DNA of 64,000 nucleotides from Taklimakanibacter albus (lineage in GTDB: Bacteria; Pseudomonadota; Alphaproteobacteria; Rhizobiales; Aestuariivirgaceae), in NCBI RefSeq assembly GCF_016595235.1, contig NZ_JAENHL010000006.1:1240001-1304000 (forward strand), in the 5' to 3' direction. Positions 1-64,000 of the stretch are shown piece by piece (position 1 is the stretch's first letter; every line of letters starts with the position of its first letter). Below the pieces are notes generated by a model. The model had not been told where the DNA came from. It did no database searches and was given only the letters and a program-made list of their open reading frames with translations. Made by a program: the position numbers and the translations under genes.

Positions 1-1
1 A

Positions 2-901
2 GATGTCATGATGGCGGGCGAGAAGCCCGGCGGTCATGGTGAAAGATGCGTCGCCGTGGGGGTCCTCGACATGGCCTTGTGGGACATCGCGGCCAAGATC
101 GCCCGACAGCCGCTTTACGCATTGCTTGCCAAGAGGGTCTACCACGACACGCTGCTGCCTGATCGTGTCAAGGTCTATGCGGGTGGCGGTTACCCCTATC
201 CGGACAACGACACCGGACAGCTGGCGGACGAGATGCGGCGCATCGTCGATCTCGGCTTCACACACGCCAAGATGAAGATCGGCAACCCCGACATCGCGGT
301 CGATCTGAAACGGATCGAGGCGGCCGCGAAGGCGCTCGGGACTCCTGCCCGACTCGCCGTCGATGCCATGAACGTCTATCGCCGCGCAGATGCCCGTGTG
401 GCGGCCACGGCGCTCGCGCCGATGAATCTCTGGTGGTTCGAGGACGTCTGCAACCCGCATGATTTCGTGACTCAGTCAGCCGTCGCTTCTCTCTACCCCG
501 GTCCCCTGGGGGCGGGTGAACCACTTTTCTCTGAAGAAGAGGCTCTTCTGCTCGATGCGCATGGCGGCTTACGTCGAGATCGCGACGTCCTGCTCTTCGA
601 CCCGGTTCATTGTTATGGCGCGAGCGGATATGTCAATATTGTGCACGCTTTGACCAGGAGAGGAGAAGGCTGGCCGCGCTCGTCCTTCTGGCCGCATGGC
701 GGCCACCTGTTGAGCCTGCATCTGGTGGCGGTGCTGGGCCTTGGCGGCGCCGAGGTCACGCCTTTTGCCTTCCATCCCTTCTCGACCTTGTCCAAGAGCC
801 TGCCCATCGAGGACGGCTTCGTACGCTTGCCGCAGTCACCTGGCATCGGCTTCGAACTGAATGACGATATCATGCGGGCCTTCAAGACTGCTTTTGCCTG
901 A
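2..901 (+). CDS. Enolase-superfamily dehydratase, D-tartrate dehydratase-like (5' end cut by window edge)
   Basis: The frame is open to the left edge, so the N-terminal capping domain is missing and only the barrel is seen. Superfamily residues are in order: the KMK pair in AKMKIG on barrel strand 2, Asp in AVDAMN, Glu in WWFEDV, Glu in GAGEPLF, Asp in FDPVHCYG, and the general-base His in WPHGGHLLSLH. The KxK plus HGGH arrangement is the one I know from acid-sugar and D-tartrate dehydratases, which abstract a proton alpha to a carboxylate and eliminate water with Mg2+. Assignment to the superfamily is firm. The substrate is an inference, and no partner genes can be seen because the upstream side is outside the window. 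Confidence 0.75.
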   Translation, partial: DVMMAGEKPGGHGERCVAVGVLDMALWDIAAKIARQPLYALLAKRVYHDTLLPDRVKVYAGGGYPYPDNDTGQLADEMRRIVDLGFTHAKMKIGNPDIAVDLKRIEAAAKALGTPARLAVDAMNVYRRADARVAATALAPMNLWWFEDVCNPHDFVTQSAVASLYPGPLGAGEPLFSEEEALLLDAHGGLRRDRDVLLFDPVHCYGASGYVNIVHALTRRGEGWPRSSFWPHGGHLLSLHLVAVLGLGGAEVTPFAFHPFSTLSKSLPIEDGFVRLPQSPGIGFELNDDIMRAFKTAFA

Positions 902-903
902 GT

Positions 904-1668
904 TCAGATCAGGGACACCACCAGGACCCCGGCCCACAAGATCAGCAGCACACCGGTGAACTGGTGCAGGCGCCAATGCGCCGGCACGAGCTTTTCCACC
1001 AGCACATAAAGGGCCAGCCCGCCGATCCAGTTGGCTTCCATGACGCCCCCATAGAACAGCAAAAGCATCAAGGGGCCGCAGCACCCCGCGCAATAGAGCC
1101 CATGGGCGAGGCCTCGGCGATAGGCGGCCATCCTACCGGCGCGCCATTCTCCCGGCCGGAAGGCAATCGGCGACTGGCATTTCACCAGGCAGGACTGTTT
1201 GGCCGGCGTCAATTGATAGAGGCCGGCGAGTGTCAGAAGCGCCACGCCGACAATTTGGCTGGTGATCGCCATCATCGGCGTCATCTGAACGATACGCCCG
1301 ATACCGACATTGACGGCTGTGGCGATCAGCGCGAAGGCCGTCCACACGCTGACATAGCCGAGCGCGAAGGCGATCTCGAGAAGCCTGCGATCCGCGCCTG
1401 GCGACCATTTGCTGGCGATCGCCGCATCGGTGAGAAGCGCCGGCACGGCGGTGGGCAGCATCATCGCCATCATCATCGTCCACCACATGATGAAGACCAT
1501 GACGGCATAAAGGAATGCTCCTGCGCCGCTGTCGAGCATCATCAGCCGGTCGCCCGACCATTGCATGGCGAAGATGCAGAGCACGACGACCAGCGACAGG
1601 CTGGCAATGACGACGAGCCGCTGACGATGGAAGAGCGACGCAAAGAAAGCGCTCGCCGCGCTGCTCAC
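904..1668 (-). CDS. DUF2182 multi-pass membrane protein (copy 1)
   Basis: A 254-residue integral membrane protein with about six or seven hydrophobic segments. It matches the DUF2182 family, which is predicted to bind metal but has no established function. Visible family marks are AMMLPTAVP near residue 68, a CLVKC pair near 160 and a CAGCC cluster near 193, all conserved in the second copy at 32629-33375. The gene starts within the last codons of the DUF1326 gene (4-base ATGA overlap), so the two are co-translated. It ends two bases from the convergent dehydratase gene. I infer that the cysteines and methionines handle a metal in the membrane together with the DUF1326 partner. Confidence 0.85.
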   Translation of the reverse strand: MSSAASAFFASLFHRQRLVVIASLSLVVVLCIFAMQWSGDRLMMLDSGAGAFLYAVMVFIMWWTMMMAMMLPTAVPALLTDAAIASKWSPGADRRLLEIAFALGYVSVWTAFALIATAVNVGIGRIVQMTPMMAITSQIVGVALLTLAGLYQLTPAKQSCLVKCQSPIAFRPGEWRAGRMAAYRRGLAHGLYCAGCCGPLMLLLFYGGVMEANWIGGLALYVLVEKLVPAHWRLHQFTGVLLILWAGVLVVSLI

Positions 1669-2294
1669 CGCACGATGCCCTCGCCGGTCATGTGGATCAT
1701 GGTCAGATGCGCATGCCGTCCCGACCAGTCGAGCGGGATCGCGCCTTGCGTCTTCGTCGTGCTGCTGGCGAATTCAGCGGCAAGAAATTCGAAACCGTTG
1801 CGCAGAGACAGCTTGGGCCGATGCGGCTGGCCCGTCACCGGATTGCGGATCGGCTCTGCCTTTGCGTCGACGACACCGTCGACCTTGATATGTCCGGTCG
1901 CCGCATCGATGTCGGCGGCAAAGGCGATCGCCTTGAACAAGGGCTCATGCACCTTGTCGATCATCGAGCTGAACACCTGGAAATAAGTGGCGCCCGGCTG
2001 GCTCTCCTGCCCCGACATGATGGTGAGAAGAGCTTCGCGTTGCTTAGGGCTTGCCCGCTCATCGACGATAGGCTGCGCCTGGCCATGGCCTTCATGGATG
2101 GCGCCTGGCCACGCAAAGACCCCGGCCCAATGCAGCCCGTCGAGCCGCACATCGCCGAAATGGCCCTTGTCGATGCGCATGCCGACCGTGGCGGTGCAGT
2201 TGCCGTGGGTCGGCAGCGCATTGAACTGACAAGGGCAACCATAGGCGCAATTACACGTCGCGATCTCGGGGCCGCGGATCATCCAATCGATCAT
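1665..2294 (-). CDS. DUF1326 cysteine-cluster protein (copy 1)
   Basis: This 209-residue soluble protein carries the DUF1326 signature near its N-terminus, the CNCAYGCPC cluster (Cys-x-Cys-x3-Cys-x-Cys, residues about 14-22), followed by another Cys in HGNCTA. The cluster suggests binding of a soft metal ion, though no biochemical role is established for the family. It is the first gene of a two-gene operon with DUF2182 and is transcribed away from the ArsR-SRPBCC pair. The shared 106-bp intergenic region contains two dyads, so the ArsR protein may control both directions. A second, diverged copy lies at 32005-32619. Confidence 0.85.
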   Translation of the reverse strand: MIDWMIRGPEIATCNCAYGCPCQFNALPTHGNCTATVGMRIDKGHFGDVRLDGLHWAGVFAWPGAIHEGHGQAQPIVDERASPKQREALLTIMSGQESQPGATYFQVFSSMIDKVHEPLFKAIAFAADIDAATGHIKVDGVVDAKAEPIRNPVTGQPHRPKLSLRNGFEFLAAEFASSTTKTQGAIPLDWSGRHAHLTMIHMTGEGIVR

Positions 2295-2376
2295 GGCGAT
2301 CGTCCTCCTGGGGCTGCCCTCCGTCTCGATTATCGAACTGACGGCAAGGTAAATCTACTTAAGAGTTTGACAGAAC

Positions 2377-2409
2377 GTAAGCGCAAGCTTACAGTAAGCT
2401 ATGACTTAC
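2377..2409. promoter_or_regulatory. Two tandem 16-bp dyads at the arsR start, probable ArsR operator
   Basis: GTAAGCGCAAGCTTAC (2377-2392) is a perfect 6-4-6 inverted repeat. One base later GTAAGCTATGACTTAC (2394-2409) repeats the same arms with one mismatch pair and contains the ATG of the arsR gene at 2401. The centres are 17 bp apart. Dyads of this size are typical for ArsR-family dimers. The position suggests autoregulation and probably control of the divergent DUF1326 operon. Binding is inferred. Confidence 0.6.
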
Positions 2410-2709
2410 CTATTTAGTGCTTTGGCCGATCCGACCCGTCGCCAGATCTTTGAACGCCTCGCCAAGGGCGCGCAGCCGGTGGGCAAGTTGGCGCAAGGCC
2501 TGCCGATCAGCCGGCCCGCGGTTTCGCAGCATCTGGCGGCGCTGAAAGCGGCCGGGCTCGTCACCGATCACGCCGAGGGCACCCGCCGCATCTATAGGAT
2601 CGATCCCAAAGGTCTCGCCGCCATCCGGATCTGGCTCGACCAGTTCTGGACCGAAGCTCTCGATGGTTATGTCGCCGAAGTCGAACGCTCATCAGAAGAT
2701 CCGTCATGA
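2401..2709 (+). CDS. ArsR-family winged-helix transcriptional regulator
   Basis: A 102-residue single-domain regulator. The N-terminal ALADPTRRQIFERLA stretch, the recognition helix region SRPAVSQHLAALKAAGLV (residues about 40-57) and the wing EGTRRIYRID are standard for the ArsR subgroup that pairs with SRPBCC/AHSA1 proteins. I see no metal-binding CxC motif in the recognition helix, so classic arsenic sensing is unlikely. The start at 2401 has no clear ribosome-binding site and lies inside the second operator dyad, so the mRNA may be leaderless. The SRPBCC gene begins with a 4-base ATGA overlap. Confidence 0.85.
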   Translation: MTYLFSALADPTRRQIFERLAKGAQPVGKLAQGLPISRPAVSQHLAALKAAGLVTDHAEGTRRIYRIDPKGLAAIRIWLDQFWTEALDGYVAEVERSSEDPS

Positions 2710-3182
2710 ACCTCCATATTTCCCCTGCCCCCGTCCGCAAGAGCATCGTCGTCAAAGCCGGCATCGACAAAGCTTTCGCCGTCTTCACCGGCCGCATGGG
2801 GCGCTGGTGGCCGAAGAGCCATTCGATCAACCGCGCCACCGAGCAGATCGATGTCGTGCTGGAGCCGCAGCTGCGGGGCCGCTGGTATGAGCGCGGCGCC
2901 GACGGCTCCGAATGCCAGTGGGGCCATGTCCTGGCCTGGGAGCCACCGAGCCGCGTGCTGCTCGCCTGGCAGATCGGCGCCGACTGGAAGTTCGATGCGG
3001 ATTTTCTGACCGAGGTCGAGATCCGCTTTACCGCCGAAAACGCGCGCACGACGCGCATCGATCTCGAGCACCGGAATCTCGAGCGTTTCGGCGAAAAAGC
3101 CGCCGAGTCGCGCGCAGCCTTCGACAGCGAAGGCGGCTGGATGGGCATTCTCAAAGTCTATGCGGAGACCGCAACGGCCTAA
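2706..3182 (+). CDS. SRPBCC (AHSA1-like) domain protein
   Basis: A 158-residue protein of the START/Bet v1-like SRPBCC superfamily, AHSA1 branch. The recognisable pattern is the start VRKSIVVKAGIDKAFAVFT, the GRWYERGADG turn and the end with FDSEGGWMGILKVY, where the domain forms a hydrophobic ligand cavity. It is translationally coupled to the ArsR gene by an ATGA overlap, a pairing common in Alphaproteobacteria in which the SRPBCC partner may bind the effector. Ligand and role are unknown. Its stop codon interleaves with that of the convergent XRE gene. Confidence 0.8.
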   Translation: MNLHISPAPVRKSIVVKAGIDKAFAVFTGRMGRWWPKSHSINRATEQIDVVLEPQLRGRWYERGADGSECQWGHVLAWEPPSRVLLAWQIGADWKFDADFLTEVEIRFTAENARTTRIDLEHRNLERFGEKAAESRAAFDSEGGWMGILKVYAETATA

Positions 3183-3796
3183 TTGGATTCAGAGCCCATC
3201 TGGCGCAGCACCAGCACCATGGTCGCATGGGCATAGTCCGTGCCCGGATTGAACAACCGGTGCGGACGGTCACCACGGAACCTGACGGATTCGCCGGTCT
3301 TGATGAGGCGGGTCTCGCCGTCGCAGGTCACTTCAAGCTCACCTTTGAGCAGATAGAGATGCTCGACGGTACCGGCCGGATGCGGGTCGGATTCGAGCGC
3401 CCCGCCTGGGCGCGCCTGGAAATCATACCACTGCAGCTGCTCGACCAGATTGAGCGGCCCGGCGATCGCCAGCCGGCACAGCCCGTCCTGGCTTTCGAGG
3501 ATCGGCACCCCCGATTTGCCCTGGACCTCGACGAAATTGGGATCGTCGTCGTGCTTGAGCACCTCGTCGATCGTCGTATCGAGGGCGCGGGACAGCCGGT
3601 AGACGGTGCCGATGGTCGGGTTGGTTTCGTTGCGCTCGATCTGCGAAATGATCGATTTCGCGACGCCAGAATGCTCCGAAAGCTCGCCCAAGGACATGTT
3701 ATAGGCCTTGCGCAACCTCTGGATGGTCTTGCCGAGGGCTGGGGTCACATCGGTTGCCTGGGCGTCGCCTGATTTACGCCCGCGGCGCGTTGACAT
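3179..3796 (-). CDS. XRE-family regulator with C-terminal cupin domain, candidate sulfur regulator
   Basis: A 205-residue protein with an N-terminal HTH_3 domain (residues about 22-80, with LGELSEHSGVAKSIISQIER as the helix-turn-helix) and a C-terminal cupin_2 barrel (about 110-195: HPAGTVEHLYLLKGELEV and RFRGDRPHRLFNPG). Such proteins usually bind a small effector in the cupin. It is divergent from the sulfate assimilation operon, with two adjacent 16-bp dyads in the gap. The same dyad recurs before the rhodanese-metZ operon and a peroxiredoxin gene. I infer that it senses a sulfur metabolite and controls these promoters. The domain call is firm; the regulon is a hypothesis. Confidence 0.85.
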   Translation of the reverse strand: MSTRRGRKSGDAQATDVTPALGKTIQRLRKAYNMSLGELSEHSGVAKSIISQIERNETNPTIGTVYRLSRALDTTIDEVLKHDDDPNFVEVQGKSGVPILESQDGLCRLAIAGPLNLVEQLQWYDFQARPGGALESDPHPAGTVEHLYLLKGELEVTCDGETRLIKTGESVRFRGDRPHRLFNPGTDYAHATMVLVLRQMGSESN

Positions 3797-3822
3797 TCCG
3801 GCGTTCCTTCTTTAGAACAGCT

Positions 3823-3854
3823 GTTCGTAATAACGAACGTTCGGATTGTCGAAC
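3823..3854. promoter_or_regulatory. Two adjacent GTTC-N8-GAAC dyads between XRE and sulfur operon
   Basis: GTTCGTAATAACGAAC (3823-3838) is followed with no gap by GTTCGGATTGTCGAAC (3839-3854). Both are 16-bp inverted repeats with the same outer arms. GAACAGCTGTTC (3815-3826), a perfect palindrome, overlaps the left edge. The block lies 27 bp from the XRE start and 114 bp before the ferredoxin start. Two matching single copies occur at 11501-11516 and 17234-17249. This is the likely operator of the assimilation operon and of the regulator itself. Confidence 0.65.
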
Positions 3855-3968
3855 AGCGTGATTGCTTCTTCTACCGCCAGATTCCCCAGAGAATCAACAG
3901 GAATCTCAAGGCTGAAAGCGCGCTATGTCCCGCAAACCGAGCGTGCTGATGAACGAACGGTAAGACTA

Positions 3969-4283
3969 ATGGGCGTCATTCGCATAACCGATCTGGACGG
4001 CAAGGACCACGAGCTCGATGCGGTGGAAGGCTGGCGGATCATGGAGATCATCCGCGAGCACGGCTTTGAAGTCGGCGGCCTGTGCGGCGGCGCCTGCGCC
4101 TGCGCTACCTGCCATGTCGAAGTCTGCGCCAAATGGGTTCCGAAGCTTCATCCGGCGCGCGACGAGGAAGAAGCCATGCTGGACGAGGTGCCGATCCTGA
4201 CCCCGACGTCCAGACTTTCTTGCCAGATCATCTACACGCCCGATCTCGACGGGCTCGCAGTCAAGCTTGTACCCCAGGCTTGA
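3969..4283 (+). CDS. [2Fe-2S] ferredoxin, adrenodoxin type, first gene of sulfur assimilation operon
   Basis: A 104-residue ferredoxin with the four cluster ligands in adrenodoxin spacing: C39-x5-C45-x2-C48-x36-C85 (CGGACACATC and SRLSCQI). I start it at ATG 3969, which gives the usual family N-terminus (MGVIRITDLDG). The longer frame from 3846 would run through the operator. It lies 11 bases before cysG and probably supplies electrons to the siroheme sulfite reductase encoded three genes downstream, since no NADPH-dependent flavoprotein subunit (CysJ) is present. A similar ferredoxin is encoded at 23547-23867 in an unrelated operon. Confidence 0.88.
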   Translation: MGVIRITDLDGKDHELDAVEGWRIMEIIREHGFEVGGLCGGACACATCHVEVCAKWVPKLHPARDEEEAMLDEVPILTPTSRLSCQIIYTPDLDGLAVKLVPQA

Positions 4284-4294
4284 GGAGATGTGAC

Positions 4295-5710
4295 ATGCGT
4301 TACTTCCCTCTCTTTCTCGATCTCGACAACCGCAAGGCGATCATCGTCGGCGGCGGCGAGGAGGCTTTGCGCAAAGCGCGCCTTCTCCTGAAGACGAAGG
4401 CCAGGATCGAGCTTATCGCGCCGGTGCTCCATGAGGAGCTCAAGTCCTATCTGAAGGAAGGCCGCCTCGCCTGGGTTGCGAAGCATTTCGCGCCCGCTCT
4501 TCTCGATGATGCGGCTCTCGTTTATTCGTCCGACGACGATCTGCACGCGGACGTCTCCGCCGCGGCGCGTGCGCGCGGCATCCCGGTCAATGCGGTCGAT
4601 GATGCCGCTTTGTCGACCTTCATCACACCCTCGATCGTCGATCGCGATCCGGTCGTGGTGGCGATCGGCACCGAAGGCACGGCGCCGGTGCTCGGCATGG
4701 GCCTGCGCAGCCGCATCGAGGCGCTGCTGCCGCAGACTTTAGGCTCACTCGCCACCGCCGCGAGCGGCCTGCGCGATCACGTCGCCGAGCGGGTGCCGCA
4801 TGGCAATCGCCGCCGCTCCTTCTGGCAACGTTTCTTCTTCGGATCGATCCGCGAGTCCTTCCTCGCCGGCGATGCGAAAAACTATTCCCGCGAGCTCGAG
4901 GCTGCGCTCATCGATGACTCCTCCCCGTCGGTTGGCCGCGTCTCGCTCGTGGGAGCCGGCCCGGGCGATCCGGAGCTCCTCACCCTCAAGGCGCAGCGCA
5001 AGCTGCAGGAAGCCGACGTCATCGTTTATGACCGCCTCATCGGCCCCGGCATTCTCGAGCTGGCGCGCCGTGATGCGGTACGTATTCCGGTCGGCAAGAA
5101 GCCGTTCGAGCCCTCGCCCAAGCAGTCGGAGATCAATACGATCCTGATCCGCGAGGCGAAGGCCGGCCGTCATGTCGTGCGCCTGAAGGGTGGCGATCCT
5201 TATATCTTCGGCCGCGGCGGCGAGGAGCAGGCCGCCCTTATCGCGCAAGGCATTGCCGTCGATGTCGTTCCCGGCATCACCGCAGCACTTGGCTGCGCCG
5301 CCTCGGTTGGCCTGCCGCTGACGCAGCGCGGCCAGAACCGGTCGATCACGCTTTTGACCGGCACCGCCGAAGACGGCCTCGCCGATCAGGACTGGAAGGC
5401 GCTCGCCAAACCCGGCCAGGCCTTCGCCATCTATATGGGCGTCAACGCCGCCGGCGATATCTCCGCCGAGCTGCTCGACGCCGGCATCGACCATGCAACG
5501 CCGGTGACGGTCGTCGAGAACGGTACGCTCGCCAATGAGCGGGTGATGATGTGTAGCATCGGCTCGCTGTGGGAGACTCTCACGCTCAACGGCGTCGAAG
5601 GTCCCGCCATCATCTATGTCGGCCTCAAACCTGCGAAGACCTCGGCCGATATCCTTCCCTTCCCCGCCCGCGACGAAACCGGGCAGCATGTTTTGAGAGC
5701 AGTGTCATGA
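4295..5710 (+). CDS. cysG: Siroheme synthase CysG (multifunctional)
   Basis: A 471-residue fusion. The N-terminal half is precorrin-2 dehydrogenase/sirohydrochlorin ferrochelatase, with the NAD-binding loop VGGGEEALRKARLL at residues about 18-31. The C-terminal half, from about 213, is uroporphyrinogen-III C-methyltransferase, with VGAGPGDPELLTLKA near 218 and RLKGGDPYIFGRGGEE near 294. It converts uroporphyrinogen III to siroheme, the prosthetic group of the sulfite reductase encoded two genes downstream. ATG 4295 is preceded by GAGGAG at 4282-4287; the frame extends further upstream, but that part overlaps the ferredoxin gene in another frame. The stop overlaps the next start (ATGA). Confidence 0.93.
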   Translation: MRYFPLFLDLDNRKAIIVGGGEEALRKARLLLKTKARIELIAPVLHEELKSYLKEGRLAWVAKHFAPALLDDAALVYSSDDDLHADVSAAARARGIPVNAVDDAALSTFITPSIVDRDPVVVAIGTEGTAPVLGMGLRSRIEALLPQTLGSLATAASGLRDHVAERVPHGNRRRSFWQRFFFGSIRESFLAGDAKNYSRELEAALIDDSSPSVGRVSLVGAGPGDPELLTLKAQRKLQEADVIVYDRLIGPGILELARRDAVRIPVGKKPFEPSPKQSEINTILIREAKAGRHVVRLKGGDPYIFGRGGEEQAALIAQGIAVDVVPGITAALGCAASVGLPLTQRGQNRSITLLTGTAEDGLADQDWKALAKPGQAFAIYMGVNAAGDISAELLDAGIDHATPVTVVENGTLANERVMMCSIGSLWETLTLNGVEGPAIIYVGLKPAKTSADILPFPARDETGQHVLRAVS

Positions 5711-6054
5711 CGACTACCGCAACCGAAAAGGGCAAGATCCTCACCGCCAACCGTCTGCGCGACGGCGAAGTCGTCTTCCTCACCCATTCCGGCGAATGGA
5801 GCGAGAATATCGACGGCGCCGTGCTCGCCACCGAGCCGCAGGCCCAGGCTGCGCTCGAAGCGCGCGGCAAGGGCGACGAGCGCGTCAATCTGGTGACCGG
5901 CACTTATCTGTTCGACGCCGAGCGTCGCGACGGCCACGTCTTCGCCAGCCACATCAAGGAACGCATCCGGTCGCTGGGCCCCACCGTCAGGGTGGATCTC
6001 GGCAAGCAGGCCGAAGGCAAGGGTGGCCACTTCGCCGCCCTGCAGGGAGTTTGA
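5707..6054 (+). CDS. DUF2849 domain protein of the sulfite reductase operon
   Basis: A 115-residue protein that starts by ATGA overlap with cysG and ends just before cysI. It matches the DUF2849 family: KILTANRLRDGEVVFLT at the N-terminus and a central NLVTGTYLFDAE stretch. The family is found almost only between cysG and cysI in Alphaproteobacteria and has no assigned biochemical function. The location suggests an accessory role in sulfite reductase maturation or activity. No cysteines or membrane segments are visible. Confidence 0.82.
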   Translation: MTTTATEKGKILTANRLRDGEVVFLTHSGEWSENIDGAVLATEPQAQAALEARGKGDERVNLVTGTYLFDAERRDGHVFASHIKERIRSLGPTVRVDLGKQAEGKGGHFAALQGV

Positions 6055-6055
6055 C

Positions 6056-7711
6056 ATGTATCGCTACGACGAGTTCGACAGTCAGTTCGTCAATGACCGG
6101 GTGTCGCAATTCCGCGACCAGGCCAACCGCCGTCTTACCGGTGAGCTCAGCGAGGACGAGTTCCGTCCGCTGCGCCTGATGAACGGCCTCTATCTGCAGC
6201 TTCACGCCTATATGCTGCGGATCGCCGTTCCCTATGGCTCGCTCGATTCAGCCAAGCTCAACACGCTGGCTTACATCGCCGAGAAGTGGGATCGCGGCTA
6301 CGGCCATTTCACCACCCGTCAGAACCTGCAGTTCAACTGGATCAAGCTCGAGGACACTGCCGACATCCTGGCCAAGCTCGCCGAGGTCGAGATGCATGCC
6401 ATCCAGACCTCCGGCAACTGCATCCGCAATGTGACGACGGATCAGTGGGCGGGTGCCGCGGCCGATGAAATCGCCGATCCGCGCCCCATCGGCGAGCTGG
6501 TGCGCCAGTGGTCGAGCCTTCATCCCGAATTCTCCTATCTGCCGCGCAAGTTCAAGATCGCCGTCACCGGCTCGCCGAACGACCGCGCCGCTGTCCGGGT
6601 GCATGACATCGGCCTCAGACTGCATCTCAACGATCGGGGCGAGCGCGGCTGGGAAGTCCTGGTCGGCGGCGGCCTGGGCCGCACCCCGGTGATCGCCGTC
6701 ACCGTGCGCGACTTCCTGCCGGAGCATGAGCTGATCGCCTATCTCGAAGCCATCATGCGCGTCTACAATCTCTACGGCCGGCGCGACAACAAATACAAAG
6801 CCCGCATCAAGATCCTCGTCCATGAGATCGGCGCGGAGAAGTTCCGCGCCGAGGTCGAGACTGAATATGCCCGCCGCCCGCATGCCGACACCAAGGTCGA
6901 AGAGCGCGAATTGCAGCGCATCTCCGCCTATTTCGCCGCACCGCAATTCGAGAAGCTGCCGCGCTGGTCGGCAACCTTCGAGGAGGCGCGCGCCAAGAAC
7001 AAGGACTTCGCCAACTGGGTGCGCACCAATATCGCCGCCCATCGCGCCGACGGCTATGCGATCGTCAACATCTCGCTGAAGCCCGAAGGCGGCATCCCGG
7101 GCGATGCGACGGCCGATCAGATGCGCGTCGTGGCCGATCTGGCGCAGCGCTACAGCTTCGACGAGATCCGTGTCAGCCATCATCAGAATCTGGTGCTGCC
7201 GCATGTGAAGCGCGACGATCTCTTCGCCATCTGGAAGGTGCTGCAGGCCTCCGAGCTCGCCACCTCCAATATCGGGCTCGCCGGCGACATCATCGCCTGC
7301 CCCGGCCTCGATTATTGCTCGCTGGCGACGGCGCGCTCGATCCCGATCGCGCAGTCGATCTCGCGCAAATTCGCCGATCTCAACCGTCAGCACGAGATCG
7401 GTCCCCTGCGCATCAACATATCGGGCTGCATCAATGCCTGCGGCCACCACCATGTCGCCCATATCGGCATTCTCGGCCTCGATAAGAAGGGCGAGGAGTT
7501 CTACCAGATCACGCTCGGCGGCTCTTCCGCCGACAGCGCTTCGATCGGCACCATCCTCGGCCCCGGTTTCGCCGGCGAAGACGTGCCGGAGGCTATCGAG
7601 AAGATCGTCAACACCTATCTCGCTCGTCGCCAGCCGGGCGAGGAGTTCCTTGCCGCCTATCGCAGATTAGGCCCGCAACCTTTCAAGGAGGCGCTCTATG
7701 CCGCTGCTTAA
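6056..7711 (+). CDS. cysI: Siroheme/[4Fe-4S] sulfite reductase hemoprotein (ferredoxin-type nitrite/sulfite reductase family)
   Basis: A 551-residue enzyme reducing sulfite to sulfide with six electrons. Both ferredoxin-like repeats are present. The first contains TTRQNLQFNWIKLED and TSGNCIRNVTTD. The second carries the cluster ligands C415-x5-C421 (CPGLDYC) and C458-x3-C462 (GCINACG), the canonical spacing for the bridged siroheme-Fe4S4 centre. ATG 6056 is placed by GGGAG at 6045-6049. It is flanked by genes for siroheme synthesis, DUF2849, DUF934 and CysH, so sulfite rather than nitrite is the expected substrate. The ferredoxin at the head of the operon is the likely electron donor. Confidence 0.93.
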   Translation: MYRYDEFDSQFVNDRVSQFRDQANRRLTGELSEDEFRPLRLMNGLYLQLHAYMLRIAVPYGSLDSAKLNTLAYIAEKWDRGYGHFTTRQNLQFNWIKLEDTADILAKLAEVEMHAIQTSGNCIRNVTTDQWAGAAADEIADPRPIGELVRQWSSLHPEFSYLPRKFKIAVTGSPNDRAAVRVHDIGLRLHLNDRGERGWEVLVGGGLGRTPVIAVTVRDFLPEHELIAYLEAIMRVYNLYGRRDNKYKARIKILVHEIGAEKFRAEVETEYARRPHADTKVEERELQRISAYFAAPQFEKLPRWSATFEEARAKNKDFANWVRTNIAAHRADGYAIVNISLKPEGGIPGDATADQMRVVADLAQRYSFDEIRVSHHQNLVLPHVKRDDLFAIWKVLQASELATSNIGLAGDIIACPGLDYCSLATARSIPIAQSISRKFADLNRQHEIGPLRINISGCINACGHHHVAHIGILGLDKKGEEFYQITLGGSSADSASIGTILGPGFAGEDVPEAIEKIVNTYLARRQPGEEFLAAYRRLGPQPFKEALYAAA

Positions 7712-8228
7712 GAACGGTTCCATCATCATCGACGACTGGATCACCCTGGGCCTCGACGATCCGAAGCCCGACAGCGGCGACATCGTCGTTCCCTATGCGC
7801 GCCTCCTGAAAGAGTGGGAGAGCCTCACCGACCATGACGGCCGGCTCGGCGTTATCTTCACTAATATCGATCGGGTCGAGGCGCTCACTTTGTTCCTGCC
7901 GCGCCTCGCGCTGATCGTGCTGCCCTTCCCGTCCTTCACCGACGGACGGGCCTATTCGCTGGCGCGCCAGATCCGCGAGACCGGCTATGGCCGCGAATTG
8001 CGTGCCGCCGGCAATGTGCTGCCTGACCAGGTGCAGTTCATGCTGCAGGTCGGTTTCGACTCGTTCGAGATCGGCGACCGCTTCACCGCCGAGGTCTGGC
8101 TCAAGGCGTCGCGGCAGATGTCGCTTGCCTATCAGCGCGGCCTCTATCGCACCCCGGGCCAGCACGACGTGTGGAGCGAGCGCCACCGCGAAGCCGAGCC
8201 CTGGCTCGAACAGCCGCATGCCGGGTAG
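7698..8228 (+). CDS. DUF934 protein of the sulfite reductase operon
   Basis: A 176-residue protein whose start lies 14 bases inside the end of cysI, indicating coupled translation. It matches DUF934, a family that sits next to cysI in many proteobacteria. Its core SLARQIRETGYGRELRAAGNVLPDQVQFMLQVGFDSFE is typical, but I cannot assign catalytic residues. Its constant linkage suggests an accessory role in sulfite reduction. It ends 7 bases before cysH. Confidence 0.85.
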   Translation: MPLLKNGSIIIDDWITLGLDDPKPDSGDIVVPYARLLKEWESLTDHDGRLGVIFTNIDRVEALTLFLPRLALIVLPFPSFTDGRAYSLARQIRETGYGRELRAAGNVLPDQVQFMLQVGFDSFEIGDRFTAEVWLKASRQMSLAYQRGLYRTPGQHDVWSERHREAEPWLEQPHAG

Positions 8229-8235
8229 ATAATCC

Positions 8236-8940
8236 GTGTACGAACATCTGATCAAGCATCTGAGCTTCTTCGACGGCATCGATATTCTCGAGCCGTTGAT
8301 GAAGCGGCATTTCAAGGACCGCATCGCGCTGGTCTCGTCCTTCGGCGCCGAATCCGCCGTGCTTTTGCACATGGCGGCGCAGATCGACCGCGACATCCCG
8401 GTGATCTTCCTCGACACCCAGAAGCTCTTCTGGGAGACGATCGCCTATCGCTCCAAGCTGGTCGATCTTCTCGGCCTGACCAATATCCGCATCATGAAGC
8501 CCGATGCCGATAATGTTCGCTTGCTCGATGCCGATGGCGAACTGCACAAGACCGATCCCGACATGTGCTGCAATATCCGCAAGACGCAGCCTTTGCAGGA
8601 AGCGCTGTCGGGCTACGACGCCTGGATCTCCGGCCGCAAGCGTTATCACGGCGGCGGGCGCACCAATATACCGGCGCTCGAGGAAGCCGATGGCCGCCTC
8701 AAGATCGAGCCTCTGGCGCGCTTCACGCCCGCCGACCTCAAGGCCTATATGGAGCATTATGACCTGCCGCCGCATCCGCTGGTGGCGGAAGGCTATCATT
8801 CGATCGGCTGCGTGCCCTGCACGGTCAAGGGCGGCTCGACCGACAATCCGCGCGCCGGGCGCTGGGCCGGCAAGTCGAAAGAAGAATGCGGCATCCACTG
8901 GACGCTGAACGGCCAGCCCGTCCGGCTCGCTGCGAAATAA
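8236..8940 (+). CDS. cysH: Assimilatory adenylyl-sulfate (APS) reductase, CysH family with [4Fe-4S] cluster motif
   Basis: A 234-residue reductase that turns APS (possibly PAPS) into sulfite using thioredoxin or glutathione. The PP-loop SSFGAESAVLLHM is near residue 34. C111-C112 (MCCNIRKTQPL) and C192/C195 (GCVPCT) form the four-cysteine cluster motif of the APS-using bacterial and plant class, and C218 in ECGIH is the catalytic cysteine. E. coli-type PAPS reductases lack the CC/CxxC cysteines. The start is GTG at 8236; no ATG lies in a better place. ATP sulfurylase genes (cysD, cysN) are not in this window. A hairpin repeat follows the stop. Confidence 0.93.
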   Translation: MYEHLIKHLSFFDGIDILEPLMKRHFKDRIALVSSFGAESAVLLHMAAQIDRDIPVIFLDTQKLFWETIAYRSKLVDLLGLTNIRIMKPDADNVRLLDADGELHKTDPDMCCNIRKTQPLQEALSGYDAWISGRKRYHGGGRTNIPALEEADGRLKIEPLARFTPADLKAYMEHYDLPPHPLVAEGYHSIGCVPCTVKGGSTDNPRAGRWAGKSKEECGIHWTLNGQPVRLAAK

Positions 8941-8948
8941 GCTGAATA

Positions 8949-8996
8949 GCGCGTGATCAGGAAAAGTGGCTGCCGGTTTTCCGTCCGATCACGCGC
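8949..8996. repeat. Single-hairpin intergenic repeat between cysH and the TauE-type gene
   Basis: GCGCGTGATC (8949-8958) pairs with GATCACGCGC (8987-8996). The core GGAAAAGTGG..GCCGGTTTTCC inside the loop pairs again. The same sequence, nearly unchanged, forms the first hairpin of the element at 51655-51764. The form resembles RIME-like mobile palindromes of rhizobia. It may also stabilise or end the cysH message. Confidence 0.75.
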
Positions 8997-9031
8997 CAAT
9001 AGAAGCGCTTCTGTCTTTGGGGAGATGACGG

Positions 9032-9826
9032 ATGCCTGATCTCAGCGAGTTCTGGATTTTTCTGCTGGTCGGTTTCGGTGCGCAATTGATCGATGGCGCA
9101 CTCGGCATGGGATATGGCGTCATCTCCTCGGTCGTGCTGCTGGCGAGCGGCGTGCCGCCCGCCCACACCTCGGCGAGCGTGCATTCGGCCAAGCTCTTCA
9201 CCACCGCAGCTTCCGGCATGTCGCATCTGTTTCATGGCAATGTCGACCGCCGACTGTTCCTGATCCTGGCGATTGCCGGCTCGGCGGGCGGTATCGCCGG
9301 CGCCCTCTTCCTCACCCAGGTCTCAGGCAAAACGATCAGGCCTTATGTCTTCGGCTATCTCTTGATCATGGGCCTCCTCATCCTCTGGCGCTGCTGGCGC
9401 GAGGGCAAGGAGCGTCAGTTCATGCCGGGCGGCTTCGTCGGCCCTCTGGGCGGCCTCGGCGGCTTTCTCGACGCGGTGGGCGGTGGTGGCTGGGGACCGG
9501 TCGTGACCTCGAGCCTGATCGGCGCCGGCGCCAAGCCGCGCCTCGTCATCGGCACCGTCAATGCGGCCGAGTTCGTGGTGACTTGCGCCGTGGTCGCCGC
9601 TTTCGTCACCACCTTGCTCACCGGCATGTGGAGCGAAGGCTCAGGCCTGCTCGACCACATCATGCCGGTCGCCGGGTTGATCCTGGGCGGGCTCCCCGCC
9701 GCCGCGGTGGCGGGCTTTCTGGTCAAACACGCGCCGCGCCGGCCGATCACCATCAGCGTGGCGCTCCTCGTCATCACCCTCTCCTCCTACGACCTCCTGC
9801 GCAGCGCCGGCGCGCTGGGCATATAA
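9032..9826 (+). CDS. TauE/SafE-family sulfite/anion permease
   Basis: A 264-residue membrane protein with about eight hydrophobic segments and the two TauE/SafE repeats (GFGAQLIDGALGMGYGV at the N-terminus and LGGFLDAVGGGGWGPVVTSSL in the middle). Family members move sulfite, sulfoacetate or related anions. It follows cysH in the same direction after about 90 bp that contain a hairpin repeat, so it may be read through from the sulfur operon or have its own promoter. By context I infer export of excess sulfite or transport of a sulfur oxyanion. Confidence 0.87.
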   Translation: MPDLSEFWIFLLVGFGAQLIDGALGMGYGVISSVVLLASGVPPAHTSASVHSAKLFTTAASGMSHLFHGNVDRRLFLILAIAGSAGGIAGALFLTQVSGKTIRPYVFGYLLIMGLLILWRCWREGKERQFMPGGFVGPLGGLGGFLDAVGGGGWGPVVTSSLIGAGAKPRLVIGTVNAAEFVVTCAVVAAFVTTLLTGMWSEGSGLLDHIMPVAGLILGGLPAAAVAGFLVKHAPRRPITISVALLVITLSSYDLLRSAGALGI

Positions 9827-9830
9827 CGAT

Positions 9831-9854
9831 TATGGCCGGACAAGTCCGGCCATA
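9831..9854. terminator. Hairpin between convergent TauE-type gene and metZ
   Basis: TATGGCCGGAC (9831-9841) and GTCCGGCCATA (9844-9854) form an 11-bp perfect inverted repeat with only AA between, starting 5 bases after the permease stop. There is no long T run, so intrinsic termination is plausible but not certain. Its place between convergent genes fits a two-way terminator. Confidence 0.5.
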
Positions 9855-9880
9855 AGGAGGTCCCGTCAGCTGTTCCGGGA

Positions 9881-11080
9881 TCAGGCGGAGATCGCCTGCT
9901 TGACGTCGTCGATCACGTCCTCGGCGTCTTCGAGGCCGACCGACAGGCGCAGCATGCCGTCGGTGATGCCCATGGCGGCGCGCGCTTCGGCGCCGATATT
10001 GCGGTGCGTCGTGGTCGCCGGATGGGTGATCAGCGATTTGGCATCGCCCAGATTGTTGGAGATGTCGACGAGCTGGAGATGGCGCAGGAGGTTGAAGGCC
10101 TTTTCCTTGCCGCCCGTCACCTCGAAGGTCACCATCGTGCCGCCGGCCGCCATCTGGCGCTGGCAGAGGTCCGCCTGCGGATGGCTGTCGAGATGCGGAT
10201 AGATCACCCGGGTGATGTCCTTGAGGCCGACAAGCGCCTCGGCGACCTGACGCGCCGACTGCGACTGATGCAGCACGCGTAGCTTCAGTGTTTCGAGACC
10301 CTTCAGCAGCACCCAGGCATTGAAGGGCGAGATCGACGGACCGGTATGGCGCAGGAACGGCTTCAGCAGCTCTTCCTTAAACTTGCGCGTCGAAAGGATC
10401 GCGCCGCCCAGGACCCTGCCCTGGCCGTCCATATGTTTGGTGCCGGAATAGACGACGACATCGGCGCCGTAGCTCAAGGGCTTCTGCAGGACCGGCGTGG
10501 CGAAGACATTGTCGACCACGATCGAGGCGCCGGCCGCTTTGGCGATCTCGCAGACGGCGGCGAGATCGATCACTTCGAGCGTCGGATTGGACGGCGTCTC
10601 GAGGAACACGCATCTGGTGTCCGGGGTGATCGCCGAGCGCCAGGCATCGAGATCGGAGCCGTCGACCAGCGTAAAGCGGATGCCGAAGCGCGGCAGGATG
10701 CTGGTGATGACCTGATAGCAGGAGCCGAACAGCGCCTTGGAGGAAACGATATGGTCGCCGGCCTTGAGCTGGCAGGCGAGCGCGCCGAAGACCGACGCCA
10801 TGCCGGAAGCGAGCGCGTAACAGGCTTCCGCGCCTTCCAGGAGCCGCAGCCGCTCTTCGAACATGGTGACGGTGGGGTTGCCGTAGCGGCCATAGACATA
10901 GCCGTCATCCTCGCCGGCGAAGCGCTTCTCGGCGGTTTCCGGCTCGTCATAGACGAAGCCCGAATTGAGGAAGAGCGCTTCCGAGGTCTCGCCATGGGGC
11001 GAGCGGTCGAGGCCGCCGCGCACCAGCTTGGTGTTCTCGCCCCAGCGCGACGGCGATGAGGATTTGACGTCTTTCTTCAT
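9881..11080 (-). CDS. metZ: O-succinylhomoserine sulfhydrylase (direct sulfhydrylation, MetZ)
   Basis: A 399-residue PLP enzyme of the Cys/Met metabolism family. The Schiff-base lysine is K215 in YSGTKHMDGQGRVLGG. YGRYGNPT near residue 63, LASGMASVFG near 90 and ETPSNPT near 161 are typical of O-acyl-homoserine sulfhydrylases of the MetZ type. It makes homocysteine from O-succinylhomoserine (or the acetyl ester) and sulfide, so it consumes the sulfide made by the CysI pathway on the opposite strand. It starts 3 bases after the rhodanese stop, forming a two-gene operon under a GTTC-N8-GAAC dyad. Acyl-donor preference cannot be read here. Confidence 0.9.
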   Translation of the reverse strand: MKKDVKSSSPSRWGENTKLVRGGLDRSPHGETSEALFLNSGFVYDEPETAEKRFAGEDDGYVYGRYGNPTVTMFEERLRLLEGAEACYALASGMASVFGALACQLKAGDHIVSSKALFGSCYQVITSILPRFGIRFTLVDGSDLDAWRSAITPDTRCVFLETPSNPTLEVIDLAAVCEIAKAAGASIVVDNVFATPVLQKPLSYGADVVVYSGTKHMDGQGRVLGGAILSTRKFKEELLKPFLRHTGPSISPFNAWVLLKGLETLKLRVLHQSQSARQVAEALVGLKDITRVIYPHLDSHPQADLCQRQMAAGGTMVTFEVTGGKEKAFNLLRHLQLVDISNNLGDAKSLITHPATTTHRNIGAEARAAMGITDGMLRLSVGLEDAEDVIDDVKQAISA

Positions 11081-11083
11081 GGC

Positions 11084-11485
11084 TCAGCTCTGGATCCAGG
11101 GAAGTCCGGCGGCTTTCCAGCCGCCGACCATGCCGCGATGACCAAGTCCGTCGCGGTCGCCTTCGAAGCCTTGCGCGACATTCCAGCAATTGGTGAAGCC
11201 GGCCTTGGTGAGGGCGGCCGCGGCATTGGCCGAGCGCGCACCCGAACGGCAGATGCACAGGATCTCGGTGTCAGGCGCTATGCCGCTGTCCTCGATCTGC
11301 TTGGCGAAGTCGCCATTGACCTGCATCTGCGGATAGGACTGCCAGGACAGCCGGATCAGCCGGTCGACGGCCGGCACGCCGACAAAGGCCCATTCGGGCT
11401 CGGTGCGCACGTCGATCAGCACGGCATTGGGGTTCTTGGTCAGCCGGTCATGGGCTTCGGCCGGGGTGATATCGCCCTTGTACAT
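11084..11485 (-). CDS. Single-domain rhodanese (sulfurtransferase)
   Basis: A 133-residue rhodanese with the aspartate motif VLIDVRTEPEW near residue 22 and the active-site loop CRSGARSA, catalytic C79. It would carry a persulfide, moving sulfane sulfur between thiols. I start it at ATG 11485 (MYKGDITPAEAHDRL). The longer frame to 11518 adds nine non-family residues and would place the 16-bp dyad inside the gene. It is the first gene of an operon with metZ, suggesting a role in delivering sulfide or persulfide for homocysteine synthesis. Confidence 0.87.
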   Translation of the reverse strand: MYKGDITPAEAHDRLTKNPNAVLIDVRTEPEWAFVGVPAVDRLIRLSWQSYPQMQVNGDFAKQIEDSGIAPDTEILCICRSGARSANAAAALTKAGFTNCWNVAQGFEGDRDGLGHRGMVGGWKAAGLPWIQS

Positions 11486-11500
11486 GCAAAAAACCAATCT

Positions 11501-11516
11501 GTTCTGAATTCCGAAC
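11501..11516. promoter_or_regulatory. GTTC-N8-GAAC dyad upstream of rhodanese-metZ
   Basis: On the minus strand the site reads GTTCGGAATTCAGAAC, 16 bp, beginning 15 bases before the rhodanese ATG. It shares the outer arms and the GG-A-T positions with 3839-3854. It is likely bound by the same regulator and is close enough to the start to block initiation. Confidence 0.6.
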
Positions 11517-11606
11517 ACTTTCTAGTGGAAATATCAAAGGCGGAAAAGCGGAAAATCCACTCCCTTGGGACCGGAACATTGTCCCCTGACATTGCCTATT
11601 CGCGGC

Positions 11607-12482
11607 TCAGCCACGCGGCTCCGTCATACTTTCGATGTTTCCGGGATAGCTCGGGAGTGCGCGGTCGGGAAACCACGTGCAATTGCTGAAGGGCCTTGCC
11701 ACCAGATACATTTCCAGAGCGGGATTCAAGATCTTGGCCCAACCGGAGAGGATCGACGGCGTCTTGATCACGATATTGCAGCGCGACAGCATCGCGCAAT
11801 TCAGCACCGCGTCCCGACCCAGGTGATACCCGTCGTGCTTCCGGCTGTGGTGAAGGGGCTGTCCATCCGTCGAGCGCGCGAAATCAGGCAGAAACAAGAG
11901 ACGGTTGCCGTAGCGGAGCCGGCAGGCATGAACAAAATGAGCCTCGTCGGTGGCCAGGAAGATATCGGCATCCGGCGACTGCGCGAGCTCACGATCGATG
12001 ATGGCGAGCATGTCCGCATAGGCGGTGCGGGGCGCCTCGCTTTGCTTGTCCGTGCCGCGATAGTGGATGCCGATCAGCCGGCCGCCGGCCGACCGGCTTT
12101 GCAGCAGCGTATCGAGCACCTTGGTGACCCAGGGCCGAAAGGCATAGCGGTCGAAGAACACCCGATGCGCGTTCTCGAAGCCGCTCTGCAATGCGTCATC
12201 ATCGGCCACGACGTCACCGATCGTGCGGATCGTCGTCCAGGGCAAATCCGGCGGGATGGTCCGCTGCGCGGCGCCCCGGTCGATGAAGAAATAACCGACG
12301 AAGTCCGGTCCGCGCTCTGGCGAGACATATTGCGGACTGATGCTGGCAATTTCGACGGGAATATTGCGCTGGGCACTGACGGTCAGGATCGGAACATACC
12401 AGGTGAGGTGGGCGAAGAAGCCCAAATTCGGGTTGTTGATCGCTATCCGCATTCCCTCCGCATGATCGACCAGCATGGTCAT
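11607..12482 (-). CDS. Glycosyltransferase with NodZ/FUT8-like (alpha-1,6-fucosyltransferase superfamily) motifs
   Basis: The motifs follow the order of NodZ/FUT8 and O-fucosyltransferase-like enzymes: LIGIHYRGTDK (motif I, the donor-binding Arg), DADIFLATDEAHF (motif II) and a C-terminal LSRCNIVIKTPSILSGWA (motif III). I chose ATG 12482 because GGGAG stands five bases before it. That gives 291 residues and leaves room for a promoter of the divergent dehydrogenase. The open frame runs on to 12716, but that part would overlap the divergent gene. No signal peptide or membrane segment is visible, so it is probably cytosolic. Acceptor and donor are unknown, and no nod or polysaccharide genes are nearby. 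Confidence 0.65.
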   Translation of the reverse strand: MTMLVDHAEGMRIAINNPNLGFFAHLTWYVPILTVSAQRNIPVEIASISPQYVSPERGPDFVGYFFIDRGAAQRTIPPDLPWTTIRTIGDVVADDDALQSGFENAHRVFFDRYAFRPWVTKVLDTLLQSRSAGGRLIGIHYRGTDKQSEAPRTAYADMLAIIDRELAQSPDADIFLATDEAHFVHACRLRYGNRLLFLPDFARSTDGQPLHHSRKHDGYHLGRDAVLNCAMLSRCNIVIKTPSILSGWAKILNPALEMYLVARPFSNCTWFPDRALPSYPGNIESMTEPRG

Positions 12483-12648
12483 GGATGCTCCCAGCCTCTC
12501 CGTCGGCCTGACGCGAGGCCAATTTTCTCCTGTAGATAGACCACCCTTCTGTTGAATTCCAAGCATTCGCAGCGAGAAATTCTGATCCTTCACCTCCCCC
12601 GCCGGTTCCTCTAGGGTGCCGAGAATCTCTCTCTGAAGGTCCCCCTCC

Positions 12649-15108
12649 ATGTCAAAGTCCCTGCCCGCCCGCGCCGATGTCGTCATTGTCGGGGGCGGCA
12701 TCGTCGGCGCGTCCATCGCCTATCACCTGGCCAAGCTCGGCATAAAGAACACCGTCCTTCTCGAGCGCAAGCAGCTCACCTGCGGCACCACCTGGCACGC
12801 CGCCGGCCTCGTCGGGCAGCTGCGCGCCTCGCGCAACCTGACCGAGCTCGCCAAATATACGACCGGCCTGTTCGAGGGCCTGGAGAAGGAAACCGGCCAG
12901 GCGACCGGCTTCAAGCAGAACGGCTCCGTCTCGGTCGCTTTGACCGAAGGCCGCTTCGAGGAACTGAAGCGCGGCGCCTCGATGGCCAAGAGCTTCGGTC
13001 TTGAAGTGAACGTCGTGTCGGTCGGTGAGATCAAGGAGCGCCTGCCGCATTACAATCTCGACGGCGCCGTCGGCGGCGTCTTCCTGCCCAAGGACGGCCA
13101 GGTCAATCCGATCGACGTGACCCAGGCGCTGGCCGCCGGCGCCCGCATGAACGGCGCCAAGATCTTCGAGAACAGCAAGGTCACCCGCATCCTCACCAAG
13201 GACGGCAAGGCGGTCGGCGTCGAGACCACCGACGGCACCATCCATGCCGACAAGGTCGTCATCGCCGCCGGCATGTGGTCGCGCGAGATTGGCCGCTCCA
13301 TCGGCGTCAATATTCCGCTCCACGCCGCCGAGCATTTCTACATCGTCACCGAGCCGATCGAGGAGCTGCCGCGCAACATGCCGGTGGTGCGCGTGCCGGA
13401 TGAATGCACCTATTACAAGGAAGACGCCGGCAAGCTGCTGATCGGCGCCTTCGAGCCGGTGGCCAAGCCCTGGGGCACCGAAGGCATCGCGGAAGATCAC
13501 TCCTTCGAGACGCTGCCCGAGGACATGGATCACTTCGAGCCCATCCTCAATGACGCGGTGGTTCGCGTGCCGCTGCTGGAGAAAGCCGGCATCGCCCTCT
13601 TCTTCAACGGCCCCGAAAGCTTCACGCCGGACGACCGCTATTATCTGGGCGAGGCGCCGGAGCTGAAGAACCTCTATGTCGCGACCGGCTTCAACTCGAT
13701 CGGCATCCAGTCATCGGGCGGCGCCGGCCTCGTCCTGTCGCAATGGATCAAGAACGGCCATCCGCCGATGGATGTAAGCGGCGTCGATATCCGCCGCATC
13801 CATCCCTTCCAGTCGGTGCGCCAGTATGTGCATGACCGCACCGTGGAGAGCTTAGGGCTTCTCTATGCGATGCATTGGCCCTATCGTCAGGTCGAGACGG
13901 CGCGCGGCGTGCGCCGCTCCGCCATTCACGACAAGCTCGTCGCGCTCGGCGCCTGCATGGGCGAGGTCAATGGCTGGGAGCGGCCCAACTGGTATGCGCC
14001 GCGCGGCGTCGAACCGAAATACGAATACTCCTACGGCCGCCAGAACTGGTGGTCTTATGCCGATGCCGAAGCCAAGGCGCTGCAGTCCAAGGTCGTCATG
14101 TTCGACCAGTCGAGCTTCTCGAAATATCTCGTCCAGGGCAGAGACGCGGCGAAGGTGCTGAACCGCATCTCAGCCAATGATGTCGACGTCGAGGAAGGCC
14201 GCATCGTCTATACGCAATGGTGCAACGAGCGCGGCGGCATCGAGGCCGATCTCACGGTCACGCGCCTCGCCCCCGACAAGTTCATGGTCGTCACCGGCTG
14301 CGCCCCGCAGACGCGCGACTTCGCCTGGCTGAAAGCCCACACGCCGGACGACGCGCATTGCATCGCGGCCGACGTCACATCGGGCCTGCCGATGTTCGCG
14401 CTGATGGGGCCGAACAGCCGGCCCCTGCTCCAGAAGCTTTCCGGCATGGACCTCTCCACCGCCGCCTTCCCTTTCGGGACGTCCAAGGAAATGGAGATCG
14501 GTTATGCCCGCGTGCGCGCCAGCCGCATCACCTATGTCGGCGAGCTCGGCTGGGAGCTATATATCCCGACCGAATTCGCGGCCCATGTCTTCGAGCGCAT
14601 CCTTGAGGCCGGCGCCGAGTTCGGCCTGACGCTCGCCGGCATGCACACGATGAACAACTGCCGCGTCGAGAAAGCCTATCGCCATTGGGGCCACGACATT
14701 TCCGATGAGGACACGCCGGTCGAAGCCGGTCTCGGCTTCGTCGTCGCCTGGGACAAGAAATCGGGCTTCATCGGCAAGGACGCTCTATTGAAGCAGCGCG
14801 AGCGCAAGGCGCAGCCCAAGCGCATGATCTGCCTGGCGCTCGACGACGGCAGCGACAAGGCGCCGATGATGTATCACGAGGAGCCGATCTATCGTGACGG
14901 CGTCATCGTCGGCTCGACCACATCGGGCGCCTGGGGCCACCGCATCAATGCGTCCCTCGGCATGGGTTATGTGAAGAACGACCCCGGTGTCAGCAAGGAA
15001 TGGATCGAGGCCGGCAAATGGGAAGTCGAGATCGCCTGGAAGCGTTATCCCGCCAAGGTGCAGCTGCAGAGCTTCTATGACCCGAAGGGCGAGCGGATCA
15101 AGGTGTAG
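12649..15108 (+). CDS. Dimethylglycine/sarcosine dehydrogenase-like FAD-GcvT fusion
   Basis: An 819-residue, two-part enzyme. The N-terminal DAO-type FAD domain begins with VVIVGGGIVGASIAYHL at residue 11. CGTTWHAAGL carries H50, which by family precedent may hold FAD covalently. The C-terminal half, from about residue 430, is a GcvT-type tetrahydrofolate-binding domain (YVGELGWELYIPTEF, AYRHWGHDIS, GFIGKDALL). Family members oxidatively remove an N-methyl group from dimethylglycine or sarcosine and pass the one-carbon unit to folate. No one-carbon or betaine genes lie next to it, so the exact substrate is open. It stands alone in its direction. Confidence 0.87.
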   Translation: MSKSLPARADVVIVGGGIVGASIAYHLAKLGIKNTVLLERKQLTCGTTWHAAGLVGQLRASRNLTELAKYTTGLFEGLEKETGQATGFKQNGSVSVALTEGRFEELKRGASMAKSFGLEVNVVSVGEIKERLPHYNLDGAVGGVFLPKDGQVNPIDVTQALAAGARMNGAKIFENSKVTRILTKDGKAVGVETTDGTIHADKVVIAAGMWSREIGRSIGVNIPLHAAEHFYIVTEPIEELPRNMPVVRVPDECTYYKEDAGKLLIGAFEPVAKPWGTEGIAEDHSFETLPEDMDHFEPILNDAVVRVPLLEKAGIALFFNGPESFTPDDRYYLGEAPELKNLYVATGFNSIGIQSSGGAGLVLSQWIKNGHPPMDVSGVDIRRIHPFQSVRQYVHDRTVESLGLLYAMHWPYRQVETARGVRRSAIHDKLVALGACMGEVNGWERPNWYAPRGVEPKYEYSYGRQNWWSYADAEAKALQSKVVMFDQSSFSKYLVQGRDAAKVLNRISANDVDVEEGRIVYTQWCNERGGIEADLTVTRLAPDKFMVVTGCAPQTRDFAWLKAHTPDDAHCIAADVTSGLPMFALMGPNSRPLLQKLSGMDLSTAAFPFGTSKEMEIGYARVRASRITYVGELGWELYIPTEFAAHVFERILEAGAEFGLTLAGMHTMNNCRVEKAYRHWGHDISDEDTPVEAGLGFVVAWDKKSGFIGKDALLKQRERKAQPKRMICLALDDGSDKAPMMYHEEPIYRDGVIVGSTTSGAWGHRINASLGMGYVKNDPGVSKEWIEAGKWEVEIAWKRYPAKVQLQSFYDPKGERIKV

Positions 15109-15140
15109 ATCAGACAATACTTCATGGCGACCATTGGTCA

Positions 15141-15311
15141 ATGGAGTTTGATCTATCCAACATTATAAGTTGGGCCGCTGTCATTCGCCATTGCCTCGTT
15201 CTAATTGCGCTCTGTGAGTTGATAGAACTCTTATCGGAGAAGCAACTTGAAGCGTGGTTATCTGAGGGGCGCGACAGAGCTCGAAAGTGCATGATGGGCT
15301 TAAACTACTAA
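15141..15311 (+). CDS. Possible 56-residue small protein
   Basis: An ATG frame of 56 codons fills most of the 243-bp gap (15109-15351) between the dehydrogenase and the toxin gene. The peptide has a hydrophobic stretch (residues about 8-31) followed by a charged helix (EKQLEAWLSEGRDRARK). The DNA is visibly AT-richer than its neighbours, like the toxin-antitoxin genes next to it, which suggests the block was acquired together. There is no good ribosome-binding site and I recognise no family. It may be a gene remnant. Confidence 0.25.
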   Translation: MEFDLSNIISWAAVIRHCLVLIALCELIELLSEKQLEAWLSEGRDRARKCMMGLNY

Positions 15312-15351
15312 GATACGGCGCATACCGAGTAGAGCCCTATCATAGGCGAAA

Positions 15352-15780
15352 TTACGAAAGATCCGTCTCGCTTAACTGATCCCACATAATAATTCGTAGA
15401 TCGTCGCTCTCTTTGATCCCTCGATCATTGGTGACGAAGGCAGAACATTCGGCCCACTTTGCAGTAGCCACATGTATGGCGTCAGGTAGCTTAAGTTTCG
15501 TTTCGGCACGCAATTGTGCTGCCGATAAGAGGATCGATCGAGAGATGGGAACGACAGGCAGGCTGGGCTGCTCACCGAGCAAGGCCATGTAGGTTTCGAC
15601 GGCGAAGATGTCCTTGTCTGCAAATGGCTTCACAAGACATTCGGCCAAGGTAATCTCGCTTGTCACCACTTCGACCCGCCGCTGATCGATATGCGCAAAG
15701 AACAGAACTTGCGCCGGTCCAAAGGAGTTCGATCTCTCCGCTGCCGAAATAATCACATTAGTGTCGAGATAGTAGCGCAG
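15352..15780 (-). CDS. PIN-domain toxin, VapC type (apparent CTG start)
   Basis: A PIN-domain RNase toxin of about 142 residues. The acidic residues expected for Mg2+ binding are the Asp in RYYLDTNVIIS, Glu in LAECL, Asp in KLPDAIHVATA and Asp in TNDRG. The first GTG in frame (15756) lies after the essential LDTN aspartate. The only upstream option before the antitoxin stop (15784-15786) is a CTG at 15778-15780, giving LRYYLDTN. I therefore place the start there, which gives a 3-base gap from the antitoxin stop. Either CTG is used or the gene has lost its start. The pair reads antitoxin then toxin. Confidence 0.72.
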   Translation of the reverse strand: MRYYLDTNVIISAAERSNSFGPAQVLFFAHIDQRRVEVVTSEITLAECLVKPFADKDIFAVETYMALLGEQPSLPVVPISRSILLSAAQLRAETKLKLPDAIHVATAKWAECSAFVTNDRGIKESDDLRIIMWDQLSETDLS

Positions 15781-15783
15781 GAC

Positions 15784-16023
15784 TTAATTATCCCATTCAT
15801 CGCGAAGTCTGCGCACATAGGCGTCGATTTCAGCCTGCGAGCGGTTGCTTTGCACAGAGCCAATGAAAGAGCTAAGCGACCGTCGCGCTTTTTTTGGCGA
15901 CGCCACGGCCTCATTCAGTATCTCCCGCACCTCTGCTTCCGTCGAACGGCCGTGGGCCTCAGCTCTGGCTTTGATCCGCTTGAGCACGTCGTCGTCGATC
16001 TTACGGACAAGTATTTGTCCCAT
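15784..16023 (-). CDS. Ribbon-helix-helix antitoxin, FitA/VapB-like
   Basis: A 79-residue antitoxin. The N-terminal MGQILVRKIDDDVLKRIKARAEAHG-type fold and the TEAEVREILNEAV helix match FitA-like ribbon-helix-helix proteins, which bind DNA as dimers. The C-terminal tail (RSQAEIDAYVRRLRDEW) would wrap the toxin. It precedes the PIN toxin by three bases. Two TGATATCA palindromes lie just upstream of its start. Codon use is less GC-rich than in surrounding housekeeping genes, which fits horizontal transfer. Confidence 0.85.
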   Translation of the reverse strand: MGQILVRKIDDDVLKRIKARAEAHGRSTEAEVREILNEAVASPKKARRSLSSFIGSVQSNRSQAEIDAYVRRLRDEWDN

Positions 16024-16035
16024 AACTCACTCCAT

Positions 16036-16054
16036 TGATATCAAAATGATATCA
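16036..16054. promoter_or_regulatory. Paired TGATATCA palindromes, probable toxin-antitoxin operator
   Basis: TGATATCA at 16036-16043 and 16047-16054, three A residues between, centres 11 bp apart (one helical turn). The whole is also an inverted repeat. It begins 12 bases before the antitoxin start. Ribbon-helix-helix dimers commonly bind such paired sites, so autoregulation by the antitoxin-toxin complex is expected. Confidence 0.7.
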
Positions 16055-16083
16055 TATCGAGTATCACCCGGCAAGCAGGCAAA

Positions 16084-16743
16084 TCAGATAACCTTCCGCT
16101 TCCCGTCGGCGGCAAACTCCTTGATCGTGTCGGCATGGGTCTCGAAGCGGTCGCGCAATTTGAGGCGGCGGGCCTGTTGGGCGGTGATCAGCGTGATATG
16201 GGGCGAGTCGTCGATCTCGCCCGCCATGTCCCAGCAGTGACTTTCCGCCGTGATCCAGTCCTCCGCCCGGTAGGCGCCGATATCGAAGGGCCGCGACACC
16301 CGTCTCAGGCTCTTCTTGGGCCCAAGGATATATTCGTGGAAATAGGACATCGCCAGCTCACGGGGTGACTGGTAGACCGGATCGCGCCAGCGCAGCCAAA
16401 TGGAGTTGCTTTTCGAGATGGCGCCCCAATGGCCGCCACGCTGGAACAGCGCCAGCACATGATCGTCATCGCCCTCGGCCTGGAAATCCATGAGCAGCGC
16501 CGGCGCGCCGTGCAGCATCAGCGCGCAAGCGGCGATGAAAGCCGCTTCGATGCAATGGCAGCGGTTCTTTCTCAGCGCAACCCGGACCGAATAGCAGGTG
16601 TCGCCATCCGGTTCCGCATTGCTCGGCATGTCGCTGATGAAATCCTGGATCTTCTCCGGGCTCGTGAGCTTGCGGAAGAGTGCCGTTTCCGACTTGGTCA
16701 GGCCGATCTCGCGGGCGAGCCTCTCCTTGAACGCCATCCTCAC
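16084..16743 (-). CDS. Unclassified 219-residue protein, possibly transglutaminase-like
   Basis: I do not recognise a named family. The arrangement of C64 in RCHCIEAAFIAA at the start of a helix, followed about 30 residues later by H95 in GDDDHVLALF and a strand GHWGAISKSNS, resembles the Cys-His core of transglutaminase-like/papain folds. There is no signal peptide or membrane segment. Its start overlaps the stop of the upstream membrane-protein gene by four bases (ATGA), so the two are co-translated. MRM and MAF are both possible starts, two codons apart. Confidence 0.6.
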   Translation of the reverse strand: MRMAFKERLAREIGLTKSETALFRKLTSPEKIQDFISDMPSNAEPDGDTCYSVRVALRKNRCHCIEAAFIAACALMLHGAPALLMDFQAEGDDDHVLALFQRGGHWGAISKSNSIWLRWRDPVYQSPRELAMSYFHEYILGPKKSLRRVSRPFDIGAYRAEDWITAESHCWDMAGEIDDSPHITLITAQQARRLKLRDRFETHADTIKEFAADGKRKVI

Positions 16744-17147
16744 AATCCGTCGCGGTTCACGGAATAATCGCGCCGCGCCGAAAAGATCGACACCGTATAG
16801 CCGGCCACCACATCGACCAGCGCCATGAGCATCAGAAGGAAGAAAGACGGGGTGCCGAAGGGCGGCACCAGCAGGAAGACGATGAGGGCGATGATGAAGG
16901 TCGCCGTCGACAGCATGTGATCGACAATGGTTCCGGGACCGAGGCGTGCCGATTTGATGATCTCGAAGAACAGGGCGACGAGCCCGAGCATCACGAAGAT
17001 GTCACCCAATGTCAGGAAGAATTCGGCTTCCGACGGCAGGACCCAGTCCATGAAGGCCGAGCCGGCGGAGAAGTTGGGATTGATCGCCAGGGCGGTATAA
17101 ATGACCATGACCACGGCAATGAGTGGGACGGAAAGAATGAAGCGCAT
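16740..17147 (-). CDS. Small four-helix membrane protein of unknown function
   Basis: A 135-residue hydrophobic protein with segments at about residues 2-22, 42-63, 80-96 and 100-122. ATG 17147 is chosen because AGAGGA stands six bases before it; a longer frame to 17171 lacks this. It is the first gene of a two-gene operon with the transglutaminase-like protein and is divergent from the peroxiredoxin, sharing a 149-bp promoter region with a GTTC-N8-GAAC dyad. Function is unknown. Confidence 0.7.
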   Translation of the reverse strand: MRFILSVPLIAVVMVIYTALAINPNFSAGSAFMDWVLPSEAEFFLTLGDIFVMLGLVALFFEIIKSARLGPGTIVDHMLSTATFIIALIVFLLVPPFGTPSFFLLMLMALVDVVAGYTVSIFSARRDYSVNRDGL

Positions 17148-17233
17148 GAGAATTCCTCTGATTGCCGGCAAATTGAACTGATTTGCATGACGATGAAACC
17201 CATCTTATTTTAGGGGCACGGGGTACCCACATT

Positions 17234-17249
17234 GTTCTTTATTTCGAAC
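17234..17249. promoter_or_regulatory. GTTC-N8-GAAC dyad in the peroxiredoxin promoter region
   Basis: On the minus strand it reads GTTCGAAATAAAGAAC, differing at three of sixteen positions from 3823-3838. A further half-site GTTCGGAT follows at 17254-17261, matching the start of 3839-3854. It lies 47 bp before the peroxiredoxin ATG and 86 bp before the divergent membrane-protein gene. Confidence 0.55.
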
Positions 17250-17296
17250 AAACGTTCGGATATAAAGGACGGAATATAAGCACATGGAGGCGAAAT

Positions 17297-17962
17297 ATGG
17301 CACTTCAACTGGGCGACGTAGCGCCCGATTTCGAAGCTGATACCACTGAAGGCCGGATAAAGTTCCACGAGTATCTGGGCGATTCCTGGGGGGTCTTCTT
17401 CTCCCATCCGAAAGACTTTACCCCCGTCTGCACGACCGAGCTCGGCAGCGTGGCGCGCATGAAGCATGAATTCGACAAGCGCAACGCCAAGCTCATCGGC
17501 ATCTCGGTCGACTCGGTCGAGGACCATCAGCGCTGGAAGAACGACATCAAGGATGTCACCGGCGCCGCGGTCAACTATCCGATGATCGGCGACACCGAGC
17601 TCGCGGTGGCCAAGCTTTATGGCATGATCCACCCGAACGCGACCGGCAATGCCAAGGGCCGCACGGCTGCCGACAATGCGACGGTACGCAATGTCTTCGT
17701 CATCGGCCCCGACAAGAAGATCAAGCTCATCATCACCTATCCGATGAGCACCGGGCGTAATTTCGACGAGATCCTGCGCGTCATCGACTCGTTGCAGCTC
17801 ACCGCGAAAAGCTCCGTCGCCACCCCCGCCAACTGGAAACAGGGCGAGGACGTCATCATTCTTGCATCAGTATCGGACGAAGCCGCCAAGGAGAAATTCC
17901 CCGGCGGCTGGAAGACGCTGAAGCCCTATCTGAGGCTCGTTCCGCAGCCAGGTGCGAAATAA
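17297..17962 (+). CDS. 1-Cys peroxiredoxin (Prx6-type)
   Basis: A 221-residue thiol peroxidase. The peroxidatic cysteine is C45 in HPKDFTPVCTTELG. The length and the long C-terminal extension after residue 160 (KQGEDVIILASVSDEAAKEKFPGG) mark the Prx6 group, which reduces H2O2 and organic peroxides using glutathione or ascorbate-type partners. ATG 17297 follows a GGAGG at 17286-17290; the frame extends to 17183, but that region is the promoter. The shared dyad links it to the sulfur genes. A strong terminator follows. Confidence 0.92.
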   Translation: MALQLGDVAPDFEADTTEGRIKFHEYLGDSWGVFFSHPKDFTPVCTTELGSVARMKHEFDKRNAKLIGISVDSVEDHQRWKNDIKDVTGAAVNYPMIGDTELAVAKLYGMIHPNATGNAKGRTAADNATVRNVFVIGPDKKIKLIITYPMSTGRNFDEILRVIDSLQLTAKSSVATPANWKQGEDVIILASVSDEAAKEKFPGGWKTLKPYLRLVPQPGAK

Positions 17963-17986
17963 GTTCTCCCTGGACGGCCAACTTCC

Positions 17987-18017
17987 AAGCCCGGCTTCAC
18001 CGCCGGGCTTTTTTCTT
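17987..18017 (+). terminator. Rho-independent terminator after the peroxiredoxin gene
   Basis: AAGCCCGGC (17987-17995), loop of six, GCCGGGCTT (18002-18010), then TTTTCTTT. It is a textbook stem with a T tract, 24 bases after the stop. Confidence 0.88.
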
Positions 18018-18029
18018 TGCCCCTCCGCT

Positions 18030-18124
18030 CGTCATGGCCGGGCCTTGACCCGGCCATCCAGTCCCTCCGCCACACAGCTGGTGCATGGATGGGCTGGATG
18101 GCCGCCTCAAGGGCGGCCATGACG
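18030..18124. repeat. Long imperfect inverted repeat with two inner hairpins
   Basis: CGTCATGGCCG (18030-18040) and CGGCCATGACG (18114-18124) are the outer arms. Inside are GGCCGGG-CCTTGA-CCCGGCC and GGCCGCC-TCAA-GGGCGGCC, and a CTGGATGGCC/GGCCATCCAG pair. Such CATGGCCGGG palindromes are common between genes in Rhizobiales genomes and are probably a non-autonomous repeat family. It fills the space between convergent genes. Confidence 0.75.
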
Positions 18125-18138
18125 AAAGGGGAAAGGCC

Positions 18139-18729
18139 CTACGCCAATCTGCGTACCGTCTCTCTAACGCGCTGCAGATGGCTGCGGCGCTGGTCGGGCG
18201 ATGTGCTGTCCATCCGGTAGATCGCGATATATTTCGTCTTGCTCAACGGATGGCAGACGGCCCGGAAGCCGCGCAGCAAGGTGCGCCGCCCTGGCTGGCC
18301 CACGATCCAGGAGAGCCATGGCGTGGCGCCGCATGTGGTGAGCGCCACGACGCGGCGGATATTGGTGAGCTTCGGCAGATGATCGCGCTGAGCCGTCGGC
18401 ATTTCGAAGGCGAAGCCCGGCACCAGCACCCGCTCGAGCCAGCCCTTCAGCATGGCGGGAACATTGAACCACCAGGTCGGATAGATGAAGATCACCGTCT
18501 CGGCCCATAGCAGGTCATCGGCCTGATCGCGGAACGGGTCGAGATTCTTGCCCTCTTCATTGTAGGCCTGAAGATCGGCCATGCTCATCACCGGGTTGAA
18601 GCCGCGGCCATAAAGATCGATGAGCCGCGCCTCGTGCCCGTTCTCGCCCAAGGCCTCGAGCACCGTGTCGCGGATCGCGGCGTTGAAACTTTCAGGATTG
18701 GGATGGCAATAGATGACGAGAACACGCAT
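18139..18729 (-). CDS. NAD(P)H-dependent quinone/FMN oxidoreductase, flavodoxin-like fold
   Basis: A 196-residue protein with the Flavodoxin_2 fold: the N-terminal strand-loop MRVLVIYCHPNPESFNAAI for FMN phosphate binding, and the central VIFIYPTWWFNVPAMLKGW motif typical of MdaB/NQO-type reductases. It would use NAD(P)H to reduce quinones or another electron acceptor. It starts 3 bases after the NTF2-like gene and is the last gene of the operon headed by the ECF S component. This places it in the same transcript as the importer and suggests it may act on the imported compound. Confidence 0.87.
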   Translation of the reverse strand: MRVLVIYCHPNPESFNAAIRDTVLEALGENGHEARLIDLYGRGFNPVMSMADLQAYNEEGKNLDPFRDQADDLLWAETVIFIYPTWWFNVPAMLKGWLERVLVPGFAFEMPTAQRDHLPKLTNIRRVVALTTCGATPWLSWIVGQPGRRTLLRGFRAVCHPLSKTKYIAIYRMDSTSPDQRRSHLQRVRETVRRLA

Positions 18730-18732
18730 GGC

Positions 18733-19179
18733 TCAAACCTTGGCGGCCGCCTTGGTCTTGACGTGGTGATGATCTTCGACTGAGCCGACCGTGTCGAAAT
18801 ATTCCCGCCAGGACAGGATAAGTCCATCCGCATCGAAATCGACGATGATCGCATCCTCGGTGCGGCTTCTCTGGCCGTCCTCGCGCCGCGAAATCTCCCA
18901 CAGCCATTCGAGCGCCATGCGCCGCCCGTCGGGCGAGCAGAAGGCGTTGGTAACGGTAAGGACGAGATCGCCATAATCGCGGTGGAAGTTTTCGATGGTG
19001 CGGGCAAGCTCGGGCTTCGGAATCCGATTGCCGGGCGCCGTCAACACGCCCTCCTCATGCCAGTCCGCCGCAGCCGCTGGTGAGAAATCGCCGGTGAGCC
19101 AGGCTTGGCCCTGACGCCCCAGCATCGCAAGCATTTCGGCATCGCAGCCGGCCTTGGCCTGATCGGTGACGATGATCAT
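18733..19179 (-). CDS. NTF2-like (SnoaL/DUF4440-type) protein
   Basis: A 148-residue alpha+beta barrel protein. The pattern AMLGRQGQAWLTGDF near the N-terminus and MALEWLWEISRREDGQ with VDFDADGLILSWREYFD near the C-terminus is that of the SnoaL/NTF2-like superfamily. Members range from isomerases to ligand-binding proteins. It overlaps the stop of the EcfT gene by four bases (ATGA), so it is translationally tied to the transporter. Its ligand may be the transported compound or a derivative. Confidence 0.75.
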   Translation of the reverse strand: MIIVTDQAKAGCDAEMLAMLGRQGQAWLTGDFSPAAAADWHEEGVLTAPGNRIPKPELARTIENFHRDYGDLVLTVTNAFCSPDGRRMALEWLWEISRREDGQRSRTEDAIIVDFDADGLILSWREYFDTVGSVEDHHHVKTKAAAKV

Positions 19180-20003
19180 AGAACGGAGCCTCCAAATCCA
19201 TAAACGAGCCGCGCCGCCAAAGCGGCCACGGGAGCCAGCAGAAAGACAGCGATCAGCAGCTTCTCGGCGAGCGAAAGCTGTTCACGCGTCGGGTGAAGAT
19301 AGGTACGGTCGCCCGAACCGGTGAAGGCCTTGGCCTGGAGCGCAATCTCCATGAGCTGCGCCTTGCTGAGGCAGATCATGACCAAGGGCACCAGCATGCG
19401 CGCCATGGCGATGAGCTTGCGCACGAGACCGAGGCTGTCGATGTCGACGCCACGCAGGCGCTGCGCTTCCTTGATGCCCTCCATTTCCTCGAACAGCAGC
19501 GGCACGAAGCGGAAGGTGGTGGAGAACAGGAAGGCGACCCGATATGGCACGCCGATGCGCGCCAGGCCGAGTACGATGTCGCGTGGATCGCTGGTCATGA
19601 AAACGAGCTGGAAGGCGAGCATCGGGATCAGCAGCCGACAGCAGACCGCGAGCCCGAACAGCAAGCCCTCGACATAGAAAATATGCCAGCCGCCGACCCA
19701 TGGCACGCTGTCGGGCACGGTGACGACCGGCGTCACCCCGAACGGGCTCCACAGGCCCTGGATCACCGCGATCATGATCAAGGCCGGCGACAGGATGAGG
19801 ATAAGCCGGCGGATCGTGGCGGCAGGCACCCGTGCGGCCAGCATCAGCGCCAGCATGAGGACGAGCACCAGCGCCTGGAGCAGCAGGTTGTTCCAGATGA
19901 AGATGATGGTGCTCGCCATGACGAGCAGCGCGAACTTCACCCGCATGTCGAGATGGGCGACCGCCGTATCGTTCGAAACACGCTGCAGGAAGGCTGTCGT
20001 CAT
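19176..20003 (-). CDS. ECF transporter transmembrane component EcfT
   Basis: A 275-residue CbiQ/EcfT-family membrane protein with about six segments. The coupling region carries the ARIGVPYRVAFLF stretch and the two Ala-Arg-Gly-type short motifs are represented by EAQRLRGVDID. It links the fused ATPase to the substrate-binding S component. Gene overlaps on both sides (ATGA with the ATPase at 20000-20003 and with the NTF2-like gene) show a tight operon. Confidence 0.87.
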   Translation of the reverse strand: MTTAFLQRVSNDTAVAHLDMRVKFALLVMASTIIFIWNNLLLQALVLVLMLALMLAARVPAATIRRLILILSPALIMIAVIQGLWSPFGVTPVVTVPDSVPWVGGWHIFYVEGLLFGLAVCCRLLIPMLAFQLVFMTSDPRDIVLGLARIGVPYRVAFLFSTTFRFVPLLFEEMEGIKEAQRLRGVDIDSLGLVRKLIAMARMLVPLVMICLSKAQLMEIALQAKAFTGSGDRTYLHPTREQLSLAEKLLIAVFLLAPVAALAARLVYGFGGSVL

Positions 20004-21772
20004 ACCGGCACCTCCGGCGCCAAGCCGAGCCGCTCGGCGAGATCGCGTGGGCCCAGGGGATGAAGATCCAGCAAGGCCGGCACCGCTTCAGCGAAACGCA
20101 CCGTCTGCGGCGGGATGATCGCCGCCTCTTTCAACCGGTCGCTTTCATAGAAGACCTGGCGCAACGGGCCGTCGAGCACCACCTTGCCGCCATTCATGAT
20201 GACCAGGCGCTCGGTGAAGCCGGGCAGCAGATAGAGATGGTGGGTGACCAGCACGACTGTCTTGCCCATGCCGTTCAGCGTCTTCAGCGTGTCGAGAATG
20301 GCGAGCGAGCCGCGCCAGTCCTGGCCGGTCGTCGGCTCGTCGAAGATCAGGATCTGCGGCTCGAGCGCCAGCACGGCGGCGATGGCGACGCGTAAGCGAT
20401 CGCCGCGGCTCAGCGAGATCGGATGACGATCCGCCGCCCAGGCGAGGTCCATCAGCGCCAGCGACTTTTCCACTGCCGCATCGATCTCTGGCTTCGGACG
20501 TCTCATCATCGACAGCGCGAAGCCCACCTCGCCCGCGACCGTGTCGGAAAAGATCTGCTGATGCGCGTTCTGCGAAACATAACCGATGCGCCGCGCCATA
20601 TCGCTGACCTTCATGGCGGCGATATCCTCGCCCATCACCCTGACCGTGCCGCTGGTCGGCGCCATGAGCTTCAGGAAATGCCGCACCAGCGTGGTCTTGC
20701 CGCTGCCATTGCGCCCCAGGATGCCGACGAACTCCCCCTGCCCGATGGCGAGATCGATGCCCCGCAACGCCTGGGTGCCATCGGGATAGGTATAAGTGAG
20801 CTTGTCGACCGAGAGCGCCGCCGCTCCAGCCTTATCTTCGCGCGCCTCATGCGATGGTCCGGCCGGAATTTCGAGATCCGGCAGTGCTGAAACCGCCGCC
20901 ATCGCCGCCGGCAAGGTGATCGGCAGCGCCGTAGTGTCGTTCCAGCCGGCATGGCGGCGCAGCACGTCGAAGCTCTGGGTGATGTCTGGCGGTCGCACCC
21001 GGTGCTCGCGCAGCATCGCGGAGGCGGAGAAGACCTCGCTCGGTGGCCCCTCGGCAGCGATGCGCCCGTCGGCGACGAGCAGGATGCGGTCGGCGATCTG
21101 CGCCAGCTCCTCGCTCGCATGGGTGGCGATGACCACCGTGGTACGGCTCTCGCGCTTGAGCCTCAGCAGGATGGCAAAGATGTCTTCGGAAGCGGCCGGA
21201 TCGAGCTGTGAGGTCGGCTCGTCGAGCACGATGATGTCGGGCGCCAGCGCCAGAGCCGATGCTATGGAAAGGCGCTGCTTCTGGCCGCCCGACAAGTTGG
21301 CCGGATGCTTCGTTTCGTATCCTGTCAGTCCCACCATCGCGAGCGCATCGCGCACGCGGCGGCTGATCTCCGGCGTAGGGACTTTCAGGTTCTCGAGCGC
21401 GAAAGCCACTTCGCTTTCGACCGTCGTCGCGGTGATCTGGGTTTCGGGATCCTCGAACACCATGCCGACCAGATGGGCCAGCCGGCTGGTCGGCGTATCG
21501 ATCGTGTCGAGGCCGGCCACCGCCACCGTGCCGAAGAACGTGCCGCTGAAGAATTGCGGCACGATCCCGTTGAGAGCCAGGCAGAAGGTGGACTTGCCGG
21601 CCCCGGTCGGTCCGATGATGCCGATGATCTCGCCGCGATCGATGGTGAGATCGATATTCTTGAGCACCTGGCGGTCGCTGCCCGGATAGGCGTAGCTGAC
21701 CTTCTCGAAACGGATGAGAGGTGCGTCAGCCAGGCCAGGCGTGGCCGCCAGATTGCCCATATGCATGTTCAA
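20000..21772 (-). CDS. Fused double ATPase of ECF transporter (EcfA-EcfA')
   Basis: A 590-residue protein with two ABC ATPase domains in tandem. Domain 1 (about 20-260) has Walker A GPTGAGKST at 54-62, signature LSGGQKQRLSI and Walker B IIVLDEPTSQLD. Domain 2 (about 320-560) has Walker A GRNGSGKTT, a degenerate signature LSRGDRLRVAI in place of LSGGQ, and ILIFDEPTTGQD. Group-specific ECF modules usually carry two separate or fused ATPases, so the fusion is normal. The altered second signature suggests unequal ATP sites. It powers uptake together with EcfT and the S component. Confidence 0.9.
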   Translation of the reverse strand: MNMHMGNLAATPGLADAPLIRFEKVSYAYPGSDRQVLKNIDLTIDRGEIIGIIGPTGAGKSTFCLALNGIVPQFFSGTFFGTVAVAGLDTIDTPTSRLAHLVGMVFEDPETQITATTVESEVAFALENLKVPTPEISRRVRDALAMVGLTGYETKHPANLSGGQKQRLSIASALALAPDIIVLDEPTSQLDPAASEDIFAILLRLKRESRTTVVIATHASEELAQIADRILLVADGRIAAEGPPSEVFSASAMLREHRVRPPDITQSFDVLRRHAGWNDTTALPITLPAAMAAVSALPDLEIPAGPSHEAREDKAGAAALSVDKLTYTYPDGTQALRGIDLAIGQGEFVGILGRNGSGKTTLVRHFLKLMAPTSGTVRVMGEDIAAMKVSDMARRIGYVSQNAHQQIFSDTVAGEVGFALSMMRRPKPEIDAAVEKSLALMDLAWAADRHPISLSRGDRLRVAIAAVLALEPQILIFDEPTTGQDWRGSLAILDTLKTLNGMGKTVVLVTHHLYLLPGFTERLVIMNGGKVVLDGPLRQVFYESDRLKEAAIIPPQTVRFAEAVPALLDLHPLGPRDLAERLGLAPEVPV

Positions 21773-21773
21773 C

Positions 21774-22550
21774 TCAGTAACCCGCGAGCTTCGCTTTGGC
21801 GATGGGCGAGCGGCGGATGGCGGCCAAGAGACCGAAGCCGATGAGCGCCCCCACCGCCGAGAAGGCGATGCGTTCGACCGCGATGATGAAGATCAGCGCC
21901 GGCCAGACTTCCGCGGGCCACGGATTGGTGGCGAAGGCCGGTACCCAGTTGAGCTGAATACCCGCCGTCGAACCGAAGAAGAACACCACATAAAGCGCCA
22001 CATAGAGCTTCCAGCTCCTGACGCCTTCGCGGATGGTCGCGATCGCCCAGTTGCGGATCTGCGGAATGGCGATGAGGATGAGGCCCAGATCGACGGTGAA
22101 GACGTTGCTCAGCCACAGCGGGAAGCTGATGCCGAAGGTGAGCGACTGATAGAGATAGACGAGATGGGCGACGAGCGTGATGATCCACGGTATGAACCAG
22201 TAGGAGCGGCCCGGATACATGACCATGCCGACCGTGAAGGCGCACATGCTGCCGATCAACACGCCCCAGGGGCCGAGATTGGTATAGGGCGCGATGACAT
22301 TGCCGATGACCGTGCCGATCAGCGAGGCGATAGGACCGGCGATAGGCCCGAGCAGCAGGCCGACCACCGGATGGATCACGTCATGGAGCGGCCAGCCGCC
22401 GGCCATGCCGCCGACGACGATCGAGGCCGGCACCAGGGCCATGACGGCCACCAGGGCTGCGAGAATGGCCGTGTAGGAAACCGGCGCGCCACCGATAGAG
22501 ACGCCCCCGCCTCCTCCGACAGTACGTGACTGCGTAGAATTGTCCGTCAT
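21774..22550 (-). CDS. ECF transporter substrate-binding S component, ligand unknown
   Basis: A 258-residue membrane protein with about six segments, starting after a Gly-rich N-terminal tail (residues about 10-22). VVGLLLGPIAGPIASLIGTV and the following NLGPWGVLIGSM resemble S components, where small residues pack against EcfT. It is the first gene of the operon S, A-A', T, NTF2-like, reductase (22550 to 18139), whose joints are overlaps or gaps of at most three bases. I cannot assign it to a known vitamin class. The divergent TetR gene and the heterocycle-type enzymes beyond it suggest a nitrogen heterocycle. Confidence 0.78.
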   Translation of the reverse strand: MTDNSTQSRTVGGGGGVSIGGAPVSYTAILAALVAVMALVPASIVVGGMAGGWPLHDVIHPVVGLLLGPIAGPIASLIGTVIGNVIAPYTNLGPWGVLIGSMCAFTVGMVMYPGRSYWFIPWIITLVAHLVYLYQSLTFGISFPLWLSNVFTVDLGLILIAIPQIRNWAIATIREGVRSWKLYVALYVVFFFGSTAGIQLNWVPAFATNPWPAEVWPALIFIIAVERIAFSAVGALIGFGLLAAIRRSPIAKAKLAGY

Positions 22551-22674
22551 TTTGCTCCTCCCCAGGATGCTCTGACCGATATGTTCTAATGGCGCTGCTT
22601 GTTAGGGTCCGTTTTCCGGCTATGAACCGGAGCGCGGGATTCATGGCGCCAAAGGTGATGATAAGCAATCTGAG

Positions 22675-22693
22675 CAATCGGTCAAACTGTTTG
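22675..22693. promoter_or_regulatory. 19-bp dyad between ECF operon and tetR
   Basis: CAATCGGTCAAACTGTTTG, with six of nine symmetric pairs. It is part of a 31-base block (22672-22702) that matches 27426-27456 at 27 positions, in the same orientation. The GGTCAA half is also the half-site of the known RutR operator. It lies 125 bases before the S-component start and 144 before the tetR start. It is the probable TetR-family operator. Confidence 0.6.
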
Positions 22694-22836
22694 TTTGGTT
22701 TTTCTCAGGATTTTTGCTAGAGGGTGAGACCGGCATGGCCGGGTTGCGCGAAATACTCGCTTCTGGCTGAATTTTGAGCATGTCATGTGCTAGGAATACT
22801 ATGCAGTCGCGATTCAAATCTGCAGCAAGGGGGAAA

Positions 22837-23478
22837 ATGGCGGCGCCTGAGAAGAAGAATGGCCGAGAGCGCATGCTCGATCGCCGCAAGAAGATCCGCG
22901 AAGCCATTCGCCAGGCGGCCATCGACGAATTCGCCCAGAAGGGTCTGGCCGGCGCTTCCACCCAATCCATCGCGCAGCGCGCCGGGCTCACCAAGCCGCA
23001 GCTCCATTATTACATCTCGAGCAAGGAAGAGCTTTACGAAGAAGTGCTCGTCCACATCAACGATCTGTGGCGCGACATCTTCATCGCCTCCTCCGGCGAC
23101 ACCAAGGATCCGGCCAAGGTCATCCGCGACTATGTGCGCAACAAGCTCGAATTCGGCCGCCGCCATCCCAATGCCTCGCGCGTCTTCTCCAACGAGGTCG
23201 CCGCCGGTGGCCATTACTTGCAGAAGCACTGGCACAGTGCACGCGAGTCGACTCAGGTGGCCGCCGAGATCATCCAGTCCTGGGTCGACAAGAAGCTGAT
23301 CAAGCCGGTCGATCCCTGGCTGTTCCAGATGCATATCTGGGCGGTGACCCAGCATTACGCCGATTACGAAGCGCAGATCCGTTTCATGCTGCAATTGAAG
23401 GACGGCGAGGAAATCGACATGGACCATGTCGTCGACGAGGTCTCGACCCTCTTCCTGCGCGCTTGTGGGCTGAAGTAG
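22837..23478 (+). CDS. TetR-family regulator, RutR-like
   Basis: A 213-residue regulator. The N-terminal TetR HTH is at residues about 14-60 (IREAIRQAAIDEFAQKGL, STQSIAQRAGLTKPQLHYY). The C-terminal domain has the RutR-like pattern HPNASRVFSNEVAAGG and WAVTQHYADYEAQIRF. ATG 22837 follows AAGGGGG and gives the usual RutR length; earlier in-frame ATGs at 22774 and 22801 lack such a site. RutR senses pyrimidines in E. coli. Here the neighbours are an ECF importer and a heterocycle-type catabolic operon, so the ligand may be pyrimidine-like. This is inference. Confidence 0.87.
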   Translation: MAAPEKKNGRERMLDRRKKIREAIRQAAIDEFAQKGLAGASTQSIAQRAGLTKPQLHYYISSKEELYEEVLVHINDLWRDIFIASSGDTKDPAKVIRDYVRNKLEFGRRHPNASRVFSNEVAAGGHYLQKHWHSARESTQVAAEIIQSWVDKKLIKPVDPWLFQMHIWAVTQHYADYEAQIRFMLQLKDGEEIDMDHVVDEVSTLFLRACGLK

Positions 23479-23487
23479 CTTCAACTA

Positions 23488-23517
23488 TCCCTCCCCACGC
23501 TTCGCGCGGCGGAGGGA
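23488..23517. terminator. Weak hairpin between convergent tetR and ferredoxin genes
   Basis: TCCCTCC (23488-23494) pairs with GGAGGGA (23511-23517) around a GC-rich loop, ten bases after the tetR stop. There is no T tract, so its role as a terminator is uncertain. Confidence 0.35.
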
Positions 23518-23546
23518 GATTGGCGGGGCAATTAGCTAAGAGCTCT

Positions 23547-23867
23547 TCACACCTGCCTCATCGGCAATCGCACCGTCAGCCCATCGAGTTCGGGCGAGAT
23601 CCTGATCTGGCAGGCAAGCCGCGAATTGGGCGCGACTTCATAGGCCATGTCCAGCATATCGCTTTCCATCGCATTGGCCTCGCCCACTTTCTCCCGCCAT
23701 TGCGGCTCGACATAGACATGGCAGGTGGCGCAGGAGCAGGCGCCGCCGCACTCCGCCTCGATGCCGGCGACGCCATTGCGCACCGCCGTTTCCATGAGGC
23801 TCGCGCCTTCCGCCGCCGCGACTTCGAGCGCCTGTCCCTCGCGCGTGATGAAGGTCACCTGGATCAT
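23547..23867 (-). CDS. [2Fe-2S] ferredoxin, adrenodoxin type, of the heterocycle-type operon
   Basis: A 106-residue ferredoxin with ligands C40-x5-C46-x2-C49 and C86 (CGGACSCATC, SRLACQI). Adrenodoxin-type ferredoxins usually feed Rieske oxygenases or cytochrome P450s. It is the last gene of the operon creatininase, amidohydrolase, FAD oxidase, ferredoxin, and overlaps the FAD oxidase stop by four bases. The likely reductase partner is encoded at 27478-28713. No oxygenase lies in the cluster, so the ferredoxin may instead exchange electrons with the FAD-linked oxidase. Confidence 0.9.
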   Translation of the reverse strand: MIQVTFITREGQALEVAAAEGASLMETAVRNGVAGIEAECGGACSCATCHVYVEPQWREKVGEANAMESDMLDMAYEVAPNSRLACQIRISPELDGLTVRLPMRQV

Positions 23868-25234
23868 GGCCGCGCCGCCATGTCGCTCGTCCAGCCTTGC
23901 GTCTTGCCAGGATTCATCAGCCCGTAAGGATCAGCTCTTTTCTTGAACTCGATCTGCGAACGGTCGATCTGCTTCATGCCGCCCTCTTCGATCGTAAAGA
24001 CATGCGGATCGTAGATGGTGCAGCCGTCGATCTCCTCGAATTCGCGGATCATCCGGTACATCGCATCCCTGCCCCGGTACTTCACCAAGGGCAGGCCGAA
24101 GATCTGCACCTCGCCCTCGAGCCGCGCCATTTCGTGATGCATATAGACGTCATCGCCGTAACGGCGCATCTGACGCAGCACGAGCTCGGGATCGAAGGGC
24201 CTGGGATATGCCACCTGCAGATAGGTCCAGCTCTTGTCGGCCTTGAGCGCCTGCAGGGTCGTGTGGTTCCAGCCGCATTCATAAGCGGGCTGCAGGCCGG
24301 CCGCGACCAGCTCGGGTTTCGGCATGGCGAAGGAAATCTTGCCCCCATGCGCCGCGGCCAAAGCCTCGAAACGCGGCATCTCCTTCGGCGCCACCATCGC
24401 GAACACACCGTCGCGATCGGCCGGGAAGAGCGGACCATATTTGCTGTAGAAACGTGCGAAGCGACGCTCGACCGGCGTCAGCAGATAGCAGTCGAGCCCC
24501 TCATGCTGCGCCTCCACGGCGAAGCGCAGCGCCCGGTCATAACCCTCGAAGAGCGCGGCAGTATGAATCCAGTCCGTCGCCGGCGTCAGCGCCACATCGA
24601 TTTCGAGAATGATGCCATTGGTGCCATAGGCGTGCTGGACTTTCTGGATATCCGGCCCGTGCAGCTCGATGATCTGCGGCTCGGGCTCGACCGACATCAC
24701 CTTCACATAGCCGACATTGCCGTCATCGCGCAGCATGCCGTGGCGCAACGAGCCGACACCGCCCGAGCCGCCCGACAGGAAGCCGCCGATCGTGGCGATG
24801 CGCCGGGTCGAGGGATACATCAGAAGCTCCTGCCCGCCTTCGCGCGCCGCATCGTCGAGCCGCGCGATGCGCGCACCCGCTTCCACCCGGGCGCGGCCGG
24901 GCTCAAGCGTCAGGATGCGGTCGATCTTGGTGACATCGAGGATGATTCCGCCTTGCAGCGGCACACACTGACCGTAATTGCCGGTACCGCCGCCGCGCAC
25001 CGTGAGCGGCACCTTGTGCCGGGCGGCGGCGGAAGCGACGCGGCGCACTTCGTCCTGGTCCGTGGGCAGCACCACGAGATCGCCGACCCGGCCTTCGAGC
25101 GCCTGGCTGAGGATCGGGCTGTACCAGAAATAATCTCGCGACTTGAGCTCGACCTGCTTGGGATCGTCATAGACGCGGATGCCTTCGATTTCCCGGCGAA
25201 AGGCGGCGAGATCGTAAGCGCGCTTCTCGGTCAT
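23864..25234 (-). CDS. FAD-binding oxidoreductase, FAD_binding_4 (VAO/GlcD-like) family
   Basis: A 456-residue flavoenzyme. The PP-loop FAD domain spans residues about 50-225 (VRGGGTGNYGQCVPL, ARVEAGARIARLD, IGGFLSGGSGGVGSLRHG, YGTNGIILEIDVAL). I see no clear covalent His-FAD motif. VAO-family enzymes oxidise hydroxy acids, alcohols or ring C-H/C-N bonds. ATG 25234 overlaps the amidohydrolase stop (ATGA); the longer frame reads back into that gene. The ferredoxin gene follows with another ATGA overlap, hinting that the two proteins work together. Confidence 0.82.
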   Translation of the reverse strand: MTEKRAYDLAAFRREIEGIRVYDDPKQVELKSRDYFWYSPILSQALEGRVGDLVVLPTDQDEVRRVASAAARHKVPLTVRGGGTGNYGQCVPLQGGIILDVTKIDRILTLEPGRARVEAGARIARLDDAAREGGQELLMYPSTRRIATIGGFLSGGSGGVGSLRHGMLRDDGNVGYVKVMSVEPEPQIIELHGPDIQKVQHAYGTNGIILEIDVALTPATDWIHTAALFEGYDRALRFAVEAQHEGLDCYLLTPVERRFARFYSKYGPLFPADRDGVFAMVAPKEMPRFEALAAAHGGKISFAMPKPELVAAGLQPAYECGWNHTTLQALKADKSWTYLQVAYPRPFDPELVLRQMRRYGDDVYMHHEMARLEGEVQIFGLPLVKYRGRDAMYRMIREFEEIDGCTIYDPHVFTIEEGGMKQIDRSQIEFKKRADPYGLMNPGKTQGWTSDMAARP

Positions 25235-26424
25235 GCGGGCCTCCGGCGCTGCCGGCCCTGCCCGAGCTTGCGGCCATTGCGATAGACGATGCGCTCGGCA
25301 TTGGGCCGGCTGACCAGATCGTTCAGGTCGGCGGCGTCGAACCAGATGAAGTCGGCGCGCTGCCCGACCGCGACGGGAGCCATCGGCGAGCCGCACTGCG
25401 CCGCCGGCTTTGTCGTGATGCTGTCGAGCCAGTCACGCGGATCGACATGGCAGGCAAGCACCGCGAGCCTCAGGATCGCCAGTGGATCGTAATCGCCGAA
25501 GGGATAGAAGGCGTCGCGGCAATTGTCGACGCCGAGCAGAACCTCGACACCGGCCTTGCGCGCCTCGAGCACCGGCGCAACGCCGCGCCGGCGCGGCGAG
25601 CGCCCTCCATTGCGGTCCTGCAGATAGAGATTGGTCGTCGGCAGCGCCACCAGAGCGACGCCGGCCTCGGCGCCCGCCGCCAGCGTACGGGTTAGCCTGT
25701 CGTCGTCATGGAGCGACAGCGAGCAGCCATGGCCGCACAAAACGCGCCCCGACATGCCGGCGCGTTTGGTCGCCGCGATGATTTCGGAGAAGCCGTCGGC
25801 TTCGATATCGAGCCCTTCATCGACGTGGAAGTCGAGCGCCAGGTCATGCCGGCGCGCCAGCTTGAAGGCGACATCGACTTTGCTCGGCAGATCGGCATTG
25901 CGATAGAAGAAGGCACCGAACACGCCTTTGTCGCGACGCACCCTCTCGGCGATGCGCTCGCCACCCTCGGGAAGGAGATCGGCGGGTGCCAGGGCCGCCA
26001 GCTGCAGCTCGATGCGGCCTCTCCACTCGTGCTTCAGCTCATTGAGCACCGGCCAGGCGATCGGCGCTTCGGGCTCGGGCCAGTCGACATGGCTGCGCAG
26101 CACCCGGACACCATTGAGATAGGCCGCTTCAAGGGCACGGCCAGCGCGGTTGCGGATATCGTCGACCGTCCATTGCCGCATATCCTCTTCCATGAGCGCG
26201 ATGGCGTCGAAGAGGCCGTTCACCGGACCATTCAGCCGATCGACCGTATAGGTCTTGTCGAGATGCACATGCGCATCCGCGAAAAGCGGCGTCACCAGCC
26301 CGCCATCGCCACCGGAAGACGGCGTGATCGCCGCGATGCGCCCGTCCGCGACGGCGATATCGACACGCTCGGGCGCCCCGGCGACAGTTACGGCTTCGAG
26401 CTCGAAACGGTCCATTTGGGTCAC
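25231..26424 (-). CDS. Cytosine deaminase-like amidohydrolase
   Basis: A 397-residue metal-dependent hydrolase. The cytosine deaminase pattern is complete: HVHLDKT near residue 52 (two metal His), DFHVDEGLD (metal His and catalytic Glu, near 197), LCGHGCSLS near 229 and GVDNCRDAFYPFGDYDP (metal Asp, near 300). These enzymes deaminate cytosine, isoguanine, creatinine or related rings, or open them. The start overlaps the creatininase stop by four bases. Substrate is unknown; the operon context suggests a ring with an amidine or amide bond. Confidence 0.85.
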   Translation of the reverse strand: MTQMDRFELEAVTVAGAPERVDIAVADGRIAAITPSSGGDGGLVTPLFADAHVHLDKTYTVDRLNGPVNGLFDAIALMEEDMRQWTVDDIRNRAGRALEAAYLNGVRVLRSHVDWPEPEAPIAWPVLNELKHEWRGRIELQLAALAPADLLPEGGERIAERVRRDKGVFGAFFYRNADLPSKVDVAFKLARRHDLALDFHVDEGLDIEADGFSEIIAATKRAGMSGRVLCGHGCSLSLHDDDRLTRTLAAGAEAGVALVALPTTNLYLQDRNGGRSPRRRGVAPVLEARKAGVEVLLGVDNCRDAFYPFGDYDPLAILRLAVLACHVDPRDWLDSITTKPAAQCGSPMAPVAVGQRADFIWFDAADLNDLVSRPNAERIVYRNGRKLGQGRQRRRPA

Positions 26425-27221
26425 CAGCCGGGCTGATTGTCGAGCCAGGCGAGCGGCGCCCGCTCAATCTCTTCGAGCGCCGCGGCGATCCGCAGGGCGG
26501 CGAAATCGACAGTCTGCCGGCCCTTGTCGAAGCTCGCCGCCGACGCGTCGCCACAGGCGCCTTCCGGATGGAGATCCTGCGACTGCCAGCCGGGCTTGGC
26601 GCCGCCCGACAGGCTGATATGGCGATAGTCACGCTCGAATTCCTCCGTAAGCGGATGGAAATTCTTCGCCTTGTCCATGTTCACGAGTATCGGATGGAGC
26701 GCCAGCATCACCGAGGTCTCCATGTCGCCGGCATGGACGCCATGCTTGAGCTCATGATCGCCATAGAGACCGTCCGGCATGCCGAGGCCGAACCAGTTGA
26801 GGGAGAAGGCCAGCATATGGTGCCGGCGGCGCAGCTCGCGCGCCACGATGTCCATGATGGCGATCTGGCCGCCATGGCTGTTGAGCATGACGAATTTGCG
26901 CACCCCGCTATGGGCGACCGAGGCGCCGATCTCGGTCCACATGCGGATCAGCGTTTCGGCCGAAAAAGTGAGTGTGCCGGGAAAGCGCAAATGCTCGTCG
27001 CTCTTGCCGATCGGCATGGTGGGCAGGAACAGAACCTGGCTGCTGTCGGAGAGCTTTTCTGCCACCGCCGCGACGATGCCGGAGATGATGGCGGCGTCGA
27101 CCGACAGCGGCAGATGCGGCCCATGCTGTTCGGTGGCGCCAACCGGGAGCACGGCGACGATCCGGCTGCGGTCGAGCTTCGAGAACTCCTCGCTCGAATA
27201 ATCCGACCAGTAGCGCTTCAC
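26421..27221 (-). CDS. Creatininase-family amidohydrolase
   Basis: A 266-residue protein with the creatininase metal site: VLPVGATEQHGPHLPLSVDA near residue 27 (Glu, His, Asp), NSHGGQIAIMD near 120 and HAGDMETSVML with a further Glu. The family opens cyclic amides (creatinine) or removes formyl groups. I start it at GTG 27221, with AGGAGAGG four bases before; an ATG frame to 27293 would run into the tandem repeats. It is the first gene of a four-gene operon of overlapping reading frames running to 23547. It probably performs a ring-opening step. Confidence 0.87.
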   Translation of the reverse strand: MKRYWSDYSSEEFSKLDRSRIVAVLPVGATEQHGPHLPLSVDAAIISGIVAAVAEKLSDSSQVLFLPTMPIGKSDEHLRFPGTLTFSAETLIRMWTEIGASVAHSGVRKFVMLNSHGGQIAIMDIVARELRRRHHMLAFSLNWFGLGMPDGLYGDHELKHGVHAGDMETSVMLALHPILVNMDKAKNFHPLTEEFERDYRHISLSGGAKPGWQSQDLHPEGACGDASAASFDKGRQTVDFAALRIAAALEEIERAPLAWLDNQPGW

Positions 27222-27241
27222 CTTGCCTCTCCTAGGCTGAT

Positions 27242-27367
27242 AGAGCATCGGACCGAAAAATGCGTAGCGGTTTTCGGAGAATCCGATGCGCAAAATGACG
27301 AGTTAGAGCATCGGACCGAAACAAGCGTGGCGGTTTTCGGACATTCCGATGCGCAAAATAACGAGAC
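27242..27367. repeat. Two tandem 63-bp hairpin repeats
   Basis: Units 27242-27304 and 27305-27367 both begin AGAGCATCGGACCGAAA and end CAAAATNACGAG. Each folds through GCATCGGA/TCCGATGC with the inner CGAAAA..TTTTCG core seen in the other hairpin repeats of this window. A third copy seems to begin at 27368. They occupy the divergent region between the creatininase and the ferredoxin reductase. Confidence 0.8.
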
Positions 27368-27428
27368 AGAGTGCGGTAATGGCTTCATGAGAACGTCCGC
27401 CCTTGACCTCGTCTCTAACATATCAGAG

Positions 27429-27447
27429 CAAATGGTCAAACTATTTG
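27429..27447. promoter_or_regulatory. 19-bp dyad upstream of ferredoxin reductase-ridA operon
   Basis: CAAATGGTCAAACTATTTG has seven of nine symmetric pairs and is the better of the two copies (the other is at 22675-22693). It ends 30 bases before the reductase ATG, where a repressor would block transcription. It is also within 210 bases of the divergent creatininase operon start. Confidence 0.6.
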
Positions 27448-27477
27448 TTTTGTTTTCTTAGGGACTATGCCACCGTC

Positions 27478-28713
27478 ATGACCATGCAAGAGCACTGCAT
27501 CATTATCGGCGCCGGCCATGGCGGCGTGCAAGCCGCCGCGAGCCTGCGCCAGGAAGCCTATCAGGGCCGCATCACCCTGGTGAGCGACGAGCCCGATCTG
27601 CCCTACCACAAGCCGCCACTGTCCAAAGGGTTCCTCAAGGCGCCTGAGGCGCCGGTGCTCGAATTGCGCAATGAAGCATTCTATCGCGACAACCGCATCG
27701 ACCTCATGAGGGGAGCGCGTGTGACGGCGATCGAGCCCGCCTCGAGGACCGTCAGCCTCGCCGACGGCGGCAAGCTCGCTTACACGAATCTGATCCTGGC
27801 GACGGGTTCGCGGCCGCGCCTGCCGGAGCTCGACGGCGTCACGCTCGACGGCGTGCTGAGTCTCAGAAGCCTCGCCGATGCGCGCCGCCTCAATGAGGGG
27901 CTCAGCGGACCGAAGCGCATCGCCATCATCGGCGGCGGCTTTATCGGCCTCGAGCTTGCCCACACGCTGGCTGGTCTCGGCCATGCCGTCACACTCATCG
28001 AAGCCGTGCCGCGCCTCCTCGCCCGTTCGGTTGCGCCCGCCATGGCGAACCATATCCAGACCCGCTCGGCAGAGGCCGGTATCGACTTTCATGTCGGCGC
28101 CCGGATCTCACATATCGTAGGGGTCAACGGCAAGGTGGACGCGATCAAGCTCGCCGACGGTGCAAACTTCCCGGCCGATCTCGTGATCCTCGGCACCGGC
28201 GCTCTCCCCAATGTCGAGCTTGCAGCCGAGGCTGGTCTCGTCGTCAACAACGGCATCGAGGTCGACGCCTTTCTGCGCTGCTCCGATCCGGCGATCCTCG
28301 CCATCGGTGACTGCACCAACTTCCACCAGGTCCATGCCGGCCAGCGGCTCCGGCTCGAATGTGTGCAGAATGCCACCGACCAGGGACGCAACGCCGCCAA
28401 GACAATCGTCGGCAAGCCGGAAGCCTATCGCGAATTGCCCTGGTTCTGGTCGGATCAGGGCGACATGAAATTGCAGACCGCTGGTCTCAGTCTGGGCGCC
28501 GACCACACCATCACCACCGGTGCGCTGCAAGACAATGCCTTCGCCATCCACCACTTCCGCGCTGGCAAGCTCATCGCGGTCGACACGATCAACCGCCCGG
28601 CCGAACACATGCTGGCGCGCCGCCTGATCGGCACCCGCGCCACACCGACCCTTGCGGATGTGCAGGCGGGGCCCCAGCGGCTCAAGGAAATGCTCAAAGA
28701 GGCTGCCCAATGA
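27478..28713 (+). CDS. NAD(P)H-ferredoxin/rubredoxin reductase (FAD-dependent, with Reductase_C domain)
   Basis: A 411-residue flavoprotein. FAD Rossmann motif IIIGAGHGGVQAAASLRQE near the N-terminus, DLPYHKPPLSKGFL next, NAD motif IIGGGFIGLELAHTLAGLGH near 148, ILAIGDCTNF near 275 and a C-terminal Reductase_C domain (WFWSDQGDMKLQTAG). This class reduces [2Fe-2S] ferredoxins for oxygenases and P450s. Its natural partner here is the ferredoxin encoded at 23547. Starts at 27478 or 27484 are both possible; the longer frame from 27403 would cover the dyad. RidA follows by ATGA overlap. Confidence 0.9.
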   Translation: MTMQEHCIIIGAGHGGVQAAASLRQEAYQGRITLVSDEPDLPYHKPPLSKGFLKAPEAPVLELRNEAFYRDNRIDLMRGARVTAIEPASRTVSLADGGKLAYTNLILATGSRPRLPELDGVTLDGVLSLRSLADARRLNEGLSGPKRIAIIGGGFIGLELAHTLAGLGHAVTLIEAVPRLLARSVAPAMANHIQTRSAEAGIDFHVGARISHIVGVNGKVDAIKLADGANFPADLVILGTGALPNVELAAEAGLVVNNGIEVDAFLRCSDPAILAIGDCTNFHQVHAGQRLRLECVQNATDQGRNAAKTIVGKPEAYRELPWFWSDQGDMKLQTAGLSLGADHTITTGALQDNAFAIHHFRAGKLIAVDTINRPAEHMLARRLIGTRATPTLADVQAGPQRLKEMLKEAAQ

Positions 28714-29114
28714 CACTTCATCATCTCGTGCCCGCGACGATCCGCAAGCCCTTCGCCAAATACAGCCATGGCGTGCGGGTCGAAGCGCCGAGCGACCTGA
28801 TCTTCTGCTCGGGCCAGCTCGGCATCGGGCCGGACGACACCATCCCGGAAGATGCTGCCGCTCAGGCGGAGCTGTGCTTCGCCAATATCGCGGCGATCCT
28901 GGCGGATGGCGGCATGAGCCTCGCCGATGTCGTGCGCATCAACGCCTATGTCACCGACCGCGGCTTTATGGCCGCCTATATGAGCGTGCGCGACCGGCTG
29001 TTTCCCGCCCCCTCGCCCGCCTCGACCTTGATGATCGTGGGGGGATTCACGCGTGCGGTATTCAAGATCGAAATCGAGGTCGTCGCAGCTAGAAGCTCAG
29101 ACCGTGTCGCCTAA
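28710..29114 (+). CDS. RidA-family (YjgF/YER057c) imine deaminase-like protein
   Basis: A 134-residue protein of the RidA family. The marks are LIFCSGQLGIGPDD, CFANIAAILADGGMSLADVVRINAYVTD and the C-terminal AVFKIEIEVVAA. The usual catalytic Arg of RidA proper (in the R-x-C/A-V segment) corresponds to FTRAVFKIEIE. RidA members hydrolyse reactive imines and enamines. Coupled by an ATGA overlap to the ferredoxin reductase, it may clear an imine made by the oxidase or deaminase of this pathway. Its 3' end overlaps the convergent sulfotransferase gene by 18 bases. Confidence 0.88.
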   Translation: MTLHHLVPATIRKPFAKYSHGVRVEAPSDLIFCSGQLGIGPDDTIPEDAAAQAELCFANIAAILADGGMSLADVVRINAYVTDRGFMAAYMSVRDRLFPAPSPASTLMIVGGFTRAVFKIEIEVVAARSSDRVA

Positions 29115-30680
29115 AGCCTCGATCAAAGGTTGGAGCTGCGTTTCATAACGCCGCCAGCGGCCGACCGAGCTCTGATAGATCGGACTGCGTACCTGGTTGC
29201 GGCTGAAGGTGCGCACCGCCGACGTGCCCTCATGGAAGCTCAGGCAGGCCGGATCCCAATCGAGATCGAGGAAAGCGATGATCTGCTTGGCCTGCGCCTC
29301 GAAATCGCTGGTGAGCGTTTCATAGTCGACATCGAGGAATTTGAGCGGCAGCACTTTCCGCCAATGCGCCATCAGGCGCGCATATTCACGGTAATAGAGC
29401 CCGAGCGTGGTGAGGTCACGGCTATAGCCATGCGCCTCGCTGAGCCGGTTCTGATAGCAGGACAGACAGGTATCGAGCGGGTTGCGCCGCATATGGATGA
29501 CGTGCGCATTCGGCCACAGAAGCGCGATCAGCCCGAGAAACTCGAAATTATGCGGCAGCTTGTCGACGACGCGGCGCGCCTCAGGCCCGAAGAACTTGAG
29601 CAGCTTGACATAGCTCTCCGCCATCGCCGCCACTTTCGGCGCCTCCGCCCCCGCGAACACCGGTAGGAACTTCGAGACGTCGCCGCGATATTGCGCATTG
29701 CCGGCGATCTTCCAGATGCGGTCGAGCTCGCCCGCCCCTGCCGCTTGCGGATGCCGCGCGATGATCTGCTCGACCAGCGTCGTGCCCGAGCGTGGCATGC
29801 CGACGACAAAGACCGGCACGTCGCTGTCGCTGCCCTTGCCTTGATGCTGGGCGATGACTTCGGGCGTGAAGGTCGCGATCAGCGCGTCGACCCAGGTGCG
29901 ATACTGGACGAGATCGAAAGGCACCATGTCCGCGATATTGGCCTTCTGATAATGCGTAAAGGCACGCGCATAATCGCCATTCTGCTCGCGGATCTTGGCG
30001 GCGCCGACATGCAGCGCATTGAGCGCCCGTCTGTTCGCCGACGGCACCAGGAGCTTGCTCTCGATCTCGGCGAGCAAGGGCGAGGCGAGATCATGCTTGT
30101 CGTTCACCGCCAGCCGGTAGAGGACGAAATCGCCATGCACAGGGTGATCGCGCAAGGCCGCGAAGCAGGCACGCGCCTCGTCCGCGCGGCCCAGCATTTC
30201 GAGCGTCTTGCCGAGCGCGAATTTGTAGTCGGCATTGTCGGGCTCATCGCGGCAGGCCATTTCGTGATAGGGCCAGGCGCGCTCGGGCTTGCCGGCGAAA
30301 CGATAGAATTCACCAAGCAGCCAGGACGACTTGGTGAGCTTGGGATTGATGGCGAGGGCCCGCTCGAGCGGCGCCTGGGCGAGCTCGATGAGGCCGAGGT
30401 CGAGATAGGCGCAGCCCAGATTGTTGAGATAAATGGCGTTGCCCGGCTCCTTCCGGGCAGCGATCCCCAGATATTTGACCGCTTCGGCCGGGTTCTTGCG
30501 GTTGATGAGAACGATGCCGAGGATGTTGTTGGCATCCGCATGTCCGGGCGCCGATTGCTGGACCTGGCGTGCCGCCGCTTCCGCCTCCGCAAATTTGCCC
30601 TTGCCGATGAGGGCAATGATGTCCTTGAGCTTGCCCATGACGGGATCGGGCTTTTTGGTGATGGGCGAAGACGAGGCCAT
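29097..30680 (-). CDS. TPR-sulfotransferase fusion protein
   Basis: A 527-residue protein. The N-terminal half contains about four or five TPR units (residues about 15-210, e.g. ANNILGIVLINRKNPAEAVKYL and KSSWLLGEFYRFAGKPERAW). The C-terminal half is a sulfotransferase domain with the PAPS 5'-phosphosulfate loop VVGMPRSGTTLVEQII (near 285) and a 3'-phosphate region IHMRRNPLDTCLSCY. It would transfer sulfate from PAPS to an unknown acceptor held by the TPR part. No signal peptide is seen. Its 3' end overlaps ridA on the other strand. Confidence 0.88.
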   Translation of the reverse strand: MASSSPITKKPDPVMGKLKDIIALIGKGKFAEAEAAARQVQQSAPGHADANNILGIVLINRKNPAEAVKYLGIAARKEPGNAIYLNNLGCAYLDLGLIELAQAPLERALAINPKLTKSSWLLGEFYRFAGKPERAWPYHEMACRDEPDNADYKFALGKTLEMLGRADEARACFAALRDHPVHGDFVLYRLAVNDKHDLASPLLAEIESKLLVPSANRRALNALHVGAAKIREQNGDYARAFTHYQKANIADMVPFDLVQYRTWVDALIATFTPEVIAQHQGKGSDSDVPVFVVGMPRSGTTLVEQIIARHPQAAGAGELDRIWKIAGNAQYRGDVSKFLPVFAGAEAPKVAAMAESYVKLLKFFGPEARRVVDKLPHNFEFLGLIALLWPNAHVIHMRRNPLDTCLSCYQNRLSEAHGYSRDLTTLGLYYREYARLMAHWRKVLPLKFLDVDYETLTSDFEAQAKQIIAFLDLDWDPACLSFHEGTSAVRTFSRNQVRSPIYQSSVGRWRRYETQLQPLIEALGDTV

Positions 30681-30749
30681 TGGGGTCCTTGCAAGATAAA
30701 TCTCGGCGCCCTCTTAACACGGCCGCGAAGCTCACGGTAAGATGCCGCT

Positions 30750-31364
30750 ATGAAACTCCATGGCGATATCATTTCACCGTTTGTCCGCATGTGTCTGGTC
30801 ACCGCCCAGGAAGTGGGATTGGGCGGCAAGGTCGAGCAGGTCCAGACCCGGGCAGACCCGACCACAGTCAACCAGACCCTCAGCGCTCTGTCGCCGGTCG
30901 GCAAGGTGCCGGTGCTGGTCACCGACCACAACCATCCGCTCTATGACTCGCGCGTCATCATCGAATATCTGTGCCATGTCTCGGGCAACAAGACGCTGAT
31001 CCCTGACGACGGCGTGAAGCGTTTCCGCGTCTTGACCTTGCAGGCGCTGGGCCAGGCCATCGCCGAAGCCGGTGTCGCCTTCCGTTACGAAACAGCGGTC
31101 CGCCCGCAAGGCCTGCAATGGCGCGAATGGATCGCCCGCCATGAGCTGCGCGTGAAGGCCGAGTTCGACGATCTGGAAAAAACCTGGGCCAAAGACTTAA
31201 GCGAGCTCACCTCGGGGTCGATCGCGGTGGCGGTCGCTTTGTCCTATCTCGATTTCCGCATTCCCGACTGGCAGTGGCGCAAGGACCGGCCGCTGCTCCA
31301 GGCCTTCCACGACGCCTTCTCGCGCCGCCCCTCGATGCAGGCGACGGCATTGAAGCCGGCCTGA
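30750..31364 (+). CDS. Glutathione S-transferase family protein
   Basis: A 204-residue GST. The N-terminal thioredoxin-like domain has SPFVRMCLVTAQEVGL (active-site Ser region) and the cis-Pro segment GKVPVLVTDHNHPLYDSRVIIEYL. The C-terminal all-alpha domain follows from about 85. The substrate is not predictable. It is divergent from the TPR-sulfotransferase and 10 bases before the LysE-type gene. Confidence 0.85.
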   Translation: MKLHGDIISPFVRMCLVTAQEVGLGGKVEQVQTRADPTTVNQTLSALSPVGKVPVLVTDHNHPLYDSRVIIEYLCHVSGNKTLIPDDGVKRFRVLTLQALGQAIAEAGVAFRYETAVRPQGLQWREWIARHELRVKAEFDDLEKTWAKDLSELTSGSIAVAVALSYLDFRIPDWQWRKDRPLLQAFHDAFSRRPSMQATALKPA

Positions 31365-31374
31365 GGACCCAGAA

Positions 31375-32001
31375 ATGATCGAGCCGGCCACTTTCATCGC
31401 CTATGTCGCGATCGTGCTCGGCTTCGTATTTCTTCCGGGCCCCGCCACTCTGCTCACCATCGCCCGCGCCACGACCTCGGGCACCCGTGTCGGTGTGGCG
31501 ACCGGCGCCGGCGTGGCGGCAGGTGATGTCATCCATACGTTCATGGCGATCGTCGGGCTCTCGGCGATCATCGCCGCATCGGCCTTGTTGTTCAGCCTCA
31601 TCAAATATGCCGGCGCTGCCTATCTGATCTATCTCGGTCTGCGCGCGATCTTCGAAAAGGCGCCAGCCGATCTCGTGGCGCGCACGGTGCCGATCACCGC
31701 CGGCAAGGCCTTCCGGCAAGCCGTTCTCACCGAGCTGCTCAACCCCAAGACCGCGCTCTTCTTCCTCGCCTTCCTGCCGCAATTCGTCCATCCGGAAAAC
31801 GGCCTGGTCTGGTTGCAGCTGACTCAACTGGGACTGATCTTCGTGCTTCTCGGTCTCCTCAGCACGGTGGTCTTCGCCGTCGGGGCGGCCGGCCTCGGCC
31901 GCTTCCTGCGCCGCAATCCGACAGTGCTCAAATGGCAGGGCAAGGTCGTCGGCGGCATCTATTGCGCCCTCGGCATTCGCCTGGCGTTACAGGAGCGTTG
32001 A
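31375..32001 (+). CDS. LysE/RhtB-family exporter (copy 1)
   Basis: A 208-residue membrane protein with five to six segments and the LysE-family landmarks GFVFLPGPATLLTIARATTSGTR in part (PGP near residue 18), GVAAGDVIHTFMAIVG and LLNPKTALFFLAFLPQFV. Family members export amino acids or related small molecules. It is likely co-transcribed with the upstream GST gene, 10 bases away. It is only moderately similar to the second LysE-type gene at 56039-56665. Confidence 0.87.
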   Translation: MIEPATFIAYVAIVLGFVFLPGPATLLTIARATTSGTRVGVATGAGVAAGDVIHTFMAIVGLSAIIAASALLFSLIKYAGAAYLIYLGLRAIFEKAPADLVARTVPITAGKAFRQAVLTELLNPKTALFFLAFLPQFVHPENGLVWLQLTQLGLIFVLLGLLSTVVFAVGAAGLGRFLRRNPTVLKWQGKVVGGIYCALGIRLALQER

Positions 32002-32004
32002 AGC

Positions 32005-32619
32005 TCAGGGCCCCTTCCAGTCGAGCGCGCAGATCTCGGCCGAGCGGCCTTTGAAATCCCAGTTGCGGCCATGACCGCGGTAACGGCTCTTCAGCGCCTG
32101 GGCCACGATGATCTGCGGGCCGATCCAATATTGGCTGTTTTCGATAGTGGTCGGCTGGCCCGCCACGCTGCCGGCGATCGGCGCGATCTCGCCATCGATG
32201 ATCTTCGGGATGGTGAAGCGGCGCACGTCGCCCTCGACCTCGTAGCGCACATCTTCCTGCCATACGCCGAGGAAACGGCCGACCAGGATGGAAAGCAGAT
32301 GCGTGGTGCCACCCGCCTGCCCCGTCATGATACGGGTCAGCGCCTTGACCTGATAGATGTCGGCCTTGTTGTCGATATAGACGCCGGCGCTCCAATTGCC
32401 GCGGCTCATCTGGCCGGGGATCTCGATGATGAGCCCGAGCGCAATGCCGGAAAGATCGACCTCGCCGAACTTGCCGTCATCGATGCGGATGCCGCCCCAG
32501 GTCTGGCAATATCCCTCCGTGGGCGGATGTTTTCCGAGCGACAGCACGCAGGGACAGAACACCGTACAATTGCAGGAGAGGATCAGCTCGCCTTTGATAT
32601 GCCATGCTTCGCGCGCCAT
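32005..32619 (-). CDS. DUF1326 cysteine-cluster protein (copy 2)
   Basis: A 204-residue protein with the cluster CNCTVFCPC at residues about 15-23, the same Cys-x-Cys-x3-Cys-x-Cys spacing as copy 1, and a further Cys in EGYCQTW. It follows its DUF2182 partner by 9 bases, so the gene order is the reverse of the 904-2294 pair. The rest of the sequence differs strongly (VGRFLGVWQEDVRYEVEGD has no close counterpart), suggesting distinct ligands or an old duplication. Function unknown. Confidence 0.85.
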   Translation of the reverse strand: MAREAWHIKGELILSCNCTVFCPCVLSLGKHPPTEGYCQTWGGIRIDDGKFGEVDLSGIALGLIIEIPGQMSRGNWSAGVYIDNKADIYQVKALTRIMTGQAGGTTHLLSILVGRFLGVWQEDVRYEVEGDVRRFTIPKIIDGEIAPIAGSVAGQPTTIENSQYWIGPQIIVAQALKSRYRGHGRNWDFKGRSAEICALDWKGP

Positions 32620-32628
32620 CAGTCTCTC

Positions 32629-33375
32629 CTAGATAAACATCACATAGAGGCCCGCGCCGACAAGGCCAAGGCCAATTCCGTAAGTCAGCGCCTTGGGCTG
32701 CGGCAGTGTCTTCTCCAACACCATCACCACCCCGATGAACCCCATCCAGACGATATTCATGAGGCCGGCCGCAAAACCCAGCAACATCAGCGCCCAGCAG
32801 CAGCCGAAGCAGTTGAGACCCTGGGCAAGCCCCATGCGGAAGACACCCAGGGGCCGGTCGGTCCAATGCGCCATGAAATAGGGCATCGGCATGCGGCATT
32901 TGCTGAGGCAGGCATGTTTGAGCGACGTGAACTGATAGGCGCCCGCGCCAAGGAGCACGATTCCCGCCCAACGGCCCTCAAAAGCGCCGGAGTAACCCGC
33001 TTCGAGAAGCCCCCATTGCGCCAGCGCCGCGGCCAGCGCGAAGACCAGCCAGATGGCGCCATACCCCGCCGCCAGCACCAAGGGCGGCACGATCGTCATC
33101 TGCTTCGCCGCCGCGGCTTCGGCGATATCGAGATAGGTCGCGATCATCGGCACGGCCGAGGGCGTCATCATCGCCAGCGTCATGGCGAGCCACATGGCGA
33201 GAAGCGGCATGAAGCCGGCATTGGCCGAAGGCCCGCACAGCACGCTCACGATGCCGGCCAGCGTGCCGCCAGCCGCCATCCACAGATAGGCGCCCGACAC
33301 CGCCAGAATGACGAAGACGCACAGCGCCATGACGAAGCGCGGCCGGCTGGTCGATTGTCTGAGGATCAGATCCAT
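32629..33375 (-). CDS. DUF2182 multi-pass membrane protein (copy 2)
   Basis: A 248-residue membrane protein with about six or seven segments. AMTLAMMTPSAVPMIATYL near residue 65, CLSKCRMPMPYFM near 155 and LNCFGCCWALMLLGF near 188 match the equivalent motifs of copy 1 (AMMLPTAVP, CLVKC, CAGCC). It is the upstream gene of the pair with DUF1326 and has no ArsR-SRPBCC partner. The conserved Cys and Met residues suggest metal handling within the membrane; the role is not established. Confidence 0.85.
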   Translation of the reverse strand: MDLILRQSTSRPRFVMALCVFVILAVSGAYLWMAAGGTLAGIVSVLCGPSANAGFMPLLAMWLAMTLAMMTPSAVPMIATYLDIAEAAAAKQMTIVPPLVLAAGYGAIWLVFALAAALAQWGLLEAGYSGAFEGRWAGIVLLGAGAYQFTSLKHACLSKCRMPMPYFMAHWTDRPLGVFRMGLAQGLNCFGCCWALMLLGFAAGLMNIVWMGFIGVVMVLEKTLPQPKALTYGIGLGLVGAGLYVMFI

Positions 33376-33440
33376 GGTGCCACGCTACCGCGACATCTCT
33401 CGCTCTTGAAGCCCCTAACCCCTGCCCGCATTGTGACCTT

Positions 33441-34628
33441 ATGTCCAAGCCTGTCGAATTTGACGTGATTGTCGCCGGCGCCGGCCCCGCCGGGCTCGCC
33501 GCCGCCTGCCTTGCCGCGACGCGCGGCTTTGCGGTGGCGCTGATCACCGGCCCTCGCGAGACGCGGCCCGATCCGCGCACCGTCGCCCTCATGATGCCGT
33601 CCCTCGCCGTGCTCGAAGCGTGCGGCCTGTGGCCGGGCGACCTGCGGGAGCAGACGGCGCCCTTGCGCAAGCTGCGTCTCGTCGATGACACCGGCGCTGC
33701 CTTCGCCGCCCCCAACCTCGTCTTTTCGGCCAGGGAAGCCGGCCTCGACGCTTTCGGCTGGAACATTCCCCTCGCTTTATTGAAGCCCCGCCTCGCAGCC
33801 CGCGCCGGCGAGCTGGGCGTCAGGTTGTATGAGGCGAGTGTCGCTGGCTACTCGGCCGACGCGGAAGCAGCCATCGTCACTTTGGACAATGGTGACACGC
33901 TCACCGCGCGCCTTGTCCTCGCCGCCGATGGACGCAATTCCGCGCTGCGCCAGGCGGTCGGCATCGAGATGATCTCATGGTCCTATGACCAGACGGCGAT
34001 CGCCGTGAGCTTCAATCATTCGCAGCCACATCACGACGTTTCAAGCGAATATCACAAGCAGGCCGGCCCCTTCACCACCGTGCCGCTGCCGGGACGGCGA
34101 TCCTCGCTCGTCTGGATGGAACGGCCGCAGCGCGCCGAAACGCTGATGCAGCTCGACGACAAGGCGCTCGCCGCCGAAATCCAGGCCTCGAGCCATGGCG
34201 AGCTCGGCCTCATCAGCGAGATCGGACCGCGCCGCGCCTTCCCGATGTCGGGCGCCCGCGCGTCGAATTTCGCCCGCAACCGCGTGATGCTGATCGGCGA
34301 GGCCGCCCATACCGTGCCGCCGATCGGTGCCCAGGGCCTCAACATGTCATTCCGCGACGCCGACGACGCTATCGTGCTCGCGACGCAAGCACGCGGTGAA
34401 GGTGAGGACATCGGCGCGGCGAAACTGCTGACCGACTACGATATCAAGCGCCAGCGTGACGTGCGCCCGCGCCAGACGGTCATCGATCTCATGAACCGTT
34501 CGCTGCTATCCGCCTATCTGCCGTTGGAAGCGGGCCGCGCCGCCAGTCTTGCGACGCTCGCCTCCTTCGGTCCCTTGCGTCGTTTTGCGATGAATATTGG
34601 GCTCGGTGGCTCTAGCCGTGCTGGATGA
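33441..34628 (+). CDS. FAD-dependent hydroxylase, UbiH/UbiF/Coq6 family
   Basis: A 395-residue flavoprotein monooxygenase. VIVAGAGPAGLAAACLA at residue 10 is the dinucleotide motif, LVLAADGRNSALRQAVGI near 157 the DG motif, and VMLIGEAAHTVPPIGAQGLNMSFRDA near 282 (GD-type motif) is typical of the ubiquinone hydroxylases. It most likely hydroxylates a ring carbon in ubiquinone biosynthesis; which position cannot be told. Its 3' end overlaps the convergent AEC transporter gene by 17 bases. Confidence 0.87.
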   Translation: MSKPVEFDVIVAGAGPAGLAAACLAATRGFAVALITGPRETRPDPRTVALMMPSLAVLEACGLWPGDLREQTAPLRKLRLVDDTGAAFAAPNLVFSAREAGLDAFGWNIPLALLKPRLAARAGELGVRLYEASVAGYSADAEAAIVTLDNGDTLTARLVLAADGRNSALRQAVGIEMISWSYDQTAIAVSFNHSQPHHDVSSEYHKQAGPFTTVPLPGRRSSLVWMERPQRAETLMQLDDKALAAEIQASSHGELGLISEIGPRRAFPMSGARASNFARNRVMLIGEAAHTVPPIGAQGLNMSFRDADDAIVLATQARGEGEDIGAAKLLTDYDIKRQRDVRPRQTVIDLMNRSLLSAYLPLEAGRAASLATLASFGPLRRFAMNIGLGGSSRAG

Positions 34629-35559
34629 TGTAAATCAGGAGTGGGATCGTGATCGCCGAGATGATCGTGGTGATCAGCACCGCCGTCGATGAGCCCTCGA
34701 TATAGGCCTTGTACTGGCTGGCGAGGATGAAGGCATTCGACGCCGTCGGCAGCGCCGCCATCATCAGCGCCACGTCGCGCCATAAGGGATCGATGTCCGG
34801 CACGAAGAGGCTCAAGGCGATGAAGGCGAGCGCCGGCTGGACCAGCGTTTTCATGCCGGCGACGAGCGGCATTTCCCGGCCGATGCCGCCAAACTGCCGG
34901 GCGCCGACCGTGACGCCGAGCGCGAAGAGCGCCACCGGCCCAGCGGAGTTCATCAGCATCGTGAGAATGGTACCGAGCGCGCCCGGCGCCTTGAAGCCGA
35001 AGGCCGAGGCGATGCCGCCCAATATCGTGGCGACGATGAAGGGATGGCCGAAGACCTGCTTCAGGATCTTGAGCGCGATCTCGCCCCAATGCGCCTCTTC
35101 ATTGCGCTCATGGCCGAGCGTCGCCAGAAAGGCGGTCAAGGTGAATTGCACCGTGCAGTCGAAACAGAAGACCAATGCCGCCGGCACCGCGGCCTCCGGC
35201 CCGAAAAACGCGACCGCCAGAGGCAAGCCCATATAGCCGACATTGCCGTAACTTCCGGCTGTACCTTGCAGCACCGCCACCTTGAAGGCGAACCCCAGGA
35301 GCCGCCACGAAATGACGAAGACGGCGAGGAAGGCGGTGACTGTGGCCGAGGTGGTCGCGGCGACATAGGGCCAGTCGATGAGCTTCTCGAATGGCGCGGC
35401 AGCCACGACCAGGAAGATCAGCGCCGGGAGCGCGAACCAGATCAGGAAGATGTTGAGCCATTCGAGGCCTTTGTCGCCCACCGCCCAGATCCGGGCGGCG
35501 GCGACGCCCAGCGCCACCAGGCCGAAAAACGGCAAAGCGAGATCGAGTATGGCGGCCAA
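34612..35559 (-). CDS. AEC-family transporter (auxin efflux carrier-like)
   Basis: A 315-residue membrane protein with ten hydrophobic segments in two inverted halves. GSYGNVGYMGLPLAVAFFG near residue 103 and the C-terminal LPTASNAFILASQY near 263 are the conserved AEC crossover motifs. Bacterial members carry malate, malonate or other organic anions. The substrate is unknown. It is monocistronic and convergent with the hydroxylase gene. Confidence 0.87.
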   Translation of the reverse strand: MAAILDLALPFFGLVALGVAAARIWAVGDKGLEWLNIFLIWFALPALIFLVVAAAPFEKLIDWPYVAATTSATVTAFLAVFVISWRLLGFAFKVAVLQGTAGSYGNVGYMGLPLAVAFFGPEAAVPAALVFCFDCTVQFTLTAFLATLGHERNEEAHWGEIALKILKQVFGHPFIVATILGGIASAFGFKAPGALGTILTMLMNSAGPVALFALGVTVGARQFGGIGREMPLVAGMKTLVQPALAFIALSLFVPDIDPLWRDVALMMAALPTASNAFILASQYKAYIEGSSTAVLITTIISAITIPLLIYIIQHG

Positions 35560-35662
35560 ATGCGCCCCCCTTAAGCAATTGAGTTATGGGACGTAATTCC
35601 CTTTTCAACAAGCGTCCACCTGCCCTCTTGCCTTCCGCCCAAAGGCTTGTCATCAAGGGGCC

Positions 35663-36004
35663 ATGACGGGCGCAATTCCTCTGGCGAAATTTCGGATCGG
35701 GCAAGTGGTAAAACACCGCCTGTTCCCGTTTCGCGGCGTCATATTCGATGTCGATCCGGTCTTCAACAACACCGAGGAATGGTGGCTGTCGATCCCGGAA
35801 GACATCCGGCCGCGCAAGGATCAGCCCTTCTATCACCTCTTCGCCGAGAACGACGAAACCGAATATGTGGCCTATGTTTCCGAGCAGAACCTGCTCGATG
35901 ACGGCTCCGGTGAGCCGATCCGGCATCCGCAGATCCGCGAGTTCTTCGAAGCCTTCGACTCGAAGAAAAGCCTCTACCGGCTGCGCGACGCGCGCCGCCA
36001 CTAG
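35663..36004 (+). CDS. hspQ: Heat shock protein HspQ (hemimethylated-DNA-binding YccV-like)
   Basis: A 113-residue protein with the full HspQ/YccV domain: FRIGQVVKHRLFPFRGVIFDVDP at the start, EEWWLSIP and QPFYHLFAENDETEYVAYVSEQNL. In enterobacteria HspQ is an adaptor that increases Lon protease activity and affects DnaA stability. ATG 35663 lies in a region without a clear Shine-Dalgarno; the internal start offers no better one. A short gap separates it from the solute-binding protein gene. Confidence 0.9.
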   Translation: MTGAIPLAKFRIGQVVKHRLFPFRGVIFDVDPVFNNTEEWWLSIPEDIRPRKDQPFYHLFAENDETEYVAYVSEQNLLDDGSGEPIRHPQIREFFEAFDSKKSLYRLRDARRH

Positions 36005-36082
36005 CTCCCCGATCACACCATGATTCCGGTCGGATTGCCGGCCACCCTCGAGAACCGGGCGAATCGCCTAAGTTCGAAAACC

Positions 36083-37870
36083 ATGACGAAGACCTGGATA
36101 TCCGGCCTCCTCCTGGCGGCTTTCCTTGGCATGGCGCCGGCGGCCGCTGAACCGCGTCATGGCCTCGCCATGCATGGCGAGCCGGCACTGCCGGCCGATT
36201 TCAAATCGCTGCCCTATGCCAATCCCGACGCGCCCAAGGGCGGCGTCTTCCGCCAGGCCATCGCCGGCAGCTTCGACACGGTCAATCCCTTCATCGTCAA
36301 GGGCCAGAAGGCGGTGAGCATCAGCACGTATGTCTTCGAAAGCATGATGAGCCGGAATTATGCCGAGGCCTTCACGGTCTACGGCCTTCTCGCCGAAAGC
36401 ATCGATGTCGGCCCCGACCGCAACAAGATGACCTTCGTGCTGAGACCCGAGGCGCGCTTTTCCGACGGCGCGCCGGTGACCGCCGCCGATGTCGTCTATT
36501 CGCTCGAGACCTTGCGCGATCACGGCCTGCCGCGTTTCAAGACCTATTATTCCAAGATCAAGACGATCGAAACGCCCGATGCCCGCACCATCGTGATGAC
36601 CCAGGACCAGGGCGACCGCGAATTGCCCCTGATCATGGGCCTGATGCCGATCCTGCCCAAGCATTATTGGGAGAAGCGCGATTTCGAGGAATCGACGCTC
36701 GATCCCATCATGGGCTCCGGCCCTTATGTCTTGAGCGAGATAAAACCCGGCGAGCGCGTATCACTCAAAAAGAACCCCGATTATTGGGGCAAGGACATCG
36801 CCTTCAACCGTGGCCTGTGGAATTTCGACGAGGTGCGCTTCGATTATTTCCGCGACAACAACACCGCCTTCGAGGCCTTCAAGAAAGGCCTCGCCGACAT
36901 CCGGGTGGAGCCCGATCCGACGCGCTGGTCGCAGGCCTATGATTTTCCAGCTGCCACGGACGGTCGGATCATCCGTGAACGGATCGAGCAGCAGACCCCC
37001 GCGGCGGCCGCGGGCTTCGCCTTCAACACGCGCAAATCCCTGTTCCAGGATCCCAAGGTGCGCCGCGCGCTTGTCGAGGTCTTCGACTTCGAATGGATGA
37101 ACGACAATCTCCTGTTCGATCTCTATCACCGCACTCTGGGCTATTATTCAGGCTCGACGCTCTCCTATTTCGGCCACCCTGCCGATGCCCGTGAGATGGC
37201 ACTCCTCGGCGCCGATGCGGCGCGCATCGACCCACGCATTCTCGACGGCAGCTACGCGCCGCCCAAGACCGACGGATCGGGCCGCGACCGCAAGGTGCTG
37301 CGTGACGCCGTGGGCTTGCTCAAGGAGGCGGGCTGGGAAATCCGTGGCGGCCAGCTGACCAATGTCGCGACGGGTGAGCTTTTCGCCTTCACCATCTCCT
37401 GCGTCTCCCGCGAGCAGGAGAAGGTTGCGCTTCATTATCAGCGCACGCTGAAGCAGATCGGCATCGACGTGCGCATCCGCATCGTCGACTCGACGCAGTT
37501 TCAGCGCATGCTCGACACCTATGAGTTCGATATGCTGCCGGTGCTGTGGTACAATTCGCTCTCGCCCGGCAACGAGCAGGATTATTATTACGGCAGTGCG
37601 GGGCGTATCATACCGGGCACCCGCAACTATCCGGGCATCGCCGACCCGGCCGTCGACCGCATGATCGGGGCCTTGCTCGCCGCGACCTCCGGGGAGGATT
37701 TCATCGCCGCCGTCCGCGCCCTCGACCGGCTCCTGGTCAACGGTTTCTATATCGTGCCCTTCTACAATTCAGGCGGCCAATGGGTGGCGCGCTGGAACAC
37801 CATCGGCCGTCCCGAGCATCCCCCTCTTTCGGGTTTCGAAGGCACTGGTCTATGGTATGTGAAGCCGTAA
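36083..37870 (+). CDS. Peptide ABC transporter substrate-binding protein, YejA/microcin-C type (SBP_bac_5)
   Basis: A protein of about 595 residues with a signal peptide (MTKTWISGLLLAAFLGMAP, cleaved after AAA). The mature start RHGLAMHGEPALPADFKSLP, followed by YANPDAPKGGVF, is the hallmark of YejA-like oligopeptide-binding proteins. DVVYSLETLRDHGLP and GSGPYVLSEIKPGERV are SBP_bac_5 motifs. The start at 36083 is chosen for the signal peptide; a frame from 36020 exists without a better ribosome-binding site. The permease and ATPase genes (yejBEF) do not follow, so this is an orphan binding protein in this window. Confidence 0.87.
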   Translation: MTKTWISGLLLAAFLGMAPAAAEPRHGLAMHGEPALPADFKSLPYANPDAPKGGVFRQAIAGSFDTVNPFIVKGQKAVSISTYVFESMMSRNYAEAFTVYGLLAESIDVGPDRNKMTFVLRPEARFSDGAPVTAADVVYSLETLRDHGLPRFKTYYSKIKTIETPDARTIVMTQDQGDRELPLIMGLMPILPKHYWEKRDFEESTLDPIMGSGPYVLSEIKPGERVSLKKNPDYWGKDIAFNRGLWNFDEVRFDYFRDNNTAFEAFKKGLADIRVEPDPTRWSQAYDFPAATDGRIIRERIEQQTPAAAAGFAFNTRKSLFQDPKVRRALVEVFDFEWMNDNLLFDLYHRTLGYYSGSTLSYFGHPADAREMALLGADAARIDPRILDGSYAPPKTDGSGRDRKVLRDAVGLLKEAGWEIRGGQLTNVATGELFAFTISCVSREQEKVALHYQRTLKQIGIDVRIRIVDSTQFQRMLDTYEFDMLPVLWYNSLSPGNEQDYYYGSAGRIIPGTRNYPGIADPAVDRMIGALLAATSGEDFIAAVRALDRLLVNGFYIVPFYNSGGQWVARWNTIGRPEHPPLSGFEGTGLWYVKP

Positions 37871-37889
37871 TTTCCGAGGGCCAAGCGAC

Positions 37890-39224
37890 ATGACCGTCCA
37901 GCCGATCGCGCAGAAATCCTGGTTGCCCGCCGAAAGCGCCACGCTGATCGAGGAGATCGAAACGACGCTCGGCCGCCTCAATGATCCGGCGGCGATCGAG
38001 GCCCGCCTGCTGGGGCTCATCGATGATCACGAGCGGCACATGGACCGCGAGTCGATCGGCCTCAATGCCGGCACCAATGTGATGAATCCGCGCGCCGCCG
38101 CCCTCCTCTCCCGCTCGCTCGGCAACCGGCCGAGCCTCGGTTATCCCGGCGACAAATATGAAATGGGCATGGAATATGCCGAGGAGATCGAGGTCATCGC
38201 CGAGGATCTGGCGAAGCGCCTTTTCGGCGCGCCCTTCGCCGAGATCCGCGTCGGCTCCGGCGCGCTTGCCAATCTCTACAGCTTCATGGCGACCGCCAGG
38301 CCTGGCGACAGCATCATGGCCTTCACCGGTGAGATGGGCGGCCATGTCACCCATCACCAGGCCGGTGCCGCCGGCCTCTATGGCCTTGTGACCCACGCCG
38401 TTCCCTTTGACGCGGCGCGGATGACGGTCGACCTCGACCGGCTGCGCGACGAAGCGAAACGCCTGCGCCCCAAGCTCATCACTGTCGCGGGCTCGCTCTG
38501 CCTCTATCCCTATCCCGTGCGCGAGATGCGCCAGATCTGCGACGAGGTCGGCGCCTATCTCCTTTATGACGCGGCCCATATGGGCGGCCTCATCGCCGGC
38601 CGGCATTTCCAGGCGCCGCTCGCGGAAGGCGCGCATCTGATGACCATGTCGACCTACAAGGCCTTTGGCGGCCCCCCCTCAGGACTGATCCTTTCGAGCG
38701 ACGCCGATCTCGCCAAACGCCTCGACCAGATCGCCTATCCGGGCCTCACCGCCAATTTCGATCTCGGCAAGACGGCCGCTCTGGCGCTGTCCATCCTCGA
38801 CCTCCTCGAACATGGCGAGGCCTATGCCGCGCAAGCCGTCGCCAATGCCAAGGCGCTGGGCGCCGCGCTCGAAGCCGAAGGCATCGCCACGCACCATGTG
38901 CAAGGCCGTGATGTCACCGAGAGCCATCACCTCGCTTTGCCGGCAGCCCCGCATGGCGGCGGGCAGTCGGCCTCGAAACATTTGGCGCGCGCCAATATCC
39001 TGCTCTGCGGCATCGGCCTGCCGGTGGCGCCTGTCGCCGGCGATCTCAATGGCATTCGCCTCGGCACCCAGGAAGTGACCCGCTTCGGCATGAAGCAAGA
39101 TGCCATGGCCGGGATCGCCCGGTTGATGGCGCGGGTCATGGTCAACGCTGAAGCACCCGAGCAGGTCCGCCCCGATGTCATCGCCTTCCGTCAGGCCTAT
39201 CAAACCATGAGTTATGTGAGATGA
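37890..39224 (+). CDS. SHMT-like PLP enzyme, non-canonical (possible alpha-methylserine or related aldolase type)
   Basis: A 444-residue fold-type I PLP enzyme. YDAAHMGGL (Asp227, His230) matches the SHMT cofactor-binding segment, and K257 in MSTYKAFGGPPSG takes the place of the Schiff-base lysine in the TTTHKTLRGPR motif of true SHMT. The His before Lys and the RGPR arginine are lost, so glycine/serine conversion is not assured. The N-terminus carries a long LNAGTNVMNPRAAALLSRSLGNRPSLGYPGDKYEMG region. The DsbA-family gene overlaps its stop by four bases. A different hydroxymethyl or aldol reaction is likely. Confidence 0.75.
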   Translation: MTVQPIAQKSWLPAESATLIEEIETTLGRLNDPAAIEARLLGLIDDHERHMDRESIGLNAGTNVMNPRAAALLSRSLGNRPSLGYPGDKYEMGMEYAEEIEVIAEDLAKRLFGAPFAEIRVGSGALANLYSFMATARPGDSIMAFTGEMGGHVTHHQAGAAGLYGLVTHAVPFDAARMTVDLDRLRDEAKRLRPKLITVAGSLCLYPYPVREMRQICDEVGAYLLYDAAHMGGLIAGRHFQAPLAEGAHLMTMSTYKAFGGPPSGLILSSDADLAKRLDQIAYPGLTANFDLGKTAALALSILDLLEHGEAYAAQAVANAKALGAALEAEGIATHHVQGRDVTESHHLALPAAPHGGGQSASKHLARANILLCGIGLPVAPVAGDLNGIRLGTQEVTRFGMKQDAMAGIARLMARVMVNAEAPEQVRPDVIAFRQAYQTMSYVR

Positions 39225-39865
39225 GCACGCCCGTCATCATCGATGTCGTCTCCGATGTCGTCTGCCCTTGGTGTTATGTCGGCAAGCGGCGGCTCGAAGC
39301 CGCTCAGCGCCTGCTGCCCGACCAGCAATTCGCGGTCTTCTGGCGGCCGTTCCAGCTCGATCCGACGATCCCGAAGGAAGGCCTGCCGCGCAAGACGTAT
39401 CTCGAGCGCAAGTTCGGCAATCTCGAGCGCCTCACCCAGACGCACGCGCAGCTGGTCGAGATCGGCAAGGTGGAAGGCATTCCCTTCGCCTTCGACAAGA
39501 TCACCCGCTCGCCCAACACGCTCGACGCCCACCGACTGATCCGCTGGGCGCATGAGGCCGGCAAGCAGACCGAAATGGTCGAGCGCCTCTTCGCCCTCTA
39601 TTTCACCGAGGGCGCCGATATCGGCAATCACGAGGTCTTGATCAAAGCGGCGGTGGAGGTGGGCCTCGACGGCGCTCTCGTCACCCAGCTTCTCAACACC
39701 GGCGCCGATCTCGATCCGGTCATCGCCGAGATCAATGGCGCCGGCAAAATGGGCATCAGCGGCGTCCCGACCTTCATCTTCGCCAGCCGCTACGCGATCT
39801 CCGGCGCCCATCCGGCCGAGACGATCAAGAAGGCGATCGAGCAGACGGCCTTAACGGCAACTTAA
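39221..39865 (+). CDS. DsbA-family oxidoreductase (FrnE-like)
   Basis: A 214-residue thioredoxin-fold protein of the DsbA/FrnE branch, also related to 2-hydroxychromene-2-carboxylate isomerase. DVVCPWCYVGKRRLE gives the CPWC active site near residue 11; the late cis-Pro motif GISGVPTFIF near 181 is also present. No signal peptide is seen, so it works in the cytosol. Overlap with the SHMT-like gene by ATGA suggests joint function. Confidence 0.88.
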   Translation: MSTPVIIDVVSDVVCPWCYVGKRRLEAAQRLLPDQQFAVFWRPFQLDPTIPKEGLPRKTYLERKFGNLERLTQTHAQLVEIGKVEGIPFAFDKITRSPNTLDAHRLIRWAHEAGKQTEMVERLFALYFTEGADIGNHEVLIKAAVEVGLDGALVTQLLNTGADLDPVIAEINGAGKMGISGVPTFIFASRYAISGAHPAETIKKAIEQTALTAT

Positions 39866-39911
39866 GAAAAAAAGCGCAGCCTGACGACTGGGAAAGGGGA
39901 GTTTTTCAACC

Positions 39912-40022
39912 ATGTCGTCACTGACCTTCCTATACGGGGCCGTCGCCGTGACGGTGATCGCCAATCTCGTTCTGCTGCGTTACTTCCTGACCCGGCCGGA
40001 CGATACGATCATAGAAGACTAA
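39912..40022 (+). CDS. 36-residue single-helix membrane peptide
   Basis: ATG 39912 opens a 36-codon frame with an AAAGGGGAG-type ribosome-binding sequence 11 bases before. The peptide has a clean transmembrane helix (LTFLYGAVAVTVIANLVLL) followed by RYFLTRPDDTIIED, so the N-terminus would face outside by the positive-inside rule. The stop overlaps the end of mfd on the opposite strand. It is too short for most gene finders. No family is recognised. Confidence 0.5.
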   Translation: MSSLTFLYGAVAVTVIANLVLLRYFLTRPDDTIIED

Positions 40023-43000
40023 GCTGCCAGCTTGACCAGCTGGGTCATGATCTGACGGGAGCCCTTGAGGCGTTCCTCCGGCGTGTTCCAGCTGCGCATG
40101 ATCACCAGCTTCATGTCTGCCGGGCGCAGTTTCGCCAGCGATCCCTGCCCGGTAATCCATTCGACGAGCTTCTTCGGATTGGCGAACTGATCGCCCCGGA
40201 AGCCGATCACCGCCCCCTTCGGCCCGGCATCGACGCTCGCCACATTGGCCTTGCGGCACAGAAGCTTGATCGAGACGACATCGAGTAAATGTTTCACCTC
40301 TTCCGGGACACGCCCGAACCGGTCATGCAGCTCGGCGCCGAAGGCTTCGAGATCGGTCTCCTCCTGGAGATCGGCGAGCCGGCGATACAACCCCAAGCGC
40401 AGTTGCAGATCCGGCACATAGGGCTCGGGGATGAGAACCGAGGTGCCGATATTGATCTGCGGCGACCAGGTGCCTTCGGCCTCGAGCGTCTCTTCGCCGG
40501 TGCGCAATTTGGCCACCGCCTCTTCGAGCATCGTCTGATAGAGCTCGTAGCCCACTTCCTTCACATGGCCCGACTGCTCGTCGCCAAGCAGATTGCCGGC
40601 GCCGCGGATATCGAGATCGTGGCTCGCCAGCGTGAAGCCGGCGCCCAGTGAATCGAGCGACTGCAGTACCTTGAGGCGCTTCTCCGCCGCCGCGGTCAGC
40701 GTGCGGTTGGCTTGTGTCGTCAGCAGCGCATAAGCGCGCTGTTTGGAGCGCCCGACGCGGCCGCGGATCTGATAGAGCTGGGCCAGGCCGAACATGTCGG
40801 CGCGATGCACGATCAGCGTGTTGGCGGTCGGAATGTCGAGGCCGGATTCGACGATGGTGGTCGAGAGCAGCACATCGAACTTGCGGTCATAGAAGCCGCT
40901 CATGATGTCTTCGAGCTCGGTCGGCGCCATGCGGCCATGGGCGGTGCGGAATTTTATCTCCGGTACATGGTTGCGCAGGAAGTCCGCCTGCTCCTCGAGA
41001 TCGGAGACGCGCGGACAGACATAGAAGCTCTGGCCGCCGCGGAAATGCTCGCGCAGCAGGGACTCGCGGATGACCACCGGATCGAAGGGCGAAATATAGG
41101 TCCTGACCGCCAGGCGATCGAGCGGCGGCGTGGTGATGAGCGAAAGCTCGCGCACGCCCGACAGAGCGAGCTGCAAGGTGCGCGGGATCGGCGTCGCGGT
41201 CAGCGTCAGCACATGCACATTGGCGCGGAGTTCTTTGAGCCGCTCCTTGTGCTTGACGCCGAAATGCTGCTCCTCGTCGATGATGAGAAGCCCCAGATCG
41301 CGGAACTTGACGCTGTCGGCCAGGAGCGCGTGGGTGCCGACCACGATGTCGATCTCGCCCTTGGCGAGACCGTCCCTGACCGCCTCGATCTCCTTGCGCC
41401 CGACAAGGCGCGAAGCCTGGGCAAGCCTCAACGGCAGGCCCTGGAAGCGCTGCGAGAAGGTGGCGAAATGCTGGCGCGACAACAACGTCGTCGGTACCAC
41501 CACCGCCACCTGCTTGCCGTTCATCGCCGCGACGAAAGCGGTGCGCAGCGCCACTTCGGTCTTGCCGAAGCCGACATCGCCGCAGATGAGCCGGTCCATC
41601 GGGCGGCCCTTCTGCAGGTCTTCCAAGGTCGCCTCGATGGCGGCAAGCTGGTCTTCGGTCTCCTCATAGGGGAACCGGGCGCAGAATTCGTCATAGAGCC
41701 CATCGGGCGGCGGCAGGACTTCGCCGGGCTTCAGCTCGCGCGCCGCCGCGGTCTTGATCAGATTCTCGGCGATCTCGCGGATGCGCTCCTTGAGCTTCGC
41801 TTTCTTGGCCTGCCACGCGCCGCCGCCGAGGCGATCGAGCTGGGCGCCCTCCTCGTCCGAGCCATAGCGCGACAGGAGTTCGATATTCTCGACGGGGAGG
41901 AACAGCCGGTCATTGCCGGCATACATGATGAACAGGCAGTCATGCGGCGCGCCCTGCACCTCGATGGTCTTGAGGCCCTCGAAGCGGCCAAGACCGTGAT
42001 CGACATGGACGACGAGATCGCCCGGCGCCAGCGCTGACAGCTCCGAAATGAAATCGGCGGCCTTCTTGGCCTTGCGGCCACGCCTGACCAGGCGGTCGCC
42101 CAATATGTCCTGCTCGGACAAGATCGCGAGATCGCTCGTCTCGAAGCCGGCCTCGAGCCCCAACACGATGATGCTGACGATGTCCTTGGGCCGCTTCTTG
42201 ACCCCGGCCCAGTCCGCCGCTTGCGCCAGCGGCGACACGTCGTGATCGCGCAGGATGGTTTCGAGGCGTTCGGCCGAGCCTTCCGACCAGGTGGCGATGA
42301 CCACCTGCTTGCCGGCGGTCCTGAGCGCATTGGCGTGCCCGCGCACCGCCTCATAGACATTGGCGCCGGCCTCGGCGCGCTCGGCGGCGAAGCTCCGCCC
42401 CTGCTTGCCGCCCATCGACAGCACCGGCGCGTTGGCGCTTTCCGGCGTCTCGAACGGCGTGAAGGCGAGCACGGATCGGTCGGCGAGAAGCTCGGTCCAT
42501 TGCTGTTGCGTAAGATAGAGCGCGTCCGGCTTCATCGGCTTGTAAGGCGCCGCGCCGAAAGTCTCCTGGGTCAGGGCTTCCCGCCGCGCGTCATAGAATT
42601 CGGCGATCTGATCGAGCCTCGCGGTGATCGCCTCGTCGGCCGAATGATCGAGCGACACGGCGCCGTCGCGCGCATGGTCGAAGATCGTTTCCAGCCGCTC
42701 ATGGAAGAGCGGCAACCAGTGCTCCATTCCCTGGTAGCGCCGGCCACTGGTGACCGATTCATAGAGCGGGTCGTTGATGTCGAGCCCGCCAAAGGCCGCC
42801 GCATAGGAGATGCGGAAACGGCCGATCGATTCGGGGGTGAGCAGCACTTCGCTGGCCGGATGCAGCACCAGCGAGCGCAGCGTGCCGGTGGAGCGCTGCG
42901 ACTGCGGATCGAAGCGGCGCACCGATTCGAGCGCATCGCCGAAGAAATCGAGCCGGACCGGCCCCTCGGCCCCCGGCGGATAGATATCGATGATGCCGCC

Positions 43001-43507
43001 ACGGACGGCGAAATCGCCGGCATCGACCACGGTCCCGGTGCGCGAATAGCCGTTGTGCTGCAGGAAGAGCTGCAGCTTCTCGGTATCGACATACTGGCCG
43101 GGCGCGGCGGAGAAGGTCGTCTCGGCGATCACGCGGCCTTCCGGCAGGCGCTGCAACACCGCATTGACGCTGGTCAGCAGGATGCGCGGCGCCTTGGTGG
43201 GAACGGCGAGCGCCGCCAGCGCCGCGAGGCGGCGCGCCACCACATTGGCGGCCGGCGACACGCGGTCGTAAGGCAGGCAGTCCCAGGCCGGAAACGAGAT
43301 CACCTCGACATCTGGGGCGAAGAACGCCAAAGCCTCGGCGAGGCTCGCCATGCGCTGGTCGTCGAGCGCCACATGGACGAGCGGCTTGCCCTTGAGAAGC
43401 CGCGCCGCCTCGGCGGCCGCCATCGCATCGAGGCCTTCGAGCACTCCCGATAAGATGGTGCGCCCGGACATAGCCAGGCGTTCGGTGAGGCGTTTGCTGT
43501 CGATCAT
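40019..43507 (-). CDS. mfd: Transcription-repair coupling factor Mfd
   Basis: An 1162-residue ATP-dependent translocase that removes RNA polymerase stalled at lesions and recruits UvrA. The N-terminal UvrB-like part comes first; the RNA polymerase-interacting (CarD-like) domain is near 490 (LVVHVDHGLGRFEG); the RecG-like motor has Walker A CGDVGFGKTEV near 642 and DEEQ (IDEEQHFG) near 742, then motif VI QIRGRVGRS. The C-terminal TRCF domain is complete, so the protein looks intact. The first codon overlaps the sdhE stop (ATGA). Confidence 0.96.
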   Translation of the reverse strand: MIDSKRLTERLAMSGRTILSGVLEGLDAMAAAEAARLLKGKPLVHVALDDQRMASLAEALAFFAPDVEVISFPAWDCLPYDRVSPAANVVARRLAALAALAVPTKAPRILLTSVNAVLQRLPEGRVIAETTFSAAPGQYVDTEKLQLFLQHNGYSRTGTVVDAGDFAVRGGIIDIYPPGAEGPVRLDFFGDALESVRRFDPQSQRSTGTLRSLVLHPASEVLLTPESIGRFRISYAAAFGGLDINDPLYESVTSGRRYQGMEHWLPLFHERLETIFDHARDGAVSLDHSADEAITARLDQIAEFYDARREALTQETFGAAPYKPMKPDALYLTQQQWTELLADRSVLAFTPFETPESANAPVLSMGGKQGRSFAAERAEAGANVYEAVRGHANALRTAGKQVVIATWSEGSAERLETILRDHDVSPLAQAADWAGVKKRPKDIVSIIVLGLEAGFETSDLAILSEQDILGDRLVRRGRKAKKAADFISELSALAPGDLVVHVDHGLGRFEGLKTIEVQGAPHDCLFIMYAGNDRLFLPVENIELLSRYGSDEEGAQLDRLGGGAWQAKKAKLKERIREIAENLIKTAAARELKPGEVLPPPDGLYDEFCARFPYEETEDQLAAIEATLEDLQKGRPMDRLICGDVGFGKTEVALRTAFVAAMNGKQVAVVVPTTLLSRQHFATFSQRFQGLPLRLAQASRLVGRKEIEAVRDGLAKGEIDIVVGTHALLADSVKFRDLGLLIIDEEQHFGVKHKERLKELRANVHVLTLTATPIPRTLQLALSGVRELSLITTPPLDRLAVRTYISPFDPVVIRESLLREHFRGGQSFYVCPRVSDLEEQADFLRNHVPEIKFRTAHGRMAPTELEDIMSGFYDRKFDVLLSTTIVESGLDIPTANTLIVHRADMFGLAQLYQIRGRVGRSKQRAYALLTTQANRTLTAAAEKRLKVLQSLDSLGAGFTLASHDLDIRGAGNLLGDEQSGHVKEVGYELYQTMLEEAVAKLRTGEETLEAEGTWSPQINIGTSVLIPEPYVPDLQLRLGLYRRLADLQEETDLEAFGAELHDRFGRVPEEVKHLLDVVSIKLLCRKANVASVDAGPKGAVIGFRGDQFANPKKLVEWITGQGSLAKLRPADMKLVIMRSWNTPEERLKGSRQIMTQLVKLAA

Positions 43508-43770
43508 GGTCGGTAGGTCAGTAGCGCCTTGAGGGTTGGCGTCGCATAGGACTGCGGAACCGGTATTTCACCCAGGAGCCAGCTCATCAATTCCGGGTCC
43601 GGCAGATCGATGAGGGTTTCGAGCTCATCGAGCTCGGCGGCGCTGAACTTATCCAGACGGGAACGCACGAAACCACCCAACAGCATGTCCAGCTCGCGCG
43701 TGCCGCGATGGCTGGCGCGCCAGAGGAGCCGCTTGCGGCGGGTCTCGGTTGTCTCCGGAAGGGTGGTCAT
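43504..43770 (-). CDS. sdhE: FAD assembly factor SdhE
   Basis: An 88-residue helical protein. The RGxxE motif (SHRGTRELD, residues about 20-28) and the region LDELETLIDLPDPELMSWLLG match SdhE/SDH5, which helps attach FAD covalently to succinate dehydrogenase flavoprotein. It overlaps the mfd start by four bases (ATGA), the usual order in Alphaproteobacteria, and is divergent from recG. Confidence 0.92.
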   Translation of the reverse strand: MTTLPETTETRRKRLLWRASHRGTRELDMLLGGFVRSRLDKFSAAELDELETLIDLPDPELMSWLLGEIPVPQSYATPTLKALLTYRP

Positions 43771-43846
43771 GGGCCGCCCTGCTTAGCGGCTGGCAGGGCC
43801 TAGCGCAATGACTTGCGCGAAGCCCTCCTAATCGTGAAATTGGGGC

Positions 43847-45958
43847 ATGCGTCCGCCTCGCCTCAATCCCCTGTTCGCCAGCGCCACCAGCCTCAAGGGC
43901 ATCGGGCCCAAGCTCGACAAGGTGCTCGCCAAATTGCTGCGCCCTGCCGCACCGGCAAATTCGCCGGCGCGCATCGTCGATCTCCTGTTCCATCTGCCTT
44001 CCGGCCTGATCGACCGACGCGAAAGGCCGAAGCTCGACGCTTTGCCCGAAAAGGGCATCGTCACGGTCGAGGTGACGGTCGGCAAGCATCGCTCGCCGCC
44101 GCCGCATCTGAAGCGCCTGCCCTACCGGGTCGACTGTTTCGACGACACCGGTACGCTGACCTTGGTGTTCTTCCACGCTTTCGCCGATCACCTGCAGCGG
44201 CTGCTGCCGCCGGGCGAGACGCGTTTCGTCTCGGGCGCCGTCGACTGGTTCCAGGGCTCGCCGCAGATCGCCCATCCCGATCACGTCGTCTCGGCCGATG
44301 AATTCGCCAAGATGCCGCTGATCGAGCCGGTCTATCCGATGACCGCCGGGCTATCGCCAAAAATCCTCGGCCGGGCGATGCGGGCGGGCCTCGAGCAGTT
44401 GCCCGAGCTTCCCGAATGGCAGGACCTGGCCTGGCTGCGCAAGAAGGACTGGCCCGATTTCGTCTCGTCCTTGCGCAAGCTGCACCAGCCTGAGACGCAT
44501 GAGGATCTCGCGCTCACCAGACCGGAACACATGCGGCTCGCTTATGACGAGCTTCTCGCCAATCAGCTCGCTCTGTCGCTGGTGCGCAAGCATATGAAGC
44601 GCAAGGCCGGGCGGCAGCTTCCCGGCACCGGCGACATCCGCGCCCGCATCGTGGCGGCGCTGCCCTATTCGCTCACGGCCTCGCAGCAGTCCTCGCTCGC
44701 CGAGATCCTGCGCGACATGGCGGCGCCCGAGCGCATGCTGCGCCTGCTGCAGGGCGATGTCGGCTCCGGCAAGACGGTGGTGGCGGTGCTGGCGCTGGCG
44801 GCGGCGGTCGAATCCGGCACGCAAGGCGCTCTTATGGTGCCGACCGAAATCCTGGCGCGCCAGCATTTCGCGACGCTGACGCCGCTCTGCGCGCGCGCCG
44901 GCTTGCGCCTCGCTCTCCTCACCGGTCGCGAAAAAGGCCGCACCCGCGACGACCTCCTGGCGGCGCTCGCCGCAGGCGAGATCGATATTCTCGTCGGCAC
45001 CCACGCTCTGTTCCAGGACGACGTCGCCTTCCATGATCTGGGCCTCGTCGTCATCGACGAGCAGCATCGCTTCGGCGTGCATCAGCGCCTGGCGCTGCAG
45101 GCCAAGGCGCAGGACGCCGATCTCCTGGTCATGACCGCGACGCCGATCCCACGCACTCTGGCGCTCACCGTCTATGGCGACATGGATGTGTCGAAGCTCA
45201 CCGAGAAACCGGCCGGGCGCCAGCCGGTCGACACGCGCGTCATGCCGTCCGAGCGCATGGACGAAGTCATCGACGGCCTGCGCCGGCTTCTCGCCAATAA
45301 TGGCCGCGCTTATTGGATCTGCCCGCTGGTCGAGGAAAGCGAGCTCGTCGACCTCGCCGCCGCCGAGGATCGCGCCAAGGCACTGGCCGAGACCTTCCCG
45401 GGCCGCACCGGCCTCGTCCATGGCCGCATGAAGGCGGCCGAGAAGGACGCCGCCATGGCGCGCTTCAAATCGGGTGAGATCGGGGTTCTCGTCTCGACCA
45501 CGGTGGTCGAGGTCGGCGTCGACGTGCCGGAAGCGACCGTGATGGTCATCGAGAATGCCGAGCGCTTCGGCTTGGCCCAGCTGCATCAATTGCGCGGCCG
45601 TGTCGGACGCGGCACCGGCAAGTCGACCTGTCTGCTGCTCTATCAGGGCAAGCTCGGCGAGACCGCCAAGGCCCGCCTCACCATCATGCGCGAGACGGAG
45701 GACGGCTTCCGCATCGCCGAAGAGGATCTGCGTCTGCGCGGCGCCGGCGAGATGCTGGGCACGCGCCAGGCCGGGCTTCCAGTGTTCAAGCTCGCCGACA
45801 TCGTCGAGCATGCCGACCTGCTCGCCGCCGCCCGCGACGATGCCGGCCTCATACTGGCGCGCGATCCCAATCTCGCAACCCCGCGCGGCGACGCCTTGCG
45901 ATCTCTGCTCTATTTATTCGAACGTGATGATGCGGTGCGGCTGATTTCGGCAGGCTGA
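43847..45958 (+). CDS. recG: ATP-dependent DNA helicase RecG
   Basis: A 703-residue branch-migration helicase. The N-terminal wedge OB domain is at about 60-150 ([19 protein letters not shown]). Walker [15 protein letters not shown] is near 302, DEQH ([10 protein letters not shown]) near 402, [12 protein letters not shown] near 428 and [13 protein letters not shown] near 583, followed by the usual C-terminal TRG-type motif region. It acts on stalled replication forks and recombination intermediates. It is divergent from the sdhE-mfd operon. Confidence 0.95.
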
Positions 45959-45967
45959 GCGGAAACC

Positions 45968-46744
45968 CTAATCCTCAGTGCCGGTCTTCTTCTCCGGCAT
46001 CTGCAGGAGACGCTGCGCCATGTCCTGGTTGATATTGGCGGAGACCGTGCGCACCTGCTCGCTGCCTTCCGGGAAGACGAGGCCCATCGAGATCACCATC
46101 TTGGCGGCGTCCTCGACCGGCATGTCGATGATGCGCACGTCGCTCACATCGACGAAATAGACATAGCCGGAGGTCGGGTTGGGCGTGGTCGAGATATAGA
46201 CCGCATACATCTGGCGGCCGGGCTCGAGCCCGATCTGCCCGCCATCGACTTCCCGCGACACGAAGACCAGCGAATATATGCCTTTGCGTGGCCATTCGAT
46301 GAGGCCGACATTGCGGAAGCTGGCGCCCGATTGCGAGAACAGCGTCTCGAAGATCTGCTTGGTGCCTTTGTAGACCGAGCGCACAACGGGCGTACGGTTG
46401 AGGAGCCGGTCCCAGAAGGCGAGGATCGTACGGCCGACGAGATTGGCGGCGAGCGCCCCGATGAGCGTGATGCCGAGCAGTGCGAAGATGAGGCCGATCC
46501 CGGGAATGCGGAACGGCAGGTAATGGCCGGGATCGAGCACGACCGGGATGAGCGGCCTCAGCCAAGCATCGAACAAGGTTACGAACCAGTAAGATGCCCA
46601 AAGCGTGATGGCGATGGGCGCCGTGACGACGATACCGGTCAGAAAATAGGTCCTGAGCTTGGCGCCGAAGGAACTTGACGTTACCGGTGCCGGCTTGGGC
46701 TCATCGGACATGTTCTGGGGTGAGGACATTTCCCTTTTGTGCAT
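45968..46744 (-). CDS. DUF502 family membrane protein
   Basis: A 258-residue protein with two N-terminal transmembrane helices (residues about 33-60 and 85-108: YFLTGIVVTAPIAITLWASY and GIGLIFALLGITLIGALAAN) and a soluble domain ending in VEDAAKMVISMGLVFPEGSE. This is the DUF502 pattern; the function is not known. The starts at 46744, 46729 and 46711 are all possible; none has a decisive ribosome-binding site. It is convergent with recG. Confidence 0.82.
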   Translation of the reverse strand: MHKREMSSPQNMSDEPKPAPVTSSSFGAKLRTYFLTGIVVTAPIAITLWASYWFVTLFDAWLRPLIPVVLDPGHYLPFRIPGIGLIFALLGITLIGALAANLVGRTILAFWDRLLNRTPVVRSVYKGTKQIFETLFSQSGASFRNVGLIEWPRKGIYSLVFVSREVDGGQIGLEPGRQMYAVYISTTPNPTSGYVYFVDVSDVRIIDMPVEDAAKMVISMGLVFPEGSEQVRTVSANINQDMAQRLLQMPEKKTGTED

Positions 46745-46785
46745 GACCCCAAGGTCTTGCGCAAGCAGGGACCGCCCTCACCTCA

Positions 46786-46897
46786 GCGCGGGATGCGAAA
46801 AAGTGGATACCGGTTTTTCGCGAGAATCCCGCGCCAACACTCAAGAATCGATCACGTTTATGAGTTTGGATCGGATCGATCCAAACTCATCGTGATC
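46786..46897. repeat. Two-hairpin intergenic repeat
   Basis: Hairpin 1: GCGCGGGAT (46786-46794) with ATCCCGCGC (46826-46834), inner GAAAAAGTGGATACCGGTTTTTC core. Hairpin 2: GATCACG (46850-46856) with CGTGATC (46891-46897), inner TGAGTTTGGATC (46861-46872) with GATCCAAACTCA (46878-46889). The same two-part design is found at 51655-51764. Confidence 0.8.
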
Positions 46898-46914
46898 TAG
46901 AGATCACGGAAGCG

Positions 46915-48309
46915 TTATGAGTCGATCTTGCTGACGAAGCAGGTGACACCGCGCGACTTGAGCTTGCCGCAGGCCGACTGGGCGTCCGACTGCGAGTCGA
47001 AGCCGCCGAGCCGCAGGCGGTAATAGACGCCCTTCTTGCCGAGATCGGCGCGCACCACGACGGGCTTCATGTCATTGAGCGCCTTGTGACGGGCCTTGAG
47101 CTTGTCCCAGGTTCCCCAGGCGAGCTTCTCGTCACGCGCCGACGACAGCTGGACCGACCAGCCGGTGAGCTGGACATCGCTGCTCTGCGTCGCGGGTTCG
47201 GCCGCCTGCTCCTCGGTGGCCGGCGCCGTATCGGTGGTCGCGGGTTCGGGCAATGCCTCGACCGCGACGATCTGCTCGACCGGCTTCGCTTCAACCGGCT
47301 TGGACTCGACCGCCTTGGCCGCCGGCTTCGCTTCATTGGGCTCCGGAATGGCGTCGGCCTGGATCGTATAACCCGAATTGGCGGGCTCGACATCCGACAC
47401 CGGCTCGGCGGACGCCATTTGCGGGCCATCCTCGGGCGGAATGCGGTCGGAGATTTCCTTCACCGGCTTGACCGGAACCGCCTTGACCATCTGTACCGGC
47501 AGGTCGCCGACGAGCTGCATCGGCGGCTTGACGGCCTCAGGCAGTGTATCCTTGCGCACGACCTGCTCGGGCGAGGTCGTGATCGACGCGGTGATCAGGC
47601 CGGCGTCGGGCTGGACGGCCGCATCGGCGACCGCCGGCAGAGCGCCCAAGGCGGCGAGCTTGGTGCGCGCCGGCTCGAAATTCGGATTGATCGCGATCGC
47701 GTTGTTGAGCGCCGCCTGCGCTTCCGGCATGCGGTGCAGCTGTTCAAAGGCAAGCCCCTCGCCGTAATAGACGAGGTGCGGCTGCGGATGCTTGAAGCGC
47801 AGCGCCTTTTCGTAATCGCTCAGTGCAAAGAGGAGTTGGCCGCTCTCGCGCAGCACATTGCCGCGCAGATAATAGGCGTGCGAGAATTCCGGATCGAGGA
47901 ACAGAGCGCTGGTGAAGTCCTCGATGGCGAGTACCGGGTGCTTGAGCTTCTGCTGCGACAACCCGCGATTATAGAGTGCGGTGGCGCGCAATTTGCCGCT
48001 CATCGCATCCACTCTGAGGGCGGCGGTATAATCATCGACCGCGCGGGAATGATCGCCCGCCTGCTGATAGGCGTAGCCCCGGTTGATCAGCGCGTTGGCC
48101 AGCTGCTCAGGACCAAGATCGCGGGCTTCGATCGCCGCCGAATAACCGGCGATCGCCGTCTGCGTATCTCCGGCCTGGAGCGCGGTGCGCGCCGCCGCCG
48201 AAAGACTGGTGGATGAATTCTGGTTCGTGGCAATTGTGCCGCCCACCGCCGCAGGCGCGGCAAGAAAAACGGCACATACACTCACAAGCAATACTGACCG
48301 GACTCTCAT
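46915..48309 (-). CDS. TPR and SPOR domain exported protein
   Basis: A 464-residue protein. An N-terminal signal peptide (VRSVLLVSVCAVFLAAPAA) is followed by about five TPR units (residues about 35-220), a long Pro/Glu/Ala-rich low-complexity linker (about 240-380) and a C-terminal SPOR domain (about 385-464: VQLSSARDEKLAWGTWDKL, RLRLGGFDSQSDAQSACGKL). SPOR domains bind denuded peptidoglycan glycans at the septum, so a periplasmic cell-envelope role is likely. It is monocistronic, preceded by about 130 bases without a gene. Confidence 0.85.
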   Translation of the reverse strand: MRVRSVLLVSVCAVFLAAPAAVGGTIATNQNSSTSLSAAARTALQAGDTQTAIAGYSAAIEARDLGPEQLANALINRGYAYQQAGDHSRAVDDYTAALRVDAMSGKLRATALYNRGLSQQKLKHPVLAIEDFTSALFLDPEFSHAYYLRGNVLRESGQLLFALSDYEKALRFKHPQPHLVYYGEGLAFEQLHRMPEAQAALNNAIAINPNFEPARTKLAALGALPAVADAAVQPDAGLITASITTSPEQVVRKDTLPEAVKPPMQLVGDLPVQMVKAVPVKPVKEISDRIPPEDGPQMASAEPVSDVEPANSGYTIQADAIPEPNEAKPAAKAVESKPVEAKPVEQIVAVEALPEPATTDTAPATEEQAAEPATQSSDVQLTGWSVQLSSARDEKLAWGTWDKLKARHKALNDMKPVVVRADLGKKGVYYRLRLGGFDSQSDAQSACGKLKSRGVTCFVSKIDS

Positions 48310-48439
48310 GAGGACTGAGAGTGGCTGATTAAGGTTAAAGCTTAGCTAAAAGGCGCCCGATCGGAAGAAGTGGCTTTGAGCCTGTTAACATTAAGATTTC
48401 GGTCATAATTATCGCCTCAGGACGACGGCGGCCGCAGGC

Positions 48440-50266
48440 CTATTCGACCGTCACCGACTTCGCCAGGTTGCGCGGCTGGTCCACATCCGTGCCCATGAAA
48501 ACGGCCGCGTGATAGGCCAGAAGCTGGACCGGCAGGGCATAGAGCAAGGGGCTCAATATGCTATGCGCCCTGGGCACCCGGATGCGCTGGAAGGTCCGCT
48601 GGCCATGCGCCTCGAGCCCCTCGTCGTCGGTCAAGAGAACGATCTTGCCGCCTCTTGCCGCCACCTCCTCCATATTGGAGACGGTCTTGTCGAAGAGGTC
48701 GTCGCGCGGCGCGATGACGATGACCGGCACATTCTCGTCGATGAGCGCGATCGGCCCGTGCTTCAGCTCGCCCGCCGCATAACCTTCGGCGTGGATATAG
48801 GAAATTTCCTTGAGCTTGAGGGCGCCTTCGAGGGCGATCGGGTAATTCACCCCGCGGCCCAGATAGAGCACGTCCTGGGCATGCGCCACTTCGCGCGCCA
48901 CATCGGCGATATGTTTCTCTTCCTTCAGGATCTCGGCCATATGGCGCGGCGCCTCGATCAGTGCACCGATCAATTCGCGCTCCTGCTCGCGGGTGATGGC
49001 GCCCCGCGCTTTGGCGGCGGCGACCGCCAGGGCCGCCAGCACGGTGAGCTGGCAGGTGAAGGCCTTGGTCGAGGCGACGCCGATCTCGGGCCCCGCATAG
49101 GTGAAGATGGCGGCGTCCGCCTCGCGCGCGATGGTCGAGCCCGGCACATTGACGAGCGCCACGGTCTCCTGGCCCTGCGACTTGCAGTAGCGCAGCGCCG
49201 CCAGCGTGTCGGCGGTCTCGCCCGACTGCGAAATGACGATCGCCGCGCCGTTCTTCGGCATCGGCGCCTCGCGATAGCGGAATTCAGACGCGATATCGAC
49301 CTCGGTCGGCAGCCGCGCATAACGCTCGAACCAGTATTTGGCCGTAAGGCCGGCGAGATAGGCGGTGCCGCAGGCGGTGATGGTGAGCCGGTCGAGCTTG
49401 GCGAAGTCGATCTTCACCTGCTCCGGCAGCCTCGCCGCGCGTTCGGAGAAATCGGCATATTCGGCGAGCGTGCGGCCGACCACTTCCGGCTGCTCGGCGA
49501 TCTCCTTGGCCATGAAATGCCGATGCTTGCCCTTGTCCGCCATGAAGGCCGAGGCTTGCGTGAAATTCATCGGCCGCTTGATCTTGGCGCCTTTGGCGTC
49601 ATGGATATCGAACGAATTGCGGGTCAGCACCACCCAGTCGCCGTCTTCGAGATAGGTCACCCGGTTGGTGAAGGGTGCGAGCGCAATGGCATCGGAGCCC
49701 AGATACATCTGTCCATCGCCATGGCCGACGGCGAGCGGCGCGCCCATGCGGGCGCCGATCATCAGGTCGTGCTCGCCCGAAAACAGGACGGCGAGCGCGA
49801 AGGCGCCTTCGAGCCGGCCCAGCACGTTGGCGACCGCCTCCTTGGGGGCCGAGCCCCTGGCGCGTTCGCGCGCGATCAGATGCGCCACCACCTCGGTGTC
49901 GGTCTGGGACGTGAAGACATAACCGTCCTTCTGCAGCTCGTCCTTCAGCGGCTTGAAGTTCTCGATGATGCCGTTATGCACGATGACGACATCGCCCGAG
50001 ACATGCGGATGCGCATTGGCCTCGTTGGGCACGCCATGGGTGGCCCAGCGTGTATGGCCGATGCCGGTCGTGCCCTTGATCTCCGTCGTCTTCAGCTTGT
50101 CTTCGAGATTGTGGAGCTTGCCGGGCGCCCGCAGCCTCTCGACCTTGCCGCCCTCGATCGTGGCGATGCCGGCTGAATCATAGCCACGATATTCGAGCCG
50201 CTTCAGCGCCTCAACGATGCTGCGCGCGACGGGCTCGCTGCCCAGGATTCCGACGATGCCACACAT
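48440..50266 (-). CDS. glmS: Glutamine-fructose-6-phosphate aminotransferase (isomerising) GlmS
   Basis: A 608-residue enzyme of UDP-GlcNAc synthesis. The glutaminase domain starts with MCGIVGILG, Cys2 being the N-terminal nucleophile; HTRWATHGVPNEANAHPH follows near 74. Two SIS domains (about 285-430 and 460-590) carry ISQSGETADTLAALR and the C-terminal DVDQPRNLAKSVTVE. It makes glucosamine-6-phosphate. It starts one base after the glmU stop, so the two enzymes of the pathway are in one operon. Confidence 0.95.
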   Translation of the reverse strand: MCGIVGILGSEPVARSIVEALKRLEYRGYDSAGIATIEGGKVERLRAPGKLHNLEDKLKTTEIKGTTGIGHTRWATHGVPNEANAHPHVSGDVVIVHNGIIENFKPLKDELQKDGYVFTSQTDTEVVAHLIARERARGSAPKEAVANVLGRLEGAFALAVLFSGEHDLMIGARMGAPLAVGHGDGQMYLGSDAIALAPFTNRVTYLEDGDWVVLTRNSFDIHDAKGAKIKRPMNFTQASAFMADKGKHRHFMAKEIAEQPEVVGRTLAEYADFSERAARLPEQVKIDFAKLDRLTITACGTAYLAGLTAKYWFERYARLPTEVDIASEFRYREAPMPKNGAAIVISQSGETADTLAALRYCKSQGQETVALVNVPGSTIAREADAAIFTYAGPEIGVASTKAFTCQLTVLAALAVAAAKARGAITREQERELIGALIEAPRHMAEILKEEKHIADVAREVAHAQDVLYLGRGVNYPIALEGALKLKEISYIHAEGYAAGELKHGPIALIDENVPVIVIAPRDDLFDKTVSNMEEVAARGGKIVLLTDDEGLEAHGQRTFQRIRVPRAHSILSPLLYALPVQLLAYHAAVFMGTDVDQPRNLAKSVTVE

Positions 50267-50267
50267 A

Positions 50268-51635
50268 TTACGACTTGCCCCTCTTCTCTTTCTTGGCCTT
50301 CTTCAGCTCGCGGTATTTCTTCGCCCAGCCCGGCTTCACCGCCTGCTGGCCGCGTGCGATCGCGAGCGCATGCTCGGGAACATCCCCGGTGATGACGCTG
50401 CCTGCCGCTATGTTGGAGGCGTCACCCAGCTTGACCGGCGCCACCAGCGCCGTGTTCGAGCCGACAAAGACGTCCGAACCGATTTCGGTCAGATGTTTTT
50501 CATAGCCGTCGTAATTGCAGGTGATCGTGCCTGCCCCGATATTGCTGCGCGCGCCCACGCGTGCATCGCCGATATAGGTCAGGTGATTGGCCTTGGCGCC
50601 CTCGCCGATCGTCGCCTTCTTGATCTCGACGAAATTACCGATATGGGCGTTGCGGCCGATCTCGGCGCCGGGCCTGAGCCTGGCGAAGGGTCCGATCCGC
50701 GCGCCGTCCGAAACCGTGGCCCCTTCGATATGCGAGAACGCCAGGATCTCGACATTGTCGCCGATCTTCACCTTGGGCCCGATGACGACATGGGGCTCGA
50801 TCGTCACATCCTTGCCGATCTCGGTATCGGCCGAGAGGAACACCGATGCGGGATCGATCAGCGTCGCGCCATTGTCCATGGCGCCCTGCCGATAGCGGGC
50901 CTGCAGCAGGCCTTCGATCTGGGCGAGCTGCGCCCTGGTATTGACGCCATGGACCTCGGCCTCCGGACATTCGGCCAGCGCCACCTGGCGCTCCCCGGCG
51001 ACGGTAAGGCCGACGAGATCGGTCAGATAGAATTCATGCTTGGCGTTGTTGTTGTCGATCCTGGGCAGGAGCTCCCACAGGAGCTTCGCCCTTATGGCGA
51101 TGAAGCCCGAATTGCACAGGTCGATGCGCCGCTCGTCGACGGTGGTGTCGAGCTCCTCGCGGATGGCGACGAGCTTGCCGGAGCGGTTCTGGATGAGACG
51201 GCCATAGCCGGTCGGATTGGCGGCGCGAAAGCCCAGGACGGCGAGCGGGCTTTCATCGCTCACCGCGTCGGCGAGCGCCGTGATGGTTTCGGTGCGGATG
51301 AGCGGCACGTCGCCATAAAGAACCAGCACGGTGCCGTCGAAGCCCTGGAGCCCGTCCTTGGCGATGCCGACCGCATGGGCGGTGCCCTGGCGTTTCTCCT
51401 GGATGGCGATGACGGCGTCGGGCGCCACCTGGTGCGCTTCCGCCCCCACTTCCGGCATGTCCGGTCCGGCGATAACCACGGTCCGCTGCGGCCTGGCCGC
51501 CGCCGCCGAGTGCAGCACATGGCTGAGCAAGGTCCGCCCGGCCGCCTTGTGCAGCACCTTGGGGAAGTCGGAACGCATGCGCGTGCCCTTCCCGGCGGCG
51601 AGGACAACTACGGCGATGGGCTGGGATTTGGGCAT
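50268..51635 (-). CDS. glmU: Bifunctional UDP-GlcNAc pyrophosphorylase/GlcN-1-P acetyltransferase GlmU
   Basis: A 455-residue enzyme. The N-terminal nucleotidyltransferase starts with VVLAAGKGTRMRSDFPKVLH, the C-terminal left-handed beta helix (from about 255) has the hexapeptide repeats and YIGDARVGARSNIGAGTITC with acetyl-CoA contacts near 385. It acetylates GlcN-1-P and joins it to UTP to give UDP-GlcNAc for peptidoglycan and LPS. Co-directional with glmS. Confidence 0.95.
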   Translation of the reverse strand: MPKSQPIAVVVLAAGKGTRMRSDFPKVLHKAAGRTLLSHVLHSAAAARPQRTVVIAGPDMPEVGAEAHQVAPDAVIAIQEKRQGTAHAVGIAKDGLQGFDGTVLVLYGDVPLIRTETITALADAVSDESPLAVLGFRAANPTGYGRLIQNRSGKLVAIREELDTTVDERRIDLCNSGFIAIRAKLLWELLPRIDNNNAKHEFYLTDLVGLTVAGERQVALAECPEAEVHGVNTRAQLAQIEGLLQARYRQGAMDNGATLIDPASVFLSADTEIGKDVTIEPHVVIGPKVKIGDNVEILAFSHIEGATVSDGARIGPFARLRPGAEIGRNAHIGNFVEIKKATIGEGAKANHLTYIGDARVGARSNIGAGTITCNYDGYEKHLTEIGSDVFVGSNTALVAPVKLGDASNIAAGSVITGDVPEHALAIARGQQAVKPGWAKKYRELKKAKKEKRGKS

Positions 51636-51654
51636 GGTCGGTCGAGCTCTCCAC

Positions 51655-51764
51655 TAGCGCGTGATCAGGAAAAGTGGGTACCGGTTTTCCGTCCGATCAC
51701 GCGCTAAATATAGGATTCCGATCACGATCACTTTAGGTCGATTCGACCTAAAGTGATCGTGATC
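51655..51764. repeat. Two-hairpin intergenic repeat upstream of glmU
   Basis: Hairpin 1: TAGCGCGTGATC (51655-51666) with GATCACGCGCTA (51695-51706), same core as at 8949-8996. Hairpin 2: a 21-bp perfect stem, 51720-51740 with 51744-51764, beginning GATCACGATCACTTTAGG. CTAGCG occurs at both ends (51654-51659 and 51764-51769). The remaining 140 bases to the L,D-transpeptidase gene show nothing I can name. Confidence 0.8.
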
Positions 51765-51907
51765 TAGCGGGGCCGGCAAGTTAGACACCAAGGTTTGAAC
51801 AGTTTCTTACAGGGCCCATCCGGCGTCCGGGAGGAAAGTCAACACCCTTTCCCGTAGGCTAATTTGAGGCGTCCATAAGCAACAGCCGGCGCCTGGCATG
51901 CCGGCCG

Positions 51908-53203
51908 TCAATTCGTGGATTGGGCGCCGCGCGGCTCCGGCTGGCCGAGGACGAAGCCTTTGCCATCCAGATGATAGATATCGGGCCGGAAATTGATGGC
52001 GCCCTCGGGCGTCGCCCAGGCGGTCAGATACATGAAACGGACGCTCGTCGGCTCCTGCACCTTCAGCTCATAGGGCTGCCGCGTCGAGATGATCTGGTCG
52101 TACTGGGTGGGGCTGTAATCCCCCTGATCCCGGAGCACCCAGTCGATGACGGTTTGCACCTGGTCGACCCGGATGCAGCCCGAGCTTTCGAACCGGGAAT
52201 TGCTGCCGAACAATTCGCGGTGCGGCGTATCATGCATGTAGACCATGAACTTGTTGGGGAAGTTGATCTTCACCGTGGCAAGGGCATTGTTCTCGCCGGG
52301 GTCCTGACGGAAGAAATAACGCTCGGGCGGCGTATTCGGCCAGTCGACCGTCGACGGGTCGATTTCCGGACCACCGACCCCGTCGAATACCCGGATCTGC
52401 ATCTTCGAGAGATAGCTGCGGTCCTTGAGATAATGCGGAACGATGTCGCGCTCGACGATCGAGGCCGGAATCTTCCAATAGGGATTGAAGGTCACGTCGC
52501 TGACCGTACTCACCAGGGTCGGCGACGGGCGGTCGAGCTTTCCCGCCACGATATTGTGACGCGAGAAGACCCGGCCGTCTTCGACGGTCTCGAGCTGCAG
52601 CGACGGGATATTGACAAGGATGGCGCGCCGCCCGAGATCCTGCGCATAGGCCGCGACCCGGGGCTGATTTTCGATCAGCGTGGCGAGGCGGGCCTCGGCC
52701 GGGATATTGAGTTCGACGAGTGTGCGGTCGCCGACCGTGCCGGTCGGCGCCACGCCGTGATTGACCTGAAACGCCTTGACCGCCTCGACCATCTCGGCGT
52801 CGTACAGCGAGCCATTGGGTCCGCCGAGCGTCTCGAAAGGCAGGTAGTTCTCGAAGATCAGGCGCTGGCGCAGCAAAAGCACCTGCTCGCCTTTGGCGCC
52901 CTTGGCGAGCTTCTTGCTGGTGATCTGCGGCCAGCCGCCACTCTTGACGATCAGTTTGTACAGAGTGACCGCATCGGCCAGCGCCTGCTCCGTGCCAGGG
53001 GTCAGCATCGCCAGCTCATCATTATTGGCGACGATCTGGGTGCGGGTGGCGAGCTTGCTGGACACGGGGGCCTCAGCGGCGGCCGGGGCCGCGGCCCCGT
53101 TGTCCTGCGTGGTCTGCGCGAAAACCGGCGCGGACGCCAGGCTAAGCAAAAGCACTGCCATGGCCACGCCATGACGCGGGCCGAATTGCCGGGGTGATTC
53201 CAT
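51908..53203 (-). CDS. L,D-transpeptidase, YcbB/LdtD-type with peptidoglycan-binding domain
   Basis: A 431-residue exported enzyme. The signal peptide is MESPRQFGPRHGVAMAVLLL followed by SLASAPVFAQ. A PG_binding_1 domain lies at about 95-165 (VEAVKAFQVNHGVAPTGTVG) and the YkuD catalytic domain at about 205-360, with the HDTPHRELFG motif and nucleophile C343 in ESSGCIRVDQVQ. It makes 3-3 crosslinks in peptidoglycan or attaches proteins to it. ATG 53203 is chosen for the signal peptide; a longer frame to 53245 exists. Confidence 0.88.
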   Translation of the reverse strand: MESPRQFGPRHGVAMAVLLLSLASAPVFAQTTQDNGAAAPAAAEAPVSSKLATRTQIVANNDELAMLTPGTEQALADAVTLYKLIVKSGGWPQITSKKLAKGAKGEQVLLLRQRLIFENYLPFETLGGPNGSLYDAEMVEAVKAFQVNHGVAPTGTVGDRTLVELNIPAEARLATLIENQPRVAAYAQDLGRRAILVNIPSLQLETVEDGRVFSRHNIVAGKLDRPSPTLVSTVSDVTFNPYWKIPASIVERDIVPHYLKDRSYLSKMQIRVFDGVGGPEIDPSTVDWPNTPPERYFFRQDPGENNALATVKINFPNKFMVYMHDTPHRELFGSNSRFESSGCIRVDQVQTVIDWVLRDQGDYSPTQYDQIISTRQPYELKVQEPTSVRFMYLTAWATPEGAINFRPDIYHLDGKGFVLGQPEPRGAQSTN

Positions 53204-53366
53204 TACTGACCTGAGCCCTCTCGCAGAAGCGAATCCCTCGATCACAGTCGCCGGGACTGCTCGAAAACATTGATTTTCTGGGATATTTTCCCGTTGCCCT
53301 GCGTGTTACCGCGAAAAAAAGCCGAGATTAAGGTCGGGCCGGGATTTCGCAACTGCTTGATTTCGT

Positions 53367-53441
53367 TGGTGAGCCCGGATGGGTTCGAACCATCGACCCT
53401 CTGATTAAAAGTCAGATGCTCTACCACTGAGCTACGGGCCC
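53367..53441 (-). tRNA. tRNA-Lys (anticodon TTT)
   Basis: Minus strand: acceptor GGGCCCG pairs with CGGGCTC (one G-U), D arm GCTC/GAGC, anticodon stem TCTGA/TCAGA with loop CTTTTAA (anticodon TTT), T arm GATGG-TTCGAAC-CCATC, discriminator A and encoded CCA (53367-53369). All four arms are complete. Confidence 0.96.
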
Positions 53442-53725
53442 ACATCGAAAGGCGGGCGGACCATAGTTGCGCCGGACCGGCGGGTCAATAGAAGCCTTCG
53501 GAGCCTGTTGATCAACTCGCCCTCCTGCCGACGGGCGGTCCATCCTGGGTGCCGGCATCATCCCATTCGCGGAGTAGCCTCTGCGCGAAATAATTCGCCA
53601 TGCCCTACTGCCCTCAGCATCGCTAAGCCATTAACATTTAACGAAAATCAGAGGCATCTTCCCGGCGTCGTTCTGTTCGTGATATGCAACAATATTCCGG
53701 GCGACCGGCGGTTGGGAGGACGGCA

Positions 53726-54100
53726 ATGAAAATCTATATGGCCCTTGCGGCCATGATCCTGGTTGCGGGTTGCGCATCCAAGTCCGAGAATATTCAGGCG
53801 ACCTATATGTCGCCGATGCTCTACGAATCCTACTCGTGCGAACAACTCGCCCAGGAAGGACACAGAGTGGCCGCCCGTGCTGCTGAAGTGGCCGGCGTCC
53901 AGGACAAGAACCGCCAGAACGACACGATCAAGACAACCGTCGGCGTCATCCTGTTCTGGCCGATTCTGTTCGCCAATGAAGGCGACGGCCAGACCGCCGC
54001 CGAGCTGGCGCAACTCAAGGGCCAGAAGAAGGCCATCGAGGAAGCATCGATCAAGAAGAACTGCGGCATTCGCTTCGAAAATACCAACGGCAGCAAATAG
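53726..54100 (+). CDS. Small lipoprotein of unknown function
   Basis: A 124-residue protein with a lipoprotein signal (MKIYMALAAMILVAGCASKS; lipobox VAGC, Cys16 lipidated). The rest has a coil-prone segment (EQLAQEGHRVAARAAEVAGVQ), a hydrophobic stretch TTVGVILFWPILFA with an aromatic dip, and a helix ending KKNCGIRFENTNGSK. ATG 53726 follows GGGAGGA; upstream starts lack it. The family resembles small alphaproteobacterial envelope lipoproteins, function unknown. The 284 bases before it, after the tRNA, hold no gene I can see. Confidence 0.8.
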   Translation: MKIYMALAAMILVAGCASKSENIQATYMSPMLYESYSCEQLAQEGHRVAARAAEVAGVQDKNRQNDTIKTTVGVILFWPILFANEGDGQTAAELAQLKGQKKAIEEASIKKNCGIRFENTNGSK

Positions 54101-54213
54101 TTGCACTGAATAACTCAACTGCTGGACGAACCGCGACAGCGTCGTTCGGCAGCTTGAATTTTCTCCGTACAGATCGCTTGGTCAATCGCAAGAGCCTCTG
54201 CTAAGGCACGAGG

Positions 54214-56037
54214 ATGGAGCAGATAGGCCTAATCAATCTCGGATTGTTGTTTCTCGCCCTCCTCATCCTGGTCGGCATCGCTTCGAGCTTGATCGCCACT
54301 CGTTTCGGCGCGCCCTTGCTGCTCGTCTTCCTCATCATCGGCATGCTGGCCGGCGAGGATGGGCCCGGCGGCATCGTTTTCAACGACTACCGGCTGACCT
54401 ACATGGTCGGCACCGTGTCGCTGGCGATCATCCTGTTCGACGGCGGTCTCAGGACCAGGCTCGCCGTCTTCCGCGGCAGTCTCCTGCCGGCGAGCCTCCT
54501 GGCGACGGTCGGCGTGGTCATCACCGCCGCTTTGACCGGCGCGCTCGCCTGCCTGGTGCTCGGCCTCTCCTGGCTCGAGGGCCTGCTGCTCGGCGCCATC
54601 GTCAGCTCGACCGACGCCGCCGCCGTCTTCTTCCTGATGCGCGCCGGCGGCCTGCAGTTGCGCCGCCGCGTCGCCGCGGCGCTCGAGATCGAATCGGGCA
54701 CCAACGACCCCTTCGCCGTCTTCCTCACCATCGTCCTGGTCGAGCTGATCCTGCTTGGCCCCCACGGCTCCAGCATGGATGTCGTCATCCTGCTTGTCCG
54801 CCAGGTCGCCATCGGCACCGTGGCGGGGGTCGTCGGCGGCTATCTCCTGGTCCAGGCGCTGAACCGCATGGCGCTGCCCTCGGGCCTGCACCCGCTTTTC
54901 GCCATCACGGCCGCACTCGCCATCTATGCCGCCGCCGCGTCGGTCGAAGGCTCGGGCTTCCTCGCGGTCTATCTGGCCGGCCTCGTCCTCGGCAACCGTC
55001 CCACCCGCGCCTTTCCTTCCATCCTGACCTTCCATGACGCCGCGACCTGGCTTTGCCAGATCCTGATGTTCCTGGTGCTGGGCCTGCTCGTCACCCCCTC
55101 CAAGCTCCTGGGCTATCTGCTGCCCGCCATCCTGATCGCGGTGTTCCTGATCGTCATTGCAAGGCCGGTGGCGGTCTGGCTGTGCCTCTGGCCCTTCTCT
55201 TTCACCGCGCGCGAAAAGTCCTTCATCTCCTGGGTGGGCCTGCGCGGCGCGGTGTCGATCTTCCTCGCCGCCATCCCCACGCTGTCCGGCGTCGCCAATG
55301 CCGAGCTCTATTTCAATGTCGCCTTCGTCGCGGTCTTCATCTCGCTGCTCGTCCAGGGCTGGACGCTCACCGCGGTGGCGCGCGGCCTCGGCGTCGCTTT
55401 GACCGAGACGGCGCCCGAGACCCAGCGCGTCGAGATCGACCTGCCCGGCCAGACCAATCGCGAGATGGTCGGCTTCCCGATCATCGCCAACAGCCCCATC
55501 CTGACCCGCACCGACCTGCCCACCTGGGTCCAGCCGATAATGGTGGCGCGCGATGAGAAGGTGGTCACCTGGGCCGAGGCGAAGACACTGGTCCCCGGTG
55601 ACTATGCCTATTTCCTGGTGCCGACCGAGCGGGCCCAGCGCCTCGACCGCCTGTTCGCCCCCTCCGATGCCATCCAGTCGCACCATCCGGTGGCCGCCTT
55701 CAACTTCACCGGCGATATCTCGCTGAAGGAGCTCGCCACCGCCTATGGCCTTGCGGTGCCGGAAGATATCGAAGGCCTCACCATCACCGAGGCGTTCCGG
55801 CTGCGTTGTGAAGACCGTATCGGCATGGGCGATCGCATCCAGATGGGCCCCGCTTCGTTGACGGTGTCCGAACTCGACGGCGAGGACGTGAAACAGGCTT
55901 CGCTCGAAATCGACGAGGTCGAGCTGCCGCCCGGCAAGACGGCGGTACCTTTAAGCAAATTCGGGCTGGGTCAGCTCCAGGCCTTCGTCGCCAGGCTCGC
56001 CGAGCGCCTCAACCCCATCGCCAAGAAGAGCCCTTAG
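54214..56037 (+). CDS. Potassium/proton antiporter, CPA1 type (NhaP2/CvrA-like)
   Basis: A 607-residue membrane protein. Twelve or so helices occupy residues 1-400 with IVSSTDAAAVFFLMRAGGLQL and EIESGTNDPFAVFLTIVL as the ion-binding core (TDAA and NDP Asp). A cytosolic RCK-C/TrkA_C domain follows (about 410-500), then a corC/transporter-associated-like tail (about 505-595). Such proteins exchange K+ for H+ and protect against excess K+ or osmotic change. Monocistronic, with a LysE-type gene convergent at its end. Confidence 0.9.
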   Translation: MEQIGLINLGLLFLALLILVGIASSLIATRFGAPLLLVFLIIGMLAGEDGPGGIVFNDYRLTYMVGTVSLAIILFDGGLRTRLAVFRGSLLPASLLATVGVVITAALTGALACLVLGLSWLEGLLLGAIVSSTDAAAVFFLMRAGGLQLRRRVAAALEIESGTNDPFAVFLTIVLVELILLGPHGSSMDVVILLVRQVAIGTVAGVVGGYLLVQALNRMALPSGLHPLFAITAALAIYAAAASVEGSGFLAVYLAGLVLGNRPTRAFPSILTFHDAATWLCQILMFLVLGLLVTPSKLLGYLLPAILIAVFLIVIARPVAVWLCLWPFSFTAREKSFISWVGLRGAVSIFLAAIPTLSGVANAELYFNVAFVAVFISLLVQGWTLTAVARGLGVALTETAPETQRVEIDLPGQTNREMVGFPIIANSPILTRTDLPTWVQPIMVARDEKVVTWAEAKTLVPGDYAYFLVPTERAQRLDRLFAPSDAIQSHHPVAAFNFTGDISLKELATAYGLAVPEDIEGLTITEAFRLRCEDRIGMGDRIQMGPASLTVSELDGEDVKQASLEIDEVELPPGKTAVPLSKFGLGQLQAFVARLAERLNPIAKKSP

Positions 56038-56038
56038 A

Positions 56039-56665
56039 TCACGTCGCGGGCCTGCGGGTGAACATCAAGAGCAGCCCGAAGCCGATCATCATGCCGCCGC
56101 TCGTCCGGTTGAACCATTTGAGCGTGCGCCCGTCGCGGATATAGCGGCCGAGCTTCGCGCCGATGAAGGAATAGACGATGATGGCGATGGTTTCGAACGC
56201 CAGGAACGTCCCGCCCAGGATCGCGAAGCTCAGCGCATAGGACGCCGGATCGACGAATTGCGGGAAGAAGGCGGTGAACACCAGGATCGCCTTGGGATTG
56301 CCGGCCGCCACCCACAATTCCTGCAGCGTGAGCTTGCGCAGCGACGAGCGCGGCATGGTCGCGTCCTCGCGCATTAGCGGCGCCCCCGCGCGAATGAGAT
56401 TGATGCCGATCCAGACGAGATAGGCAGCGCCGGCATATTTGACGAGGGTGAATACCGTTTCGGACGCTGCGAGGATGGCGCCCAGGCCGACCCCGGCAAT
56501 GGCGATCATGGCGGCGAAGGAAATGATCCGGCCGACGGCGGCAAGGACGGCCGGGGCAATGCCGACGCGCGCCGCATTGGTCAGCGACAGGAGATTATTC
56601 GGTCCGAACGCCATGTTGATGGCGAAGCAGGCCGGCGCGAACAGCAGGAATGTCTCAAGCGGCAT
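56039..56665 (-). CDS. LysE/RhtB-family exporter (copy 2)
   Basis: A 208-residue membrane protein with LysE-family features: AINMAFGPNNLLSLTNAARVG (with GPNN in place of PGP), LPLM-free core LAASETVFTLVKYAGAAYLVWIG and AAGNPKAILVFTAFFPQFV. It would export an amino acid or a related metabolite. It stops one base from the convergent antiporter gene. The start at 56665 is the natural one. Confidence 0.85.
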   Translation of the reverse strand: MPLETFLLFAPACFAINMAFGPNNLLSLTNAARVGIAPAVLAAVGRIISFAAMIAIAGVGLGAILAASETVFTLVKYAGAAYLVWIGINLIRAGAPLMREDATMPRSSLRKLTLQELWVAAGNPKAILVFTAFFPQFVDPASYALSFAILGGTFLAFETIAIIVYSFIGAKLGRYIRDGRTLKWFNRTSGGMMIGFGLLLMFTRRPAT

Positions 56666-56716
56666 GGCAACCTCGGCGTGTGATGGCTCTTTCCTACCCC
56701 GGCTCGCGCCGCGAGA

Positions 56717-57910
56717 CTAGGCCTTCGCCAGGAAGCCTTCGGCCATCCGGCTGAACTGGCCCGCCGCGATCACCAGGAGATCGTCATTGAAGTCGTAATC
56801 GGGCGTATGCAGCATCTTGCGTTCCGGTCCGTCGCCATTGCCGAGCATGAAATAGCAGCCGGGCCGCGCTTCCAGCATGTAAGCGAAGTCTTCCGAGATC
56901 ATGGTCGGCGCCGGAAGGTCGATGATCGGGTGATCACCTTGGAGCTCAGCCGCGACGGCGCGGGCGAAGGCCGTCTCGTCCGCCGTATTGATGGTGGCCG
57001 GATAGCCCATCTCATAATCGATCGCGGCTCTGCAGCCATGCGCCTCGGCGACGCCTTTGACGATCGCCTGGATACGCTCGGCCAGGAGCTTGCGCACCGG
57101 GGGCGAGCAGCTGCGCACGCTGATTTCGAGCTTGGCGCTTTCGGGAATGACGTTGCAGGCGGTGCCGGCATTGAAGGTGCCGACGGTTACCACCGCGGGC
57201 TCGGTCGGATCGACATTGCGCGCCACGATCGTCTGCAGCGCCGTCACCACCGCCGCGGCCGCGACGATCGGATCGGCGCTTTTATGCGGCAGCGCGCCAT
57301 GGCCGCCGGGACCGGAGATGATCACGATCGGCGTGTCGACCGCCGCCATGATGGTGCCGGGACGGACGGCGAATTGTCCGAGCGGCATGCCCGGCCAATT
57401 GTGGAAGGCGAAGACCGCATCGCAGGGGAAGCGCTTGAACAGCCCATCCTCGATCATGCGCTGGGCGCCGCCGATATTCTCTTCGGCCGGCTGGAAGATC
57501 AGATGCACGGTGCCGTCGAAATTGCGCGTCTCGGCGAGATAGCGCGCCGCGCCGAGCAGCACCGTGGTGTGGCCGTCATGGCCGCAGGCATGCATCTTGC
57601 CGGCCGTCTTGCTGGCATAAGCGAGCCCGGTGGTCTCGTTGATGGGCAGCGCATCCATGTCGGCACGCAGGCCGATGCTCTTGCGGCCATGGCCTGACGA
57701 CAGCGTGCCGACGACACCGGTGCCGCCGAGGCCTTGGGTCACTTGAAAGCCGAGCCGGTCGAGCTCGCGCGCCACGATCTCGGACGTGCGCTTTTCCTCG
57801 AAGGCGAGCTCCGGATATTGATGCAGATCGTGCCGGATGGCGCGCAGTTCACCGGCATGGGCGGTGAGGCGATCATGGGCGGTAGAAGACGTCACAGTCA
57901 CGGTTCCCAC
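56717..57910 (-). CDS. M20-family amidohydrolase (hippurate/N-acyl-amino-acid hydrolase type)
   Basis: A 397-residue metallopeptidase-fold amidohydrolase. GLRADMDALPINE near residue 81, the metal-binding HACGHDGHTTVLLG near 107, QPAEENIGGAQRMIEDG near 140 (catalytic Glu) and a late EDFAYMLEARPG match the M20D subfamily, which cleaves hippurate, N-acetyl amino acids or indole-3-acetyl-amino-acid conjugates. It lies 120 bases after the ABC importer and in its direction, and may act on the imported compound. Confidence 0.88.
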   Translation of the reverse strand: MGTVTVTSSTAHDRLTAHAGELRAIRHDLHQYPELAFEEKRTSEIVARELDRLGFQVTQGLGGTGVVGTLSSGHGRKSIGLRADMDALPINETTGLAYASKTAGKMHACGHDGHTTVLLGAARYLAETRNFDGTVHLIFQPAEENIGGAQRMIEDGLFKRFPCDAVFAFHNWPGMPLGQFAVRPGTIMAAVDTPIVIISGPGGHGALPHKSADPIVAAAAVVTALQTIVARNVDPTEPAVVTVGTFNAGTACNVIPESAKLEISVRSCSPPVRKLLAERIQAIVKGVAEAHGCRAAIDYEMGYPATINTADETAFARAVAAELQGDHPIIDLPAPTMISEDFAYMLEARPGCYFMLGNGDGPERKMLHTPDYDFNDDLLVIAAGQFSRMAEGFLAKA

Positions 57911-58030
57911 GGATTGAAAGCAGTTGGCCTGCTTTAGAGCATCGCCGCCGATAGCGCGACCGGAAACGACGCAAAGCTACGATTCCGGTTAATGAATCCG
58001 GCACATGCCATTGAATTCAATTGGATATTC

Positions 58031-58720
58031 TTACCGCCGCTGCGGCACTTGGCGCTCGATGAAATTGAACAGCCGGGTGATGCAATAGGTCAACGCCAGA
58101 TAGATGACCGCCACCATGAGCAGAGGCTCATAAACGCGATAGGTATCCTGGCGGATCTGATAGGAGGCACCATAGAGCTCGATCACGGTCACCGTCGCCG
58201 CCAGGGGGGTCGCCTTAAGCTGCAGGATCGTTTCGCCACCGAGCGTCGGCAGGACGATGCGGAAAGCCCTCGGCAGCCAGATGCGCCTGAGCACGGTCCA
58301 GGGCGACATGCCGAAGGCACGCGCCGCCTCCAGCTCACCTTTGGGCACGCTCAGGAACGCTCCTTTCATGATGGCGCCTTCATAGCCCGCGAAACTCAGA
58401 GTGAAGGCCAGGGCCGCATAGAAGAAGCCCTCACGCAGCACCGGCCACATGAAGCTGTCGCGGATCCCCGGTATCTGCGGAAAGAACGAGCCGAGCCCAT
58501 AATAGAGCAACCACAATTGCACGAGGAGCGGCGTGCCGCGGATGACGGTACAGAAGCCCGAAGCCATCCATTTGAGCCAGCGCGGACCGGTCACCTGCAC
58601 GAGCCCGATCGGTACGGCGAGCAGGAAACCAATGAAGATCGAGATAACGAGAAGCGCCAGGGTAAGTCCGATGCCCTCGATGATCATCGGCAGATATTTG
58701 GGGAACCAGGAGAAATCCAT
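58031..58720 (-). CDS. ABC transporter permease, polar amino acid type (HisM-like)
   Basis: A 229-residue membrane protein with about five helices. The HAAT permease signature with the EAA loop is EAARAFGMSPWTVLRRIWLPRA near residue 131, and LAVPIGLVQVTGP near 34 is the upstream part. It forms a heterodimer with the adjacent permease gene (9 bases away). Ligand unknown; the family moves amino acids, opines and related compounds. Confidence 0.9.
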   Translation of the reverse strand: MDFSWFPKYLPMIIEGIGLTLALLVISIFIGFLLAVPIGLVQVTGPRWLKWMASGFCTVIRGTPLLVQLWLLYYGLGSFFPQIPGIRDSFMWPVLREGFFYAALAFTLSFAGYEGAIMKGAFLSVPKGELEAARAFGMSPWTVLRRIWLPRAFRIVLPTLGGETILQLKATPLAATVTVIELYGASYQIRQDTYRVYEPLLMVAVIYLALTYCITRLFNFIERQVPQRR

Positions 58721-58729
58721 GCCCGCCCC

Positions 58730-59440
58730 CTAACCCAGCTTCGGCTGGCCGCGCCGGACATAGTTCTCGAGCGCCCCGAAGATGCGCAGGGACGTCATCG
58801 AGATGATGAGATAGAGCAGCGCCGCGGCGACAAAGAAGGTGAAGTAAGCCTTGGTGCTGCCGGCCGCCTGCTTGGTCTGCAGCGCCAGCTCGCTATAGCC
58901 GACAACTGCCACCAAGGCCGAATCCTTCGTGATGTTGAGCCACAGATTGGAGAGACCTGGAATGGCATAAGGCAACATGGCCGGCAGGATGATGCGGCGG
59001 AACAGCAGAAAGGGCGACATGCCATAGGCTTTCGCCGCCTCGATCTGGCCGATCGGAATGGCCTGGATGGCGCCGCGCAGGACTTCTGTCGCATAGGCGC
59101 CCATCACGAAGCCCAGCACCACCACGGCGGCAGCGAAACCGTTGATGCGCATCGCTTCGTAGCCGAGCGTCAGCATCAGGCGATTGAGCATGTCGGTGCC
59201 GAGATAAAAGAGCATCACGATGAGCAGGAGTTCCGGCAGCGACCTGATCACCGTCGTATAGACTTCGAGAATTCCCTTCAGGACCTTCCCGCCGGTAAGC
59301 TTCCCCATGGCACCGGCGAGGCCGAGGCTAAGCCCAAAAACATAGGCGAGAAACGAGATCTGGAGCGTCGAAATGGCGCCGGAGAGAAGGTTTCCCTTCC
59401 ACTGCCAAAGGAGCTCCCAATTCGATGCAGCAATGAACAT
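58730..59440 (-). CDS. ABC transporter permease, polar amino acid type (HisQ-like)
   Basis: A 236-residue membrane protein. GAIQAIPIGQIEAAKAYGMS near residue 120 and PFLLFRRIILPAMLPYAIPG are the EAA loop of HisQ-type permeases. It has a typical N-terminal LLSGAISTLQISFLAYVFGL. Transcribed with the second permease and 62 bases after the binding-protein gene. Confidence 0.9.
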   Translation of the reverse strand: MFIAASNWELLWQWKGNLLSGAISTLQISFLAYVFGLSLGLAGAMGKLTGGKVLKGILEVYTTVIRSLPELLLIVMLFYLGTDMLNRLMLTLGYEAMRINGFAAAVVVLGFVMGAYATEVLRGAIQAIPIGQIEAAKAYGMSPFLLFRRIILPAMLPYAIPGLSNLWLNITKDSALVAVVGYSELALQTKQAAGSTKAYFTFFVAAALLYLIISMTSLRIFGALENYVRRGQPKLG

Positions 59441-59502
59441 GAAAGCGCCGAGTGATTATTGGGGAACGGGCTGCACCGGCGAACCGGCGCAGCCCCTGCA
59501 TA

Positions 59503-60294
59503 TCATTCTTTCGGAAGAATGATTTCACCGTTGAGCTTCTCATATTTCTCGGTGATCTTCTGGATTTCGCCCGCCTTCGCCAGCGCATGGATCGCCGCGT
59601 CGAGCTTAGCTTTCAATTCCGTGTCCTCCTTGCGGATGCCGCCGCCGACACCTTCGCCCAGGATCTCGATGTCCTCCGGTGCCTGCCCCTTCATTTCGCA
59701 GCAGGCCGTCCCCTGATCGGTATTCAGGAAGTCCTTGAGCGCGCTGTTGTCGGCTTGAACATAGTCCAGGCGTCCGGCCGCGAGGTCGTTATTGGCCTCG
59801 TCCTGTGTCTGGTAGCTCTTCACAGTCGACTTGGCGCTGAAATACTTCTCGGCATAGCGCTGATGGGTGGTGGCCACCTGGACACCGATGGTCTTCCCGG
59901 CAAGATGATCAGGCGTGATGTCGGTATCGCCGTTCTTCGTGCCGATGATCGCTGACGGCGTATTGTAGTACATCGTGGTGAATTCGATTGTCTTCTTGCG
60001 CTCGGCGGTGATCGACATCGACGACCAGATGACGTCAATCTGCTTGGCCGTCAGCGCCGGGATGATGCCATCCCAAGCCACCTCGACCAGCTCGCACTTT
60101 TCCTTCATCTGGGCGCAGACCGCTTCCATCAGGTCGATTTCCCAGCCGACCCATTTCCCCGAAGGGTCCTTCGATGTGAAGGGCGCGTAGGGTTCGGCGG
60201 CCACGCCAAACTTAATATCCGCTTTGGCCTCGGCGGCGAAACCGCAAAGCGCGGTGACCGCTACGGCCATCATCAGGCGGCGGGTGAATGTCAT
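59503..60294 (-). CDS. ABC transporter substrate-binding protein, polar amino acid type (SBP_bac_3)
   Basis: A 263-residue periplasmic protein with a signal peptide (cleaved near AEAKA). FGVAAEPYAPFTSKDPSGK and WVGWEIDLMEAVC give the first lobe, with ligand contacts also in SMSITAERKKTIEFTTMYYN near 96. The pattern fits basic or polar amino acid binders (HisJ/ArtJ type), but unusual residues around the ligand site leave the compound open. Neighbouring deaminase and M20 genes suggest a purine-related or acyl-amino-acid ligand. Confidence 0.88.
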   Translation of the reverse strand: MTFTRRLMMAVAVTALCGFAAEAKADIKFGVAAEPYAPFTSKDPSGKWVGWEIDLMEAVCAQMKEKCELVEVAWDGIIPALTAKQIDVIWSSMSITAERKKTIEFTTMYYNTPSAIIGTKNGDTDITPDHLAGKTIGVQVATTHQRYAEKYFSAKSTVKSYQTQDEANNDLAAGRLDYVQADNSALKDFLNTDQGTACCEMKGQAPEDIEILGEGVGGGIRKEDTELKAKLDAAIHALAKAGEIQKITEKYEKLNGEIILPKE

Positions 60295-60425
60295 CGTCTT
60301 CTCTCCCTAGTATGGATCATTCGATCCGGTTTTTGTGAAAGCCCAGGCGCTCCGTTCGGATGCGCCGTCAAACTAAAGCACGTCGTCGAAAGGTTGCAAA
60401 CGGGTCCGAAAGTTGCAGAGACAAT

Positions 60426-61211
60426 CTAGTGGATGCCGGATACGAATTGCTTGCATCTGTCGCTCTTCGGCGACCCGAAAACCTGGCTCGGCGGCCCCTC
60501 TTCTTCGATGAGCCCCTTGTGCAGGTAGATCACGTGGCTCGACACGTCGCGCGCAAACTTCATCTCGTGGGTGACGAGAATCATCGTGCGCCCTTCAAGG
60601 GCCAGATCGCGGATGACCTTCAGCACCTCGCCGACGAGCTCGGGGTCGAGCGCCGAGGTCGGCTCGTCGAACAGCATGACCTTGGGATTCATCGCCAGTG
60701 CGCGAGCGATGGCGGCGCGCTGCTGCTGGCCGCCCGACAGGAAGGCCGGATATTGGTTGCGCTTCTCGTAGAGCCCGACCTTCTGAAGCAGCGCTTCGGC
60801 GCGTTCGATGGCTTCCGCCTTCGGCACCTTCAGCACGTGCACCGGCGCCTCGATCACATTCTCCAGCACATTGAGATGCGGCCAGAGGTTGAAGGACTGG
60901 AACACCATGCCGAGGCGGGTGCGGATACGTTCGAGCTGGCGCCGGTCGGTCGGATGGAGATTGCCGTCATGGCCGGTCTTCAGGCTGATGTCCTCCCCGG
61001 TGACCTGGATGCGGCCCTGGGTCGGCATTTCGAGGAAATTGATGCAGCGCAGAAACGTGCTCTTGCCCGAGCCGGAGGCGCCGATCATCGACACGACGTC
61101 ACCCTCATGGGCCGTCAGCGATACACCTTTGAGAACCTCGAGGTCACCGAAACTCTTATGTAATCCCTCAACAACGACCGCCGGCTGTCCGTTAGAACTG
61201 CCCATGATCAC
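60426..61211 (-). CDS. ABC transporter ATP-binding protein, polar amino acid type (HisP-like)
   Basis: A 261-residue ATPase with Walker A GASGSGKSTFLRC near residue 43, signature LSGGQQQRAAIARAL near 162, Walker B KVMLFDEPTSALDPEL near 180 and switch His in MILVTHEM. It powers the two permeases downstream. A 131-base gap to the binding-protein gene contains no gene. It starts 64 bases after the deaminase gene. Confidence 0.92.
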   Translation of the reverse strand: MIMGSSNGQPAVVVEGLHKSFGDLEVLKGVSLTAHEGDVVSMIGASGSGKSTFLRCINFLEMPTQGRIQVTGEDISLKTGHDGNLHPTDRRQLERIRTRLGMVFQSFNLWPHLNVLENVIEAPVHVLKVPKAEAIERAEALLQKVGLYEKRNQYPAFLSGGQQQRAAIARALAMNPKVMLFDEPTSALDPELVGEVLKVIRDLALEGRTMILVTHEMKFARDVSSHVIYLHKGLIEEEGPPSQVFGSPKSDRCKQFVSGIH

Positions 61212-61275
61212 CCCTTAACGTTCCCGTGTTCTGTTTCTTGTTGAGTAAAAGCTTATCACGCAATTAAAAATTTGG

Positions 61276-62613
61276 TCAATCCAACATGATGAGCCGGCTG
61301 GCGGCCGCTCCGTGCTCGGCCCTGAGGCGCTCCAGATCGACGCCGACCGGCAGTCCCTCGCTCACCCGCCACCGCCCGGCGACCATCACCCGGTCGGCCC
61401 GGTGCGCCCCGCACAGGACCAGCGCCGCCAGTGGGTCGCCGGCACCCGAAAACCGCAGCTCCTCCAGGGTGAAGAGCGCCAGATCCGCCTGCTTACCGGC
61501 GGCAATGACCCCGATGTCGTCACGCCCGAGGCACCGCGCCGACCCTTGCGTCGCCCAGCGCAAGGCGTCGAGATGGGTCACCTTCGTTCCATAGGTCAGC
61601 CGGTTGGCGAGCAAAGCGTGGCGCACGCCTTCCATGAGGTTCGAACTGTCATTCGAGGCTGAGCCGTCGACACCGAGCCCAACGGCCACACCCGCCGCTT
61701 CGAGCTCGCAGGTGCGACAGCGTCCGGAGGCGAGCAGCATGTTGGAGGTCGGACAATGGCAAACGCCGACGCCATGGCGGCCGAGTCTTTCGATGTCGCC
61801 ATCGGAGAAATGGATGCCATGGGCCAGCCAGCTGCGCGCCGTGAGCCAGCCGGTATCTTCGAGGTAATCGAGCGGCGACATGCCGAAAACCTCGCGGCAA
61901 TAGGCATCTTCGTCCTGGGTTTCGGCGAGATGTGTATGGAGCCGGCAGTCCTGCGCCTGGGCGAGCTCGGCCGTTGCACGCATGAGTCCCTTGGTGACCG
62001 AGAAGGGTGAGCATGGCGCCAGCGCGATCTGGATCATCGCGCCCTCGCCCCGCTCATGATGACGCGTGATGGCACGTTCGCAATCGGCGAGAATCGTATC
62101 CTCGTCCTGCACCACCGAATCGGGCGGCAGGCCGCCATCCTTGGTCGAGAGATTCATCGAGCCGCGCGTTACTGTCATGCGCAGGCCGGCGCGGCGCGCC
62201 TCCGCGACCTGGATGTCGACCGCTTCGTCGAGGCCCGAGGGAAAGACATAGTGATGATCGGATGTCGTGGTGACGCCGGACATCAGGAGCTCGGTCAGAG
62301 CCAGCCTTGTGGCGATCGCCAGATCCCCGGGGCTGAGCCGCGCCCAGACTGGATAGAGAGTCTGGAGCCAGGCGAACAGTTCCTTGTTGATCGCCTGCGG
62401 ATGGGCGCGGGTGAGCGTCTGGTAGAAATGATGATGGGTGTTGACGAGCCCCGGCAGCACGACATGCCGTCCGGCCTCGAAGGTCTCGTCGATCGGCGAC
62501 GAAGGCTCCTGTCCTTTCGCCACCAGCTCTACGATTTTCGTACCGTCGATGACGACGCCGCGCTCGGCATTTTCAGCCAGAATCGCCAGCGGATCTTTCA
62601 GCCATAAGGGCAT
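61276..62613 (-). CDS. 8-oxoguanine deaminase-like amidohydrolase
   Basis: A 445-residue member of the ATZ/TRZ-type amidohydrolase group. VNTHHHFYQTL near residue 59 holds the metal His pair, LHTHLAETQDE near 213 and WLAHGIHFSDGDIERLG near 238 further ligands, and LGVDGSASNDSSNLM near 319 the metal Asp. This set and the N-terminal LKDPLAILAENAERGV are those of 8-oxoguanine deaminases, which turn 8-oxoguanine into uric acid. Isocytosine or other guanine-like rings cannot be excluded. It leads the block of importer genes that continues to 57 kb. Confidence 0.85.
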   Translation of the reverse strand: MPLWLKDPLAILAENAERGVVIDGTKIVELVAKGQEPSSPIDETFEAGRHVVLPGLVNTHHHFYQTLTRAHPQAINKELFAWLQTLYPVWARLSPGDLAIATRLALTELLMSGVTTTSDHHYVFPSGLDEAVDIQVAEARRAGLRMTVTRGSMNLSTKDGGLPPDSVVQDEDTILADCERAITRHHERGEGAMIQIALAPCSPFSVTKGLMRATAELAQAQDCRLHTHLAETQDEDAYCREVFGMSPLDYLEDTGWLTARSWLAHGIHFSDGDIERLGRHGVGVCHCPTSNMLLASGRCRTCELEAAGVAVGLGVDGSASNDSSNLMEGVRHALLANRLTYGTKVTHLDALRWATQGSARCLGRDDIGVIAAGKQADLALFTLEELRFSGAGDPLAALVLCGAHRADRVMVAGRWRVSEGLPVGVDLERLRAEHGAAASRLIMLD

Positions 62614-62795
62614 TGGCGGCTATCCTTAACCAGACTTAAGACCCACTTCCCTTCCCTGGGAAGACAAGCTAACGTTGATGTAACCATAGCCCAGCATGCT
62701 GCAAAATCAGCAGCATACTGAGGAACGCGCGGCACACTGAAGAGAGCCGTTCAGTGCGTGTTACAATCATATTGGCTCGGAGGAGGAAGGACATC

Positions 62796-63956
62796 ATGAA
62801 TCGTATGAAGCGTACTTTCGTTTCCGTGATAGCGATCGCTGCGCTCACTGGACTCGCATCTGCGGCCGAGATGAAGAAGGAAATCGGCCCCGGCGAAGGC
62901 CAGGTCAATATCGTCGCCTGGCCCGGTTACATCGAACGCGGCGAGACCGACAAGAATTACGACTGGGTGACCGACTTCGAGAAGAAGACCAGCTGCAAGG
63001 TCAACATAAAGACCGCCGGCACCTCGGATGAAATGGTAGCCCTCATGAATGAAGGCGGCTTCGATCTGGTGACCGCGTCGGGCGACGCGTCGCTCCGCCT
63101 GATCTCCGGCAAACGCGTGCAGCCGATCAACACCGATCTGATCCCGTCCTGGAAGACCGTCGACGAGCGCTTGCAGAATGCGCCCTGGCATACGGTCGAC
63201 GGCGTGCATTATGGCGTGCCCTATCAGTGGGGCGCCAATGTTCTCGCCTACAACACCAATGTCTTCAAGGAAGCGCCCAAGAGCTGGAACGTCGTCTTCG
63301 AAGAGCAGAATTTTCCCGACGGCAAATCGAACAAGGGTCGTGTCCAGGCCTTTGACGGCCCGATCTACATCGCCGATGCCGCCCTCTATCTGATGAAGCA
63401 CAAGCCGGAGCTCGGCATCAAGGATCCCTACGAGCTCAATGAGGACCAGTACAAGGCGGCGCTCGAATTGCTGCGCGCCCAGCGCAAGCTGGTCGGCCGT
63501 TATTGGCATGACGCTTTCATCCAGATCGACGACTTCAAGAATGAAGGCGTCGCCGCCTCCTCCTCCTGGCCGTTCCAGGTGAACCTGCTCGTCGCCGACA
63601 AGCAGCCGATCGCCTCGACCATTCCCGAGGAAGGCGCCACCGGATGGGCCGACACGACGATGATGCATTCGGAAGCCGCCAATCCGAACTGCGCCTATAT
63701 GTGGCTCGAGCATTCGATCAATCCCAAGCTCCAGGGTGATCTCGCCGCCTGGTTCGGCTCGGTCCCCGCCGTCACCGCCGCCTGCAAGGGCAACGCGCTC
63801 CTGACCGATGCCGGTTGCGACACCAATGGGCTCGGCAATTTCGACAAGATCAGCTTCTGGCGCACGCCGGTCGCCAAATGCGCCAGCCAGAGCGCCGGCT
63901 GCGTACCCTATTACCGCTGGGTCTCCGACTATATCGCCGTGCTCGGCGGCCGCTGA
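62796..63956 (+). CDS. Spermidine/putrescine-type ABC substrate-binding protein (SBP_bac_8)
   Basis: A 386-residue periplasmic protein. ATG 62796 follows AGGAGGAAGG and gives the signal peptide MKRTFVSVIAIAALTGLASA. GQVNIVAWPGYIERGETD, then WGANVLAYNTNVFKEAPKSW and DLVTASGDASLRLI match PotD/AttA-type binding proteins. Four conserved cysteines near the C-terminus (AACKGN, AGCDTN, KCASQS, GCVPYY) could form disulfides. The permeases and ATPase presumably lie beyond the window edge, after the hairpin that follows. Confidence 0.9.
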   Translation: MNRMKRTFVSVIAIAALTGLASAAEMKKEIGPGEGQVNIVAWPGYIERGETDKNYDWVTDFEKKTSCKVNIKTAGTSDEMVALMNEGGFDLVTASGDASLRLISGKRVQPINTDLIPSWKTVDERLQNAPWHTVDGVHYGVPYQWGANVLAYNTNVFKEAPKSWNVVFEEQNFPDGKSNKGRVQAFDGPIYIADAALYLMKHKPELGIKDPYELNEDQYKAALELLRAQRKLVGRYWHDAFIQIDDFKNEGVAASSSWPFQVNLLVADKQPIASTIPEEGATGWADTTMMHSEAANPNCAYMWLEHSINPKLQGDLAAWFGSVPAVTAACKGNALLTDAGCDTNGLGNFDKISFWRTPVAKCASQSAGCVPYYRWVSDYIAVLGGR

Positions 63957-63966
63957 ACAACGAAAG

Positions 63967-63990
63967 CTCCCGCCGGCATTCCGGCGGGAG
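63967..63990 (+). terminator. Hairpin after the spermidine/putrescine-type binding-protein gene
   Basis: CTCCCGCCGG (63967-63976), loop CATT, CCGGCGGGAG (63981-63990): a 10-bp perfect stem starting 10 bases after the stop, followed by TTCCTCT. In ABC operons such a stem often protects or partly ends the binding-protein mRNA. Confidence 0.7.
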
Positions 63991-64000
63991 TTCCTCTCAT

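Follow-up and report, generated by a model that had tools for sequence, protein, structure and literature searches.

An ECF importer joined to a widespread catabolic module: a probable uptake-plus-catabolism regulon for a nitrogen heterocycle in Taklimakanibacter albus

Introduction

ECF importers are known as scavengers of vitamins, and the dedicated ECF vitamin transporters, termed group I, are represented among others by the riboflavin S family PF07155. Among catabolic systems, the closest known are the Rut pathway of pyrimidine breakdown, with its regulator RutR and the RidA-family protein RutC, and the alphaproteobacterial enzyme clusters served by NMT1-type ABC importers, whose binding proteins have many ligands. 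The DNA analysed here (the window) is a 64,000-nucleotide stretch of the T. albus genome, in which one interval had been singled out as a possible undescribed uptake and catabolic system. The comparisons reported below suggest that this interval probably serves, as a single regulon, both the uptake and the catabolism of a nitrogen heterocycle, and that it is a variant of the known module with an ECF importer in place of the NMT1-type ABC importer.

Gene content and edges of the block

The interval 18139-29114 contains twelve intact genes (Table 1), including every gene named in the original prediction, whose count of eleven becomes twelve with the TetR gene. Likely starts were preferred to the longest open reading frames, the start being a prediction and the length computed from it; the creatininase start appears likely because it fits the length of relatives and follows a ribosome-binding-like sequence, and the 5' extension of this frame enters a tandem repeat.

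Table 1. Features of the block, with strand and supporting matches
Feature	Position	Strand	Support
Flavodoxin-fold NAD(P)H oxidoreductase (Flavodoxin_2), last gene of ECF operon	18139..18729	-	PF02525 3.5e-36
NTF2-like (SnoaL_2) protein	18733..19179	-	PF12680 27.4 bits, cut-off 27
EcfT transmembrane component	19176..20003	-	PF02361 1.6e-28
Fused EcfA-A' ATPase	20000..21772	-	Two ABC_tran stretches; TIGR04520, TIGR04521 above cut-off
S (substrate-binding) component	21774..22550	-	PF07155 27.5 bits, cut-off 26.7
Operator-like site 1	22675..22693	+	EcfS/TetR divergent promoter region; overlaps TTGACC-16-TATCAT promoter-like site for EcfS
TetR regulator, RutR-like C-terminal domain	22837..23478	+	PF08362 9.3e-33; likely start, 213 aa; longest ORF from 22774
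2Fe-2S ferredoxin	23547..23867	-	PF00111
FAD oxidase/oxygenase (FAD_binding_4 family)	23864..25234	-	PF01565 8e-27; likely start, 456 aa
Cytosine-deaminase-like amidohydrolase, changed base pocket	25231..26424	-	PF07969
Creatininase-family cyclic-amide hydrolase	26421..27221	-	PF02633 2.9e-72; likely start, 266 aa
63-bp repeat, two tandem copies	27241..27366		Between operator-like site 2 and creatininase start
Operator-like site 2	27429..27447	+	Creatininase/ferredoxin-reductase divergent promoter region
Ferredoxin reductase	27478..28713	+	PF07992, PF14759; likely start, 411 aa
RidA-type imine deaminase	28710..29114	+	PF01042

The edges of the block, at about 18015 and about 29106, are presence/absence edges relative to the congeners G002 and G004, which lack it at the homologous site; these edges, together with the operator-like sequence common to both halves, make the block more than a chance neighbourhood. 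Base composition gives no clue to its origin, the G+C of the block being similar to that of the right flank. A third congener, G003, has the ferredoxin reductase alone at this site, so this gene may be a resident one.

The ECF cassette

The predicted ECF importer is present, with S, fused A-A' and T adjacent on one strand in one gene run, as in group I transporters, and matching PF07155, TIGR04520/TIGR04521 and PF02361, respectively. The S component lies just above the PF07155 cut-off, in a match that spans residues 24-114 only; the same family was matched by 8/8 aligned S proteins, other families giving a single match at E 0.71, and the score against the folate-family ECF S model TIGR04518 stays below the cut-off (16.8 bits against 60). 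The AlphaFold model of S was unusable (pLDDT 39). As clues to the substrate, riboswitches were sought in the window and in six ECF loci, and the only Rfam match at the gathering score was a tRNA of the window, hence no TPP riboswitch either.

The ECF cassettes of six other genomes all include the NTF2-like protein and the flavodoxin-fold reductase (60-66% identity to the window copy), the latter also resembling, at 46-54%, the copy that ends two ABC-type clusters. The SnoaL protein of the loci L072/L073, considered as an ortholog of the window NTF2-like protein, gave no match to it.

ABC-served relatives and importer replacement

The enzyme core of the block is a widespread alphaproteobacterial module, normally accompanied by an NMT1-type ABC importer, in which a creatininase-family hydrolase, RidA, a cytosine-deaminase-like amidohydrolase, an FAD oxidase and a flavodoxin-fold reductase recur. 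Homologs of the oxidase (E up to 1e-60) occur in 141 of the 397 sampled genomes of the order, and the ECF S component in five. Searching 58 oxidase-bearing loci by tblastn, the ABC binding protein was detected in 52, the deaminase in 50, the flavodoxin-fold reductase in 48, the creatininase-family hydrolase and RidA in 44 each, the ferredoxin in 4, the ferredoxin reductase in 3 and the ECF S in none; these loci were picked by hand for holding the oxidase, include some close relatives and some short stretches, and comprise 45 from the 141 oxidase-positive genomes of the order (two of these loci from G123), one from a genome of the class, four from ECF-bearing genomes and eight from plasmids. 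Counts based on open reading frames were lower than the tblastn counts used here. The original prediction held that no described pathway is known to have this combination, which does not stand for the enzymes, and that pairing them with an ECF importer is unusual, which the rarity of the S component bears out; the co-occurrence search that it proposed finds an importer together with the enzymes in most of the 58 loci, and ECF S in none of them. What is rare is the ECF pairing, the enzyme set itself not being unique, and among the papers listed in literature searches none is, judged by title and opening of the abstract, about this gene combination.

The comparison with modules such as those of Nitratireductor sp. 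OM-1 plasmid pOM-1 (L043) and Rhizobium CB782 (L078) shows a common enzyme core, to which L043-L045 add the ferredoxin and ferredoxin reductase, and L043-L047 a TetR gene and an operator-like site before the creatininase gene. In general, the plasmid clusters combine creatininase-family, amidohydrolase, FAD and TetR genes with an ABC importer, and in part RidA, ferredoxin and ferredoxin reductase. Identities to the window proteins reach 69-76% for FAD oxidase orthologs on nine plasmids, 47-60% for the TetR of five plasmid clusters, 53-58% for the ferredoxins of L043-L045, 49-62% for seven RidA proteins of related clusters and 55% for the ferredoxin reductase of L043, whose gene also diverges from that of the creatininase. 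The difference lies in the importer, a three-gene ABC system with binding protein in the modules (NMT1 family assigned by Pfam for L072 and by homology for the other loci) and the ECF S-AA'-T, NTF2 and flavodoxin genes in the window. Neither the binding protein nor the permease of the module has a match within the window, where the enzymes are nevertheless clustered as in the module, and the best matches to the binding protein in the whole genome are 24-25% identical, none being close.

The ECF cassettes found elsewhere are also related to the ABC modules, through a LysR type 37-43% like that of ten ABC-module loci (the LysR beside modules L071 and L085 is only 22-27% like it) and through the flavodoxin enzyme, 46-56% like the ABC-module copies. 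All ten distinct genomes found with ECF S have an oxidase homolog (42-44% in eight), a co-occurrence that is statistically weak because they represent about three lineages, and four of the six ECF-cassette genomes have a separate ABC module. Judged from these gene comparisons, the ECF importer appears to have replaced the ABC importer in the window block.

Operator-like sites and the regulon

The 19-bp operator-like sequence CAAWYGGTCAAACTRTTTG occurs in two exact copies, one in each divergent promoter region (Table 1). Of a longer 22-bp form, with two mismatches allowed, the 7.17-Mb genome has two copies, each within the block, and it has no match to the reversed-pattern control of this form. 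The motif was recognised by eye in the window and in L044, where the identical 19 bases precede the creatininase gene, and was then sought in L043, L045, L046, L047 and L081, being present in four of the five and absent from L081, a genome relative; hence, the five plasmid clusters examined, of nine, all have it before creatininase (2, 0, 0, 0 and 3 mismatches). The other loci (1.01 Mb) gave 4 matches at up to 4 mismatches, and the promoter scan did no better than chance (2 sites found, 2.0 expected).

This common site, the presence/absence block and the clustering of enzymes with importer in most of the 58 loci argue for one regulated unit of import and breakdown, in line with the original prediction. 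The alternative, an ordinary riboflavin- or folate-type vitamin importer beside an unrelated catabolic operon, would fit the six genomes in which the cassette lacks catabolic enzymes in the flanks examined and the weak riboflavin-family match of S, and it is nonetheless quite improbable, given the rare site by which the window importer, unlike group I transporters, is tied to catabolic rather than salvage genes, the lack of a close ABC binding protein in the genome, the ties to ABC modules through the LysR and flavodoxin proteins, the block that is present or absent as a whole in congeners (the G003 reductase apart) and the missing riboswitch.

Likeness to the Rut system includes the RutR-like TetR, the RidA-family protein and a TGGTCAA half-site at operator-like site 2; with a sequence that we take to be the RutR site, the window has 7 matches at three mismatches against 0.9 expected, both operator regions included. 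The predicted RutR-like character holds as a resemblance in the PF08362 domain and does not extend to membership, the TetR scoring 139.4 bits against RutR model TIGR03613 (cut-off 368). The Rut pathway was dropped; RidA reaches 28.3 bits against RutC model TIGR03610 (cut-off 169) and family scans gave no RutA or RutB match among the twelve genes.

Catabolic enzymes and proposed route

Two enzyme names of the original prediction, creatininase and cytosine deaminase, are valid as family resemblances only. The creatininase-family protein scores 93.7 bits against the creatininase model TIGR04448 (cut-off 235), and true creatinine degradation was rejected on this ground and for want of a creatinase match among the twelve genes. 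The amidohydrolase gives 350.5 against the cytosine deaminase model PRK07583, below the cut-off of 403 that the L048 (692) and L072 (637) proteins pass. Under the CodA numbering and pocket roles that we assume, the metal ligands H61, H63, H214, E217, H246 and D313 are kept in 12/12 aligned rows, whereas F154, Q156, D314 and W319 of the base pocket are replaced by L, a residue other than Q, N and F in 12/12, window included.

The nearest solved structure to the FAD enzyme is 6v42/6v43 (E 1.8e-119), a full-length homolog named FAD/FMN-containing dehydrogenase and presumably a flavin oxygenase of folate catabolism; this sequence kinship would be the tie of the window enzyme to folate catabolism. 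6v42 is closer still to the L048 ABC-module oxidase (E 1.2e-212). In a tree that does not include 6v42, the window enzyme groups with six relatives in a clade of its own, which has strong support, sits on a long branch and is apart from L048; long branches meet beside this clade. The papers matching the strings 6V42/6V43 were unrelated by title, and the AlphaFold model of the FAD enzyme was unusable (pLDDT 38), a fold search with it giving nothing at E < 0.001.

For repressor binding and for the order and chemistry of the steps, we infer the following scheme. The TetR protein would repress from its two operator copies, before the ECF operon and before the creatininase-amidohydrolase-FAD oxidase-ferredoxin operon, and would let go of both on binding the substrate or an early intermediate. 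Substrate capture would fall to the S component, with EcfAA'T powering import; the amidohydrolase would take off a ring amino group, and the FAD enzyme oxidise or oxygenate the ring, its electrons passing via ferredoxin and ferredoxin reductase, the flavodoxin-fold reductase, or both. The creatininase-family enzyme would then open the cyclic amide, and RidA hydrolyse the resulting imine.

A bolder version, offered tentatively and with more doubt than belief, has the ECF system displace the ABC one and bring in fuel for a catabolic regulon as its dedicated transporter. The ring would be degraded along a route so far undescribed, with a ferredoxin/ferredoxin-reductase chain as electron partner of the VAO-fold flavoenzyme in place of NAD(P)H or O2 alone. 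The ferredoxin and its reductase may instead be passengers serving a P450 or Rieske oxygenase elsewhere, since such pairs usually feed oxygenases, both are rare in the 58 loci and the reductase stands alone in G003; this is unlikely, as the ferredoxin gene lies directly 3' of the FAD gene both here and in the distant L085, and no P450 or Rieske motif, by the patterns that we assumed for them, was detected in window ORFs of at least 80 aa.

If the regulon reading is right, ECF transporters would be open to recruitment for catabolism, where they could trade places with ABC importers of the same substrate. With importers of two kinds for an apparently single substrate, a common operator-like site and a non-cytosine pocket, the heterocycle pathway would also come with a short, testable ligand list, in a module of the reach described above.

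Substrate

The S match to the riboflavin family, the 8-oxoguanine-deaminase type present in 15/58 loci, the non-cytosine pocket and the 6v42 kinship point to a 2-amino-4-oxopyrimidine edge in the most likely substrate, which would be a pteridine (folate or pterin) in the first place and an oxidised guanine in the second. Should our assignment of 6v42 to folate catabolism be correct, the block would supply the import step for the breakdown of folate or pterin in bacteria. The window M20 peptidase has no match in the 58 loci, which thus show by this measure no sign of a folate-cleaving carboxypeptidase.

An oxidised or modified purine or pyrimidine base (8-oxoguanine, isocytosine-like or FAPy-type), used as nitrogen source, is the rather unlikely alternative to a pteridine. 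The 15 loci with an 8-oxoguanine-type deaminase argue for it, as do three L071/L072 deaminases that pass the PRK08203 cut-off, the RutR-like regulator, the urea carboxylase and allophanate hydrolase that adjoin the module in L078 and L074, and a BmpA-type binding protein in 5/58 loci. The L072 deaminase and its window homolog resemble 3hpa and 7ww2 more closely than 2paj, and since we take 3hpa to be an 8-oxoguanine deaminase and 2paj a pterin deaminase, this favours a purine over a pterin. Against such a base stand the 43 loci without this deaminase type, the riboflavin-type match of S, the presumed folate role of 6v42 and the position of the window homolog, about 32 kb off and shared with two of three congeners, the module-less G003 and G004.

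A thiamin-type pyrimidine (HMP or a formyl or aminomethyl relative), degraded rather than salvaged, is very improbable, with the breadth of NMT1-type ligands, the absence of a TPP riboswitch in the window and six ECF loci and the lack of an obvious role for 8-oxoguanine-type deaminases all against it. In its favour, the L048 ABC binding protein has four structure matches, three of which are THI5 or the formyl-aminomethyl-methylpyrimidine binding protein; the best, 4nmy, bears a name that gives no ligand. The changed CodA D314 is a further point, as a change there affects C5 specificity according to the part of PMC6186785 that concerns Asp315.

Urate, caffeine and cytokinin pathways were considered on general grounds and dropped. 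The 8-oxoguanine deaminase at 61.3-62.6 kb was rejected as a regulon member, having no operator-like copy and being present in the module-less G003 and G004; one of the seven RutR-site-like matches with three mismatches lies just behind it, at 61264-61279.

Organization of the locus and its occurrence in the genus

The block is a real import-and-breakdown locus and, as judged by sequence comparison, a version, new in its importer, of a widespread alphaproteobacterial catabolic module (creatininase-family protein, RidA, cytosine-deaminase-like amidohydrolase, FAD oxidase and flavodoxin-fold reductase, usually with an NMT1-type ABC importer), of which no published description was found in the literature searched by title and abstract start. 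The gene calls and operon picture of the original prediction are correct: twelve genes, all intact, lie in the runs as drawn, four start codons being reassigned on the basis of the sequence and the lengths of relatives. The first minus-strand run, with overlaps in part, encodes a flavodoxin-fold oxidoreductase, an NTF2-like protein, EcfT, a fused EcfA-A′ and the S component; the second encodes ferredoxin, FAD enzyme, amidohydrolase and creatininase-family hydrolase. The TetR gene is on the plus strand between the two, and ferredoxin reductase and RidA, also on the plus strand, end the block.

Within the genus the block is either present or missing as a unit: the congener G001 has all of it, and G002 and G004 have no counterpart at the same site, where the flanking peroxiredoxin and TPR-sulfotransferase genes adjoin each other. 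In a further congener, G003, the sole block gene at the site is a ferredoxin reductase (77-78% identity), so both a gain of the block beside a resident reductase and a deletion remnant stand. The S component turned up in 2 of 100 relatives (this genome and G001) and in 5 of 397 genomes of the order.

Coordinates of features in the window and in related loci
Feature	Position	Strand	Remark
Block under study	18139-29114		
Segment without counterpart in G002 and G004	18015-29106		
Two tandem 63-bp repeat copies	27241-27366		89% alike
tRNA gene	53370-53441	-	no other Rfam match in the window reaches the gathering score
Separate putative operon	56717-62613	-	
Lone ferredoxin reductase, G003	L141 12734-13996		
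Similar repeat copies, G003	L141 14022-14108		after ferredoxin reductase
Similar repeat copy, locus L142	L142 19497-19549		

The catabolic module and its importers

The enzyme combination had been thought undescribed, but its catabolic half is not new, since it recurs on plasmids and in a sample of 58 loci selected for presence of the FAD enzyme. Orthologs of this enzyme (69-76%) occur on nine plasmids, five of which were examined and carry it with a creatininase-family gene, amidohydrolase, TetR and an ABC importer, RidA, ferredoxin and ferredoxin reductase being present in part of these clusters. FAD enzymes this close are rare in genomes: among 385 genomes of the class, only the window's own and G728 passed E 1e-130, and the wider family, at about 44%, extends to 141 of the 397 genomes sampled in the order. 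In a 60-row tree, the enzyme of the window groups with six relatives in a single clade (support 100/100).

In the 58 loci, ABC importer genes are frequent (ATPase 53, permease 52, binding protein 52), as are deaminase (50), flavodoxin-fold reductase (48), creatininase-family protein (44) and RidA (44); the 8-oxoguanine-deaminase type occurs in 15, MarR, LysR and TetR regulators in 17, 12 and 5, ferredoxin in 4 and ferredoxin reductase in 3. Oxidase, creatininase-family protein, deaminase, RidA and binding protein are all present in 35 of the 58, and EcfS and EcfT in none. Two diverged FAD oxidases, possibly a second pathway branch, lie close to ABC importer genes in each of five loci (L075, L092, L093, L096 and L120).

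A LysR-S-AA′-T-NTF2-flavodoxin cassette, without catabolic enzymes in the fetched flanks, occurs in four Mesorhizobium records, Kaistia soli and L010; in a small control, the flanks of such cassettes (L005-L010) gave no oxidase, amidohydrolase or creatininase match in 6 of 6. The cassette LysR shares 37-43% identity with ten LysR of ABC-module loci, versus only 22-27% with two other module-adjacent ones, and the cassette flavodoxin enzyme 46-56% with its counterpart in ABC modules. An oxidase homolog is present in all ten distinct ECF-S genomes (two reached under two handles with identical coordinates, counted once), which represent about three lineages, eight having the 42-44% type only. Among the six outside the window's genus, four have oxidase and creatininase 4.7-4.9 kb apart, one has them at a distance of about 10 kb and one has them on separate contigs; at least one Mesorhizobium carries both the ECF and the ABC importer. 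Judged from these comparisons, the ECF half belongs with the catabolic half. For the ABC binding protein of the module, a search of the window's genome gave only distant matches (best 24-25%), so the ECF importer seems to have taken the place of the ABC importer in this lineage.

Operator-like sequence

The sequence CAAWYGGTCAAACTRTTTG stands once in each of the two divergent promoter regions, EcfS/TetR and creatininase/ferredoxin reductase, and its 22-bp form, allowing up to 2 mismatches, has no genome copy outside these two sites; the locus thus looks like one regulon. The EcfS/TetR copy overlaps a promoter-like sequence for EcfS, in a promoter scan whose total was no higher than chance. The operator-like sequence also lies 54-185 bp ahead of creatininase in the plasmid clusters L043-L047, and is absent from L081, a genome relative. 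The 63-bp repeats between the second site and creatininase have similar copies elsewhere, and may represent a dispersed repeat associated with rearrangement at the locus.

Chemistry and substrate

The amidohydrolase keeps the CodA metal site, and four of four tested CodA base-pocket positions are changed in 12 of 12 sequences, which makes deamination likely and cytosine an unlikely substrate; PMC6186785 links specificity at C5 to the residue at D314 (numbered Asp315 in that paper). The creatininase-family protein falls below the creatininase model cut-off. The nearest solved structure to the FAD enzyme is 6v42/6v43, presumably a flavin oxygenase that acts in folate catabolism. Pterin deaminase is one folate-breakdown route in a soil Variovorax according to PMC9513972, a paper in which neither creatininase nor transporter nor gene cluster appears as a term. 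The binding protein of the ABC-module locus L048 best matches 4nmy, with THI5 and a formyl-aminopyrimidine binding protein next in rank. A pteridine would be slightly favoured as substrate; a purine stays alive because the 8-oxoguanine-type deaminase of another ABC-module locus, L072, is nearest to 3hpa, which we take to be 8-oxoguanine deaminase, and 7ww2, and less near to 2paj, presumably pterin deaminase.

Near the ABC module, two Rhizobium-type loci (L078 and L074) carry urea carboxylase, allophanate hydrolase and two 'cysteine hydrolases', the latter 32-34% like an isochorismatase-family protein of L094; these neighbours hint at urea- or biuret-like nitrogen as a product. Elsewhere in the window, the separate putative operon comprises an M20-family amidohydrolase, a polar-amino-acid-type ABC importer (two permease-like ORFs, an SBP_bac_3 binding protein and an ATPase) and an 8-oxoguanine deaminase (PRK08203, 660 bits against a cut-off of 532), which is 71% identical to the module-adjacent deaminase of L072 and is also present in G001, G003 and G004.
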